The notes beneath the pieces are model-generated. The model saw nothing but the letters and a program-made list of their open reading frames with translations, searched no databases and was not told where the DNA came from. Both the position numbers and the translations under genes were made by a program. From Pyrrhoderma lamaoense (taxonomy: Eukaryota; Basidiomycota; Agaricomycetes; Hymenochaetales; Hymenochaetaceae), in the NCBI GenBank assembly GCA_002794735.1, contig NBAZ01000011.1, positions 248,001-312,000 of the forward strand: a DNA stretch of 64,000 bases, in the 5' to 3' direction. This document shows, piece after piece, positions 1-64,000 of the stretch (position 1 is the first letter of the stretch; each line of letters starts with the position of its first letter).

Positions 1-3000
1 TCCTCTTGCATTTGTTGGTATAACGTCATGCATTCCTTTTGCATACTGGATTCGAAAGATTGTTGCGCTATTGTCTTCTGTCCCTGCTGTAGTGCTATTG
101 CTTGAGAGGGTCCTTGTGCATTGCCAAATGTCATGGGCTGTCTACCACCGGGAGGGAGCGGCCCAGTCGTAGCCGAAGAAGGCATAATAAACGGAGCATT
201 ACCTGCTGCAGCGGATGAAGTAAATGACGGGGGCCTAAAAACTGAGGAAGATGACCCAGGCTGTGATTTGTCTGATGCAGAAACAGAGGGTGGAGCTATA
301 GGTGTCGAGCTCTGAGATCGATCCTGTGAAATACTTGGTGTAGTCGACTCTTGCTTTACAGGTAGTTGTCCAAACGGTAGCTTGGGAGAAGCAGGGCGAG
401 CCTTTGGTAGCTTTGAATTAGATGGCGGTATCTGATGATCTATAGTAGAACCCGGTCTTCCAAGATCGGTTGAGTCCTCAGATGGAACTTTCAGATTGGT
501 CGAAAAAGGAACAGGTTTAGGAAGTATTCCGGAATCTGTTATACCTGCTTTATATGACGGAGGCTGTTTTCCAGATATACCCCCTCCAGAAGAACTTCCA
601 GTCTTTCCAAATAATGCCGGAGGGGGCGATTTTACAGGTGTAGTAGACTTCTCAATTTCAGGTTCCTCAGGGATGTTAACCATTAGAGGAGCTTTTATGG
701 AGGTCACTGGTTTAGGGATTTTAGATGCCTTATTGTCACCTGAGTTGAGTTTTTCAGTGGAAGATACAGTGTCCCCCTTGTTGTCACTTTCCTCGATTTC
801 TCCTTCTTCCAATTCTTCTCCATCTGCATCCTGTTCTCCCTTCTCATTATCATCATTCTCACTATCATCGTCACTGGAACCACTAGAGAAAGACTCCGAC
901 AAAAACGAATCTTCATCATCGTCATTCTTCTCTGGTTTTTCTTCTTCGCCCACGTTTTGCTCCTCTTCTCCCAAGTTCTGGTCCTCTGAATCAAATGTTC
1001 CATGTGTTGAAGGTGTAGGAGGGAGATTGTCCGGATCAAGTTCATCTGGCTGCTGAACTTCAACAAACGATGAGTCTATTTTTAAACCTTTGTCCCTTCC
1101 TTTTTCGTTCTTCTCTTCTTCTTTTTCTTTTTCGGTGGGCTTCGTTTCAAGTTCTGGATCCTTTTGAGACTTTAACATATCTTTGAATGATGTAGTTTGT
1201 CCTGCAGCTTTGGCGAATGCACTAAAGCCACCTGAAGCGCCACTGAAAGCACTAAAAGCATTGGATGAAGGAGTTGATAACGGCGTAGTACTGATTGGAC
1301 TTGGTGTACTAGGTACTCCGAAAGTAGATGTCCCAAATACTGAGGCTCCTCCAGGAGCAGAAGGCGTACCAAACTTTGGAGTTGTCGAAGCACCACTTGG
1401 TATATAAGAGCTCGATGGCTTAGAGCTACCAGGAGCAAACGCTGAAATCGGCTTGACTGGAGTCGCAAATGCACCAGGAGTAACAGGTTTCGGGTTTGCA
1501 AATGGAGATGTACTTGGAACCTTTGCAGCGGCTCCAAAAGCGCCAAAGCCTTCAGCTGGCTTGAAAACATTTGGCGTTGTGACGAGATTAGCAAAGGCAT
1601 TGACCGCAGGTCCAGGCGGAGCTTTAAATACTGAAGATGTTCCCGAAGCCGATGCAGCTTGAGATGCAGAATCATTGTTGTCCGTTGGTGTAGGCGATGG
1701 TGGGTTTGAAGAAGGTAACGCTGGTTTTTGTCCAGGAGCAGGACTACCTTCAGGACTAGAACCTGGAGTTTCGGTGCGAGAAGCAGAAGTGGGTGTGCTG
1801 AAGGCGCTAGACTGCTTATTAGGTACAAGGAAGGAGCTACCACCAAAGACATTGGTAGGGTTTGAAGAACCAAATGCGGTAGGTAGTGTTGTAGTACTAG
1901 AAACAGTCGCGTTTTCAGCTGCGGCTGTCGTTATAGGTGTCTCCTTCTTATCCTCGATCGGAGTAGCACTTGTACTCTTATCTGTATCGTCCATCGAGGT
2001 TGCCATAGTTATACTTGGGCTGGGATTTACTTGCAAAGACTGTGCATGTTGCGCAAATGAAGAGTTTCCGGATTGAGCAAAAGCTCCAAATCCTTTTGAG
2101 GCACCAGCAAACGCGCCGAAACCACCAGAGCTGGGAGAACTAAAGGCTGAAGGCGCAGCACCTCCAAACGTCGATGGCTTCCCAAAAGTTGAGGTTTGTC
2201 CAAACGAAGGTTGTCCGAACGAGGGCTGGCCAAACGCCGGTTGTCTGAAACCAGAAGAACCGAAATCAGAAGAACCAAAAGCAGATGATGGCTTTGGTGT
2301 TTCATTTGAGCTGGACTGCACAGGTTTAGGAGGTGTTTGAGGCTGGGAATATTGCGAAAATGCACCGAAGCCTGTTGCAGGTTTAAGGAGTGAAGAATTT
2401 GAGACATTGCCAAAAGCACCAAAGGAGCTTTGACCACTAGCACTAGATGCGGAGAATCCAGTAGCATTGTTTTGTACAGGTCCTTGCCCAAATGAACCAA
2501 ACATACTATTTGTTTTACTTGGTTGATCATTACTAGGTGTATCTGCGCTACCCAAAGATAATCCTCCAAGTCCACTATTATCTTCGCCAACATCAGACAT
2601 AACTGCTTCAGGATACGCGGTAGCAGCAGACGAAGATTTATCTTCCACTGCAGAAACTGTATTGTTGAAGCTGGAAACTGAAGAACCGAAACTCGATGGT
2701 CCAGAGGAAGCGAATGCGCTAAAGCCTGATTGTCCAAATGCAGATGTTCCCGATGTCTGGCTAAAAGCTGAACTGTTTCCCTCTTGACCAAACGTAGATG
2801 ATGCAAAAGCAGATTGTTGGGAGTTTTGGGCCCCAGACACTGGTCCGCCAAAGGAACTTTGTCCAAATTGGGGCGTAGACGCAAAGCCACTACTCCCAAA
2901 TGCAGGATTGGCATAAGATGACTGGGCGAACGCAGGTGCTTCAGTTTTGGCTGCAGTTGCTTCAACAGGCAGATTGGGTGCGGATGACACACTAGAATTG

Positions 3001-4487
3001 ACTGGCGTAATCATTCCGGGATAGGTCTCTGTAGTTTTATTAGAAATGAACCACCCTTGTACTGTTCCGTCACTAGCATAGACATATAAGATCGGCTGTG
3101 ACGACGAGTCAGTTGAGGTAAGGTCTACATCTAAAGCCAAAGGGACTGTGTCTTCTGCATCTTTGTCAAGTGGCACGCTTGGCGTTGACGTTTCTTCAAG
3201 AGAGATATTACACCAGGTTTCGGGGCGTGTGTCACTTTCTTCAATACTACCAATGGTTCCAATATCACTTGAAGTACTATCACTAATAAATAGCAGAGTC
3301 TTGATCGGATTCCAATTTCTAAGGAGCACTGAGAATAGACCAGGGCCACGTAGTGCAGGAGAAGGGTAATAAGGGGGTTGGAATTCTGATGCGATGGCTG
3401 TACGTGTTTTCGGCTCAAAAAATGTCAGTACATGCTTTTGCTGGACATCCGGACTTCGATTCCCAGGCGGAGTATATACACAATGAAACACTTGGTTATA
3501 CAACCAATGCAATGATATGACGCTAGCGTCTCCAACGGACGGGGGGCGTGGAATCTGGAATTTAACGGAAGTTGTGTCACTAGGGCTATATGTGACAATG
3601 TCTCCGCTCTTCAGACCAATAGCTATCTGTTTTCCCTTCGAAGACCAAGTTACTATTATGATACCATCAGTCAATGGAATCTGAGAAAATTCATATGAAA
3701 CATACTTGCTGTTGGAGTAGTGTCTGCAGTCAATCCGCTCCTCCATCCACCAACGACAGTCAACTGTCTGGTATCTATTATCTCGATAGAAGCCCCTTCA
3801 TTGCTATTAGCACCCTCTGAATCCCTTCTGATAGCGACGAGGTCTGGTAGATCACCAGGGTTTCCTAAGATTTGTCTGACGGGACCCGGTGGACTTGGCA
3901 TGAATACCTTCAACGCATCTACACTGTCTGTCCCTTCCCTAAAGAGTGGTGACGTGTCAAATATAGCGATGGTTCCATCTGCAATTCCGACGACAAGGCG
4001 ATCATCGTTTGAACTGAGAGCAAGGTGGACTGGCGGTCCAGCGACTGGTAGAACGCGTTTTGGAGTGTAGTCAAGTTCTCCTTCGCCGTTGAAGTTGTAA
4101 TTGTCTGCTTGAGGTCAGACAGTAAAGAGAAAATAATTTCTTAGAAACCTGCAGTTAGTTTATAATAATTAGCAAGTAGATGACTAGAACTCACGATGGT
4201 TTCCGTCGGCGCCCGCGCAATAGCTGCAAACCAACCCTTTGTATTCGCGATTACAAGATAGTTTCCTTTTCCATCAAAGACACTAAGATCCAGAGGCTGA
4301 GGCGATAATCGGGCTCGCAGGCGCTTGTTTAGGAGGCGTAGAGAAAGAAACTAGCAGTACATCATACAGAGTCAGAATAAATAAGAAAACATTAGAGTAT
4401 TGACTACCTCGCATTCTCTATCTTGAGCCGGAACAGTTCTCCAGTTGAACTGGGAGGCGCAGGCGGCTGAAGATTACTTATGTTCAT
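1..4487 (-). CDS. NUP159: Nup159/Nup214-like nucleoporin (3' end outside window)
   Basis: This is a component of the cytoplasmic face of the nuclear pore, where the family anchors the DEAD-box helicase Dbp5 for mRNA export. The reading frame stays open from 3652 down to base 1, so the C-terminus is missing. The N-terminal third reads as a beta-propeller (SPQPLDLSVFDGKGNYL, then WSSKGKQIAIGLKSGDIV). About residue 450 onward is a long FG-repeat region with many FGQ, FGS and GFGAF units between about 2950 and 1180. After that comes an acidic E/D-rich stretch near 800-1000. A clean 53-nt intron (3653-3705, GTATGT...TAG) restores the propeller frame. The first two junctions are unsettled. The exon from ATG 4487 ends at a donor at 4407 that is out of phase with the next exon (FLSLRLLNKR), and the GTGAGT donor at 4194 also does not keep phase. 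Family call is strong; N-terminal exon structure is weak. Confidence 0.82.
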
Positions 4488-4814
4488 GATTTTATTGATA
4501 TTGGCATCAAGAGACAGAACAAGACGCGCTAAAGACTTATTGAAGTACAGATGCAGGAACCAATTCGCGTCTCAGGTCACGCGTCTGTTTTGTACTTAAT
4601 TATCATTATTATAATTATTAGATTTCAACTTCGTGATTGTTTGGATTTGATTTTCTTTCAGATAATCCGCAACATCAAACAATGTATCACAGTTTCACAT
4701 GCTATCTACAACACAGACATATACACTTATTTTATTGCTATACAAGCACCCCCTGTGTGATATTACAACATATATTCTTGAACAGCATCCACACATGCTC
4801 TAAGGCATACACTA
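4488..4814. other. Intergenic, nucleoporin upstream region
   Basis: About 330 AT-rich bases lie between the nucleoporin start and the end of the sedolisin gene. The segment should hold the nucleoporin promoter and the sedolisin 3' end. I see no convincing TATA box or further gene; an ATTATTATAATTATTAG run sits near 4603-4621. Confidence 0.5.
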
Positions 4815-7405
4815 CTATGGAAGGGCAAGCCATAGATCACGAAGCTTCCCAAAGTTCGGAGTTCCGACGCCAGTAACCTGAAATAATAGCAGATACATTA
4901 AATGAGCAGTGAAGCTTATCAAGCAAGGAGTCTCTACGTACAGGATCCCAACCAGTAGTTGCTGTGAAACCCGGAGTACCTAGTTAAATTAAAAATTTAG
5001 CAAACAGTAACGGAATAAATACATGCAAATACTGGATATGTCTTAAGCAAAAGAGTTACGAGTTTAGAAGAAGTCACGGAAAAATTAAATTCTACAGAGG
5101 ATGATAAACGTTTAACATACCACAGCCCTGGTTCCCTCCTGTGGTAATATCGTTGAATGCGGAACGGAAGGAATCGCTATAGATAGCGGGATTGATGAAA
5201 CCTAAAAGTAAATCGAGCTCGTACGAGTATCTAGACTTGAGCTTTACTATGATGCTTACCGACTGGTCCCTTCCCATTGGCGATGCGTGCGTCATTGATG
5301 AGGGTAATTATTGAGCCAACCGTTGGCGCAGATGCAGACGTACCAAAAACTAGTTCAAATTCTATATATGAGAGTATTAGGTACAGGAATCAGACAATGG
5401 TCTCGGAGATCACCTCCATCAACTATGAGAAAAAGTAGTATGTAAATCAATAAATCATTAAGGATTACAGAGTCTATAACGTACTTGCAATGACATAGTT
5501 CGCACTGAAGTTCAGATTAGCCAACGCATTTTTCCAGAAAAAAACTAGACTAATTACCCGTTAGCACTCAAGTCAGGGAATGCCCTACTTGTTCCGGAGT
5601 TATTGAATTGCTCTGCAGTGAATGGCGGAGGGTGGTTCTCAAGGAAATCAGCCACTGCTTGCTTTTGGTAGTCCGGGATACCGAATATATTCGAAAACCC
5701 GCCTCCAGAGAAGATAACTTGTTCACAAGCACCCTCTGGATCAAACACGGTGCTATTGGGATTTACCTGAGTTGCACCAACACTTGTCACAAACGGACAT
5801 CCAGACGGGAAAGATGGACTGAAGGTTATTCCGTTTGTGGATTCCCCACCTATAAACAGAAATATGAGTTATTTGTAGAAAAGGTGTAGTAGACATTTAG
5901 GGAGGATAGTACCAGTTGAGTTTATGCAGACATTCCCAAATCCTGCTACACCGAAGTCGCCGGAGCTGTACAATACAGTAGTCTACGGGATAAGTTCTCT
6001 AGTTAGTTTCGATGACATACTGGAAATTCAACTACATACCCCTGTCAATCCGATTTTTCCGTACTCGGTGCATTGACGTATAGCAGATTTCGCTGAAATG
6101 GTTATTTCATCTTGTCCATAGGATACTGAGACAACATTCGGGGGCTGTAGATATAAGTAAGCATAGGATATCCCAAGTATTCTCGTTGAACACAAACTGT
6201 GATGATGCCGCAGCTTTCTGGCCCATCAAAGCCACCTGGGAGTGTGTCGGGGTAGATACCATCCTGTTCTGGATCATCTCCCCCTATTGCAATGAATATA
6301 TTGAGTTGGGGCATTTGATCTATCGGTACAACATACCTTCGAATGTACAGAATGAAGCATCTACAGCATCCAGCCAATTATCAAACCAGCTCCTTCCACA
6401 AGATCTCCTGTTTGGAGCAGAGTTACCGGTTGTGGGTTCGTAAGTGTCATTGCATATTCAAGATCAAGGTCGCTCTCTCCATTGAAATTAAAACTTTGAT
6501 CTGTAGTCTGAGCAACTCCACCATCTATACTGACAAGTTGTGGCTGTTGGCCAACCTGGCTTGCGAGAAATTTTTAAAGAACATATCGAGATCGCCTTGA
6601 AGAAAGGCTTGAGGTGTGAATTCAACGACACCGAATGTATTTTTGTCCGTAGCTACAGGCTGGGCAGTTATATTGTACAGTGTCTGCAAGCATATCGGTG
6701 TTATAAATTGATCACAATCAGCGAGGCCCAATGTCGTACTCCCATCTGCTTTTCTACCATTAGTCTTTGGTCCGTTGAAGCCCGTAGGACTTCCAAGCTT
6801 CTCCGGAGGGATCACGCTAGCTGATCGTTTTCGGAACTTTGCTGGTGGGACACGGGCACTAAAAGCTGTTGTTGGTTTGATAAGATCGATATGTGCCGTG
6901 AGATGAGACGGGAGATGATATTCGCTACATCCAACACGCTCTTCCCATTCCCATCTGCATATACATGGTATTCAGTCTGTAAAAGGCGTTCTGCCTCCTC
7001 AACCGTTACAGTTAGGTCAAGCCAGCTGCGGCTATTACTCAGTTTAACTCTGGAAGTGTCAATATCATTCTGCGAGAGCCAGTCCATGACGGAAGAAATG
7101 GTATCATCGGAAGGCGAGAAGTGTTTAATAACTCGGTCTACAGACCAATGTTGACCATATTCTGCCGATTCAGGATGAGAGACCTTGTTCAAAGCTTCTT
7201 CAAGAGTATGCAAGTTCTGGTGCGCAAGGCCCACACGTAATGGGAGAATAGTGTCGAATTCAAGGCGCTTCATAAAACGCCATCCTCTTGCTTCTGGAGC
7301 AAAGTTCCGTCGCTCGTGAACAACGGGAGGAGATAGTTGAAATGATGCTCCAACAACATCAAAGAAATAAGTGAGAGCAAAGGCAAATACTAGTAACCTG
7401 ATCAT
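4815..7405 (-). pseudogene. Sedolisin (S53) tripeptidyl peptidase, frameshifted
   Basis: The family is a secreted acid serine-carboxyl peptidase that removes tripeptides from protein N-termini. The start at 7405 gives a hydrophobic signal peptide (MIRLLVFAFALTYFF), then a pro-kumamolisin prodomain (YGQHWSVDRVIKHFSP). The catalytic domain shows the Glu/Asp pair in GESDLDLEY, the nucleophile Ser in FGTSASAP (about 5330-5350), and the calcium-site region FNDITTGGNQGCG. It ends PNFGKLRDLWLALP, then TAG at 4815. All the hallmarks of a full-length enzyme are present, with about eight short introns. However, the frame slips by one base at about 6938-6944, 6559-6566 and 6381-6386, each time inside conserved sequence where no intron fits. 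Each slip looks like loss of one base from a short run. I therefore call it a recently broken gene; sequencing error is the alternative. Confidence 0.75.
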
Positions 7406-8150
7406 CTCAGAACACGCAGACGACCTTGGATATCTTTTTGATGCTCACCGTACTTTTATTGTGTATCAAGGAAATCGTTGCATGCGGGAGTATACTTAAA
7501 ATAGGATTAAAAATCTCATGAACATGGTATCTAGCCTATCAAGAAGGAGGTATATGCTTCCATCTATATCGGAAGTATTCCTGGTAACATCAGAATAGCT
7601 ATTTCCCGAGTACTACATGCGAGTTAATTCCATAGTTATCCGGATAAGAGCTTTTTGAGAGTATACTCTGCATTCGTTATTAGTTCTCGTTGCTCGTTGA
7701 ATGGGTTGCTGAATTTAAATCTGACCAAAAGGTTAAATATATCTAGAATTATGATTGAATATTTCTAAACATAATCTAGAATGCAGATCAGACGAAATGG
7801 TGATTTCCCGGACTATCGGCTATTCTATCAGAGTATCGTCTAATTCATTCACTGTATGTGAGATAGAGTGAAAATACTTGCCCACCTGTGGATCTGGTTC
7901 CCATATGCACGGCCCCTGTACTGATAGTACGTGCCTGCAATGTAAATCATTTTGGGAAGGCGTCGACTTTGATCTCAATTCACGTTCCGCCGCTGACAAA
8001 TAATTACGCACGTGAAATTGTCACATGCGCTATTGATGAATGGATGATGAATTTGAATAATGACCCTTTGTCACAGTTTGATTAGGTTTACCATTCCAAG
8101 TCAGCTAATGTCTTTGATCGCAGCATTGCACAGCCAGATTACTTCACAGC
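7406..8150. other. Intergenic, sedolisin upstream region
   Basis: About 745 AT-rich bases with no supported gene. The promoter of the minus-strand sedolisin must lie at the left end. I see no clear TATA box or repeat. Confidence 0.45.
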
Positions 8151-8151
8151 A

Positions 8152-9719
8152 TGATGCCGCCCAAAACTCGCAGCAAGTATAACTTGTCCTCCAACCTTGA
8201 CCCAAGCCGCCATGATCCTCTTGCAAGACTTTGAGTCCCCAGCTGCTAAGCCTCCTGTCTCTGTTTTCTACGCAACGGTTCCCCATCCTACAATGACTAA
8301 TATCATAAATGAGGAAGATGCACCCCAGCATATGATGATGGTTTAAATTATACAGCTACTCCTGATACAAACGAGAAGAGTAGACCCGCTGGGTCTGATT
8401 TGGCACGAAATCGTAGCATAGGCACAGAGCATGACACTTCTCCTGGTGTACTTGGAGATTATCCCTTTGCATTCAAGCGACCACTCCCATCATATGTAAC
8501 TTCTAGAATTTCTGAAAACAGTGCAATGAATTCGTTCCAACCGCTCGTACATCATTCCAAGACCAAACGGTTGGAAGACGGCTTCTATCTGATCCCGCCT
8601 CCCACGGATGCACAGCTTCACCCGTTCACCCTTAGAGACGTTGGAGAACAGGACTGGGTCAAGTTAGTAGAATAAGTCTATTCACTTTCTATTGAATTAT
8701 ATCTAATATACTCTTAGATTCTTAAATGACATACAAATATCCGCTCGTATTACTGGCGAACGTACGTCTACAGGAAGCTCAACTGATTCAATTCAAAGAG
8801 GAACTTCTTCCAATGTAAGAGGTCTAGCTATCCTATTGCACATTCCTTGGCTTATTGTTTTGAAAATAATAGCTTTGGGAGCAGTAATTCGTTCAGTGTC
8901 TGGTAATGACACAGGAAGACAAACGGAGTTGGACGCTCGTGGGCCAGGCTCCCTTGTTGACCTCTGGAACAAAGTGAATTACTATTATTTCTGCTTTTGT
9001 ATTTCTTTCAGATCTAATGTCATGCCTTCGATTAGAACTTCTTCCATCCACGAGGTCTGGATGTAGTTCTTGCAAAGGGTTCCCGCAGGCTTAATGGTGA
9101 TAGGTCCCAGGCGCCTCCTGATTTCTCGCCTGGCGCTACTTCTTCTAGGGGCCCACCGCCCGTTGTACATCCTATGCCTAATTGTCAAATACCTCGCGCT
9201 TTACCTGCCTCTCATATACATGAGCCGGTTCCAAACGTGACTGGACCGCGGAACTATGTAGATGCCGAACATAATCGCACCTCGGGGGACCCTCGCTCAA
9301 GATCTACTTTGTCCGTTTCTACTATCAGTTCTGAATCTTCAATATCCAGCTCTGAGCGTGCTCCAAGGCTCTCCCACCATCACATGGGGTTCATAATTAT
9401 GATAATAATAATAGTCGCTTTGATCGTCGTGCTGAAAAACACGCTCGTCGAATTGAGCGCCATATACAACGCAAGGAACGTCGAGTCGCTAAGAAATGTG
9501 CACGTTTTGAACGTAAGCTATCTAGGTGGGAAGCACGTACGGAAATCAGGTCAAGTGGTGCTGGTTCAATTCCAAGGCATTTTGAACGGGAAGGAAGGCA
9601 TGAAGGCCCATCTTCACGTGTAGACGGGCTTCAAAGCGCAGTTGAGATGCTTAAGTCAACAGTTCTAGGGACTAATGAAGACGGATACTACCGACTCATA
9701 ATTACAAATTACTCCTCTT
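8152..9719 (+). pseudogene. Decayed gene with TM segment and basic coiled-coil tail
   Basis: A chain of protein-like segments runs in order but in different frames. First is MMPPKTRSKYNLSS at 8152. Next is DGFYLIPPPTDAQLHPF with a GEQDWVK box (8400-8665) and an intron GTTAGT...CTTAG. Then comes FLNDIQISARITGERTS with a hydrophobic segment (LLHIPWLIVLKIIALGAV), and then HPRGLDVVLAKGSRRLNGD. A Ser-rich linker follows, and last a strongly basic helical tail (RRIERHIQRKERRVAKK) ending YYRLIITNYSS and TGA at 9717-9719. At least two frame changes have no intron to explain them: between the first segments, and near 9385 where the linker passes to the tail. The order of segments resembles, from memory, an unnamed multicopy family of agaric fungi with a GFYLIPPPT motif; I cannot verify that here. 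Function is unknown. Confidence 0.55.
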
Positions 9720-12700
9720 GAATCTGTTATGACTGCAACATGATTCTACATAGCGTTGCTACCGGAACTTTCTCATGGGACTTACGTTTTTGGTGTGTAT
9801 ATCTAGGAATGTGTAACTACATCGTTGTATTAAAATTAGGGGGATTCTTGATTACTATTATATAATATAAAAAATGGTGTATTTGCGGAACTCAGATACG
9901 TACCACAGTCCTGCAGAACAGGTTATAGTTTGTAACCTGGCAGTTTTATCTTCAATGTCGGTTTAAGAGATATTACATCATGCTGACGCAAGGATTTTAC
10001 GTGTACTTACCACAGGATTTGCTAACAAACAGGCATAAATAAATCCGGTATTCTTTTTTCCAGATTTCAATCTGCTCGTTACCCTGTCACCCCCGCCTTC
10101 CCTCACTGACGGCAATTCTATAGATGTCATAGCTAGAGATTAGGCTTCATTATGATTTGATTCCAATTTCATGTGTCGACCAGTTTATAAAGATGAAAAA
10201 ACTTTTTACGCCAAATCCCGAAGAAAAGGTCTTAATCTTATTTTTGACATCTCCCTGGATTTATGTTCTACTGAGGAGTAATGTTGAAAGAATCAACTTA
10301 GAAAGAATTTAGCGAAATCTCCTCCGCACGACTAGACTACTTTGACACGCCTTCTGCAGTAAACAAACAGAGCCTTCCAACACACATCAATCACCTTAAC
10401 TCACACTCAATTGACTATACTCAGAGCTTGACTGAGTACTAGCTGCGATCTGAACTGTATTCCGAATTGAAGTCCATTTATCCACCTTAACGGTATCTAA
10501 CGAGCCAATAGCATAGCTTCCAGATTCAATTCATCTTTTACGGCGTCCTCGGTAAATTGATCTTCAGAAATCACAAGCAAGTTTCAAATCGAGGAAGACT
10601 TGAGTGGCGTAGACCCTTGAGGACAGTGACTATGTTTCTTCTCCCGGTGCACGGCCGCACGGATAGAACAATCAGTATGCGAAGCTTTAAATTCATATAG
10701 CTTCCATCGCGATAATATATGTGATAAACATATCCAACTTTAGTAGTTTCGCGTCAATATTGAACATTGGGATTGCATGTTCCGAGGTCACCTGGTCACG
10801 ACGCGTGAACTTCTTTAGTGCCTTCATCACTCTTTCCCTTAAGTCCGGGATTGGTTGAGCGGAACTATAGGCTAAAAGGTTATCTATTTTCATCAGTTAG
10901 TCCTCCGATTTTGACAAGGATCTGGGCATCGCCGAGAGGATATGTCAGGCTTGTCCGGTCTTGTCAAGCGACCAGAAGACGTTAATCCTCTCTACTCCAT
11001 GGTAGACTAAAAAAAGCTTGAAGCTTGTAGTCTAAATCCTGATAGGACGCTCAAGCGACGAGGAATGATGCTCTGCCCGTTGACTCCGTCTTTCCCACGT
11101 GTGTTTGTGCTTCGTCGAAGAGGAAGCTCCACATTGCACAGCCAATAAGTAGACAAAAGCTAAAACATAGTCTGATCATTAGTCATTTCTTACCAAGTAG
11201 GTATGCATACATACTTTATACTGGTGCCTTCACATCTATATGCATAACTCCAAGAATAAGCCTTGAAGAGGCATAGTTTCTTTGAGATCAACTGTCTTCG
11301 TCATATCTACCTTACTTCCCATATTTTGTTGAATCATTAGGCCAAGGCCAAGGCTGGTCCATATAAACAAAACCCGCCCAGACTACTTGGAAATCTTGTA
11401 GACCCTTTGTGAGTCCAATTATCGCTAAAATATCCCATAAACAGTAGTTGATAGCTTGTGCCTTGGTGTTCTGCTCCTCAAGTCATCAGCACCAGTCGAT
11501 GCACCACTACAGCTTAGACTCGAGAAGACGTCGTTGACTCTGACTCATAAGGGTGTGATATGCCATATCAGCACTAATAAACCAGGTCACTGTATTACTT
11601 TAGAGTATTCTTCTAATTAATCAAAAGCAGAAAAGCCTCCTGCAATCTTTCGATAAATCAGTCATAAATCAGATACTAAATATTACATTGAGGTTGAGTC
11701 AATGCGTGTATTTTGCTTTTGAATGGCTTGTTTGCACAACACGAAATGCCCCGCCCCCACCCCCATTCCCCCGCACAGAAGCAGTGCTGGTCCCATATGG
11801 AGAAAAGCATATTTTTTTTACTGATACCGTTCCTGTATACATTGAGTTCCGACTCGGCTGCCGATAGCATAAACCGCGTGTTACCATTGCGTATGTCTAC
11901 GTCTTGCAATTTCTTTATTTGGTAAGTAACCCTTTCAACCACAATCGAAAAAGGAAAGAAAAATATATTTTCTGGGTTAGAAGGAAAAAGAGATAGGGGG
12001 AAGAAAAAAGGCTTTTTCGCTAATGTAGACCGCCTTCTTTCGGACTTGTCTAGATTGGAAAAAAATATCTGTAGCTTTGAGGCCTTCGTGAATTCTGGTC
12101 TGTCGAATACGTACACACAGGCACCAATGGTGAAGCAATCATTGACCCTGAATGTGTTTTTTTTACGCACATAAGTCTAGATTTCCCTCTGTCAATTTTT
12201 GAGTAGTCTGGTATACTGGTACATAACAAAATAGGGGAAGTAGTAGGTATTGGAATATATGATTGGTTCCCTTTATCTGGCATGATAAGTGGGGTAGGAT
12301 TGACAGGATTTCACAAAGAAGAGGCAAGTTCAAAAAAGATAGAGAATAGATGAAGATGGTGTGAAACTTAACTACTCATCTCCTTGGCACATCCGAAAGT
12401 TTATACGGCGTTTCGGCGCATGAAGTAACTTCGTTCAGGGTTACAGATGATGAACTTTACTTACCTTTATGGCCCAAGTGAATAACAACTCCAAGTTATC
12501 CAGTGCACGCCCATACTTTCTTGGAGCATCAGTATAGACAAATACAGCTGTAAATGATTGTATGCATCAATCATCTATTCAACATGTTATCCGCGGAATG
12601 TTGAAGTATTTTTATCACTTGTTTCAAGCCTTACGGAGTGATCGGAAGGAGTAGTAAGAGCCAAGAGAGTTCTACCATGCGTTATTAGCGGTTAGCTTGA

Positions 12701-13260
12701 ATAGATCGGACGTCATCTGACTGAAAATAGATTTTTTAATACCATACATTCAAATTCATGAGCACCCTCAAAATAATGGGATCACAGCGCTGCGTTCAGA
12801 AGTGATTTCAGTGATTTAGAGCCTGTCGGGGTGTTTTCTTCCCATAGAGGCAAGTAGAGATTATTGTTCAACTTCCCCAGAGCTCTACAACTCATCTCGG
12901 TACAAATATGAATGGACCATAGATGTCTTCCAAGCGATGTGGAGAAGAAGAATGTAGGTTATTGTTTGTTCCTCACCATTTGTTTGTCGAAGATCCGGGG
13001 ACAGGCATGCAATCGGAAAATGAGCCGGTTCTGATACTCCACCTCCCCGCAGTCGGCTAACAACCGATCTCATCTCTCGATCATGTTGGCATGTGACTAG
13101 CCGTTGTAAGGATTTACTTCAGGGTAAACACCGGCCAGTTCCTGATACTCGGTATGTGTTGAATAATGTCCTCTCCATTCATTTTATCCCAATTATTTGA
13201 TTTTATTTTTATTTTCTTGTTTTGATTATTTTTTGATCAGTGATGACTACCTCGTCTTCC
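9720..13260. other. Long stretch without a recognisable gene
   Basis: About 3.5 kb with only short ORFs. I tested those at 10693-10893 and 11676-12170 (-) and found no family motif, no intron-joined continuation and low-complexity composition. The stretch could hold lncRNA or old repeat relics. I see no terminal repeats or RNA gene. Confidence 0.4.
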
Positions 13261-13269
13261 ATATATAAA
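13261..13269 (+). promoter_or_regulatory. TATA box of the sugar transporter gene
   Basis: ATATATAAA lies about 140 bases before the ATG at 13407 and is followed by a C/T-rich leader (about 13275-13380), the usual layout of a strongly expressed basidiomycete promoter. Confidence 0.55.
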
Positions 13270-13406
13270 CGATGCTATCTCGACCCTCTTTTCTCACCGT
13301 CCTAAAGTCCCTTTGAGGCTCCCATTCTCCTCTTTCACTCACGGTCCCCTCCCCTTCCCGTATAATTGTACAGTGACGCTTATTCTAGCGTTAGCTATTA
13401 TTCACA

Positions 13407-15587
13407 ATGTCGGACGACGGCAAAGGTGTCGAGTATGCTTACACAGAGAAAGCCGACCAACGCATTAATCTTAACTCCAATGCGTCCGCAAAGTAAGTGA
13501 ACCTCATCTGTCGTACTAATCGGTACTAACCTATCTTTAGGATCAAGAACCCTCTTCTTGGCATACCAGAGGATCAGCTCTTAGCTGACGTCGAGGAGTT
13601 TGCTCGTGAGAAAGACCTCACCGACATCCTACCTCTACTACAACGGGGCGCTCTTGTTGCACAAAACCCCACCTCTTTTGAATCTATCAAAGATCTCACT
13701 GAGGAGGAGAAGAACTTCCTGAGAATGGAAGTGACTCACAAGTGGAAGCAGCCAAAGAAACTGTACTATACTATCATTCTCTGTTCTATTGGTGCAGCTG
13801 TTCAGTAAGAAACCTTTCCTCTATCCGCCTCGCGTTCTTAATCTAAACTTCATTTCCTTCCTTCTCTTTAGGGGTTGGGATCAAACTGGGTCAAATGGTG
13901 CTAATTTATCATTCCCAGAGGAATTTGGAATTGGATCGGAGTCTACGAGGGATACGTTCTTAGTTGGATTGGTTAATGCGGCCCCATACATTGCTTCGGC
14001 ATTGATGTATGCAACCAATATATTCTTAGTTTCTATAGCTAATCTGATTTTATAGTGGAGCATGGCTTTCAGATCCATTAAATAACTACTTTGGGCGCCG
14101 TGGCACAATCTTCTTCTCTGCTGTATTCTGTTTCTTGCCTGTCATCGGTGGAGCTTGCGCGCAAACATGGGAACAACTCTTTATCACTCGTCTTCTTCTT
14201 GGTATTGGCATGGGCTCCAAGGCTTCAACGGTCCCGATTTTTGCGGCTGAGAACTCACCTGCATTGATCCGAGGGTCTCTTGTAATGAGTAAGCGTCATC
14301 GTGAATATTTTTAATAGAATATCACTAAATCATTTGCAATTATAGCTTGGCAGCTCTGGACTGCTTTTGGTATTTTCTTAGGGTTCTGTGCTAATTTGGC
14401 TGTTTATAATGTTGGCACCATTGCATGGCGGTAAGTCAACTTACCCGAAATCAATTTTATATAGTTCATTATCTGACTTTTTCTATAGACTACAAATCGG
14501 CTCAGCCTTCATTCCTGCTCTTCCTCTGCTATTCGGGGTATGTATTTTACTACACGTTTTGTCCTAGTATTGTCTGACATAATTTTTGAAGATTTACTTC
14601 TGTCCTGAGAGTCCGCGTTGGTATTTGAAGAAAGGCCGCTTCCGTCAAGCGTACAACTCCCTTCTTAAACTCAGAAACCATCCCATCCAGGCTGCACGAG
14701 ATTTGTACTATATTCATGCCCAACTACAAGTTGAGACCGAATTTGTCGGAAAATCAAACTATGCAACTCGCTTCATCGAGCTGTTTACTATCCCTCGTGT
14801 TCGCCGTGCAACCTTAGCATCATTCACTGTCATGCTTGCTCAACAGATGTGTGGTATCAACATTATCGCATTTTATTCATCCACTGTTTTCTCCGAGGCT
14901 GGCGCTAACTCTCGTGACGCTCTTCTCGCTTCTTGGGGTTTCGGGCTTGTGAATTTCCTCTTTGCTTTCCCTGCACTTAGGACGATTGATAGTTACGGAC
15001 GTCGTGCTTTACTCCTCTTTACCTTCCCTCAAATGGCCTGGACACTCCTCGCCGCTGGTTTCTGTTTCCTTATTCCGGCAGAAAACAAGGCTCATCTTGG
15101 TTTGGTCGCCCTTTTCATCTTTTTGTTCGCCGCTTTCTACTCCCCAGGAGAAGGTCCAGTTCCATTTACCTACTCAGCCGAAGTATTCCCACTTTCGCAT
15201 CGTGAGGTTGGAATGGCCTGGGCCGTGTCAACCTGTCTTTTCTGGGCTGCCGTCCTTTCAATCACCTTCCCACGCATGTTAGCAGTCATGACCCCGACCG
15301 GCGCATTCGGATTTTATGCTGGGCTCAATGTTATTGCCCTCGTCATGATCTTCTTATGGGTACCTGAAACAAAGCAGCGTACATTAGAGGAACTTGACTA
15401 TGTATTTGCCGTTCCAACCCGCAAGCACATGTCATACCAAATCACGAAAGCACTTCCATACTTCTTCCGGAGATATGTGTTCCGAGACACCACTGCACGC
15501 CTCGAACCACTTTACCATTTCGAAGGTGTTGTAGCTGATGAAGATGAACTAAAAGGAACTTCAGAGAAAGTCAATGGGAAGTATTGA
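13407..15587 (+). CDS. MFS sugar transporter (12 TM)
   Basis: A plasma-membrane sugar/proton symporter of the sugar-porter family (TC 2.A.1.1); the substrate is probably a hexose or polyol. An N-terminal cytosolic domain of about 120 residues is followed by TM1 with the motif [14 protein letters not shown]. The family signatures FGRRG (loop 2-3), PESPRW (end of TM6), [14 protein letters not shown] (TM7), DSYGRRALL (loop 8-9) and [13 protein letters not shown] (after TM12) are all present. Six introns of about 50-65 nt all keep phase; for example exon 1 ends at 13492 with GTAAGT. No frame break was found over the 2.2 kb. The unusually long N-terminal tail before TM1 is typical of one fungal subgroup of these transporters. 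Substrate cannot be read from sequence. Confidence 0.9.
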
Positions 15588-16262
15588 TTGACTATCCTCA
15601 TTGAAAAATGGAGAACGCCTGTGGCGTTCGTATGGTCGCCGAGTTGTAGCATACATATATTATATTGACTTGTTCTACTGTATGTCATAACGCACCATCA
15701 GGCCTTTTAACGATAACGTTTTTCCTATCTCATTGGTTTTATTTCTTTACGATATTTGTAACGGTTAGCGATTAGCATGCTTGGATAGCTTATGTACTAA
15801 AATCTGTTCTGGATAATCAAATTTTTTTCAACAACCATCGTACTGTGATGTGTGATGTAAAAATTGGATCTGTATACTTACGACAGCCCTACAATCAGAT
15901 TCAGTTAGTTAGAAAATCCTTGTTGCATTTATTGCGAAATAAATTTTCTTGATTGATCATTTTTATGGTTTTGATTAGTCTTAATATAAGTTCATATGGG
16001 CACGTGAGTATCCCAAAATAACACGTCGGAGTCTGGATATATTTTTAGTCTGAGTTCTAAATTAGAGCAACGTATGAATAATTATCATCCGCAAAGACTC
16101 ATTACCCAATTTCCAGAATTGGGCATGACAAATCCTACCCCATAAAACACGTCTTTAAATTGAGGCGAGATAGAAAAAAACAACGGAATCCCTGTTAATT
16201 ATTTAAATTCTAGTTTTGTAGCAACATCACACAGCCTCTTATATACAGTTTCTTAATGGAAA
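15588..16262. other. Intergenic between convergent genes
   Basis: AT-rich 3' flanks of the transporter (+) and of the small secreted protein (-). I see nothing further. Confidence 0.5.
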
Positions 16263-16974
16263 CTAGAAGAAAACTAATGCCATCGAGCAGATAGCAACTC
16301 CAGAAGATAATGCTATGAGGCCGAGACTCTTTCCAACACGATCGCCGGAGATCAGCAAGCCTGGAGTTGCGCTCGCAGCATCGATCGCAATTGAAGAGAC
16401 TGGTATAGCAGTTCGTGATACTGTGGCCGTAGTGGTGAGCGTGACTGCTGTTTGGAATCCACTTTGTACTATTTGCACTATGTTCGTGCAGACAGCATTG
16501 TCCCCATCAAGATCACATTGAACGATCTTCATCGTACTCAGTGACCCTTGACCGCCTGCATAGTAAGCAGAAATATGCGTCGAATCTGCAACGACGGTAG
16601 CTAAATGCAAAAAGTGAAAAAGAGGGAAACATGTTTAATTTTAGAGTCCGATTTCGGAAATTTTGTATATTTACCAGTCATAGTAGGCTGTGTGGACGTC
16701 GTGGGTTGGTTTGATATAACGAATGTTGTACCATCAGCGCCGGTTCCTGCAATTCCTCCTAGTAGACTTCCGATGCCATCAAATGCGAATTCATCGCTAC
16801 CGTCGGTGAAATCTGCGACAATCGTTGCAGTTGCCTCCTGGGCTCTGGCTCTGAGGACTAACGAAAACCGGCGAGTATAGAAGTCAGTAAAATAAGATGA
16901 ATGGATCCAGCCTCAGGCTCACCGTTTGTTAAGATGAAGCTAGTAGTAGTGATGAGCAAAATTTTCGAAAACAT
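16263..16974 (-). CDS. Small secreted protein, probably GPI-anchored
   Basis: Three exons (16923-16974, 16675-16857, 16263-16600) join in phase to 190 residues. There is an N-terminal signal peptide (MFSKILLITTTSFILTNG) followed by a mature domain with DFTDGSDEFAFDGIG and two cysteines in QCDLDGDNAVCTN. The protein closes with a small-residue region and a hydrophobic C-terminal tail (LIALSSGVAICSMALVFF). A Ser/Ala/Gly site before a C-terminal hydrophobic helix is the pattern of GPI attachment. Such short proteins are common at fungal cell surfaces; I recognise no enzyme motif. A minus-strand TATTTAAA near 17124-17136 is a plausible TATA region. Alternative: a single-pass membrane protein. Confidence 0.75.
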
Positions 16975-17837
16975 GGTATCAAGTTCAACTCTCTGAGTAA
17001 ACTTATAGTTTGGAAAACATGGGAGAAAAAGTTAGCTCGACCAGCGAGGAAGAATCAAGATAAATAAAGGGAGAGAAGGGGAACGCTTTAATGGATACAT
17101 CCTTGCGGTGTGGTTTTTGTATACTTTTAAATATAGCACATAGCAACCTTCGTATCAACCGCAGCAAGTGCTAGTGTGCCGTGCCCCGCGTCCAGTGCTG
17201 TATCATCACTGCTGGACAGTGTGGCATTTTCTCAGCGCAGTGGGTTGGATACAAGCTTAGATGGTTTAGTCAAGCGTATACTAATTTGGTAAACTTATAT
17301 AAAAATGTTTCGAGGGTTGGTGGCATTTTTTTCAGTAAACAACTACGTTCTTTCAATATTCGGCATGCTACGATCTAGTTCTCTGAGCTCGTAGTATATA
17401 TACTTTACCGATATGGATACGAGATAGAAGTAGGAGAATTTGTCGTTTGTGTATAAACTTAGTGATCTCCTTACTTTTAAGTAAGTGTGCATATCCTTTA
17501 CAAAGTAATGAGGCGAAATTAAGTACTGAGAACATATCAAGCTTTATTCAATTGATGAGCCGCAATATACTTTCGCTACTTGATTATGGACAATCAACCG
17601 TTTTCTTCAAATTATCATCAGAATGAAGCAAAAGTCGATCCCATATATCTATCAAGTGAGTATCAAATCAGATAGTGATAAGTTAGTATGAAAGGATAAA
17701 AAGTAGTATGGTAAGTATAACTACTTACCCGATGTTCTCACGTCCAGGATCATTAAAAACACTTGTAAAATCTAGTAAGAGTAAGTTTGAATAATTCTAA
17801 TACTGGATACATACATATATCCGCGAGAGCTGCTCGT
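16975..17837. other. Intergenic, 5' flank of the solo LTR
   Basis: Contains the promoter side of the small secreted protein gene and AT-rich sequence up to the LTR. No gene is supported. Confidence 0.45.
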
Positions 17838-18733
17838 TGTTATGAAACCAAGTCTATTTTCGCTTTTTTGCTTACTAAGCATCTTACATAAGCTGACTAA
17901 GCACTTACATAAGCATTTTACATAAGTGGATTATCTAATCATCTTACATAAGCTGCTTACCTAATCATTATTACCTAAGCATCTTACCTAATCATTATTA
18001 CCTAAGCATCTTACCTAATCAGCTTAGTCAGCATGCTTACTTAATCACTTACATAATATGCTTACATAAGTCGCTTACTAAGCACTGACTCAGCATATGA
18101 CTCAGCTGTCTTATTAAGCATCACATCTTATCTTATCTCTCTCTTATCACCACTGCTTACTCATCTGTTCTAGAACATTCTGAGACCTTCCAGAACATTC
18201 TAGAATATTCAACCATGTTCTACCATCTTCCATCATTCTCCATGGTCATCTTTCCCCATTTGGTTTAGTCCCCTTTGTAATTAGCCTATTTTATGTTTCA
18301 GCTAGCACAGCCTAGCTTAGCCTGTTTATTTAGCCTGTTTATTATGTTTCAGCTAGCACAGCCTAGCTTAGCCTCATAGTTTAGCCTATTTCTTATGTTT
18401 CATCTAACACAGCCCAGCACAGCTTAGTTAGCCTAATAGTTTAGCCATAGACCCTGACGGGTTTTTTCATTATTCCCACACTGCCTCCCACATGTATAAA
18501 TACCCCCCTCCTGTCAGTAGCTAGTCCCCCAGTCTTGATCTTGTCTTCCCTCCTAGACTAGTACCTTCTAATACATCCTCTTGTCCCCTCTTCACTGTTT
18601 TTCCCCTCCTCTTGTCCTTCCTCTCCTCTGTCTCTGTCTATATCAGTGTATACTGGTTGTGCCTTGTCTTCAGACCCTGCTGACTAAGCATTCTGCTGAC
18701 TAATACTGGTACTAGAACTAGTCATTGCTGACA
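17838..18733 (+). mobile_element. Solo LTR of the Ty3-type element
   Basis: This 896-base copy begins TGTTATGAAACC and ends GCTGACA. It is flanked on both sides by CTCGT (17833-17837 and 18734-18738), a perfect 5-bp target-site duplication. It matches, in opposite orientation, the two LTRs at 19666-20521 and 25784-26638. No internal region follows, so it is a solo LTR left by LTR-LTR recombination. It is about 40 bases longer than the other LTRs, mainly through a 27-base tandem duplication in the stretch of CTTACATAAGC/CTTACCTAATC repeats (about 17960-18020). TATAAATA at 18495-18502 is the likely LTR promoter core. Confidence 0.93.
18168..18210 (+). promoter_or_regulatory. Heat-shock-element array in the solo LTR
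   Basis: TTCtaGAAcaTTC (18168-18180) is followed by TTC-GAA-TTC-GAA-TTC units at strict 5-base spacing (18188-18210). Heat shock factor trimers bind arrays of inverted nGAAn units. The array lies about 290 bases before the LTR TATAAATA, within the presumed U3. Function is inferred from the motif only. Confidence 0.6.
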
Positions 18734-19119
18734 CTCGTTCCAAGTTTTTCACTAAGATAATCAGATATAGCCTTACTGTATGCAGTATTTGCTTCTGGCG
18801 TTATATTCCCCAGGGAAACTGTTAGGATCTGTATTGATCTGCTTGTATAAGCAAGGGGATAATACGACTAAGCGTACTTATATAAAATGCCCTTGTACTT
18901 AGTATCACAGTGTTCAAAACAGAAACGACTTGTAGGTCAGATATTCTGACAGATGATAGTGATGTATCAGATGTAGACAGATTAGCTGTCTTTGGGTTTG
19001 TGACAAGATTGATTTCAATGAAGAGATCTTGGTCAAAATCGACCTCCTTATATACATCTACTACATGTGAACTAACTACCCGTTTAATCATAAAGAAATA
19101 CTATTATTATATCTAATTT

Positions 19120-19217
19120 GTGGCACTTAGTGTGGCACCAATGTGGCACCTAGTGTGGCACCATTGTGGCACCATTGTTTGTGGCACCGTATCCATGTCT
19201 ACAGCAAGTTGTGGCAC
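19120..19217 (+). repeat. GTGGCAC short interspersed tandem repeat
   Basis: Seven exact copies of GTGGCAC start at 19120, 19132, 19143, 19155, 19166, 19181 and 19211. Most are followed by CA or TA and separated by 3-8 bases. The spacing is near 11-12 bases for the first five. No coding frame is supported across it. Confidence 0.7.
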
Positions 19218-19410
19218 TAGTTAAAGTGTCTAATTCGTCCTTCATCCAAAAGCATTAAGCTTGTTATATTGTTTATAACTGTTTCTGTTGCCGCGTCCAT
19301 TATTACAATCACCTGACTCGTGAATTACCGTATTCGTATCGTGAGAATTTATTCGACCGGCACATCTGTTCCCAGCGTGGGAATATCTTCTTAGCCCAGC
19401 CTCGGGCTTG

Positions 19411-19665
19411 CTAAGAGGAATGGCTAGTCCGCCATTCATACTGTGGATGGTCTGACGCAATGCTTGTTCTAGCATGGGCTGATGGATTGTTTCTATCCCA
19501 TTCTTCTCTTGGGAGAATAGTATTAATGTGTGGTAGTATAGGGCATTCCCTATTAGACATGACTGGTAATGGAGGACTTTCTCGCTGTGGTATTACTGGA
19601 GGTGTTACTGATTGAGCCCTATTAAGAGTGATCCAATCTACTCTCTCGAATCCTGGACGAGGAGC
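19411..19665 (-). pseudogene. 3' half of the host ORF split by the retrotransposon
   Basis: This segment reads RPGFERVDWITLNRAQ onward and stops at TAG (19411-19413). It continues in frame, across the GGAGC target duplication, from the ORF on the other side of the element (26639-27425). Beyond the TAG the same frame stays protein-like for about 30 codons (WAKKIFPRWEQMCR), so the TAG may itself be a mutation. I recognise no family. The Pro/Arg-rich composition suggests a linker region. Confidence 0.6.
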
Positions 19666-20521
19666 TGTCAGCAATGACTAGTTCTAGTACCAGTATTAGT
19701 CAGCAGAATGCTTAGTCAGCAGGGTCTGAAGACAAGGCACAACCAGCATACACTGATATAGACAGAGACAGAGGAGAGGAGGGACAAGAGGAGGGGAAGA
19801 ACAGTGAGAAGGGGACAAGAGGATGTATTAGAAGGTACTAGTCTAGGAGGGAAGACAAGATCAAGACTGGGGGACTAGCTACTGACAGGAGGGGGGTATT
19901 TATACATGTGGGAGGCAGTGTGGGAATAATGAAAAAACCCGTCAGGGTCTATGGCTAAACTATTAGGCTAACTAAGCTGTGCTAGGCTGTGTTAGATGAA
20001 ACATAAGAAATAGGCTAAACTATGAGGCTAAGCTAGGCTGTGCTAGCTGAAACATAATAAACAGGCTAAATAAACAGGCTAAGCTAGGCTGTGCTAGCTG
20101 AAACATAAAATAGGCTAATTACAAAGGGGACTAAACCAAATGGGGAAAGATGACCATGGAGAATGATGGAAGATGGTAGAACATGGTGGAATATTCTAGA
20201 ATGTTCTGGAAGGTCTCAGAATATTCTAGAACAGATGAGTAAGCAGTGATGATGAGAGAGAGATAAGATAAGATGTGATGCTTAATAAGACAGCTGAGTC
20301 ATATGCTGAGTCAGTGCTTAGTAAGCGACTTATGTAAGCGATTAAGTAAGCATGCTGACTAAGCTGATTAGATAAGATGCTTAGGTAATAATGATTAGGT
20401 AAGCAGCTTATGTAAGATGATTAGATAATCCACTTATGTAAGATGCTTATGTAAGTGCTTAGTCAGCTTATGTAAGCTGCTTAGTAAGCAAAAAAGCGAA
20501 AATAGACTTGGTTTCATAACA
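19666..20521 (-). repeat. 3' LTR of the Ty3-type element
   Basis: 856 bases, TG...CA on both strands. It shares near identity with 25784-26638 and inverted similarity with 17838-18733. A heat-shock-type array GAA-TTC-GAA-TTC-GAA occupies 20189-20211, and TATAAATA (minus) lies near 19889-19900. Confidence 0.94.
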
Positions 20522-20535
20522 TTACCCCCTCTCTT
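20522..20535 (-). promoter_or_regulatory. Polypurine tract
   Basis: Read on the element strand, AAGAGAGGGGGTAA abuts the 3' LTR. This is the expected position and composition for the plus-strand primer of reverse transcription. Confidence 0.75.
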
Positions 20536-20548
20536 AGATTGATTGTCC

Positions 20549-23500
20549 TCAATCATGATTTAAACTTTGAAAAGAGGGTATGTATTTCATGTCTATAACT
20601 CTCAATCTTCTGGGAGCTCTGGGATTTTCTTTGTAAAACTCTTCAATCAATTCTTTAGAGTTTTCCAAATGTTCTTCAGGCTCCCAAGTTCTGCTTTCAA
20701 CACCATATCCTTTCCAGTGTACCAGGAATTTAAGCTTATTTCTGACAAACTTAGAGTCTACAATGGATTCCACTTCATACTCTTGTTCTTTGCCAATAAG
20801 CACTGGAGGTGGGGGTGGGGCTTGTTGCTGGTTTTCAAAGGCTGGAGTTGTATAAGGAGACAGTAAAACTTCATTAAATACTGGATGTATTCTTCTCCAA
20901 GTACTTGGAAGTTTTAGCTTGTAAGCACCTCTATTGACTTTTTCTATTACTTCAAATGGACCATATCTTTTACAGTCCAGTTTTTTCATAGGTCTTATAG
21001 AGGGTAAGTTGGTTGCTTCAAGCATTACTAAGTCTCCTTTCTTGTACTCAATAGATTCACCTTTATTTCTATCATAAAAGTGTTTCATAACTTCAGCAGC
21101 CTTCTTTAAACTGGCTTCAACTTCTTCTCTGACTTTCTGCATAGTTTTAGCAAATTGTCCAGCTGATTCATTGACAGGTTCTCTTCTGGGATTGGACCCT
21201 TTATATGGATGTAATCCATAATTTACAAAGAAGGGTGAATATCCAGTAGAGGATTGTACTTTGTCATTATAAGAGAATTCAGCTATTGCTAACCACTCAG
21301 CCCAATCTGATTGTCTATGATTGATGTAAGCTCTGAGATACTGCTCAATTTCTTGATTTATTCTCTCAGTCTGACCATCAGTTTGGGGGTGATATGCAGT
21401 AGAAGGATTTCCAGTAATACCCAACAATCTATACAAGTCATGCATGAAGTTAGACTCAAATTGTGGACCTCTGTCACTTATGATCTTTCTGGGAAGACCA
21501 TGAAGTCTAAAGACTTGATCTCTGTAAATTCTTGCTAACCCCTCAGATGTGAGTTCCATATTAGTGGGGAGAGCATGAATTTGTTTACTGAATCTGTCCA
21601 CAATTACACATATTGCATTAAAACCCTTAGACTCTGGTAATTCACCTATTAAGTCAATAGATATAATTTCCCAGGGTCTAGTTGGTATTTCATTAGGGTT
21701 TAATGGAGCATGCTTTTTGTTTCTATGAGCCTTAGTTCTCTGACATGTATCACAACCAGAAACATACAAGCGAATGTCATTTGTGATTCTTGGCCACCAA
21801 AAATTGCGAGTCACTAATTCCTGGGTTTTGTTTCTACCAGGATGACCAGCTACTGTCTCATCATGATGAACTTTGATAATTTTAGCTCTCAAAGTTTTAT
21901 CTTTTGGGACATAAATTTTGTTTTGCCAAGTAATTAAATGATCATTCTCTGCCCAGTCTTTTTCTTTGTTATCAAGTGCTCTTTTTACAGACTGATCAAT
22001 TGCATGTGTACTTTCTTTAATGCTTTTGACCAGTTCTGTATCTAATGATTCAATACTTGTGACTCTGAACCACTCAGGTTTTAACATAGTAACTCTCTTA
22101 TTATCATTCTCCCCCCTGTCATGATCAACTCTTCTTGACAGAAGGTCAGCCTTTTTCATTTCTTTTCCAGGCTTGTGAATGATTGTAAGATCATATTTCC
22201 ATAGAAGCAGCATCCATCTGGCCTGTCTTCTGTTTAAATCCTGAGGTTCTCTAAAGTACTGAATATTAGCATGATCTGTCCAGACTTCTACTGTATGTTT
22301 GGCTTCATACAAGTATGGTCTCCATTCTTTCAGAGCTTTAATAATGGCTAGCATTTCTTTGTCATAGATGGGATAATTTCTTTCCTCTGGTGTCATAGAT
22401 TCTGACATAAATGCTATAGGATGCCATTTGTTATCTTGCTTTTGAGACAAAACTGCCCCAATTGCAAAGTTAGAAGCATCTGTTTCAATTCTGAATGGAT
22501 CATTGTCTGTGGGCACTGCTAAGACTGGAGCAGAAGTGATAGCTTGTTTGAGCTGTATCACTGCTTCTGCTTCTTCTTTTCCCCATTTCCATCCTGATTT
22601 TCCTTTTAACCTGTTGAGTGGTGTGGTAATATGACTGTAGCCCTTGACAAAGCGTCTATAAAATCCACAGAATCCCAAAAATGATTCTAACTGTTTAACA
22701 TTCTTGGGTTCTGGCCATTCTTGTATAGCTTTTATCTTTTGGGTTTCCATTTCAATTTTACCACCACCCACTACATATCCCAAATAACCAATTTTGGGTT
22801 CAGCAAATGAACATTTAGAGTATCTCAGACATAAGTGATTGTCTTTTAACACTTGTAGTACTTGTCTGACAAGTCTAATATGTTCAGATAAACATCTGGT
22901 GAATATCAAGATGTCATCTAAATAGACTATTACTGAACCCTCCTGTATCAAGTCTTTTAATATAGTGTTCATAAAAGCTTGAAAAGTAGCAGGAGAATTG
23001 GTTAATCCAAAGAACATAACAGTGGGTTCAAACAGTCCTCTATTAGTTTTAAAGGCTGCTTTCCACTCATCACCTTCTTTAATTCTAATATTATTGTATC
23101 CCCATCTAACATCTAATTTTGTGAAGTAATTAGACATTTTGGTTTTATCAAGCAACTCCTGGATTAGAGGAATGGGGTATCTATTTTTAATAGTGCCCTC
23201 ATTTAACTTTCTATAATCCTGGATTGGTCTTAAAGTGCCATCTTTTTTCTTAATAAAGAAAAATGGAGATGCTTGAGGGGATTTAGAAGGTCTAATTCTA
23301 CCACTTTTAAGATTTTCATCAAGAAACTGATCCAGAGCTTCTTGTTCTTTGACTGTTAATGGGTAAATTTTACAGTCTTTTGGAACAAAGTCAGGTTTGG
23401 TTTCAATAGCATGATCCCAAGGCCTTCTCTCTGGTAGTTTGTTGAATTCTTGCTCACTAAATACAGTGGGATACTCTTGACTAAAGTCAGGTATTACTAT

Positions 23501-23575
23501 ATTTTCTTTAACTAGTTGACAAGTCTTAAGTGGAGAATTTATGCTCTCTGAAGTGGATTGAGAAGAATTTGGCAT
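20549..23575 (-). CDS. Retrotransposon Pol: RT, RNase H, integrase, chromodomain
   Basis: 1,008 residues. Reverse transcriptase occupies the first third (YPIPLIQELLDK; active site YLDDILIF). RNase H follows (IETDASNFAIGAVLSQ; WTDHANIQYF). The integrase has the HHCC zinc finger (HHDETVAGHPGRNK ... CDTCQRTK) and a DDE core (SIDLIGELPES; IISDRGPQFES; HPQTDGQTERINQE). A C-terminal chromodomain (FLVHWKGYGVESRTWEP), which in this group directs integration by reading histone marks, closes the protein. The first ATG is at 23575, but the frame is coding-like upstream (VKATINFDRCPEEC). Pol is therefore the continuation of the protease frame, out of step by one base. This is a fungal mobile element, not a host gene. 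Confidence 0.93.
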   Translation of the reverse strand: MPNSSQSTSESINSPLKTCQLVKENIVIPDFSQEYPTVFSEQEFNKLPERRPWDHAIETKPDFVPKDCKIYPLTVKEQEALDQFLDENLKSGRIRPSKSPQASPFFFIKKKDGTLRPIQDYRKLNEGTIKNRYPIPLIQELLDKTKMSNYFTKLDVRWGYNNIRIKEGDEWKAAFKTNRGLFEPTVMFFGLTNSPATFQAFMNTILKDLIQEGSVIVYLDDILIFTRCLSEHIRLVRQVLQVLKDNHLCLRYSKCSFAEPKIGYLGYVVGGGKIEMETQKIKAIQEWPEPKNVKQLESFLGFCGFYRRFVKGYSHITTPLNRLKGKSGWKWGKEEAEAVIQLKQAITSAPVLAVPTDNDPFRIETDASNFAIGAVLSQKQDNKWHPIAFMSESMTPEERNYPIYDKEMLAIIKALKEWRPYLYEAKHTVEVWTDHANIQYFREPQDLNRRQARWMLLLWKYDLTIIHKPGKEMKKADLLSRRVDHDRGENDNKRVTMLKPEWFRVTSIESLDTELVKSIKESTHAIDQSVKRALDNKEKDWAENDHLITWQNKIYVPKDKTLRAKIIKVHHDETVAGHPGRNKTQELVTRNFWWPRITNDIRLYVSGCDTCQRTKAHRNKKHAPLNPNEIPTRPWEIISIDLIGELPESKGFNAICVIVDRFSKQIHALPTNMELTSEGLARIYRDQVFRLHGLPRKIISDRGPQFESNFMHDLYRLLGITGNPSTAYHPQTDGQTERINQEIEQYLRAYINHRQSDWAEWLAIAEFSYNDKVQSSTGYSPFFVNYGLHPYKGSNPRREPVNESAGQFAKTMQKVREEVEASLKKAAEVMKHFYDRNKGESIEYKKGDLVMLEATNLPSIRPMKKLDCKRYGPFEVIEKVNRGAYKLKLPSTWRRIHPVFNEVLLSPYTTPAFENQQQAPPPPPVLIGKEQEYEVESIVDSKFVRNKLKFLVHWKGYGVESRTWEPEEHLENSKELIEEFYKENPRAPRRLRVIDMKYIPSFQSLNHD

Positions 23576-23625
23576 GTTACACTCTTCTGGGCATCTGTCA
23601 AAGTTTATAGTGGCTTTAACCCAAT

Positions 23626-24234
23626 CTATGCTTGGTTATGTTTCTTTAGCCACTCATGACCAATGAAGATGTCTGTGTCTCCCAGATTTGTGACAGCCAG
23701 ATCTATTCTTTCTACATGATTGTGGATAGACAAGCGCATAGAAATATATTCTCTTATTGCACCAGCTTTATTGAGAGTGCCATCAGCATTGTATACAGGA
23801 ATTGCTAGTGGTGTTTTCTTTGTAACAAGCTGATGTCTTTTTACTAAACTCTCATTAATGCATGAACCTGTGCATCCACTATCAATCAATCCTTGAGATT
23901 GTATTTGTAGGTTATTATCAAGAGTAGCTAAGAGTATGGGGACAGTAAGTTGTCTACCTTTTCCACCTCTAATAAATTTTTTGGGTTCTTTCAGAGAAGC
24001 TATTGCAGAAGTCAACTCATCACCTGTCAGCTGATTTATTTGTCTGACTAAGCTTCTGGTGATTTCTTTGGTTCTTTTGGGGTGTACTATCTGCAACAGT
24101 CTATCTCTGGTTTCTTTAAAAGAGGGTACTTTCTTACAGAATTCTGTGGGTTTTGATTCATTACTGGTATTAAAAACAACTTTATTTGTACTAGTATTTG
24201 AATCATTACTAATGCCTTCCTCTGCCACATTCAA
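23626..24234 (-). CDS. Retrotransposon aspartic protease domain
   Basis: About 200 residues with the retropepsin active site LIDSGCTGSC near residue 115, followed by the flap-like region and TDIFIGHEWLKKH, the usual end of Ty3-type proteases. There is no ATG at the start: the frame overlaps the end of gag and is shifted by -1 against it, as expected if it is made by programmed frameshifting. The frame ends at TAG 23626-23628 just where the family normally continues into the RT segment. That continuation is present in the next frame, which points to a single-base deletion in a short C run. Confidence 0.8.
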   Translation of the reverse strand: MNVAEEGISNDSNTSTNKVVFNTSNESKPTEFCKKVPSFKETRDRLLQIVHPKRTKEITRSLVRQINQLTGDELTSAIASLKEPKKFIRGGKGRQLTVPILLATLDNNLQIQSQGLIDSGCTGSCINESLVKRHQLVTKKTPLAIPVYNADGTLNKAGAIREYISMRLSIHNHVERIDLAVTNLGDTDIFIGHEWLKKHNQA

Positions 24235-24236
24235 AG

Positions 24237-25199
24237 TCAGGCTTCCACAAAATCCTGTTCTACTCTAGCTAACTCTGATTCTTTCAGGATATCAACTTCA
24301 TCAGCCCAAGCTTGTCTCTCTTCAGGTTCCATGCACATCAAGATAGATCTAATCTGTGCTTTCTTCTGAGGACATTCTCTGGCTAAGTGGCCTTTAAGTC
24401 CACATAGATAGCATAAACCATTTCTCCTGGCCCTGTCAATAGAGACATCCATGGGCTGTCCTCTACCACCAAAAGTAACACCAGTGTTGTCTCTTTTCTC
24501 TGGTATTTGGCTGTGTTGTTTGGGGAGGACTGGAGGTTTTGTGTAAGAAGTGGGTTTAGCTACTATGCTACTGGCCAAATGAAGTTTTCTATCAATTTTA
24601 ATTGCCATCCTTTTCCAAGTATGGTAATCTTCAGGCTCATCCACCATCTCTGTGATCTTCATGACTACTTTTGGGTTAACTTTTTCTCTAAGAATAGAGA
24701 TAAGATATTCATCATGGTTCTCATGGTATTTAGCTGCTCTGATTAGCAAATCAAACTCTTGGAAGAACTCCTCTGCAGTTTTCTTTCCTTGAGTGATGTT
24801 GTTTAGCTTTTCTTGAGCATTAGCTTTCTCATGAGGATCATCAAAGGTCTCTTTGAGCCTGGCTAGAAAAGTTTCCCACTCATCAGTGATAACCATGTCA
24901 CATTCCTCCAAGTAGTTGTCTGCCCATAACCCAGCTAAGCCATCTGTCATGAATGAGAGAGTAAAGATGATTTTCTCCTCATCAGTGGTGAGTTCATCTC
25001 TGGCTGCTAACAAGTATAACCTCAAGGATTTCAGAAAAGGTTTGAAGTCTTTTCTTTGTCCTGAGAATGGGTTGGGTTTGGCTACATGGATCTGTCTATG
25101 CAGTCTTCTTTTTCCCTTCAATGAGTCACTGAGATGCACACTTGATAACTGGTCAACAAGTGCATCCAGCTGCTCAGAGGTACTTGAAATATCTGTCAT
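24237..25199 (-). CDS. Retrotransposon Gag with zinc knuckle
   Basis: 320 residues, intact. The N-terminal half is the helical capsid region (PNPFSGQRKDFKPFLKSLRL; GLAGLWADNY; ETFDDPHEKANAQEKL). A CCHC zinc knuckle (CYLCGLKGHLAREC) lies near residue 265 and binds element RNA. The ORF starts at ATG 25199, about 585 bases inside the 5' LTR, and ends at TGA 24237-24239. The protease frame runs on in -1. Confidence 0.9.
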   Translation of the reverse strand: MTDISSTSEQLDALVDQLSSVHLSDSLKGKRRLHRQIHVAKPNPFSGQRKDFKPFLKSLRLYLLAARDELTTDEEKIIFTLSFMTDGLAGLWADNYLEECDMVITDEWETFLARLKETFDDPHEKANAQEKLNNITQGKKTAEEFFQEFDLLIRAAKYHENHDEYLISILREKVNPKVVMKITEMVDEPEDYHTWKRMAIKIDRKLHLASSIVAKPTSYTKPPVLPKQHSQIPEKRDNTGVTFGGRGQPMDVSIDRARRNGLCYLCGLKGHLARECPQKKAQIRSILMCMEPEERQAWADEVDILKESELARVEQDFVEA

Positions 25200-25783
25200 A
25201 GATGAAGTAACTATGGGGTGAACTGAGTGAAGGTACTACTAATCTAGATAAGGTAAAGAAATAAAGGGAATAAGTAAATATCTACTCTAGGCTATCTAGT
25301 GTCTAATTCTAAGAGAAGGCAAGTCAACCTTACTCTATTACACTCTACAAAACTACTTGTGGGGTTTTACTACTGCTTAAGGGAACACACTCTGCTTGTA
25401 ACAACAACTCACTAGTGGTTTTGACTATTATCCACTGAGTAAAGGTGTTCAAACTAGTCTCCAGGCCAAAGCCCTTAAGTTGAGAATCTAGCCAAGGGAT
25501 AGTGTGTTGTGTATCTAAGTAACTTAGTGCAGAAGTTATCCTCAAGTGAGAAATAACTCTGGACAAACAATCAAAAGAGTAATGTCCCAAACACTACTAG
25601 AAAAGGAAAAGGGACTGGCTTTACTCTTATAGGAATAGTGGTGAGAAAATGGTAGAAGGCTTTAATGGGTATGTCTGATAGAAAGTGAACAAGGGTGGGG
25701 AAAGATGGTTGGTGGAAACACCACAGGAGTGGTGATAAGAGAGTAACACTAAGAAAGTAGTGATAGAGGGAGTCTTGATCTAA
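25200..25783 (-). other. Retrotransposon leader between 5' LTR and gag
   Basis: About 580 untranslated bases in the element orientation. Short ORFs here (25345-25590, 25571-25792) show no domain. The packaging signal would be expected here, but I cannot identify it. Confidence 0.6.
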
Positions 25784-26638
25784 TGTCAGCAATGACTAGT
25801 TCTAGTACCAGTATTAGTCAGCAGAATGCTTAGTCAGCAGGGTCTGAAGACAAGGCACAACCAGCATACACTGATATAGACAGAGACAGAGGAGAGGAGG
25901 GACAAGAGGAGGGGAAGAACAGTGAGAGGGGACAAGAGGATGTATTAGAAGGTACTAGTCTAGGAGGGAAGACAAGATCAAGACTGGGGGACTAGCTACT
26001 GACAGGAGGGGGGTATTTATACATGTGGGAGGCAGTGTGGGAATAATGAAAAAACCCGTCAGGGTCTATGGCTAAACTATTAGGCTAACTAAGCTGTGCT
26101 AGGCTGTGTTAGATGAAACATAAGAAATAGGCTAAACTATGAGGCTAAGCTAGGCTGTGCTAGCTGAAACATAATAAACAGGCTAAATAAACAGGCTAAG
26201 CTAGGCTGTGCTAGCTGAAACATAAAATAGGCTAATTACAAAGGGGACTAAACCAAATGGGGAAAGATGACCATGGAGAATGATGGAAGATGGTAGAACA
26301 TGGTGGAATATTCTAGAATGTTCTGGAAGGTCTCAGAATGTTCTAGAACAGATGAGTAAGCAGTGATGATAAGAGAGAGATAAGATAAGATGTGATGCTT
26401 AATAAGACAGCTGAGTCATATGCTGAGTCAGTGCTTAGTAAGCGACTTATGTAAGCGATTAAGTAAGCATGCTGACTAAGCTGATTAGATAAGATGCTTA
26501 GGTAATAATGATTAGGTAAGCAGCTTATGTAAGATGATTAGATAATCCACTTATGTAAGATGCTTATGTAAGTGCTTAGTCAGCTTATGTAAGCTGCTTA
26601 GTAAGCAAAAAAGCGAAAATAGACTTGGTTTCATAACA
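25784..26638 (-). repeat. 5' LTR of the Ty3-type element
   Basis: 855 bases, nearly identical to 19666-20521. In the element orientation it carries TATAAATA (26014-26021) and, upstream of it, the GAA-TTC-GAA-TTC-GAA array (26306-26328). This is the copy that drives the element. Confidence 0.94.
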
Positions 26639-27425
26639 GGAGCTTTATTATATGTTTCATATATCATTCCTCTCCACAGTGTGTGCATTCGCATTGCAAA
26701 ATGATTTGTCTCCTTTTCATCTATAGTCATTATGCCTGGTCCTCGTAGTGCAAAGCTTTCGTCTGTAGCTCTGATTACAGATATGCGAATTGCTTCCTTG
26801 ATTTCTTCTGAAGCTTGCTTGTGTAGTATAACACATATTGAGGATGCTACTAGGATTGGTTCTCCATGACTTCTAGCATCTAGCATTGCTTCGGAGCGAA
26901 CCTGTAGTTCAGGTTGATCGGGGTATATGCCTTTGAATGGTTCTTCTAACCAAAGGTGGTTCTGTACCCTTGTTATGTTATGCAAGGTGGTATCGTACGG
27001 ATAGTTGTTTGTATGCATGTCAAACCATCCGTAATTATTGTAGTACCTCCAATCTTCCTTCTGTGTCTTGATTAAGGCCTTAGTTATTCGTATGGCCATG
27101 TTGTTACATATCTCTTCCATTTCCTGTATTGTTCTATAACAGGTATGGCATATGTTCTGGGGTCTGTCCCGGCTAATTGATGAGCCTCGTGTGACCTCGT
27201 TATTAGACATGATGTAAGCGCTTTATAATCGTTATTGGTAAGCCTAAAGTTTGGAAATCCTAACAGAAACCTATTTGTGAAGTATATAAGAAAGCTTTTT
27301 GGATTATTAGCTTTGTAGACATTTACAATACTTAGCTGAAAGTTTGGATCGGCGGATCCACCAAAGACAAGCGTGTCATTGTAAGTGTAAGAAACAGCGA
27401 TATAGGACTCGGGTTTTTTAAGCAA
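26639..27425 (-). pseudogene. 5' half of host ORF split by the retrotransposon
   Basis: Two overlapping frames are protein-like. One, from 27425, has SYTYNDTLVFGGSADPNF and FPNFRLTNNDYKALTS. The other, from about 27210, has MAIRITKALIKTQKED, PYDTTLHNITRVQNHL and FAMRMHTLWRGMIYETY. The second runs into the LTR at the GGAGC duplication, and its continuation is at 19411-19665 in the same frame. This shows the element landed inside an ORF. The switch between the two frames near 27180 could be an intron or an older frameshift. I recognise no family. Confidence 0.6.
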
Positions 27426-27948
27426 TTTGGCCGAGAACTACGTTGATTTACAAGGTACGTGTAGGGTCAATAGATTCTGAGTGATACATCGTGTACGAGA
27501 CTGTTACATTTGAGATACCTTGGAGAAATCAAGACTAAAAGCTTTGGCATCAGCATCACTAAGCTAGTGAATGAACTGTCAGGATTGCTGTATACAGGGA
27601 CGATGCAGGATGAGTATGAAACTTTTACCTTGACGTTAGTAATAAGATTGAGGTATGGCATTGTACTGTGCTTCAAATAGCAGACTCTGTTTGGAATTAG
27701 GGTTGTAGGACGGGTAACGTGAGGTAGATGCGTCTACTTGCGTGATTATAAGTAGTCTTTACAGATGACGTCTCTCGGATTTATCCGGGATCAAATCACG
27801 CCCTGGTTTATGGCTTACTTGTTTTAGTAATGAAAGATTGGTGTCCTTCCTCATCCTTTACTCCAAGTGATGTAATAGTCTAATTTCACGAATACATATA
27901 TATAAAGTAATCAATTCCAGAAGGAATCAGCTCTTTCAGCTACATACG
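27426..27948. other. Intergenic, phosphodiesterase upstream region
   Basis: No gene is supported. TATATAAAG at about 27899-27907 lies some 45 bases before the ATG at 27949 and is the likely TATA box. Confidence 0.5.
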
Positions 27949-29516
27949 ATGACCAACATACCTACTCATCATCAAAACTCTACAAGGACACTCTTTACTA
28001 ACCCATGGAATACGGCCGAACGACCCGGATCCGATGAAACATTGTCCGGGACTATGAACGGATCCTGGCTTAAGAACTTTAGCTCTATTTCATCTCTATT
28101 CAATGCGATACCTGTTGAGCGTGCAAGGGACCTTTCAGGGCATGATATAGTTTCAAAGAAAGTACTGCGACCCAAATTTACTGAGCTTGCGGAGAGCAAA
28201 GCCACCCTAGATGCGACTTGGCTTGGACATGCAGTACGCTGTTCGCTTTAGTCATACTACACTAATCCCACACATATACTCACTTTTTACCTGAAAGAGT
28301 TTTCTAGTCCAATTTCCGAGTCGTTCAGAGTCCTCCAGACGTGTCAGAATTCTTTTCGATCCTATATTCTCCGACTGGGCAGGACCCTCTTCCTGGCTGG
28401 GTGTCTATCGCCATTTGCCACCTCCTTGTACTATAGAAGAACTTCCAGAATATAGTTTTGTACTAATAAGCCATAATCAGTTCGTGTATAGTTTTATGGA
28501 ATTCCATCGATAGTACTTACTTTGATTTTAAGTTATGATCACTTAGACTTACCATCCATACTAGAAATTGTACGATTACGCGGCCGTAATGTCCATTTTC
28601 TCGTCCCTCTAGGTCTAAAAAAGTGGTTTGAAGATTCTGGTATCTCCTCCGGACAAGTATCTGAACTAGATTGGTGGGATGAAGTAGAACTCTCTGTCCC
28701 TACAAAGAACTCCCATTATTCGGATACACAGACGAAATTCATCTGTGTCCCGGCTCAACATACAAGCGGTGATTATCTTTTATGTTTCATTCATTCATCC
28801 TAATCATATTTATTTCCATAAATAGGGCGGAGTATCACTGACAACTGTTCCACCTTGTGGTGTGGGTGGATTGTCAAACACCATGACGCACAGATATTCT
28901 ATGCAGGGTACTAGTCTTAAGAAAATTTATCTTTGCTGTTATTTAAATAACTCCTATATTCCCAGAGATACTGGATACATGGGAAATAACGAAGCCTGCT
29001 CGATATTCAAAGGCATGAGTTATCAAAACATCATTTTAGATGTGTTCTTATTCGAAAAACTCAGAGATTGGCGAGCGTTATGGCCCCTTTGACCTCTCAA
29101 TGATTCTCATTTGGCGTGGTGGGACTTTATCGTTTGTATCACGACTAGGATTTCGTGTGTGTAAACTAGTTGTCTGACTATTCGAAATATCCACACATAT
29201 GTACTAACCTATCGATCAGTTGACGCATAATCCGTACTTCTCGAGGTACCATGCTTCACCTGTTGATGCACTAGCAATTCACAAGGATGTTCGTTCGCGG
29301 CATTCGTTAGCGATGCACTTTGGTACTTTCGTTGGCTCCGATCTAGAAGCGCGCGAGGCTCTTATCGAGCTTTCACAAGCTTGTTTGGACTCAAAGGTGG
29401 GGAGTTGGAACGAGGAGGGAGGCTTTGGCGCCATAGACATTGGGGAGACTGCCCAAATAAAACTTGAAAGCGAACATACTATAAATGGGAAATTTGGTTC
29501 TGATACAAAGAACTAG
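27949..29516 (+). CDS. NAPE-PLD-like metallo-beta-lactamase phosphodiesterase
   Basis: The family hydrolyses N-acylphosphatidylethanolamines to N-acylethanolamines; the yeast homologue is mitochondrial Fmp30. Exons join in phase. Exon 1 has TWLGHA (donor GTACGC), exon 2 starts at 28298 with SFLVQFPSRSE and has ILFDPIFSDWAGPSSW. The zinc-binding HxHxDH motif (HNHYDHLD) is built across the next junction. Then come QIFYAGDTGYM, IGERYGPFDL and, in the last exon, RSRHSLAMHFGTFVGSD, which carries the C-terminal metal His. The motif order is that of NAPE-PLD rather than tRNase Z. I see no frame break. The fourth-exon boundaries (GTTATC...CTCAG, about 49 nt) are less certain. Confidence 0.85.
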
Positions 29517-29919
29517 AACCAAGGCCGATATTAATCCGGCAAGTAAGTATTTCAAATTATACTAGAAGCCTCCCCGGGCACTGCGATACGTTCTAACAAC
29601 ATTCTAGTAACTATTTTATACGAAACTAATATATTCTCAACTTCGCAAATTGTGTTCCGGAAGGTATCTCAGTAACAACTTTTTATATGTGTTCGCACTC
29701 GATTTATGTATGGTTGGGCTGGAATGAGTTGCCTGAGTAGTCAATTAAGACGTTGTGATGCAGAAACACTCTGAACCGGATAAGGGCAAGAAGACCTCAT
29801 TTACAATTCATCATGTCACCAAGTACAAATGATCTGTTATGTGGTTATGCTAGGAAGCTTGTCACTTATCTGACCTGTATAAATTAGCAACGCCGTTTGC
29901 TTGCTCTTCACTGACTCCC
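29517..29919. other. Intergenic
   Basis: Contains TATAAATTAG near 29877-29886, about 40 bases before the next ATG and a plausible TATA box. Nothing else is visible. Confidence 0.45.
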
Positions 29920-30750
29920 ATGATGTTCACATTCTCTCCTTTCACTCAAGTCAAGGTTAAGAGATGCAAGAAAAGTGACCTTGTTCCTCAAACCGATTCT
30001 CCCATCATTGGATCCTGTATACAAAAGAGGGGAACTCAATCCTCCAACAGGAGACCGCTCATTCTTCAAAAATTATCCAGAAAACGATTCCGGAGAAGTA
30101 ACAAAAAGGCCACAATTGACAGCCCAGTAGATGAAGTGTCTGAGCAGACGGTAGATGCAGAAAAGATTACCATGGAGCTTGACCTACAACACATTTCCCG
30201 AAGCCTTTCCTTATTCTCCGTGTGTATTGTACAGGACCGCTCAATTGCGGTTTCACCCTCTTCACCTTCTCTCCGTACTATCGCTTTCGATGAGCGTGCC
30301 TCGCCTTCTTCTCCCCCTTTTCACACCTCAGGTCTCCTCAAACTAGTACCTGGAAAACATAACAAGTGCTCCACAAGTCGAGAAGCGTGTCGCACTACTG
30401 AGGCTCGGCAAGATAATAAGGATCGTCCTCCCAATCCTATTGAACAAAGTGTTCTTTACCAGGCTACTCTTGCTGGTCTTGCACATTCTCGAGGGGAACA
30501 ACTTGAGGAGACCGAAGAAGAACGCATGATAAAAACGGAAGCAGAAGTTCGTCGAATGCATCGCCGGAAGTTTGTTGCCGCTACGTTACTTGCGCAACAT
30601 GAGGCGCGTTACCGGCGCCTGTCGTGGCGCACTGAGCCCATAGTACCACTTTATTCCAACAAAGGTAACCATTCACAGGGTGATTTGTTGATGAAGAAGC
30701 GTCCGTACGTAAGGAGTTCGCTATCGCTGACGACATTTGCGGAACTATGA
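29920..30750 (+). CDS. Hypothetical basic single-exon protein, 276 aa
   Basis: I do not recognise this protein. It is intronless, which is unusual next to its intron-rich neighbours. It has a basic N-terminal third (SRKRFRRSNKKAT), a Ser/Pro-rich middle (VSPSSPSLRTIAF; RASPSSPPFHTS) and a charged, probably helical C-terminal part (EETEEERMIKTEAEVRR; HRRKFVAATLLAQHEARYRR). I find no signal peptide or membrane segment. The composition suggests a largely disordered nuclear or cytosolic protein. A chance ORF of this length is unlikely, and the TATA box close upstream supports expression. Confidence 0.55.
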   Translation: MMFTFSPFTQVKVKRCKKSDLVPQTDSPIIGSCIQKRGTQSSNRRPLILQKLSRKRFRRSNKKATIDSPVDEVSEQTVDAEKITMELDLQHISRSLSLFSVCIVQDRSIAVSPSSPSLRTIAFDERASPSSPPFHTSGLLKLVPGKHNKCSTSREACRTTEARQDNKDRPPNPIEQSVLYQATLAGLAHSRGEQLEETEEERMIKTEAEVRRMHRRKFVAATLLAQHEARYRRLSWRTEPIVPLYSNKGNHSQGDLLMKKRPYVRSSLSLTTFAEL

Positions 30751-31725
30751 TTGTGCCTTTTATCGTCGATCTTACTCCGGCATTTGCATCCATTCATTTT
30801 TATCTGTACATACTGGCTTGTGTAGACTCGTTATGTTTTTGTTCCACTCATTTCCTCTTCTGCATGTTAGCTCTACTGTCCTTTTGGGCTACTATGGAAA
30901 TTGATAAATCATGATTTAACTGCTGTAATTGTTTCTGGTCCATCATCTTCTTAGTCCGCTTTACTTCCTTTTATATCAATCAAGCCTTGTTTTGGAGTGC
31001 CTAATAGAAGCGGACGCGGAGATTTCTTGTAATTAGGTCGTCTTTAATCGTTCTTGACCCCCATAATAATACTTAGTCAAAGTCTGATAACTACATATAG
31101 TTCGAGAGTTAAAGTAGCTGTGACTGTTTGGATTTCTCTCACTAAGTTTCTACTATGGCAAATACAGTGATATCATTACGTAATATATACGTAAAGGCTT
31201 TGGTCAGTTTCTTACTTCTTCAGTATCAAATTAGCATCGCACTGTAGTTACCCAACTTGTATCGAAGTCCACGAAGAACTCGCAGCGATGTGTAAAAACT
31301 GCTACACACTTTACGGCCTATAGTTTGGAAGCACATCTGTCAAATTGAAACAATTGAAACCCAAACTGTGCTACGATCATACTAGATTCGTCTGTCATCA
31401 AAAAAATCAAGGCTTCCTGCTTTTTTCGAAATAAACTATTTTTAACAACCTTGTATTACTACATTTACATATCTATAGGCCTTACCAACGTTCTAAGTGC
31501 TTTGCTATTTTAGAATTCCATAACCTGTAATATATCTAAGATGGCAAACGTGTTCCTCAAGGGACTAGAGACACATGGTACCGAAGCATATCTTCTGATA
31601 TTGCCCGTACTGGATCATCTGTAAAGGGGGTTTGACATATGTCACATTACTCTTGATGCCCGATATATTGTCTTCTATATGGGGAACAAAATTGAGATAA
31701 AACCCCGCTCCTTCGTTGAATCTCA
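30751..31725. other. Intergenic
   Basis: About 975 AT-rich bases without a supported gene. A small palindrome, TTACGTAATATATACGTAA, lies near 31177-31195. Confidence 0.45.
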
Positions 31726-34700
31726 ATGAACATGTATCCGCTACTTTCCTCTGCGTTCCTCTGTCTTCCTGCTCTAATTTCTGCGAAGACACTCCTTGAT
31801 AATAACCATGCGTATAGCTCCCCATTTCTAGATCATCTTGAGGAAAGACTTCTATTACTATTTCAATTTCGAGAGTACTTGTTCTTATACTTGTCTCAAC
31901 AGTTTGCTCGCGATTCAAAGTTGATTAATGAACGTCACATTGTAAACTCGAAGCGTAGCCTCTCGAAGCGCCAGGTCCAGGATGCAACGAGCTTTAATGA
32001 TATGCATTATGCAACTTTCTATGGGGCGGATTTCAGTAATGTAAGGCGTATTCTTATCCTCATGAATATATTCTAACGGGTTCCAAATTATCAAATGAAG
32101 AGCCCTTTTGTCTGGAGTGGGGGTATCAACTTCACTCACTCAGGTTAGAGTCCTGTCCTTCACTACCCACATATCAAACTAAAATGATTTTTCAATATTC
32201 TCTAGTTGCGAGCGGTGATCCTTTTGATACTTCTGTTCTGTTGTGGACGCGTGCCGTCCCATCTCCCCTTGCTTTGGACCCATCTGCGTCGACGGACGTT
32301 ATACCAGACCAATCAGTTCCTGTCTGTGTGTCTTACTCTGTATATGATAACTCTGAGCTATCGGGGGCAGAGATTACCTCTGGAGAAGCTTTCACAAGTT
32401 ATGACGTTGATTTCACTGTCAAAGTTGAGGCAACCGGCCTAAAATCAGATACGGCCTACTGGTTCTTCTTCAATGATTGCACTGATCCGAAGAATAGAAG
32501 CCCGATTGGGCGCACAAGAACCTTTTCTTCCCCGGATAGTAAGAACTATTGCAACTCCATGATTGATTTGATCATGACAAGGGATTCAATTTAGCTCCCG
32601 CCAGCCAAGTTAATGGGGAAAGCCACTTACTCTCGCGGTTTTCTCGTGCTCTCAGTATCAAAATGGTGAGCTGATTTAATCTGCATCATGTCGTTTCTGG
32701 GAAAAAATATATGAGACCTGACACTTTGTCCAAAGGTTGGTTTAACGCATACGGCTTTGCTGCCTATAATACATCAGCAGATGTCTTCATTCATCTTGGT
32801 GATTATGTTAGTCATCATCGTCATTCCTATGCCTATCATACTTACCGCAGCTTAGATCTATGAGTATTTTGGTAGTGGGTAAGGCGTACATGCTTCACTC
32901 TTCTCAATTTTTTTGCTTAATTAACTCAAAATTATTAAAGAGCTTCGATCGGTCGGGAAGTATTGGGTCGTGAATTAGCTACTGTAGCTGACTATCGTCT
33001 ACGGCTCAACCAATACCGCACTGATCCGGGTCTCATCGCTGCACATCAAACTAAGCCTTGGGTTACTGTTTGGTAAGCTTATACATAATGTATACTAGAT
33101 TACAGATGATAACTTTGAACAGGGTAAGAAAGCTTATTGATTCATATATGTATATACAAACCAACTAGCGAACCATATTTAAAATTAACTATTACAGGAC
33201 GATCATGAGGTAAAGCTCTATATTTGTGTTTTCTTGATAGGTATTGATACAAAAATGTCAGGTTGCCGATAATGCTTGGAAGGCTGGTACTGCAGATTCA
33301 ATTGATACAGCTTTAGGTTGCACTTTTTCTCCTTCTGGTGCTTGTTTCACGGATCGTAAATTAGCGGCTGTACGGGCATATCATGAATGGTTGCCTGTTA
33401 GACAAGTCTCGGTGGATGATAAATTACGCATCTGGAGGAACTTCCAAGTTGGTAAATTACTGGACCTGACGATGCTTGATACGAGACAGTATGATCGTGA
33501 TCTCACCGATGTAAGTGTAGATCTCTGCCTTTCTTATAGATATAGATTTCTAACAAGTTCGATCTCGAACAGGTATACTACAACACCGAATGTCAGTGCT
33601 TTTTTCTTCTACCAGAGATATGCATGATGAGTTTTCTAAAGATATTGAATAGACGTGAACACCATTGCTGCCTTTAATAATAGGTCTCTTATGGGAGTAC
33701 CTCAAGAAAATTGTATGCATTGAATCTATTTACGAGGTTATTGATTTTAACTTCAGTGAAGGGTTTTACTCAACTCTCTCTGAATCCGTGAAACGAGGTG
33801 CTATATGGCGCATCGTAGGGTAAGTAGTCCGACGAATTAAATCATCAGAAGATTGATGGATTAAAATATAAAAAAGACAGCAGATAGTCTTCACTCAATT
33901 GAATGACTCTGGTTCTTGTAAGGCAACTTCTATCTTGTTTGTGCATCTACTCATGGTTTCTGCTAGTTGATTTGGTTTGGCTTTCTTCTCTACACTTCTT
34001 TCTTTTTCTTAAGTATAATATATTAGGACGCCTGGGATGGGTATAGGGCCAACCGAGAACGTGTTCTCAGCCACATCTCTGCTAATAAAATAGATAATGT
34101 TGTTGTTCTTTCTGGAGACAGTCATGCAAACTGGGTATCTGATCTTGCATGTGAGCAATTTATTTCCCTCCGTAATTCTACCCATTAATAACATCATCAT
34201 TAGTCCAAATGACACTACAACGTTAGCCCCTATTATTTCCAATGATTTCCCATATTACTCATCACAAATCTCACAGATACGATCCCGTCACAGGAAATGG
34301 TGCTCTGGGGGTTGAGTTCGCCGGACTGCCGTATCTTCAGAATCTGCCTTTGGGCTGGGATTAGTCCCGAGAAAGCGGACGTCAGAAGTACTCAGTTCGT
34401 GTCCGCCCCAGGAAATGAGGATTTGCAATGGAGCGAGGGCTCGTATAGAGGCTTTTTCACCCTCACAATTGACCCCGGATCCGTCAACGCAACTTATTAT
34501 GCAATGAGAAACCTAAGTAAGTCTAATTTCCTGATACTTGTGCATACTACTGATTTTTCTTTCAAGCTTTCCCTAATTTAGACGGATTTGCTAGTGCAAG
34601 CTTCTCAGTTTATACAGGTGAGTAAAGTAATGAAACTCAATGATGTCATACATATATGCATGTCTAGGCACGAACAAGTTAGCCCGCCCAGTGGCAGGGG

Positions 34701-34758
34701 CTCGGTGCTTGCCGGTGTTCTGAAATCAAGCGTTGTGAATGCATCCGCTGGGGCTTGA
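31726..34758 (+). pseudogene. PhoD-type alkaline phosphatase, frameshifted at the 3' end
   Basis: The family is a secreted metallophosphatase/phosphodiesterase that releases phosphate from phosphomono- and diesters. The start gives a signal peptide (MNMYPLLSSAFLCLPALISA). The N-terminal PhoD domain follows (FVWSGGINFTHS; VASGDPFDTSVLLWTR). The metal-binding motifs are all present across about 12 short exons: VFIHLGDYIYEY, TVWDDHE, MLDTRQYDRDLTD, DAWDGYRANRE and VVLSGDSHANWVSD. Toward the C-terminus the conserved blocks GVEFAG, TAVSSESAFGLGL, NEDLQWSEGSYRG and GSVLAGVLKSS sit in successive different frames. At least three single-base losses lie at about 34323, about 34385 and about 34701. The catalytic core remains intact, so a truncated product is possible. 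Confidence 0.75.
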
Positions 34759-34967
34759 TATTAAAATCTCATACTGTTATCTGAGAAGGATTTGTTGTAT
34801 CAGAAGATGTAACAAACAAATGGAGACACTTATTTAAATTATGTGATCTTGTACAGAGTGCATAAAGTATACTACCCTGTTTAGCAATATATCGTTATAC
34901 ATAGCGTTCATTTTATATTCCATTCCATTCAGATAAAGGTTTTGAATTTTATCTGTGCACTAATTGA

Positions 34968-36035
34968 TCTAGTTTGCGCTTTCCTCGTACGTCGGTGTTT
35001 TCAACAAGATTGCGTATGACACGGATATCATCTGAGCTAACTTTCAATTCCACCGCAATGGCGTTTTCTTCTACGTTATCCGCAGAACTGTATCCAAGAG
35101 TCGGTATAACTTAAATCACAGGTTAGAGGTTTTATAGGCAGTTATAGATGGGTAGAGACTTTCGCTGTGTTCGGCCAGCATCTATGCTAAGGAGATTTGT
35201 CCAGGAGTAGCTTGATACTTATCTGTGATTATCCCAAGGTCCCTAGAGAAGCTCTCCTCTGAGAATCGAGATAGCAATAATCTCAGATAACTTGGTCCGA
35301 AGTCAGCATGAGACTTGAATCTACGTAGCTGAAATTAGTAAGATCTATATGGGGAACCAAGATACTGTTGACAGATCTTCCTGTGACCGACCCATTCCTA
35401 AGGAGCTGTAAGCTATAATGGTGGTACCTCCTTCATTTGCAGAGTATACAAAGTCATTCTTCTCTACATGGGACTGAGATCCATCAGACATACAATGGCT
35501 TTCTTTCCGATACTTTTTACTTGGCCATCCTCAAGTAGTGCTCTTAGTGCCTCTAAGACGACCCTTATTGGGGTGCTAGGGTCTACATGGTGCTGATAAT
35601 AAAGGTCTATATGCGGTATGCTGAATTTCGCTAGCGAACGAGCAAGGGCTTCATCTACATAGGGTGATCGGGAACTGGGCTCGAGAGCACATACTTCTCT
35701 TTCTGGGCCAAATGCTCCAAATTTTGTTGCGAGGAAGATGTCCGGCTGTCGGCCGGGTCGTTTGAACCATTATCAATTATTCGATCTGCTGAATGAATTT
35801 GAACGTAAGTATCAGCAAGTTGGTGTACCTGAGGATAATCGAACCAGGTGATCGTACAATTTCCATATATGTCAGCACTATCCCAGAAGGTCATATCCCG
35901 GTTAGCAGCATAGGTGAGGGAAGCGAGTGATATGTTGTAAGTAAATGTTCATCATTCTTTTGAAGCTCAGACGGAGACCCATTATACCAAGTCCGGTGGC
36001 ACTGACGGTTGGATCATTTACATCTAGTTGGTGAG
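34968..36035 (-). pseudogene. Aldo-keto reductase relic
   Basis: Fragments of one aldo-keto reductase appear in the right order but with several stops and frame changes. The N-terminal NADP-site strand (NDPTVSATGLGIMGL) is near 36000, and MTFWDSADIYGN is near 35890. An uninterrupted core, WFKRPGRQPDIFLATKFG through SIPHIDLYYQHHVDPSTPI to LLEDGQVKSIG, covers about 35500-35755. Then come YQATPGQISLA near 35200 and the C-terminal AVELKVSSDDIRVIRN near 35000. The catalytic Tyr region and the DLYYQHHVD strand can be recognised. The gene is dead. Confidence 0.82.
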
Positions 36036-36663
36036 TTAGAAAAAAGCTCATGTTTCTTAGTATACTCAATGCCTGTGTCTTGAAGAAGTATACATTCAAG
36101 CTGAAATGCCACTAAAGTGTGTACGAATATTGAGCCGGAGAGTACGCGAGCTTCCGGCATTGTTATGCGGAGAGATACGGCTCTCCTTACTAACTTCTCT
36201 GTAAGCAATAGTTATTTTCAAGGTACCAAAGTCAGTATTATTCTTAACTTATTACATAAATCTAGCATCGGCGGAAGACACTGTAGCATGAAGGGTAGGG
36301 CGCGTACTGAAGAATGTTTACGTGCATGACCGAGACAATATGGAGTACACGAAAGTTATCAAGACTTCTACAAATTAACATAAACATCTTATGTAATTAG
36401 ATAATTGCCACGTGGACTCTGACAAGTCAATGCGGTCCGCTCCGTCTCGTCCAATCTTTATACCAATGGGATCATCTATAGATTATTGATCATGTGTTCC
36501 TTAATCTTGTTATACCATGCGTATGAAGGACAAAAATATGAAGAAGAAACAACATAATTAATTTTCTCGGGGTTTTGGCGGTAAAACAGGTATACTGTTT
36601 TATGATAAAATCCTTTTGAATAGTTCCCGCTATGCTATAGCTTTAACAAGTCTCGTCCACAAG
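36036..36663. other. Intergenic, GH3 upstream region
   Basis: No gene is supported. A perfect 7-bp inverted repeat AAAACAG-GTATA-CTGTTTT lies at 36583-36601, about 60 bases before the GH3 start, within the probable promoter or leader. Confidence 0.5.
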
Positions 36664-39600
36664 ATGGCTCGAAGAAGTCTAATCATATTTGCAAATCTCA
36701 TACTCTGGCAGACTATCCTAGCCTTCGCTAATGCTCTTCCTGACGCGGACTCCCCAGAAGCAGTAAAACTCCATTTCCACCTACATGCTCGTGCAACAAA
36801 CAAGGATGGTTCAACGCCCACATATAAAGATCCAAACGCAGACATTGAGGCCAGAGTAAAGGATCTACTTTCAAGGATGACCATCGAGGAAAAGGTGGCC
36901 CAAATGTATGACCTCATATTTATGGTATAGTGCATTGCATCTTTTACATTTTTTATTCTCAGAATACAGGGAGATATGAATGGATGGATGGACTTTAGTG
37001 ACCCTCTCGACGATACTCTGACTTATAATGCAACCGGTCTTGTTGATATGCTAGCCACAAAAGCTGGCTCTATATGGGGAGGATATCAAACTCCGGTTTG
37101 TTAACTCCTCTGAAAGTTATCTTCTTCCATAATTCAAGTATGCTTTATTTTTTAACTCTACCTAGTGGAATAAATTTGTTTTCGGCGTTGAAATAGGTCA
37201 AAAGTACCTCATGGAAAACACAACTCTCGGAATACCTGCTCTAGTTCAGAGCGAGGGTAAGTCAGAATGTGCCTTACCTTGCTCAGTTCTTATGTTGTGC
37301 CTTATAGGTTTACATGGCTTTACGAACAATGGGACTACTTTCCCGTCACCGATCGGAATAGCGGCATCCTTCAACCCCGATCTTCTATTCCAGGTTTCTT
37401 CTGCTATCTCGGACGAGGCTGAGGGCCTGGGTGTTAGTCAAATATTTGCTCCAGTGCTTGACCTCAGTCGTGAACTTCGTTGGGGACGAGTCGAAGAAAA
37501 CTTTGGGGAGGATCCATTCTTGTAAGTTATCTGATATATCCAACCCTACGCATACTCAATCATTCGAAAGAACGGGTGAAATGGGAAAGGCCTATGTGAC
37601 AGGGCTGCAAACAGGACGAAGAAGAAATACAAGTGATACAGCCATTGCTCGCATGGCGGCGACATGTAAACATTTTGCTGCATTTGGTAGCCCTCATGGA
37701 GGCCTGTGAGTCTTGTCAGCTCTATATAGTAAAGAATCAAGCTCACTCATGGCTAGGAATCTTGCACCTGTGGAGGGCGGCGAGCGTGCTCTGCGGTCAA
37801 TCTACCTTCCTCCTTTTCAGAAAGCGTGTGTCGAATCTGGTTCACTTAGTATCATGACAGCATACTCCAGCTATGACGGTGTTCCCGTAGTTTCTGATGC
37901 TCGTAAGCTTTCTTCCAACCAATTATGTTCTTCGTACAATTGTTTAAATCGATTCTCAACAGACATTCTCAAGGATATTGTAAGTACGTTTAGATTCTAG
38001 GTAACTTCCATATAGTTTTACGGATGTTATTCAATACAAGCTACGAGATGAGTGGAATTACCCATACTGGGTTACCTGTGATGCCGGGTCGATAGATCTA
38101 CAAATAACACTTCACGGAACGTGTGATACTCGCGAATGTGCAGCTCGAGAAGCTCTTGTTAATGGTGTTCAGGGAGAGATGGGTGGGGGCTCCTTCACGT
38201 ATCTAACTCTACCAGGTAAGCTATCCCTTTTCTGCATCATTTATCGCTCACGCCATAAACTACCGCGATTGTAGCTCAAGTAGCCGCTGGAACAGTTAAT
38301 GAGTCAGACATTGATGTGGTAGTAGAAACGATGCTACGAACCAAGTTTTCTCTCGGCTTATTTGAAAGTGAGTCCTTGGGTGAAAGCTTATACCTTGAGC
38401 TCACATAATGACTTCTTCTTGAGACCCTTATCCTTATGCAGACTATAATGAAACACTTAGAACGCAACAGACTAGGGATATCTTGCACCAGGTTGAACAG
38501 GAATCTATCGTTCTGCTGGAGAACAGGGACAGCGCTTTGCCTCTCAGCATTAATGGATTCTCCAAGATTGCTGTAATTGGTCCTCAAGGAAACCGTGTCT
38601 CTGTATGTAATATGTGGCTATTGTATTTTGAATGCGATATTTTTATGACACGTTACTAACTTCAGTCATAGTTTGGTGATTATGTGTTTTTCAATGCTTC
38701 AAACAACGGGATCTCCCCACTTAACGGTATCACATCTTTCCTCTCCAATAAATCTTCATCAACAACTGTAACATATGCTCAAGGATGTGAGCTATGGTCA
38801 TCCGATACTTCCAAGATAGGCGAAGCTGTATCTACCGCAACAGATGCCGATGCTGCAATTATTCTTGTAGGTACTTGGAGTCTCGACCAGACACTACTTT
38901 GGACACCAGGAACGAATGCAACAACTGGAGAGCATGTGGACTTGAGTGATCTAAGTCTTGTAGGTGCTCAACGCGAATTAGTTCAAAGGGTGGTGACAGC
39001 AATGGAACAACAAGAGAAGAAGAGCATAGTTGTTTTTGTAAGTGGGAAGCCAGTTACTGAACCATGGATACAAGAACATGCGGATGCAATTTTGCAACAA
39101 TTTTATCCTGGAGAACTGGTAAATCTTGATACTACAATGCTTTATTACATATGTAGTGAATGTACACGACAGGGAGGTCTTGCCCTTGCTGAGATTCTAT
39201 TTGGAGACGTCAACCCTTCTGGTAAATCGACCGTTATATCTTGAACACTATGGTTCTGTCTAATTGGTAATGAATAGGTAAACTTCCTGTATCATTTCCC
39301 AGATCTGCTGGTACTACTCCTGCGTTCTACAACTACCTCAAGGGAGCCCGGCCGGTTGATCCAGGGGAAATACTTGACGACGGAACTCTGATGTTTGGCC
39401 ATCAGGTATGAAATCATATCTTTTCTATTGGACCAAAGTACTAACGGGTATATTTTAGTATGTCCTTGATTCTCCGATACCTCTCTGGTCCTTTGGTCAC
39501 GGTTTAAGTTACACAAATTTCACCTAGTAAGTACTTGGACCTTTTTACTTTAGTTAATGTATACCTTATATTATACAGTTCAAATTTACAACTCTCATCG

Positions 39601-39984
39601 GACGTCATCAATTTATCTGATGATTTCAACATTACTGTGTCTGTTGCAAACACTGGATCTATGGATGGGCAGGAGGTCGTTCAGGTCTACATCACAGATT
39701 TGGTCTCATCGGTTGTCACCCCAAATCAGTCTCTTGCTGGTTTCGCAAAAGTATCCATCCCGTAAGTCACAAGTCGTTGCCTACTCTTACAAAGAGTTAT
39801 ATCTTAATTTTCTGTCACTAAAACTAGGGTTGGGGAGTCGAAAGTTGTGGAGATACCTATTAAGTCGGAACAACTTGCACTATGGAATCTAAGGAGTGGG
39901 TTTATTGTAGAATCCGGACAATTCAACATACGAGTTGGCACGAGCGATACGACATACGCAAATCTGACACTTACCGTTAAGTGA
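36664..39984 (+). CDS. Secreted GH3 beta-glucosidase
   Basis: A glycoside hydrolase family 3 enzyme of about 810 residues, secreted, that releases glucose from beta-glucosides such as cellobiose. The ATG at 36664 gives a signal peptide (MARRSLIIFANLILWQ). The N-terminal TIM-barrel domain has MTIEEKVAQ, PALVQSEGLHGF, RELRWGRVEENFGEDP, ATCKHFAAFG and the nucleophile Asp in PYWVTCDAGSID. The second domain has SIVLLENRDSALPL and SIVVFVSGKPVTEPW, and the fibronectin-III-like C-terminus has PIPLWSFGHGLSYTNF and NTGSMDGQEVVQVY. About 14 exons all keep phase, including a 17-nt exon at 37963-37979. No frame break is seen. It belongs to biomass-degrading secretomes; substrate specificity is not readable. 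Confidence 0.9.
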
Positions 39985-40512
39985 CATTTTACCCCTTTCT
40001 GGATCGGCATGCTTTATCTCTATTAGTAAATCTGCTGGCATATAACCGTTACATTGAACATTGACTTGTACAAACTGAAACTCTCAGACAAAATTCATAT
40101 CTGACGTAAGATGATCACTAACTGATGCTTGTGGCGACTAATACATTTAGAACTATTAGTCAATTTTTATCTACTTTGCCGCTTCCGAGCGCTTTGCGTG
40201 TACTTCATAGGTCGTGTATAAGTGTTAAAACTTACTATTGTCAGCGAACCTAAATAAAATTTTCAGACTTCTGGCAATAGACCTCCTAAAATCTCGATAC
40301 AAATAATTGGACACTTAATCAGCGACATTCTTATAATTCATATGGGATGAGAGGACAGATATAAAAGCAGGATAACTATCTTTGCGGTAAACTAAATTTG
40401 TACCGTAGCTTTGCCCGTGCAATATCTTTGCATCGGAATTATTGATATACTTACGGTTTCCATTGAGCTCACCCTACCACATATCCTGAGGGTGAAACCC
40501 TCCCATTTATAC
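39985..40512. other. Intergenic, F-box gene upstream region
   Basis: AT-rich. TATAAAAG at 40360-40367 is a good TATA box for the F-box gene. Nothing else is visible. Confidence 0.5.
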
Positions 40513-42006
40513 ATGGACAACTCAACAAATCCTATTGAAAACGGTCGTCTTCATCCAGGTCTTCCTATAGAAATCTTAGCAGACATATTCGAAAACTGTC
40601 TGCCTTCAAATGAAGTTCAACAAAATACGCCCCTTCATACTCTTCCACCCTTGACTCTGTCTTGGGTTTGTAAGTGCTGGCGCGAACTGTGCTTATCACT
40701 GCCGAAGCTGTGGACCACGATTGCGCTTGGACATAGAGGAACAAACCCTGAAGAGGATGTAGCTATATTAAAACTCTGGCTTTCTCGCTCCAAGCACTTG
40801 CCTGTTGCGATCAAGTTACATCATGAAGTGGACGATAGAGAGAAACCTATCCAATATGATCCAGAGAAGAAGAAAGCTTACAAAAAGGGTATGCAAAGGC
40901 TCTTGAAAGTCGCTCTTAAAAGTGTGCATCGCTGGCAAAGGTTCGAGATCCATGCCCTTGATATTTCCGTTTTTGAAAAAATATTTGTCTCACTGGTGAT
41001 TGGGGCACCCCAACTTGAAGAACTCGGGCTCTCGACAAGATATCTTGGGTTTTTTGGAGATGTCCATGTCATTGACTTTAATCTTTGTCCGGCTCTAAGA
41101 TCCGTTCGAATGCTTACACCAATGATCTGCCCGGCTACACCTGCGAACACGATGGAAAATATGACTACACTCGAGCTGCGCTTTTGTACGTCTATAGAGG
41201 ACTGTCTTCAATGGGTAGATATTTGCCCCGCCCTTGAAACCCTAACTATACGGCTGTTCTGTAGCAGGACAGATCTGATTGGTCATGAGATCGGCTGGAG
41301 GTGGTCTAACCCAAGTCAAAGTAGAATTCGTTCCTTACCCAAATTACATTATCTTGAAATGCACGGTTTCTCTTCCGACTCAGATCTAGGACCTTTGATT
41401 GATGTTCTTGATGCTCCAGCTCTGAAGACACTATACGTCAATATGTATGATATGGTAGACACGCCGTCACGCTGGACTCATGTAATCGAACTTTTAAAAC
41501 GCTCAAACCCACAAATCAAAAATCTGTCTCTATTGGGTACTCCAATGTTAGGCGAAGACTTTGAGGATTGTCTGAAGCTTCTTCCAAGTCTTGATTCACT
41601 TGCAGTTGGTTGCCCAAATGTTAATGGGACTGATGAATTATTGAAAGCATTGGTTCCCAAGTGGGCTAGAGAATCTCTCGGGTTTGAGTCTGAACCGAAT
41701 AGGATAGTAAAACAAAATGACACTGTACTATGCCCTTCACTGAGAGTACTTGATATAGCACAATCTTCCTGGGTATTGAATTCTCTTGCCTTGACTGTAT
41801 TGTCCAGAACTAAGATTTGGGATGACGTAACGGAAAGACAGGATGTAGAACGCTTAGGAGAACTTCGAGTACACGAGAAATCTCTTGAGCATGTTTTAGC
41901 AAACAAAGACGTCGCTAGATGTATAGAAAGTGGACTTCATGTATCTAGCGTTGAGCCTCCAACTTTGCTGAAAGCATATGGATCGCCTCAGCGCATTTTC
42001 GTATAG
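40513..42006 (+). CDS. F-box protein with LRR-like C-terminus
   Basis: A substrate-receptor type protein for SCF ubiquitin ligases, intronless, 497 residues. The ATG at 40513 gives an N-terminal F-box (LHPGLPIEILADIFENCLP, then LTLSWVCKCWRELCLSLPKLWTT). This Trp-rich form is the one massively expanded in mushrooms. The rest is a series of irregular leucine-rich units (PQLEELGLSTRYLG; PALETLTIRLF; PKLHYLEMHGFS; PQIKNLSLLGTP; PSLDSLAVGCP). The frame is open further upstream (40411) but has no earlier ATG. Target unknown. Confidence 0.85.
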   Translation: MDNSTNPIENGRLHPGLPIEILADIFENCLPSNEVQQNTPLHTLPPLTLSWVCKCWRELCLSLPKLWTTIALGHRGTNPEEDVAILKLWLSRSKHLPVAIKLHHEVDDREKPIQYDPEKKKAYKKGMQRLLKVALKSVHRWQRFEIHALDISVFEKIFVSLVIGAPQLEELGLSTRYLGFFGDVHVIDFNLCPALRSVRMLTPMICPATPANTMENMTTLELRFCTSIEDCLQWVDICPALETLTIRLFCSRTDLIGHEIGWRWSNPSQSRIRSLPKLHYLEMHGFSSDSDLGPLIDVLDAPALKTLYVNMYDMVDTPSRWTHVIELLKRSNPQIKNLSLLGTPMLGEDFEDCLKLLPSLDSLAVGCPNVNGTDELLKALVPKWARESLGFESEPNRIVKQNDTVLCPSLRVLDIAQSSWVLNSLALTVLSRTKIWDDVTERQDVERLGELRVHEKSLEHVLANKDVARCIESGLHVSSVEPPTLLKAYGSPQRIFV

Positions 42007-42418
42007 TATTATAGTATTATGTTTTATTTATAATTATGTGGCAATGTAGATGGCAACGCATGTGACATAAAAAGTATATGCACTCACTTTGACACTTATG
42101 GGAAACAAAAGCTCTTAAAGGTCCATTCTCGTTTAGGAATCCCTTTACTGGATGGAACCTAAATGTAGAAATAGGACCTTCTACCAGTGAATACAGTATC
42201 TTTGCTTTTCCACAAGCACCATGAGTAGGAGTATGGTAAGTAAGAACACGCCTTGGAAACGGCAGAATGAACCACCATCGTCCCACAATATATACTTACT
42301 TACAGATTTTGTTGAAAGGAGAATCATAGTTGTGAGAACCGATACATAAGGATAATGAGATAAGTACTTAAAGACGCCTTATATTGTCAATTTTCATCTC
42401 ATTGTTGTGTCAAGTACA
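42007..42418. other. Intergenic between convergent genes
   Basis: 3' flanks of the F-box gene (+) and the oxidase gene (-); I see no other feature. Confidence 0.5.
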
Positions 42419-43651
42419 TCATTGTGATAATCCAGCAGCTCTCCTAAACCTATCTCCTATTATGGGTGCGGAAGGTCCCCCAAGGAGATGTACTACCTCT
42501 TCAGCACAGCCCCAACACGACTGCCATCCGAAACCACCATGTCCGTAGTTATATACGACATCCACCTCGCCAAAATTTGTCGATAGTGGGATTCCTTTCT
42601 CAAGTCTGAGTCCGGAGTCGTTCTCGCCACTCGGTTTTCTTGAGGGCCTAAACCCGACAACTTCAGCTTCAATCAATGGAAGCAAATCATCGACAGCGGG
42701 CTCTCGACCGGTGATTCTGACAGCAGGAGGGGCCAAAAGTGGGCAAATCTCTAAAGCTCTTTTGAGTATATCGAAAGTAGTCTCCCTTCGAGGTTCTTTT
42801 TCCCAATCACCGATCTCACGTGTGCCTCCCACGATGACTTCTCCATTGAATCTCGGAATGATGTATGTCCGAGCTCCTCCTTCGCTGCCGCCAAGACTCC
42901 CAATTTGGCGTGTCCAGCCAGAACGGCACCAAGGAGCACGGAGAAGAAGCACTTGGCCCCTGGTAGGATAAACTGTGGGATCTGAGACGCCTTCGAGTCG
43001 AAGAGCGCCAATCCCGGCACATAATATGATTGCACGTGGAGGCGGTCCCGGAAGGAATGCAAGGGCCTCTTGAATAGAGTTGAGATGCACACGGTGGATA
43101 AGCCCTCCAAGAGCGTTAAAACGCGCGAGAAGGCGTCGCAGATAGTGAGATGTCGCCATAGTCAGAGAAGTAAAAGATACTGAATGCGTAGCAAATGCGG
43201 GATGAGAGCTCTTGGGAAGAATCTTGAACTAAATCACAATGATTAGAGTTTAATTCCAAATTTTAGAAGTTAAATACGGCGAGGTACATACATCAGGAAG
43301 CCCAGCAAGAAGATCAAGGTGTTTTTCCTCTCCATCATAATACTCCGTTTGAGTCAGTTTGAGTAAGCCCGTTGGTTCGGAACCAGTCTTTTGTTCATGC
43401 TCGAGCTCGTCCCACATTACTTCAAATGTTCGCGTGTCAAGATACCGTTGACGTAAATCTCCATCTGCAGCGAAAGAAAGATGGTGAGCACCTGCTGCAG
43501 ATGAGGCATACTCTGGATCAAGTGGATCTAGCGGAAGATGGTCGGCAAGAATGTGGACCTGCGAGTGTTCTCCTGATTCAATGAGACGTATAGCAGTGGT
43601 AAGTCCGATTACACCACAACCGATAACGATTGTAGGTCTCGAAGAAGACAT
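42419..43651 (-). CDS. D-amino-acid oxidase (FAD)
   Basis: Oxidises D-amino acids to 2-oxo acids with release of ammonia and hydrogen peroxide; usually peroxisomal. There are two exons (43292-43651, 42419-43228) with a 63-nt intron (GTATGT...TAG), 389 residues in total. The Rossmann dinucleotide motif GCGVIG is at residues 11-16 (MSSSRPTIVIGCGVIGLTT). YASSAAGAHH is the usual AGAHW-type flavin contact. The C-terminal DAO signature VVYNYGHGGFGWQSCWG is complete. The last residues (AAGLSQ) are not a canonical SKL-type peroxisomal signal. It is transcribed away from the carbamoylase gene with 404 bases between the starts; TATATATATG at 43707-43716 suits this gene. In this neighbourhood its substrate is probably the D-amino acid made by the carbamoylase (inference). 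Confidence 0.9.
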
Positions 43652-44055
43652 GATGTTTTGCAGTCGTAGTAGGTTTGGCCTATCGAGAAGATTTAACGAT
43701 TAAGTGTATATATATGACACTCGTACGTTTCCATCGAAGTCGTGCCGTGCATGTTAAGGGAGGTGACTCCCCAAAGATTCAAGGGAGAATTGCCCGATTA
43801 GGGTCCCTGGCCAACGGATCATATTTGTGAGAAATTTATGCCTATCGCGTTAAGGCGCCGATGCATCCTTCGCCGCGATCTATATTCGGAGTCTCAATGT
43901 GCCTAACGGACTGAAGCCACATCGTTCCGTGTCTTCTGGCCGCGGCCATCGTCAGCTACTAGATAATAATAATTAGAGTTAAACCTGCTGATACGGTTCA
44001 GTCGTTCCTTCAGAGTCCCTGTTTTCTTTACAGTTTTTGACCTTGTCTTTGAAAA
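43652..44055. promoter_or_regulatory. Shared divergent promoter: oxidase / carbamoylase
   Basis: 404 bases between two start codons. It contains TATATATATG (43707-43716), several CGG triplets and TTCGGAGTC (43885-43893). The same 9-mer occurs once in the hydantoinase/permease promoter. CGG-containing sites are typical of Zn2Cys6 regulators, and one is encoded next door. The link is inferred. Confidence 0.5.
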
Positions 44056-45330
44056 ATGCCTCGTCTTCTCAAGGTAGCTGCAGTTCAGGTCGGCGCGATC
44101 GATCGCAAAACATCTCGTGCTGCTGTGCTTGAACGACTCATTGCACTCCTTGATAAAGCTTCAGCACAGGGAGTACAACTTGCTGTTTTTCCAGAAACGA
44201 CGTTCACTACTTTCTTTCCTCGATATATCATTCGTGATAAAGTAGAGCTTGAGTCGTTCTATGAGCATGAGACGCCCGAGAATGGTGTTGTAGACTCTCC
44301 GAATGTTGCACCGTTCTTCTTACACGCAAAGAAACTCGGAATCGACGTTAGCATAGGCTATGCTGAGAAGACACCTGACGGTGTGCCATACAACACGGCT
44401 TGCTATGTAAGCGGTTCTTCTGGTAAAGTTCTTTCCAAGTATCGAAAGGTCCATCTCCCAGGTACCTTTGAGGTAACACGCTTTTAGATCAATGCTCAGC
44501 ACATAAAGAGAATAACAAATACCCTTATTAGCCGTTTGATGAAGACCCTCTTACAACTAATCAACTTGAGAAACGATACTTTACTCCCGGGGATCTGGGT
44601 TTCAAAGCATTTCGTGCGAATTCCCTTGTTCCCCGTTCAGAGGACTCTCCCAAAACAGGTTCCCCGATCATTGGACAACTTATTTGCAATGATAGAAGAT
44701 GGTGTGAGGGCTGGAGAGTGTACGGCCTGCAAGGTGTTGAAATAATGTGTATTGGATATGTGTGTTGATTGTCTAGAAGGCGAATATCAAAGAGGCTGAT
44801 CCGCTGAGTAATTTCAGAATACAACTGCTTATGCGCCAAAACTCTGGGGTGGAGACCAAAATATCTCGAGGGAGAAGGCAAGAGAAGAAGCTATGTTTCA
44901 CCACAAATGTTTGTCGTCGGCTTTTTGCTGTGTTATTTTGAAAGCTAAACGTTTTTTAATTCTTTTCCCTAGTGGTTGTACAAGCGAATGCTTATACAAA
45001 TGCGACGTTCTGCATCACATCTGCACGCGCCGGGTGGGACGACGGGCACTTCGAGCTCATTTCTGGGACAATGATAGTGGATCCGGAAGGCCATATTGTC
45101 GCCGAAAGTGAAACAAATGAAGACGAGTTAGTTGTGGCTGAGATAGATCTGGATGGGTGTTTGTGAGTCCATCAGCTTCTCTGTCCGGAATAGCGGTTGT
45201 CTCACGGGAATAAAATTCTGATAGACAAGGAAAAGAGCGGACGTTCTGCTTCTCGAAGCACCGTCGCCCTGAGCACTACGGATTGATTGTGACGCAAAAA
45301 GGAGTGGTTGAGCCCGTCGATGGACAATGA
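44056..45330 (+). CDS. N-carbamoyl-D-amino-acid hydrolase (D-carbamoylase)
   Basis: A nitrilase-superfamily enzyme that removes the carbamoyl group from N-carbamoyl-D-amino acids, giving the D-amino acid, CO2 and ammonia. The Glu-Lys-Cys triad is visible: E47 in FPETTFTTFFPR, K131 in KYRKVHLPG and C191 in LICNDRRW. E47 and the blocks FTTFFPR, LEKRYFTPGDLGF, ICNDRRWCEGWRVYGL, IMCIGYNTT and HRRPEHYGLI match the pattern of bacterial D-carbamoylases. They differ from beta-ureidopropionases or aliphatic nitrilases. Five exons join in phase to about 330 residues; there is no frame break and no secretion signal. The gene diverges from the D-amino-acid oxidase, the next enzyme in the proposed route. 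Confidence 0.88.
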
Positions 45331-45587
45331 TGAATATTTATATTGAAAATAAGGTAGTTTTTGGAAACTGAATTATTTTTAAATAGTGATAACATTATTT
45401 GGGATTAATTATTATTAATACATAATACAATTGAATTGAATACAAAATGTATTGAAATAAGTACTGAATTGAGCAAGCGACATACTAAATAGCTAATAGG
45501 CAGTTCGCGATAGGCAACCGACAACTTTCAATCAGTCCGCCACATATCCGCTTCCCTTCGCTCTTCCTGTCCCCGTCGTCGACAACG
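45331..45587. other. Intergenic, regulator upstream region
   Basis: About 260 AT-rich bases before the transcription factor start, followed by a C/T-rich leader (45541-45580). No distinct TATA box is visible. Confidence 0.45.
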
Positions 45588-48500
45588 ATGCAGACGACAG
45601 AAGATGGCAAGCTGCTAAGACACCCTACTCACTACTTTTTTGAACCTGGAGGTCGTCCTTTCAGAAGTCGGAAGAATCGACCCTGCGGCAAGTAACTCCT
45701 CCTTCCGAACCGAATTGTTCACTCGTGTCTTACCCTATTATCCTTAATATCACCTTCTCTCTTACCTTCGCCGCCGCCGGACTATATACTTCCAGACTGC
45801 TGTGTATGTATTTCCAGCTTTTGGCTAGCCCAACTGATTTTGATGTTCTCAAATTCTAACTATAGCGTCGAACAAAAACGCGCTGCACCATAGGTCCGGA
45901 TGGCCCTCCATGCTTTGAGTGCATGTCAGTTCGCGTGTTATATGTCCTCGCAAACAACAATATTACTGAAAATAAGTGACCTTATAGACAGACAAAAAAG
46001 AATTGCACATTTGAAGAGGGTCCGCCAGTGCGCAAGAGTCGAGCTCTAGTCATCGAAAAGGCGCCCGAGTCATCTTCTGGTCCAACAGGTAGCGCTCTCC
46101 ATGCACTTGCAGCAGCAGCAGGCGTCTCAAGACCAGTTCCTACCGGTACAGGCAAAAAAAAGATTGAATCTGACACAACGGGCTTACGGTCATCGGGCTC
46201 ACCAGACGCAGCGAACGGAAATATCCATGTCAGTCCAGATTCCCTCACATTGACTATTTGTATTGAAAACTTGATTCTCACCCCATTCTTACTTATTCTA
46301 CATTATCTCTGCAGCCATCACCTCGTTCCGTAACATCGCTGGATTCAGCAGCCAGTGAATCTTACGAGCCTCATGTCCTGACTGCAATCTTAACAGATGA
46401 CCTCCTCCCTATTTCCACTGGTGCCAATCATCCGGGGACCGCTCACGCGCGACAGGTTTCAACAGAAAGTCAGAGACCAGTTTACGTAGTATTCGCTCCC
46501 AGGCCGGATGGTACGTTACTTTCATCTCAAGATCTCCTGGGTCCTGTGTTCTTAGTTATTGACATTGTTGGTATGGAACCGATCAGCTCGGACCGGTTAC
46601 GACCCGGGTGTGCAGGTTTTGTATAGGATTCGAACTCTTTTGAAGGCACTTCCGTCCTGCCCAAAGGAAGAAGTATGTTGCATGCACTAAAGTTTATGTT
46701 AGATACCATTAACTAACGCCCATGGAATAATCCGCTTGAACAATAATAGGATCTTCTTGAAACCTTCTTGTCTCATGTTCACCCAGCTTTCCCTATCTTG
46801 CCTCTGTTGAAAAATATGGGAGAGTTCCCCCCGTATCTTCTATCTGCAATTTATGCTACATCTATGAACCATCGAAGAGAGCTTCGTGAACTGTCGGCTG
46901 CTGCCTGGTCTTTTGTTCATGCTCCGAACATCCCCGAAGTAGGAATGGACAGCCCTCGTCTGAGTACTATCGCTGCTGCTTTAATGGATATTGGCTCTAG
47001 ACCAGTAGTAGATCCAAGAGGAAACTATCTTACGTTGGCTAAGGTTAGGCAATATATCGTATATAACGCAATTTTTGTTAAATTTCCTTCATTTACTATA
47101 TTTAGACCATTGCTCATGCTCAGTTACTTGGCTTGCATCTTGACCCTACAAAGTGGTCTATACCCTCATGGGAGAAGGATCTACGAATCCGACTCTGGTG
47201 GGGGCTAAAAATACACGACGCTTGGTGACAGATTTCCGTTAAACTTTGGTGACCCTGATTTTTTGATGCTTTAACTTTTAGGATGTCTTTCCTCAACTCA
47301 AGACCTTCACACATGCAAATACATAACTCGGACATCCCTCTTCCTTCTCCTAAGTCACTTGAAAGCGCAGTTGATAACCCGTCATATTCGATTTCATGTC
47401 AGGCCTTTTCGGCGTTGTGCCGTCTTTCTGAGATTGTTGCTTGCCTACAAAATGAGATTTGTACAATAAAAAGTCAAAAGAAACAGAAACAAGTCAAACT
47501 CAGCGAGATTGCTGCCCTTGAACGAGAGACGGGTGAGCTCGCAAAAAAATGGCAAGATCAGAATGCAAATCAAGGAGACCGAAAACCTGGTGTTCGTGAG
47601 TATATATACTGATCGGAAGATTAGAATTTCCGCTCATCCCGTTAATTGCTTGAATGCTTTAACCAGAATCACTTATCCTGCATGTCCTTTGCTTCCGCTG
47701 TATGCTGAGGCGTATCTTTATTGAAACCGAGTCGGGAGTCGGTGGTCCATTCCGTCCAGACCAAGATACATTGAATTTGTTTACTGACGCAGTGAATTTC
47801 ATAACAAGTTTAACAGATGAAAACCTGGACGAATTTTGGTTATGTTGTCAGTATTCCAAAATTATTTTCCCGATCACCGACCTGGGTTACTTATCTCATT
47901 GCAATCAGATTCTTCGCATGTTCTTTCGTCTTTGTTATCGTCCCTTATCCGCATTTGCCTCGTGTCGATGAATCAGACGACTAACGAAGGCGAATCTTTG
48001 TCATCAAATCGGGCAGTGACGACGCTTTCCGCGCGTACTGCCTCGACATTTGTTGACAACCAATACGCACATTCTGTAGCCTTGCATCTTGCATCAAGAT
48101 TAGTCTTATTTCTACGCAGAGCAAGGGACCAATTATCTTGGGATGTCGCTGATCCGGCTTTGCTCCGTGCCACGTCTGTCATTACCAGGTTAAAGACCTG
48201 GGATGAGAGCAAAGAGGTCACAAACATGATTCTTGCTTTGGAAGGAAAGTTTTTCAACTTCCCAGACCAGTCTATGCAGTGGCAGCAGGAAAGTCCCGAG
48301 GTACAGACTCCACCTCAACACCAGCAACAACAACAACAGCAACAACAACATCAACAGCAGCAGCATCAACAGCAACAGCAGCAACAATACCAACAAACCC
48401 AAATGGACGCACTGCATCATGCTCAGCATCAGCAAATGCTACTTCAGAGTGCTCATCCTCATGGAGGGGTAATCTCTGAGGTCGCACTGGCCTCTGCTCA

Positions 48501-48900
48501 GTTACCACCGAACTACTCACCAAACCAGGCTCACCTTCAACAGCAACACATTCCCTCGCCCCCTATCGCGCAGCAACTGTATGATGTCTCTCCATCCTTA
48601 TCTACTGCCGCGGCGAATAACCGTTCACCAACGCCACCTCAACAAGTTCCTGTAATGTATGCAGCTAGATATGGGGATAATACTACACTTCTTTCCCACC
48701 ATGCCGCCGGCCAAACCCCACCTTCTGTGGTTGAACCTTCTGGGGAACAAGGACTTGTCCCTGATTTAGGTATGCTAGGTATGGATGGTGTGACGTTCTG
48801 GACACCCTGGATGTCTAGTATAGGTTTGGATGGAAATGTAAACGTTGATGATGGGTTATCAAACTATGTTCAGGGCTTCTCTCGCCCTGCCGGTTGGTAA
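45588..48900 (+). CDS. Zn2Cys6 transcription factor with polyglutamine tail
   Basis: A fungal binuclear-zinc-cluster regulator. The zinc cluster CDCCRRTKTRC plus CFEC and KKNC has the family spacing C-x2-C-x6-C ... C-x2-C-x6-C. It is assembled only if intron 1 is GC-AG and an 8-nt exon (45796-45803) is used. The middle part is the fungal transcription-factor homology domain (LSHVHPAFPILPLL; IRLWWGLKIHDAW; NSDIPLP). The C-terminal part is Gln/His-rich with CAG/CAA repeats (about 48310-48400) and ends LSNYVQGFSRPAGW, probably an activation region. About 12 exons keep phase. It stands between the carbamoylase and hydantoinase genes, so it is the obvious candidate regulator of the cluster (inference). 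Confidence 0.85.
45796..45803 (+). other. 8-nt microexon inside the zinc cluster
   Basis: ACTGCTGT lies between TTCCAG and GTATGT. The upstream intron (45688-45795) starts with GCAAGT, the consensus of GC-AG introns. Joining exon 1 (ending TGC G), this microexon and exon 3 (starting CGTCGA at 45866) gives the zinc-cluster sequence C-D-C-C-R-R in frame. No other splice choice I tried does so. Confidence 0.7.
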
Positions 48901-49365
48901 AATTATCTCCAATGGTCTCCTCCGTTTTCTCTCTCTTTCCTAAACTCTTTTTTCCATTTGGTGTCTGTCCTCTTTGGTTAAGTCTAAAGGATAGGACTTT
49001 GTTGCCTCTGTCATTGTCGTTAACGTTGTTGTTATTGTTCTGTGTTTGTCGTTGTCGTTGTTCTCTATCTCCTCATCTGCTCTCTTGTGTGTCTGTATTC
49101 ATAGTGTTTACTACATCTCCTAAACTAAAGTAATTGCTCCGGAATAATGATTGTAACATTACAAATGTTATCCTTGATTCTTTCTTCTCTTCTTCTCTAT
49201 GGGTACAGAATGGAATAGAAGTTCTCGATTAACGCTTTTTCCCCCTTCCCCACTCTTTCCCTTAGTACCTATTAATAATAATGATGACCCTTTGTACATG
49301 ATCAACCAAAAAAACTCGGATGAAAAGATGTAAATGCCAATGCACACACACAGTGGTGACAATTA
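48901..49365. other. Intergenic between convergent genes
   Basis: T-rich 3' flank of the regulator and 3' flank of the hydantoinase; short T/G runs (GTTGTTGTTATTG) but no gene. Confidence 0.5.
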
Positions 49366-51544
49366 TTAAGAAGACTGAGTGGCTTCCCACTCCTCATCGG
49401 GTCTCCAATCACTAAGCCATTGGTTACGTGGACCAGGTAAGCTGCTCTTTCCGCGTGCGACGAACTGACCGTCGCCAGCTGATATCAGAACACTATTCGT
49501 CCCACTCTCATAGGCGACTTTCCCGCGAAGAAGCGTGTAGCGTGGCCAGTCGTTGAGCTCCATACCCTCAAAGGGAGTATAGTCGACTGCATGGTGTAAT
49601 TTATCGTTCGTGATCGTGTATGGTTTCCGGGATGCTGGGGAATGCCAGATGATTAAGTCGGCGTCGGAGCCGGGCTGGATTGTACCTTTCTTCGGGTATA
49701 AACCATCTAGATAAAAAAGCGTAAAGGAAGGAAGGAAGAGACAAAAAAGGAGGGGAGGAGATATGTTTTGTTAGTTTTTTTAACAAAGGGACAAAAGCGA
49801 GAAGAAAGGTTAGACACGGCTCGATATAAATCCGTAAAGAAGATTAGAAAAGGGGAAGGAAAGTGTGGAAAAGGGTAGTACGAAGAAGGAAGGAAAGAAG
49901 AGGGGAAGGAAAGAAAGACGTACAGAGTTTAGCGGCGTTTGAGGAGTTAAGTTCTACAAAGCGCTGGGGTGAGATCTTTCCTTTGAGTACACCCTCCGAC
50001 CAGAGAAGCGCTGTACGCGTCTCGACACCGGGAAGTCCGTTTGGAATGGTTCGGAAGTTGCCATGAGGGTTATTTTTTGGATTGTGTATCATACCGAGCT
50101 AAGACATCACAGTTATTTAGCGAGATTAGTCAATAAAGGGAAAAGGGGAAAGGGGAAAGGAATATGTATATCGAGAAGCTAGATTCTCTTACCTGCTTTC
50201 CTCGTTCGTCGTAGTAGTTTGTTGGTGCATGATCGCTAGAGTATACAGTAAACGTTCCGTTACGAAGGCCTTCCCATATACGTTCTTTATCCTGAGGATC
50301 GTTACGCAAAGGGGGGGCACAGACACATTTAGCGCCTTCAAAACCAGGTGCTCTCATAGCATCACCGCTAAGGAGGAGGTAGTGTGGGCAAGTCTCGGCA
50401 TAGATAGGGAGAAGGCGTGTTTGGGCTTTGCGAATTGTTCGCATTGAGGATGGGTCAGAGACATGCACAATAAGAATGGGTGCGTCCATGAGTTCGGCTA
50501 GTGCTATTGCACGATAAGTTGCCTCAGATTCAACTATATTTGGCCGTGAAGTCCCATGATGCCAGGGCTCAGTCATTCCACGTTCAACTAAGGACTTCGA
50601 CATCCAGTCAATCATATCTGAGTTCTAAATATTGATATAGCAAGACTTAAATATATATCTTAAAGAAATAAAGAATCAGATTATTCTGACCTCGCAGTGA
50701 ACCATAGTTGTAACTCCTGTCCTACGTGCTGAACAAAGCATATCAAGGATTTGGCCGTCTGAGAGTTTTAAGGCAGGATAAGTCATGTATATCTGAGTAT
50801 TGAATCAGATATAGAATGAGAGATAGCAATGTGTCATTTTAAGGCTTGGCAAACATAATCATGAGAAAACATACCTTCACACTGGTGATTCCTCTTTCTA
50901 CTAGTCTTGGGAGCTCGACTTTCATTTGTTCCTCGTTCGGATCGGTCACAATAACGTGGAAACCATAATCACACAGGGCACTACCTTCTGCTAGATTATG
51001 GTATTCGTCTACGGCAACATTCATAGACGTTCCCCTAGACTGTACGGCAAAGGCAACGACTGTTGTCGTCCCTCCTGCAATTGCCGAGCGGGTAGCTGAT
51101 GTCCAATCGTCAGCAGATCTTGCTCCGAGGTGTTTACCGGAACCTGGTCAGAGCAGTTGATTAGAGTCTTTAGTTTGAGTCCATAGTTTGCAAATAGGGT
51201 TTGGTAATACCAGATTGTGCAATGTGTACATGTCTGGAGACAAGATCAGTAAAGGACACTGTATAAATTGATAATTGAACTATGACATACGAATCAATCC
51301 CTCCAGGCTAGAAGATATTATTATCTGATTGAGTGACATCTTTACATTGAGATACTTAAAAATAGCATACTGTGATGTACCCCCCTTCAGCATCGATAAC
51401 TTTTGTATTGGAGCCTACAGGCAAATCATGTGCAAGAACCTTGATGATTCCATCTTTAATCCCAATGTCGCATTGTACTTCGTCTGAAGCAGTGACTACA
51501 ATACCATTTTTTATAATGGTGTCAAAATCAAACAGAGAAGACAT
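49366..51544 (-). CDS. D-hydantoinase / dihydropyrimidinase
   Basis: A zinc amidohydrolase that opens 5-substituted hydantoins to N-carbamoyl-D-amino acids, or dihydropyrimidines to N-carbamoyl-beta-amino acids. Features in order: FDTIIKNGIVVTASD (small beta domain), PGGIDSHVHIAQ (first metal His pair, built across a junction), ARSADDW and TTVVAFAVQS. Next are GITSVKIYMTYPALKLSD (the Lys that is carboxylated), MVHCENSDMI, YAETCPHYLLL and VYSSDHAPTNYYD (metal Asp), ending GTIQPGSDADLIIWHS. Exons join in phase with no frame break. One intron (49707-49923, 217 nt, C/T-rich on the coding strand) is about four times the usual length. The two activities cannot be told apart by sequence alone; the D-carbamoylase, oxidase and racemase neighbours favour the hydantoin role. 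Confidence 0.88.
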
Positions 51545-52377
51545 AGCGGTCGGTTTGAGAGGGGAACGAAGGCTGAGGATGGGAAGTAATACATACCAGA
51601 AATATTGAATACTTTGCCGGTGGCAGCCAGAACGAACCTGAACTCGGCGTAAGGACCCACTGAGCTTGATTGCGCACGTGACACGAAAGCTTCCTAACTC
51701 GACGATTTTCTTCTGCTTCTCCCTTTGTCTCCCTTCGGAGTCGGAGTGATTGGACAGGACTATCCCATTCGCCCTTTCCCGAAAAAAATATTATACTTTG
51801 TTCAACCCGAGGAGTTCCATCATTATTCATCTTGAAAATTTACCAAAAAGGTATCGACGGATCAAAACTATATTATAAAATATGCTTAGAAATCAGGGGT
51901 TATTATTATGTTATTGAATTATTGATTTGAAAGTGTGCACTCATGTGCATGAGTAAAGGTTGATGCCCGTTTCGTTCTGACTCTGTCCGTATATCCTTTG
52001 CAAGTTGTAGGTCTATCTTCAATTGGTTTTAGTGTTCGGTTGATTGGCTAGATACGTCTGTGACCTTCGGCTAGCCCTGAGCTTATACCGAGTCGTCGGA
52101 CTCAGCCTTAGTGGATCGGGAATCGTACCGTTCCTGACTCGTCCTGGACGGATTGACCGTCCCATTCTTCCTCCCGCTACTATCTTATCTTCTTTCTCGT
52201 TGGTTAGTCTTAATCACTGGGATAGCTTATCTTCTGTTCGCCGGCTTCTAGCCACCGGGGTACTCCTAACGGAACAGGGACTCGCAGAGATCGCTGTCTG
52301 TTATTAAAATAGACTCTTTTTGTCAGTTTGGTTTTCAGGATTCAGCAGACTTGAATTCCATCTTAGCCACACAAAAG
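51545..52377. promoter_or_regulatory. Shared divergent promoter: hydantoinase / permease
   Basis: 833 bases between two start codons. TTCGGAGTC occurs at 51734-51742 and is followed at once by a second partial copy GGAGT. GAGTC-GTCG-GACTC (about 52091-52104) is an inverted repeat containing CGG. The right half is C/T-rich toward the permease start. Confidence 0.5.
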
Positions 52378-54584
52378 ATGTCCTCTCTCATTCAACGTCT
52401 TCGCATCCAGAAACAGACTGCTACGTTCACTGCGTCCTCTGATGACCAAGGAAGAGGCCAGGTCATTGAAGTATGTCATGGAGTGGCTTCATAATCTAAT
52501 TGAGGACTTCTGACCTTTTTGTGTACTCTCATTTGCTTCCTTATTTTTTTCTCTCAGTGTGAACCAGACCTAGTTCCCGTCCCGCCTTTGGGACAACCAG
52601 GCAGCGAGCTAAGACGCTGGCACTGGTTCCACTTGATGGGTATGTAACATTTTTCAATTGTTGTATGAGACTACACCGTTAATCACAATTTCGTTCTCTC
52701 CACGGGCACAAAAAAACCCTTTTGTCGCACAGGTTACTGGGTTGCTGAGGCCTTTGGTGTATCTCAGTACCAGGTTGCTTCATCAGCGGTCTCAGCCGGA
52801 CTTGCTCCCGGTGCCACTATGTAAACTATAAAATCTCATGATGTTCCAGGACTTGTGATTAACTCATTTTCTGTATAGTGCTGCTGTTTTTCTCGGGCAT
52901 CTTATCATATCCATCCCTAATGCCCTCAACGGTTGGGTCGGTGCTACGTACGGTATCAACGTAAGTCTAAGCGTCGGTTAAGATACAGGTTCATGTGTAT
53001 GTCTTACATTTGTATTTCCTAGTTCCCGATCTTCTCGCGCGCTAGTTTTGGCACAAGAGGAGTTTACCTTGCCATTTTATGCCGTGCCGTAGCAGCGATC
53101 TTTTGGTTTGGGACTCAAACATATCAGGGCGGTCAATGCCTACAGGTCATGCTCCAGGCTATTTGGCCTTCATTCAAGAATTTTCCCAACCATCTACCGG
53201 AATCTGTATGTTTATTATACACACGCAACGGCCTTTACACATTATATTGACTAAAATCATTTGTCATTAGGCAAGTGTAACATCTTCGATGCTTCTATGC
53301 TTTTTCGTGAGTTCATAAGCGCTTCTAGCTGTAACAAAAACTCTGACCCTCATGATATTCTAGATTTTCTATCTTATTCAACTGCCCCTACTTTGGATTC
53401 ACATGTCCAAGTTACGGTACCTGTTTCTAGTAAAGGTCATCATTATGCCTATCTTCGGGTTTACGTTATTTGGTATGCTTCTTCTACCTCCCTTTTTAGA
53501 TATATCCAGTGCTTATTTGCTTCCGCAATCTCCTTCTCCCGGTTCCAGGCTGGGCTGTTGGTAGAGCCCATGGATTTGGCCCAATTTTTGAAAAGGGGAC
53601 GTCAATTACCGATGGTCGTCCTGTCGCGGTTGTCTTCTTCTCTGCAATGACTTCTGCAATCGCACCAAAAGCTACATTAGCACTCAACATCTCTGATTTC
53701 ACACGATACGCAAAGTCTCCCCGAACAGTCGTATGGACGAATTTATTCTCTTTGTCAATTCTTGTTACTCTTTGTGCTATTCTTGGTGTTGTCGTGACTT
53801 CCGCTGCCGAGGTGATCTATGGTGTAAGCCCATAATTCCGTTCCTTGGATTCTTCTTCGATCTCAATTTAACATGTATTTGCGCTACGCTTTTAGGTTAG
53901 CACTTGGTCTCCACTCCAAGTAAGTTCTCTGATGGAGAATCGAGCTGCACAGTTCTTTAGTGCTTTCTGTTGGGCGCTCAGTGTAATTGCGACGAACATC
54001 TCCGCAAACTCTACGGCAGTGGCAAATGACCTCATGCTCGTCTTTCCGGAATATGTCAATATCCGCCGTGGGCAATACATCTGTGCAGTTCTTGGACTTA
54101 TCACTATCCCATGGAAGATCCAGAACTCGGCCACTACATTTACAAACTTTCTTGGTGGCTATAGTATTTTCCTTGGTCCCGTTGCTGGTTGTCTCATCGG
54201 ACACTATTGGATTGTCTCAAGGCGCCATCTTGATGTGCCAGGATTATACCGCCGGGGCTCGGGATGACACCCTACTGGTACACTGCAGGTTGGAATTGGC
54301 GTGCCGTGATTGCATTCACATTTGGTGTTATACCTTGTTTACCTGGATTCATCCGCACAGTCGGAAGTATCAAGAGTATACCGGTAGGCACGACTTATGT
54401 GTATAGTCTTGTCTGGCCTGTCAGCTTCTTCGTTTCTATTGTCACGTATACCCTCCTCAGCAAACTGTTCCCGCACAACTACGTCCGTTCGGCACGGACA
54501 AGCTCGAGCGATGACAATGCTAGTGTTGATAAGTCAATTTCTGAAAAGGGGGGCAACTTTCATATTGCTGTTCAGACGGCTTGA
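52378..54584 (+). CDS. NCS1-family permease (hydantoin/allantoin/uracil type), one frame break
   Basis: A 12-TM sodium- or proton-coupled nucleobase transporter. The family includes bacterial Mhp1 (hydantoin) and fungal uracil, allantoin and purine permeases. Visible family blocks are RRWHWFHLMGYWVAEAFG, NALNGWVGATYGINFPIF, RASFGTRGVYLAILCR, FWFGTQTYQGGQ, ALNISDFTRYAKSP and VFPEYVNIRRGQYIC. Exons keep phase down to about 54262. There one reading frame stops (PGLYRRGSG then TGA) and the next resumes at once with MTPYWYTAGWNWRAVIAF, the expected TM11-12 continuation. One missing G in a G run would explain this. Either the permease is truncated by two helices or the base is an assembly error. 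The gene diverges from the hydantoinase. Confidence 0.85.
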
Positions 54585-54941
54585 AGTATAGATGTTTTTC
54601 TCTCTTTTGTTCCTTGGAGTATGTGTGTTTTGTATACGATGATTCTTTGTTTGTACTTCCTGCAATTGTTTGGTTACTTACTTTACTGGTTTAAGTTCTT
54701 CTTTTGTTACACGATGGGTGAAAATGTTTTAGGGTGGATGACTGGATGGACGTGACTTGGATTTTGTTATTATATGTGTATATTTATTTTAATTCAGTAA
54801 TTGTTATATGTAACGGATATATTGCTACTGATAAATTTCTGGTTGCGTTGCGAATAACGGTATACATGCATTGAAGGAATCATGTGAAAGTACAATTGCA
54901 AAGAGTAAATTGAATGGAAGTCAGAAGCAGCCACCACCTGA
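54585..54941. other. Intergenic between convergent genes
   Basis: T-rich 3' flank of the permease and 3' flank of the WD40 gene; nothing else seen. Confidence 0.5.
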
Positions 54942-57900
54942 TTACTGCCTTGCCATTACTGGGGGCGGAAGTGTCAGATATCGACCCACCGACACGGAGG
55001 ATTCACCAAACCGGTTCCGTCTGTCATGCACATCAAAACGATTTACACGCGGATCTGAGCCAATCAGTGACTTATCAGACTGAATGGACCAGACCTTGAT
55101 CGACCCATCTTCGAGTCCGAAAGCGAACATGTAAGGCACCGAAGGACTTGCAGCGAAACTGATCGGAGCCTTCATCTTCGCGTCATCATTTGGTGTAGAA
55201 AATATGTGTAGAATCTTATGACGGAAATAAGTTTGTTCAAATAGGGTGACCTCGACTTTAAAAGAGAGTCAAATACAGAACCGAAAATGATTAGTAGATA
55301 CATTCAGTATTACTTACATCCAGAAACCCCAATAACTAGTTTACTGTCTTTACCGAAGAAATTGAGAGAGTCCCATGAATCCTTTTCGTGCTTCCCACCT
55401 ATAGACTTTCCGTTCGATAATTTGAATTTATCATCATCTAGGGTCACTAGACCCCAGAAGTCATTTCAAATACTTGTGCCGCTCGCTGAGAGAAAGGGTC
55501 AATAAGACATAGTATAAAAAATTCATGTATTGACGATACCTTACTACCATGCAATAAAATTGTGTTCGTAGAATACGAAACTGAAAGAGATGTCTGATCG
55601 GAATACACATCGACCTGCCTATCGAAGACTGAGATAAATATGTATAGCTGAAGCACAGATGGAGGCACACCTCTGGATAGATTTACTCGCTATTGAGTAT
55701 ACTGGCAAGATAATTTTTTCATTAGTCGTCTAATACAGACGAACTATGTACTTACTTTGTACTTGAGCCGATTCAGTACCTGTTTCAGAGTCATTGTCGG
55801 TGAGTAAGGGACTTGTTAAGCATAGTATATTCTGGTCCCCGTAGAAAGATACATCACGGATATGTCTATTTCCGAGGTCATAGGAATGTAGTATCTGTTA
55901 GTTGTTGATGTTAATCATATTTATCATGCCCAAGTGGGAAGGTATACCTCTCCACTTATACTCTAATATAAAAAGTTAAGCGTATTAGTAAGCGATTATC
56001 ATAGAGTGAGCCTATTTACCAATGTCATAACTCTATTCTTTACAGCACATACGAAACCTGTCACGTCATAAGTAACGTATTGAAAGAGGCGAAAGGTAAA
56101 AACTACCTGCAAAATCAGGTATCCAACTTGCTGATTGGGCAGCTACAATAATTGTTGAGATTGATGTCGCTTCGATCAACGGTTCGTGGTTTATCTATTG
56201 TTAAGACGGTCAATAAATTTGTAAAAAATGTTTTACTTCATACTTCATACTGACATGTAGCAGTTTAATGTCCCATATATGAATCATTCTTCCCGTTCGA
56301 ACTAATAAGCAGTCACCAGATGGCTTCCTAAGAAATAACATGAGAATAAATGATATAGTTACTAGAGTAAATAATTGCTTGGAATTTTACCATATAATCT
56401 GTCTAACAGGGTCGTCCCTGGGTAATTCAAGGGTCTTTTGTAAGAAAAATGATCTTGCAAGCTATCAACGCCAATGATGAGTAAAATTCAGTTATCAAAG
56501 TATGTACATACCATCTTTGTCACGTATATAGTGATGACACCAGAACTACTTGATATCAGACTATATCTCGTGTAATTTTTCGCTGAATGTACATACAAGT
56601 AAGTAACCAGAAAAACTCCTGAAGGGCTAAATTGAAGAGTGTTCTCAAATTTGGAGGTTATATCCTATTGGCGAAGACATGAGAGAGAGATAAAATAACC
56701 ATCCAAATCCATTGAAAAATCAATACCTTTCCCTCACTATCGTTGAGAAGAGCATGCTCCGACAAATTTAGGTCTGAGTTTGAGTTAGCCTCCGATTTAG
56801 ATAGTAGGTTACTAGAATCTGAGGAGACACTGTCTACTCGATATGGTCTCCTGTCATATGTTCTAAGAGGAACAGTCGAAGTCACTACATGATCTGAGAG
56901 CACCCCAGTATTGGCTCAACTATAGGTCAGAAAGGGATCAATTTCAGATAATTTATGAAAACCAACCAAGTTCGATGTCTCTGTGGCGGTTACGGGCCCG
57001 GGGTATTGAGGGAAGCTTTACTTGTCTCATTATGAGCGTAGCAATAGCTATAATACCATTGAAATATGCTTTCCAAAATGATGAATAGATTGATTTGAAA
57101 GAGAGTCAACCCTCGTACTGTCTAGTGTATCCAAAAGCCCCTCCCAGGTATTGCTTATCCGATCTTTCCACTTCTCAAATAACAGTCTTGATGTCAAAGC
57201 AAAGATGATGGCTGCGAATGTCCCTGCAAAGATGGTCGGAATTGCTGCTGCAAGTGTACTATGTTTCTATTTTTTGGCTTAGAAGGCCGACAAATAGTCA
57301 ATATATCAAACTTACACTTTTTCCGGAAGACTGAATGAAAGAAGACATAAGCCGACGGAAAAGGCTGCCACCGCAGCTACTAGCGTGAGAGTAGGTCCAT
57401 TCTTGAGTAATGCGTGGGCCCAAGGTGGAAGTGATTTATCAGGTTGTCGCCTATGATTAATGATTTTAGAAAGGAGATAGCTACGGATAGTGGAGATACT
57501 CACACATGTGATTGATGCCAAGTCATTATTAGCAGACTAAAGACAGCTGAAGCTGTACTAAAAACTAGTGATATCAGCCATAGTGTATTCATCGCATGGC
57601 TAAGCACCGATATATCATCAGAATCGGCTGCAGTTATTTGAAGAGTTGTTGCGGTGACGCTTGAAAGGAATGTAGCCACAGTAGTAAGTAAGAGATAATG
57701 CTGAGATGTAAATTCTTGAGATCTGTGTATTGTAGGTATTCCTAACGGGATGGTTATTTCAGTGCTAAATATCGTGTGGATCTTGAACAAAAATACCTTT
57801 TCCGTCAATGTCGGAAAGCTCGTGCAATAAGCCGTCAAAAAGATTGAACAGATCTTTCCAAACAATTAAGTCTAGATATCCATCCACTGGTATTTGTTTG

Positions 57901-59102
57901 TTCCCGATCTGACCTTCGTAAGTAAATTCAGCTGTATTGTTTTACATGCTACATGATCCTGTTCACCATATTCCACATCTAATCTGTCTTTAATCAACTG
58001 AGGACGTCCAGAAATGTCAATTTCCAGCTCAATGAGCCAGCATTGTGGGGCTTAACTCACTTGTGAGTATGACTTGAGTCTATCTAAAACGCTGAATAGT
58101 ACTAGATTATACACCCAAGCTCCTTAAATGAGTTTTTCACTTCAACCATAACCAAGTCCAAGGTTGCTAGAGCTTTAATACATGATTTTACGGCTATATA
58201 ATGCTTTGTGAAACATTGAAACTTGGAGGATATATGCATAATACTTACACATGAAATTACTACCCGTCGGCCAGCTTTGGTAGGAGATTGCATCAGAAGT
58301 AAAGCGGTTAAAGCTTGAAGATTTCTCACTCTATCTCATTCAATGCGTTCTGCACAGATTCCAGAGCCTTTGCTGTTCTCCCTCCCCCACCCAGACTAGT
58401 AAGCTGGCTACGAATGTGCAATAGCTGAACGTAATCGAGTAAGCTTCTAGAGATCTCTGTTTTACATAATTTAAATTCTTCCCGTAACTCACCCGTTGGT
58501 CTAGCTTGTCATGAAGACTAGGATAGATGTAATGACACAATGTTGATATATAGTATCATATTATTTTTATAGGACACCTTACGTTCTGAACTTTTTGTAA
58601 TAGTGTGGCCTCTCTTCATCTTTTTCAACTCTTCTTTCCAAGTTATGGGTTGGATATGAGTTTATATCGATTTCCTCCTCTTTTTCAACAGTTGCCCGTG
58701 TCTCGTCCTTACAACATGAATGACGAGATGAATCTCTAACAAGGGACCAAAGTTGTAAAAGATTGTGCAGATCCCTCTCCTGATTAGGTGTGAGCTTCAA
58801 GCGCTCATTGGCATCTTTGCTTGGGCTGAGCGGAGGGGAGTTGTTACTTAAGATGCCTAAGAACGTTAACTATTGGTCAGGAAAGAAAGTGTTTCCACCG
58901 ATTTATTGAACAAGTGCGTACCAGGAGATTCAAGCATAGATTCAAAAAGCGAGGAATGTAACCAAGATTGGACCCGAGCAGAGATTAATAGGGGAGGAGC
59001 TGGAGAAAACTACGTTTATTAAAGGACAGGTCATTTGGTCTTTCTACTGACCAGATTTTGAGGATGAGAGCTGTGCACCTTAGACGTGATTAATCTCCGC
59101 AT
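54942..59102 (-). CDS. Membrane protein with WD40-like C-terminus, possibly decaying
   Basis: An intron-dense minus-strand gene. From ATG 59102 the first exons give RRLITSKVHSSHPQN and a helical region (SWLHSSLFESMLES; DLHNLLQLWSLVRDSS). A coiled-coil stretch (GGGGRTAKALESVQNALNE) and LQALTALLLMQSP follow. At least three hydrophobic segments lie between 57850 and 57220 (YLLLTTVATFLSSVTATTL; LWLISLVFSTASAVFSLLI; PTLTLVAAVAAFSVGL). WD40-like blades come last (QFSPSGVFLVTYLY; LVRTGRMIHIWDIK; YMFAFGLEDGSIKVWS), ending at 54942. Near 58400 and 58335 the frame appears to slip twice without an intron. Exon borders between 55200 and 56650 are only partly resolved. The order helical/TM/WD40 resembles uncharacterised mushroom proteins. 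Function is unknown and no link to hydantoin metabolism is visible. Confidence 0.5.
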
Positions 59103-59641
59103 TAGAATTTACTCTCCCACCAAGATAATAGTCTCAGTAGCTCACAGCCACTAAAATATACATTACAGGCAGTCTCCGATACAGTCATTCATCTTAGTGC
59201 GAGAAAAAAGAAGAGTGTTACTAGATTATCGTGATCTGTGCGTGATGGGATCAACTAGGGCTGGAAAATACCTATCGAAGGCGGCATCTCACTACTCTAG
59301 CTGGGTGGCTCGAGAGTGTCTGTACAGGTTTACACAGCTGTGTTCGGTTTATCCTCAAACTCCTACTCTGGATGCTGATTGCTGAAAGTTCATGAAAACT
59401 ATAAAGCTTGCAACTAATACACCGCTTATGTAGATACGATAATTCCGAGATCCGGCAAGAGATTTTGTTACATAATACATACTTACTAATGACGTAAAAG
59501 CTTCCGTCTTCAATTCAATCAATTCCAAATTTTGCTGCCACCGCATATATTATATAGATCCACGCAGAAATACCAGTACAGATCGTGATATACTACACAA
59601 ATAGAAATACATTATATTTGTATTGCCCTGTCTACACAATT
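59103..59641. other. Intergenic
   Basis: Holds the upstream side of the WD40 gene and the 3' side of the aldolase gene. A 62-codon ORF (59197-59385, +) shows no motif. Confidence 0.45.
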
Positions 59642-60839
59642 TCATTTCAAGAATGCACCATTCGTTTCTTCGACAAGGAGGCGGTACTCTGGTTGGAAGT
59701 TGATGTAGGTGTTCTCCCAATATTGTATAGTGTTTGCGGTGAATTCTGCATCCTGAAGATGGAAATATGAATAAGCAGGAAGGAAAAGGAAATAGGAGAC
59801 TGATAACTAACCTCTTTATCGATGACACGCTTCTTTAGTCCGTTAGCCGCCGCTGCCTCGACCATTAGTTGCGCACGACATTGATTCTCAAGAGCAGAGA
59901 ATAGATAAGCTGCCTCATCTACGGTTTGACCAACTAAGATAAAAGGGGTCAGGAGATATATTCACATAAAGATACGGAGAAAGCGGAGCCTACGTGTGAG
60001 TAAACCGTGATTTTGCAAAATGCAAGTCTTGTTCTTCGGCCCAAGAGCCTCGGCGATTCTCTTTCCTTCTTCAGGGGCGAGAACAATACCACCAAAGTTC
60101 TTATACACGGCAAGGTTATCATAGAAGAGACAGCTATCCTGAGTGAGTATATCAATTGGTTTCCCGAAGACCGACCAAGACTTTCCGTGGATAGAATGGC
60201 AATGTGCAATGGCTTGTACTTCAGGCCGTGCCTTGAGACCATATGATGATACATTAACTTTCAAGATACTACGCCCGAAACACAAAAAGAGGTTACCTTA
60301 TGTATAGAAGAGTGAATGTGGAAGCCAGCCATGTTGATAGGTAATTGAGCACCATGTTCAGTGACATAACCGTCTGGGCTGACTAAGACCAAGTCTGAGA
60401 CCTTTATCGAAGAAAAATGGACAGCGAAAGGGTTCCTAAGTTATATGTTCGACTTGATTCTACCTAAAAGAAAAGCTTTCGAAAAACGTACATCCAATAA
60501 TGGTCTGGCCAAACTGGATCACGGATCGTGATGTGGCCAGAAACACCCTCACCATAACCTAACTTCCCCCAGAATCTGAATGCAGCTGCGAGATGTGCCT
60601 TGTACGCGATAAAGTGGGTGGCTTAGACTTAATGATACAAAATATGTAATTACCTTGGCCCATTCACGTTCTGCATACTTGTCGCCTTTGAAATCAGGGA
60701 TTGTTTGGAGCCGCACAGTTCCTGCTTTATTGCTTCTCCAAGTACGCTCGAGAGGATTCTTCGCGAGTTCATTAACGTTCTGTTTGGGGTCCGAAGGGAC
60801 AGAGGGAGCAGTTAAAGTCAGAGTACCAGTAGTAGACAT
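59642..60839 (-). CDS. Class II aldolase/adducin-domain protein
   Basis: A zinc-dependent aldolase-fold enzyme of about 300 residues. The family cleaves or epimerises sugar phosphates and related hydroxy acids. Seen in order: LAAAFRFWGKLGYGEGVSGH with ITIRDPVWPDHY, VSPDGYVTEHGAQLPINMAG, the metal His pair in AIAHCHSIHGKSW, and ILQNHGLLT with the third His. The C-terminus is YWENTYINFQPEY. Five or six exons keep phase. Fungal members of this type are mostly annotated without a substrate. The gene diverges from the hydantoin racemase with 394 bases between the starts, which ties it to the cluster by position. A role on the carbon skeleton left after deamination is possible but unproven. Confidence 0.82.
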
Positions 60840-61233
60840 TGGTGCGAATTGGATTGTGTATGTATGTATAAGCTAGGCAAGGTATATATGCTGCCTAGAT
60901 AAGTAGTGTTGGACGACGGCCAGTATAGTACTTGAGCTTAATATCTCATGATTGCATCTCAGAATATTCCATGCCGACATATACTCGATACTAATCCAGG
61001 GACTGGAACTGGGTACTCATTCCAGTCCCCACCGGGGGATACGGGTGGTCCTATGTCCAGAGTCCCGGCTAACCGTGTTGCTTGCCACGGGGAAAGATAT
61101 AGGAATTCCGGGGAAGATAGTCTCAGAGCCTCTTCCTCCGGCGGCCCCGGTTTCCTTTTTCGGAAACAACATATAGGCATAGTCATTGTCAATAGTAAAG
61201 GGCAGATATCGTGTTCTCCATCCACGCAGAGCC
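60840..61233. promoter_or_regulatory. Shared divergent promoter: aldolase / racemase
   Basis: 394 bases between two start codons. It carries a perfect 10-bp inverted repeat GGGACTGGAA (60999-61008) / TTCCAGTCCC (61020-61029) with an 11-base spacer, midway between the genes. Several CGG/CCG-containing steps (ACCGGGGG, TTCCGGGG, CCGGCGGCCCCGG) follow between 61030 and 61155. Confidence 0.5.
60999..61029. repeat. Perfect inverted repeat in the aldolase/racemase promoter
   Basis: Arms GGGACTGGAA and TTCCAGTCCC are 10 of 10 complementary with an 11-base centre. Dyad symmetry at the middle of a divergent promoter suits a dimeric regulator site. Confidence 0.7.
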
Positions 61234-62011
61234 ATGTCAGATTTAAGACTACTTGTTATTAATCCAAACTCGACACAAAGTATTACGGATGGTTTGCAGG
61301 AATCACTGGATCCGCTCACACCTCCCAAAACTCAACTTTTCTATTTTACTGCGCCTCCCCATGCACCTGTAGCAATCAGTAATATAATCACAGCAAACCA
61401 AACAGCGACGTACTGTTATGAAGAGTTATTTAGAACAAACGCAATCGAAAAATATGATGGTTTTCTTATATGCTGCTGTCGGTTCATGATTCTAGATGTC
61501 TTTTCAAGTAGCATATACTGACTCGTTAATTTCAGTCTCTGACCACCCACTTATTCACATGCTAAGAGAACGCTTAACAGAGATCCAATCATCGAAACCC
61601 GCTGTCGGAATTTTTGAAACGGGGGTCGTTCATGCAATGCTAATTGGAAAGCGATTCGGTGTTGTCACTACAGGTACTGGAATTAAAAATACCCTCATTT
61701 CTGGTATGCGATCTTTCCTTGGAGCAAATTCCGAGAGGTTTGCTGGAGTAGTTACCAGTGGTCTCGGTGTTGTTGAATTGCGTGAAGGCGACCCATCTCA
61801 TATTGAAACACGGATGATAGAAACTTCAGCAAAAATGGCGAGTATGGGAGCGGATGTCATCATTTTAGGATGTGCTGGAATGGCAGGCATGGAAGAGCTT
61901 GTCAAAAGAGGGGTCCGAGATGCTGGTCTAGGAGAGGTAAAGGTTGTAGATGGTGCCAAAGCGGGTGTGGAGATGTTAGCGGGGATTGCAAGATTAGCAA
62001 AAACATCATGA
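61234..62011 (+). CDS. Asp/Glu/hydantoin racemase
   Basis: A cofactor-independent two-cysteine racemase of 239 residues; yeast Dcg1 and bacterial hydantoin racemases are in the family. The N-terminus has LLVINPNSTQSITDGL. The first catalytic Cys region, GFLICCFSDHPL (C80/C81), is built across a 58-nt intron (61478-61535). The second is VIILGCAGMAGM (C194). GIFETGVVHAML and FGVVTTGTG are family blocks. I choose the ATG at 61234 because the family motif starts four residues after it. It would interconvert L- and D-5-substituted hydantoins so that a D-specific hydantoinase can use both. An allantoin racemase role is the alternative. Confidence 0.88.
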
Positions 62012-63163
62012 TATTGAAATTTACATGAAAGTTTAGTATTGGCTCCTGTACGATTGTACGATGAATACGATGAATACAGTATCTAAGGCACGCTGTCATG
62101 CATGTGAAACTTTGTGATTTCGCCCCGAGTTATACTTTTTATGAGTTTATCGATCAGAGACGGTGCTTTCCACTAATAGTTAGTAGCGAGTGTGCTAGTA
62201 TCTACCAATGAGCGTTACTGCACTACGGCTTACTAAGCATCTCTGAAACGTCACGTTGTGATCTGGTGACCTGTCTGGCTTGGAACGGATCTCACCTATT
62301 CTCATGAGTTTCTTGATAAGTTGATTACAATCGTTACTATATCCACATGCTTAGGTTATATGACGTTGCGGTCATAACTACCCACTTGTCTCCATATGCA
62401 TCTTACTACTAGTGCAAGGTTGGAGATCCAACTTCTATTCAACAAATCTGTCCGAAGATACGAAGTCAAGAAGCATGTCTTCGACTACGACTCCCGCTCT
62501 AATCTCCGTCTGTGTAGCTCGGTAATTTCTTACATGGGCCAACGGAAAAGGTAATCTAATATCGAATACTGTGCTTCTTACTTATGATCTCTCCTGAACT
62601 TCACATCGATAATCCCGGTTCCGGATGACAACATATTGTGTCTGCTTTGCATGCATCTTTTTCTACAAATTCTGTTGTTCACTACCTTGTTTTAGATAGA
62701 CCCATTACAAAAACAAGGGTTATCGGCTTGCTACTTGAGACTATCTGATCTTTCATCAAATTCTTGTTAATGCTACTTGTGAAACTCGATGAGTCGCATG
62801 ACTGTCGCCCAATGTAATGTCGGTAGTTTTCTGCTAAGCGAGACAATTTTCAATCCCGAACCGTATGTTTTCCAGGGGCAAGATCAATTACTGTATTGCC
62901 CGCTTGGTAGTATAATTACCTTGTGACCTTCAACCAAGTCGGGAAAAGAGAATGTAACTTTCCGGATCAGTATTTTAAATCGGTTCTCACAGGAGCATCA
63001 AAATGTTAAGTATGTTCCACATGCTCACGGTCCGCGAAGACTGGAATAGACGTAGTAGGAAGCATTAGTCTTCTGTATAAATGGACGAAGGTCAAAGTCA
63101 CCGTTCTTTGCTTGGCGCCAGTCTCCAGCCTTTCTTCTCTCCCATTTTTGTCTATTAGTCAAT
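62012..63163. other. Intergenic, sugar transporter upstream region
   Basis: About 1.15 kb without a supported gene. TATAAATG at 63076-63083, about 88 bases before the next ATG and followed by a C/T-rich leader, is a likely TATA box. Confidence 0.5.
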
Positions 63164-64000
63164 ATGGGTAAAGGTGTAAGTCCGCGTAACGTAACTAAAC
63201 TCATCATTGTCTGAATAACATATTTTCTGTATCAGTATAGCTCAGCAATTGCTTCAAACCCTGTGCGTTTCTTTATTCAGACACTTATACATCAAGATAC
63301 TAAACGATTTTATTTTCACAGTTTATTGTAGGGTCATTCGCATGTATTGGTGGTGGACTCTTCGGACTGGACATTTCGTCCATGTCCGGAGTGCTGACTG
63401 TAAGTAATTAGTTTACAGTATAAAAACTATTATATGTGCTAATTCTTATGAACCACCAAGAATCCTTCATACCTTGCATACTTCAATAGTGTAAGTGTGT
63501 TAATATATACCATCCATCATTTATACTTATAGTTTCTTCAGCCATCTTCGAATCAACAGGGGGCGATTGTTGCATCTATGCCTGCAGGTTCTTTCTTTGG
63601 ATCTTTAATGGTGACAAAGTTGGCAGATATGTTAGGACGCAAGAATACTATTGCCTTATCAGGTGTGATTTGGACAATTGGGAGCATCTTACAATGTGCA
63701 GCTCAAGTTAGTCCTTTTCAAGTCTTAGTTTAGTAGCTTTTCTCAACAATCAAAACTCTAGAACCGTGGAATGCTCGTCGTTGGGCGTATTATTTCTGGT
63801 ATCGCTATCGGATTCGCGTCAACTACGGTGCCCCTATATCAAGCTGAAGTTACTGCACCTAATATCCGTGGATCGATGATTTCGCTTCAGCAATGGTCTA
63901 TCACATGGGGTATTCTGATTCAATACTTCATTCAATTTGGATGCTCTTACATCAATGGGGTCGCTTCTTTCCGAATTCCATGGGGCCTTCAGATGATCCC
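63164..64000 (+). CDS. MFS sugar transporter, 5' part
   Basis: A sugar-porter-family transporter cut by the window edge. Five or six exons join in phase: MGKGYSSAIASNP, FIVGSFACIGGGLFGLDISSMSG (TM1), SMPAGSFFGSL (TM2) and KLADMLGRKNTIALSG (loop 2-3 D-x-x-GR-K motif). VVGRIISGIAIGFAS, VPLYQAEVTAPNIRGSM (PxYxxE-x6-RG) and SITWGILIQYFIQFG follow. The sequence ends in SFRIPWGLQMIP, the start of TM6. It differs from the transporter at 13407 in its short N-terminus and belongs to the hexose/quinate type. Substrate is unknown. Confidence 0.88.

Follow-up and report, generated by a model that had tools for sequence, protein, structure and literature searches.

D-amino acids are made by bacteria, and in industry, through the hydantoinase process. 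In yeast, the DAL cluster combines a permease, a cyclic-ureide hydrolase, and the racemase-like DCG1; it uses allantoinase and contains neither a carbamoylase nor an oxidase. On the Sulfitobacter dubius plasmid NZ_CP085147.1, genes for a carbamoylase, a racemase, and a dihydropyrimidinase/hydantoinase are annotated in a row beside a transporter. Here, we describe a locus of the basidiomycete Pyrrhoderma lamaoense that shares these four components with the bacterial hydantoinase (hyu) operon and is likely a variant of that route, degrading hydantoins and leaving through an acidic D-amino acid. No description of a fungal hydantoin cluster of this kind was found in the open-access literature searched.

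The bacterial and fungal loci also differ. The Sulfitobacter operon has a TRAP transporter, whereas the fungal cluster has an NCS1 permease; the Sulfitobacter racemase is of another sort, aligning poorly with the fungal protein and lacking the context of its first cysteine; and an oxidase of the D-aspartate type is present in the fungal cluster but absent from the Sulfitobacter locus and from 80 other bacterial loci. The DAL cluster has a similar set of permease, ureide hydrolase, and racemase-like protein, whereas the allantoinase-like gene of the present genome lies on another contig. Compared with the yeast PYD2/PYD3 route of reductive pyrimidine breakdown, the hydantoinase resembles the dihydropyrimidinase 2fty, but the carbamoylase is of the nitrilase type rather than the M20 type, and the best candidates scored in the genome included no dihydropyrimidine dehydrogenase. 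The ErtD enzyme of bacterial ergothioneine utilization (hydantoin-5-propionate amidohydrolase) would also open an acidic hydantoin toward glutamate, but the hydantoinase scored far below the cut-off of its model (NF058539; 216 bits versus 650).

Organization of the locus

The window, i.e., the whole stretch of 64,000 nucleotides analyzed, belongs to a genome of 30.65 Mb whose closest proteins come from Hymenochaetales. Gene models were spliced by hand, and the last exon of the Zn2Cys6 factor was placed by eye. The preliminary description had listed seven neighboring genes between positions 42,419 and 62,011; Pfam profile searches placed all seven there, in the families named, although two other genes interrupt the row. 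The genes and their divergent promoter regions are as follows.

42419..43651, minus strand: D-aspartate-oxidase-type FAD oxidase (predicted), 2 exons, 389 aa; Pfam DAO, 109 bits
43652..44055: divergent promoter, oxidase/carbamoylase, 404 bases; CAGGGACT at 44014, minus strand
44056..45330, plus strand: N-carbamoyl-D-amino-acid hydrolase (predicted), 5 exons, 341 aa; Pfam CN_hydrolase, 142 bits
45588..48900, plus strand: Zn2Cys6/Fungal_trans transcription factor, about 11 exons, including one GC-AG intron
49366..51544, minus strand: D-hydantoinase/dihydropyrimidinase-family enzyme, 8 exons, 510 aa; Pfam Amidohydro_1, 85 bits
51545..52377: divergent promoter, hydantoinase/permease, 833 bases; CAGGGACT at 52275, plus strand
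52378..about 54584, plus strand: NCS1-family permease, 9 exons modeled; Pfam Transp_cyt_pur, 304 bits
59642..60839, minus strand: class II aldolase/adducin-family protein, 6 exons, 300 aa; Pfam Aldolase_II, 154 bits; route membership uncertain
60840..61233: divergent promoter, aldolase/racemase, 394 bases; CAGGGACT at 60997, plus strand
61234..62011, plus strand: Asp/Glu/hydantoin racemase (predicted), 2 exons, 239 aa; Pfam Asp_Glu_race, PF01177

The interrupting genes lie between the permease and the aldolase and set the aldolase and racemase apart from the rest. They comprise WD-repeat-like frames at 54.9-57.0 kb, of which the piece tried gave no Pfam match, and a DUF6535 gene with an exon at 57.5-57.9 kb. 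The racemase lies 6.6 kb beyond the permease, and hydantoinase, carbamoylase, and racemase all fall within the window.

The 8-mer CAGGGACT occurs three times in the 64 kb, once in each divergent promoter. At least one shared 8-mer was also found among the promoters in 60 of 500 shuffled sets, and we retain the motif only as a hint. Among CGG-triplet sites, one spacing, CGG-N17-CCG, recurs in all three promoters, but it was set aside, as at least one such spacing appeared in 50 of 500 shuffled sets.

A permease and a regulator had been listed beside the route genes, and both were recovered. The only PDB relatives of the permease were entries for the Mhp1 hydantoin transporter (56 bits). Its frame breaks near position 54,255, with the rest of the C-terminal region in another frame; among 82 formally possible introns bridging the break, none keeps the conserved stretch. 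The Zn2Cys6 motif of the regulator was read by eye, and Pfam, applied to the first 531 aa, gave only Fungal_trans (43 bits). Assignment of the aldolase to the route, in contrast, is unsupported. The protein exceeds the cut-off of NF004855 (309 bits), its nearest solved relatives are TqaM (231 bits) and NovR-like proteins, no class II aldolase was found near 80 bacterial carbamoylase loci, and its sole tie to the route is its divergent orientation to the racemase.

Predicted enzymes of the route

Expected catalytic residues are retained in the hydantoinase, carbamoylase, and racemase. The hydantoinase exceeds the cut-off of TIGR02033 (494.5 versus 393.25 bits) and falls under that of the PRK13404 subfamily (614.2 versus 647). 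It carries His65, His67, Lys161, His193, His249, and Asp326, and thereby the full set of metal ligands of hydantoinases (HxH, a carboxylated lysine, two histidines, and an aspartate). One other relative was found in the genome, 35% identical, on contig 10, and was read as an allantoinase.

The carbamoylase had been assigned as an N-carbamoyl-D-amino-acid hydrolase, and structural comparison bears this out. Its eleven best PDB matches are all enzymes of that name (213-216 bits), followed distantly by an N-carbamoylputrescine enzyme (51 bits) and 3ivz, labeled nitrilase/beta-ureidopropionase (43 bits), which favors the D-carbamoylase kind over the beta-ureidopropionase kind. Glu47, Lys131, and Cys191 correspond to the catalytic triad, with the expected Arg194-Arg195 after the cysteine; an alignment with 11 relatives shows no variation in these motifs. 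A protein search of the genome gave no paralogue at an E value of 0.001, and a scan of a genome collection with this single carbamoylase as the query gave no relative.

The racemase is predicted to belong to the two-cysteine hydantoin/allantoin racemases of PF01177 (156 bits versus a cut-off of 31), and it is the only gene in the genome matching that family. Cys81 and Cys194 align with both cysteines of the racemase domain in six fusion proteins, at 30-35% identity. In these fusions, the racemase is joined to a carbamoylase in some ascomycetes (5 of the 120 carbamoylase relatives among the matches listed) and to a hydantoinase in one (1 of the 120 hydantoinase relatives among the matches listed).

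The preliminary description ended the route with a D-amino-acid oxidase. An FAD oxidase of the DAO family is indeed present, but it is predicted to be of the fungal D-aspartate-oxidase kind rather than a general D-amino-acid oxidase. In the PDB, D-aspartate oxidase 9vpf scored 380 bits and the best D-amino-acid oxidase, 1c0i, 113 bits; against the human enzymes, D-aspartate oxidase and D-amino-acid oxidase both scored 60 bits. In a tree, the linked oxidases fall into one 40-row clade (support 100/100) that includes the D-aspartate oxidase of Vanrija (Cryptococcus) humicola, to which the present protein is 53% identical. The oxidase carries His56, Arg227, Tyr242, Arg257, and Arg314, and His56, Arg227, Arg257, and Arg314 are probable counterparts of the acidic-substrate residues of human D-aspartate oxidase. 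Among the linked oxidases tested, His56, Arg257, and Arg314 are kept in 21 of 21 and Arg227 in 19 of 21. Residues for the acidic substrate of the human enzyme have been described (PMC8260693). Arg257 is not diagnostic, however, since the V. humicola enzyme has Met257 and is reported to be specific for and induced by D-Asp (PMC7831105). Hydantoin genes are not mentioned in the passages covered of PMC7831105, PMC8708985, and PMC10006432.

Linkage in other fungi

The preliminary description had called for a search for the same gene set side by side in other agaricomycete genomes, and a search across fungi gave a positive answer for a core trio of hydantoinase, carbamoylase, and D-aspartate-oxidase-type oxidase. 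Linkage was read from neighboring locus tags or equal-sized contigs among 120 listed relatives per gene, equal contig size being a mere proxy for the same contig and weak at megabase size. All species found named in at least two of the three relative lists were counted; in K. dejecticola and K. sp. CBS 9459, an additional oxidase gene that is not a neighbor was left aside. Among the matches listed, trio genes are linked in 25 of 28 comparable basidiomycete species, with all three tied together in 8, and in one of four comparable ascomycetes. Locus tags of the same prefix lie within 5 for carbamoylase and oxidase in 9/10, carbamoylase and hydantoinase in 5/6, and oxidase and hydantoinase in 5/5 (matches listed). 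Carbamoylase and oxidase form the tightest pair, with tags within 3 in nine of the ten comparable species among the matches listed, across two subphyla. Unlinked cases are Meredithblackwellia, Neolentinus, R. graminis (represented by different strains), three ascomycetes, the Pseudohyphozyma hydantoinase, and the only listed K. shivajii oxidase.

The gene set is more than a group of chance neighbors, because PF01177 matches a single gene, the hydantoinase and carbamoylase have few or no paralogues, and linkage of the trio recurs in other fungi.

Proposed route and alternatives

An updated model of the locus is proposed. The NCS1 permease would bring in a hydantoin, the racemase would interconvert its two enantiomers, and the hydantoinase, as predicted from its family and residues, would open the ring of the D enantiomer, yielding an N-carbamoyl-D-amino acid. 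The carbamoylase is predicted to remove the carbamoyl group, giving CO2 and ammonia, and the oxidase to act on an acidic D-amino acid, producing oxaloacetate or 2-oxoglutarate by deamination with release of a second ammonia. The Zn2Cys6 factor would turn the genes on. If all genes share one route, the D-aspartate type of the oxidase narrows the D-amino acid product to D-Asp or D-Glu, and candidate inputs would be hydantoin-5-acetate and hydantoin-5-propionate. An internal source of the latter from histidine or ergothioneine was considered and rejected; a search for urocanase, as required for the histidine source, gave no match in the genome, and ErtD models scored far below cut-off.

We somewhat favor the prediction that this gene cluster serves the uptake of 5-substituted hydantoins and their degradation, likely with D-aspartate or D-glutamate as an intermediate, the products being a 2-oxo acid and ammonia, the latter for use as a nitrogen source. 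The earlier proposal of a nitrogen-scavenging system for 5-substituted hydantoins or related cyclic ureides is supported in its hydantoinase, carbamoylase, and racemase steps, given the linked trio and the fusions; inclusion of the aldolase is unsupported, and the exit would narrow to D-Asp/D-Glu. More tentatively, and with the balance tipped slightly against it, basidiomycetes may have kept an ancient pathway for acidic hydantoins, encoded by physically linked genes and ending with D-aspartate oxidase, which would act on D-Asp or D-Glu made inside the cell by hydantoinase and carbamoylase; such an intracellular supply would give a reason for the retention of a D-aspartate-specific oxidase in fungi.

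Alternatively, the hydantoinase route may serve hydantoins generally, such as those of damaged or carbamoylated amino acids, with the oxidase a neighbor that acts on D-Asp from elsewhere and shares only regulation. Most ascomycete carbamoylase and hydantoinase relatives were listed without this oxidase, the 120 listed oxidase relatives are, where named, basidiomycetes, and none of 80 bacterial carbamoylase loci has a D-aspartate oxidase. A search for charged pocket residues that set apart the clades of linked hydantoinases or carbamoylases likewise gave none clearly pointing to acidic substrates. Against this stands the close pairing of carbamoylase and oxidase in the listed species, which here diverge over 404 bases, and we regard this alternative as unlikely.

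A reductive breakdown of pyrimidines, with the hydantoinase as the fungus's dihydropyrimidinase, appears improbable. The best solved relative of the hydantoinase is indeed dihydropyrimidinase 2fty (460 bits), ahead of D-hydantoinase 1nfg (356 bits), which counts against the hydantoin reading; the genome has no other enzyme of this kind; and contig 10 carries a possible M20-kind beta-ureidopropionase (deacylase, 299 bits; N-carbamoyl-beta-alanine amidohydrolase, 295; beta-alanine synthase, 273). However, a dihydropyrimidine dehydrogenase is lacking among the best candidates scored in the genome (DHO_dh on contigs 18 and 1; Fer4_20 once, on contig 7), and a DUF1688 (URC4-family) gene of the other uracil route is present. 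D-carbamoylase, racemase, and D-aspartate oxidase also have no role in the reductive pathway.

It is very doubtful that the cluster acts on allantoin like yeast DAL, with the racemase as an allantoin racemase. Allantoin racemase is the best solved relative of that protein (57 bits), and the NCS1 family includes allantoin permeases, the NCBIfam model for which gave 204 bits, below its cut-off; nevertheless, the hydantoinase falls under the allantoinase cut-off of TIGR03178 (232.4 versus 357.85 bits), the allantoinase-like gene lies elsewhere, and in the fusion proteins racemase domains are joined to a carbamoylase or a hydantoinase. That the genes are chance neighbors with no common task is scarcely credible: the two interrupting genes, an aldolase lacking an independent link, and the broken permease frame would fit, but the linkage of the core trio in listed basidiomycetes and the fusions contradict it.

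In sum, if the hydantoin reading with an acidic exit is true, this cluster would represent a fungal nitrogen route across two basidiomycete subphyla that is undescribed in the literature searched. It would also offer enzyme users eukaryotic D-hydantoinases and D-carbamoylases, some of them fused to racemases. Finally, fungal D-aspartate oxidase would gain a metabolic upstream, and the question of where this enzyme finds its substrate can now be addressed by gene deletion and feeding in yeasts.

Organization and borders of the cluster

The window covers positions 248,001-312,000 of contig 11 in a genome assembled as 30.65 Mb in 72 contigs. Gene models were spliced by hand, all introns being GT-AG except for one GC-AG intron in the regulator gene, and each of the family assignments made for the seven genes in the preliminary description was borne out by Pfam. 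The genes run in the order oxidase (-), carbamoylase (+), Zn2Cys6 regulator (+), hydantoinase (-), NCS1 permease (+), two other genes (-), class II aldolase (-), and racemase (+), an arrangement that includes three divergent pairs:

43,652-44,055, between oxidase (-) and carbamoylase (+), 404 bases
51,545-52,377, between hydantoinase (-) and permease (+), 833 bases
60,840-61,233, between aldolase (-) and racemase (+), 394 bases

The 64-kb window contains three copies of the 8-mer CAGGGACT, one in each of these divergent promoter regions. The Zn2Cys6 factor may regulate the cluster. The permease, which would import the substrate of the route, has a reading frame broken near 54,255 (54,200-54,300), with the C-terminal part running on downstream in another frame; the break may come from misassembly, from a genuine lesion in the gene, or from an unrecognized intron. 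Because a sugar transporter gene and a GH7 cellobiohydrolase-family gene come next in the DNA beyond the racemase (L003:262-816 and 2,282-3,037), the cluster is taken to stop at the racemase. Two further features of the window were recorded:

40,396-42,006 (+), a 536-codon open frame beside the oxidase gene, with no Pfam match
20,549-25,235 (-), genes of a Ty3-type LTR retrotransposon, gag-like and reverse transcriptase/integrase with a chromodomain

Linkage of the core genes in other fungi

The expectation that the same genes would lie side by side in other fungi held for the carbamoylase, hydantoinase, and oxidase. For each of these, 120 relatives were listed, and linkage was read from the protein listings as a difference of at most 5 between locus tags or as longest contigs of equal size, counting species that appeared in two or more of the lists. 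At least one linked pair was found in 25 of the 28 basidiomycetes counted and in 1 of the 4 ascomycetes, on the basis of tags in 17 species and of equal-sized contigs alone in 9. The linked species include Hymenochaetales, Tremellomycetes, and Microbotryomycetes and thus span two subphyla. Among the matches listed, all three genes were tied together in 8 species, and same-prefix tags were neighboring for carbamoylase and oxidase in 9 of 10 cases, for carbamoylase and hydantoinase in 5 of 6, and for oxidase and hydantoinase in 5 of 5. The closest listed matches to the three proteins (71-84% identity) came from Coniferiporia weirii and Phellopilus nigrolimitatus, both Hymenochaetaceae. Among the 120 matches listed, Coniferiporia had adjoining carbamoylase and oxidase genes (P0001/P0243) and no hydantoinase; Phellinidium was represented by an oxidase only (P0242).

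In the hydantoinase tree, basidiomycetes with linked genes formed one 20-row clade (support, 100/99), outside which fell the ascomycete, Suillus, Tricholoma, Gloeophyllum, and bacterial enzymes. The Suillus, Tricholoma, and Gloeophyllum enzymes clustered with those of ascomycetes, a grouping suggestive of transfer or of an ancient second copy.

Hydrolases, racemase, and competing routes

The top eleven solved structures matching the carbamoylase were N-carbamoyl-D-amino-acid hydrolases (213-216 bits), versus at most 51 bits for nitrilase or N-carbamoylputrescine relatives. The protein retains Glu47, Lys131, Cys191, and Arg194-Arg195, and an NCBIfam search returned no model at its cutoff. The racemase belongs to PF01177, has both cysteines, and is 30-35% identical to the racemase domains of six fusion proteins, some of which come from ascomycetes:

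P0077, P0080, P0084, P0089, and P0109, racemase fused with carbamoylase
P0239, racemase fused with hydantoinase

Among the signs that racemase, carbamoylase, and hydantoinase serve one route, these fusions stand out as the strongest. A bacterial parallel is a Sulfitobacter plasmid that carries carbamoylase, racemase, and hydantoinase consecutively. Within the stretches examined around the 80 bacterial carbamoylase loci listed, mainly from Bradyrhizobium and Acetobacteraceae, a racemase-family gene was present in 34 and a hydantoinase-superfamily gene in 22; oxidase, NCS1, and aldolase genes were found in none. The bacterial hydantoinase-superfamily proteins stood at 23-33% identity, except for one encoded next to the carbamoylase at locus L134 (45%). 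The nearest solved structures to the aldolase were TqaM (231 bits) and NovR (174 bits).

The hydantoinase scored above the TIGR02033 cutoff and below that of the PRK13404 subfamily. Since its best structural matches were dihydropyrimidinase 2fty (460 bits) followed by D-hydantoinase 1nfg (356 bits), hydantoin and dihydropyrimidine use are not separable by sequence alone, and the enzyme might, less probably, act in a pyrimidine route instead. Against such a route in this genome, no gene joining DHO_dh and Fer4_20 domains was seen and a URC4-family gene is present, but an M20 enzyme near the beta-ureidopropionases, encoded on contig 10, speaks for it. Allantoin as substrate fits less well, with the hydantoinase falling below the cutoffs of the allantoinase models shown and an allantoinase-like gene sitting on contig 10, away from the cluster.

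A proposed D-aspartate-oxidase-type exit

The oxidase, initially described as a D-amino-acid oxidase, is better placed with the D-aspartate oxidases: it matched D-aspartate oxidase structure 9vpf with 380 bits, versus 113 for the best D-amino-acid oxidase, and is 53% identical to the Vanrija humicola D-aspartate oxidase. In a 47-row tree, every linked oxidase and the V. humicola enzyme fell in a 40-row clade (100/100), with seven other agaricomycete oxidases outside it. Three oxidases of C. weirii (P0356, P0358, and P0320) belong to the other clade and apparently form a tandem array, their tags M0805_002277-002279 being consecutive.

His56, Arg257, and Arg314 were invariant in the 21 linked oxidases compared, and Arg227 was present in 19. 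These residues may correspond to His54, Arg216, Arg237, and Arg278 in the human D-aspartate oxidase. The V. humicola enzyme itself has Met at 257, a caution against over-reading the match. In the human enzyme, D-Asp is held by those four residues, according to PMC8260693. Specificity of the linked oxidases for acidic D-amino acids would be consistent with these features. As no urocanase was found in the genome, hydantoin-5-propionate, if used, would need an outside source. Collectively, the cluster is likely to degrade hydantoins in the direction of acidic D-amino acids, for which the oxidase would provide the exit.
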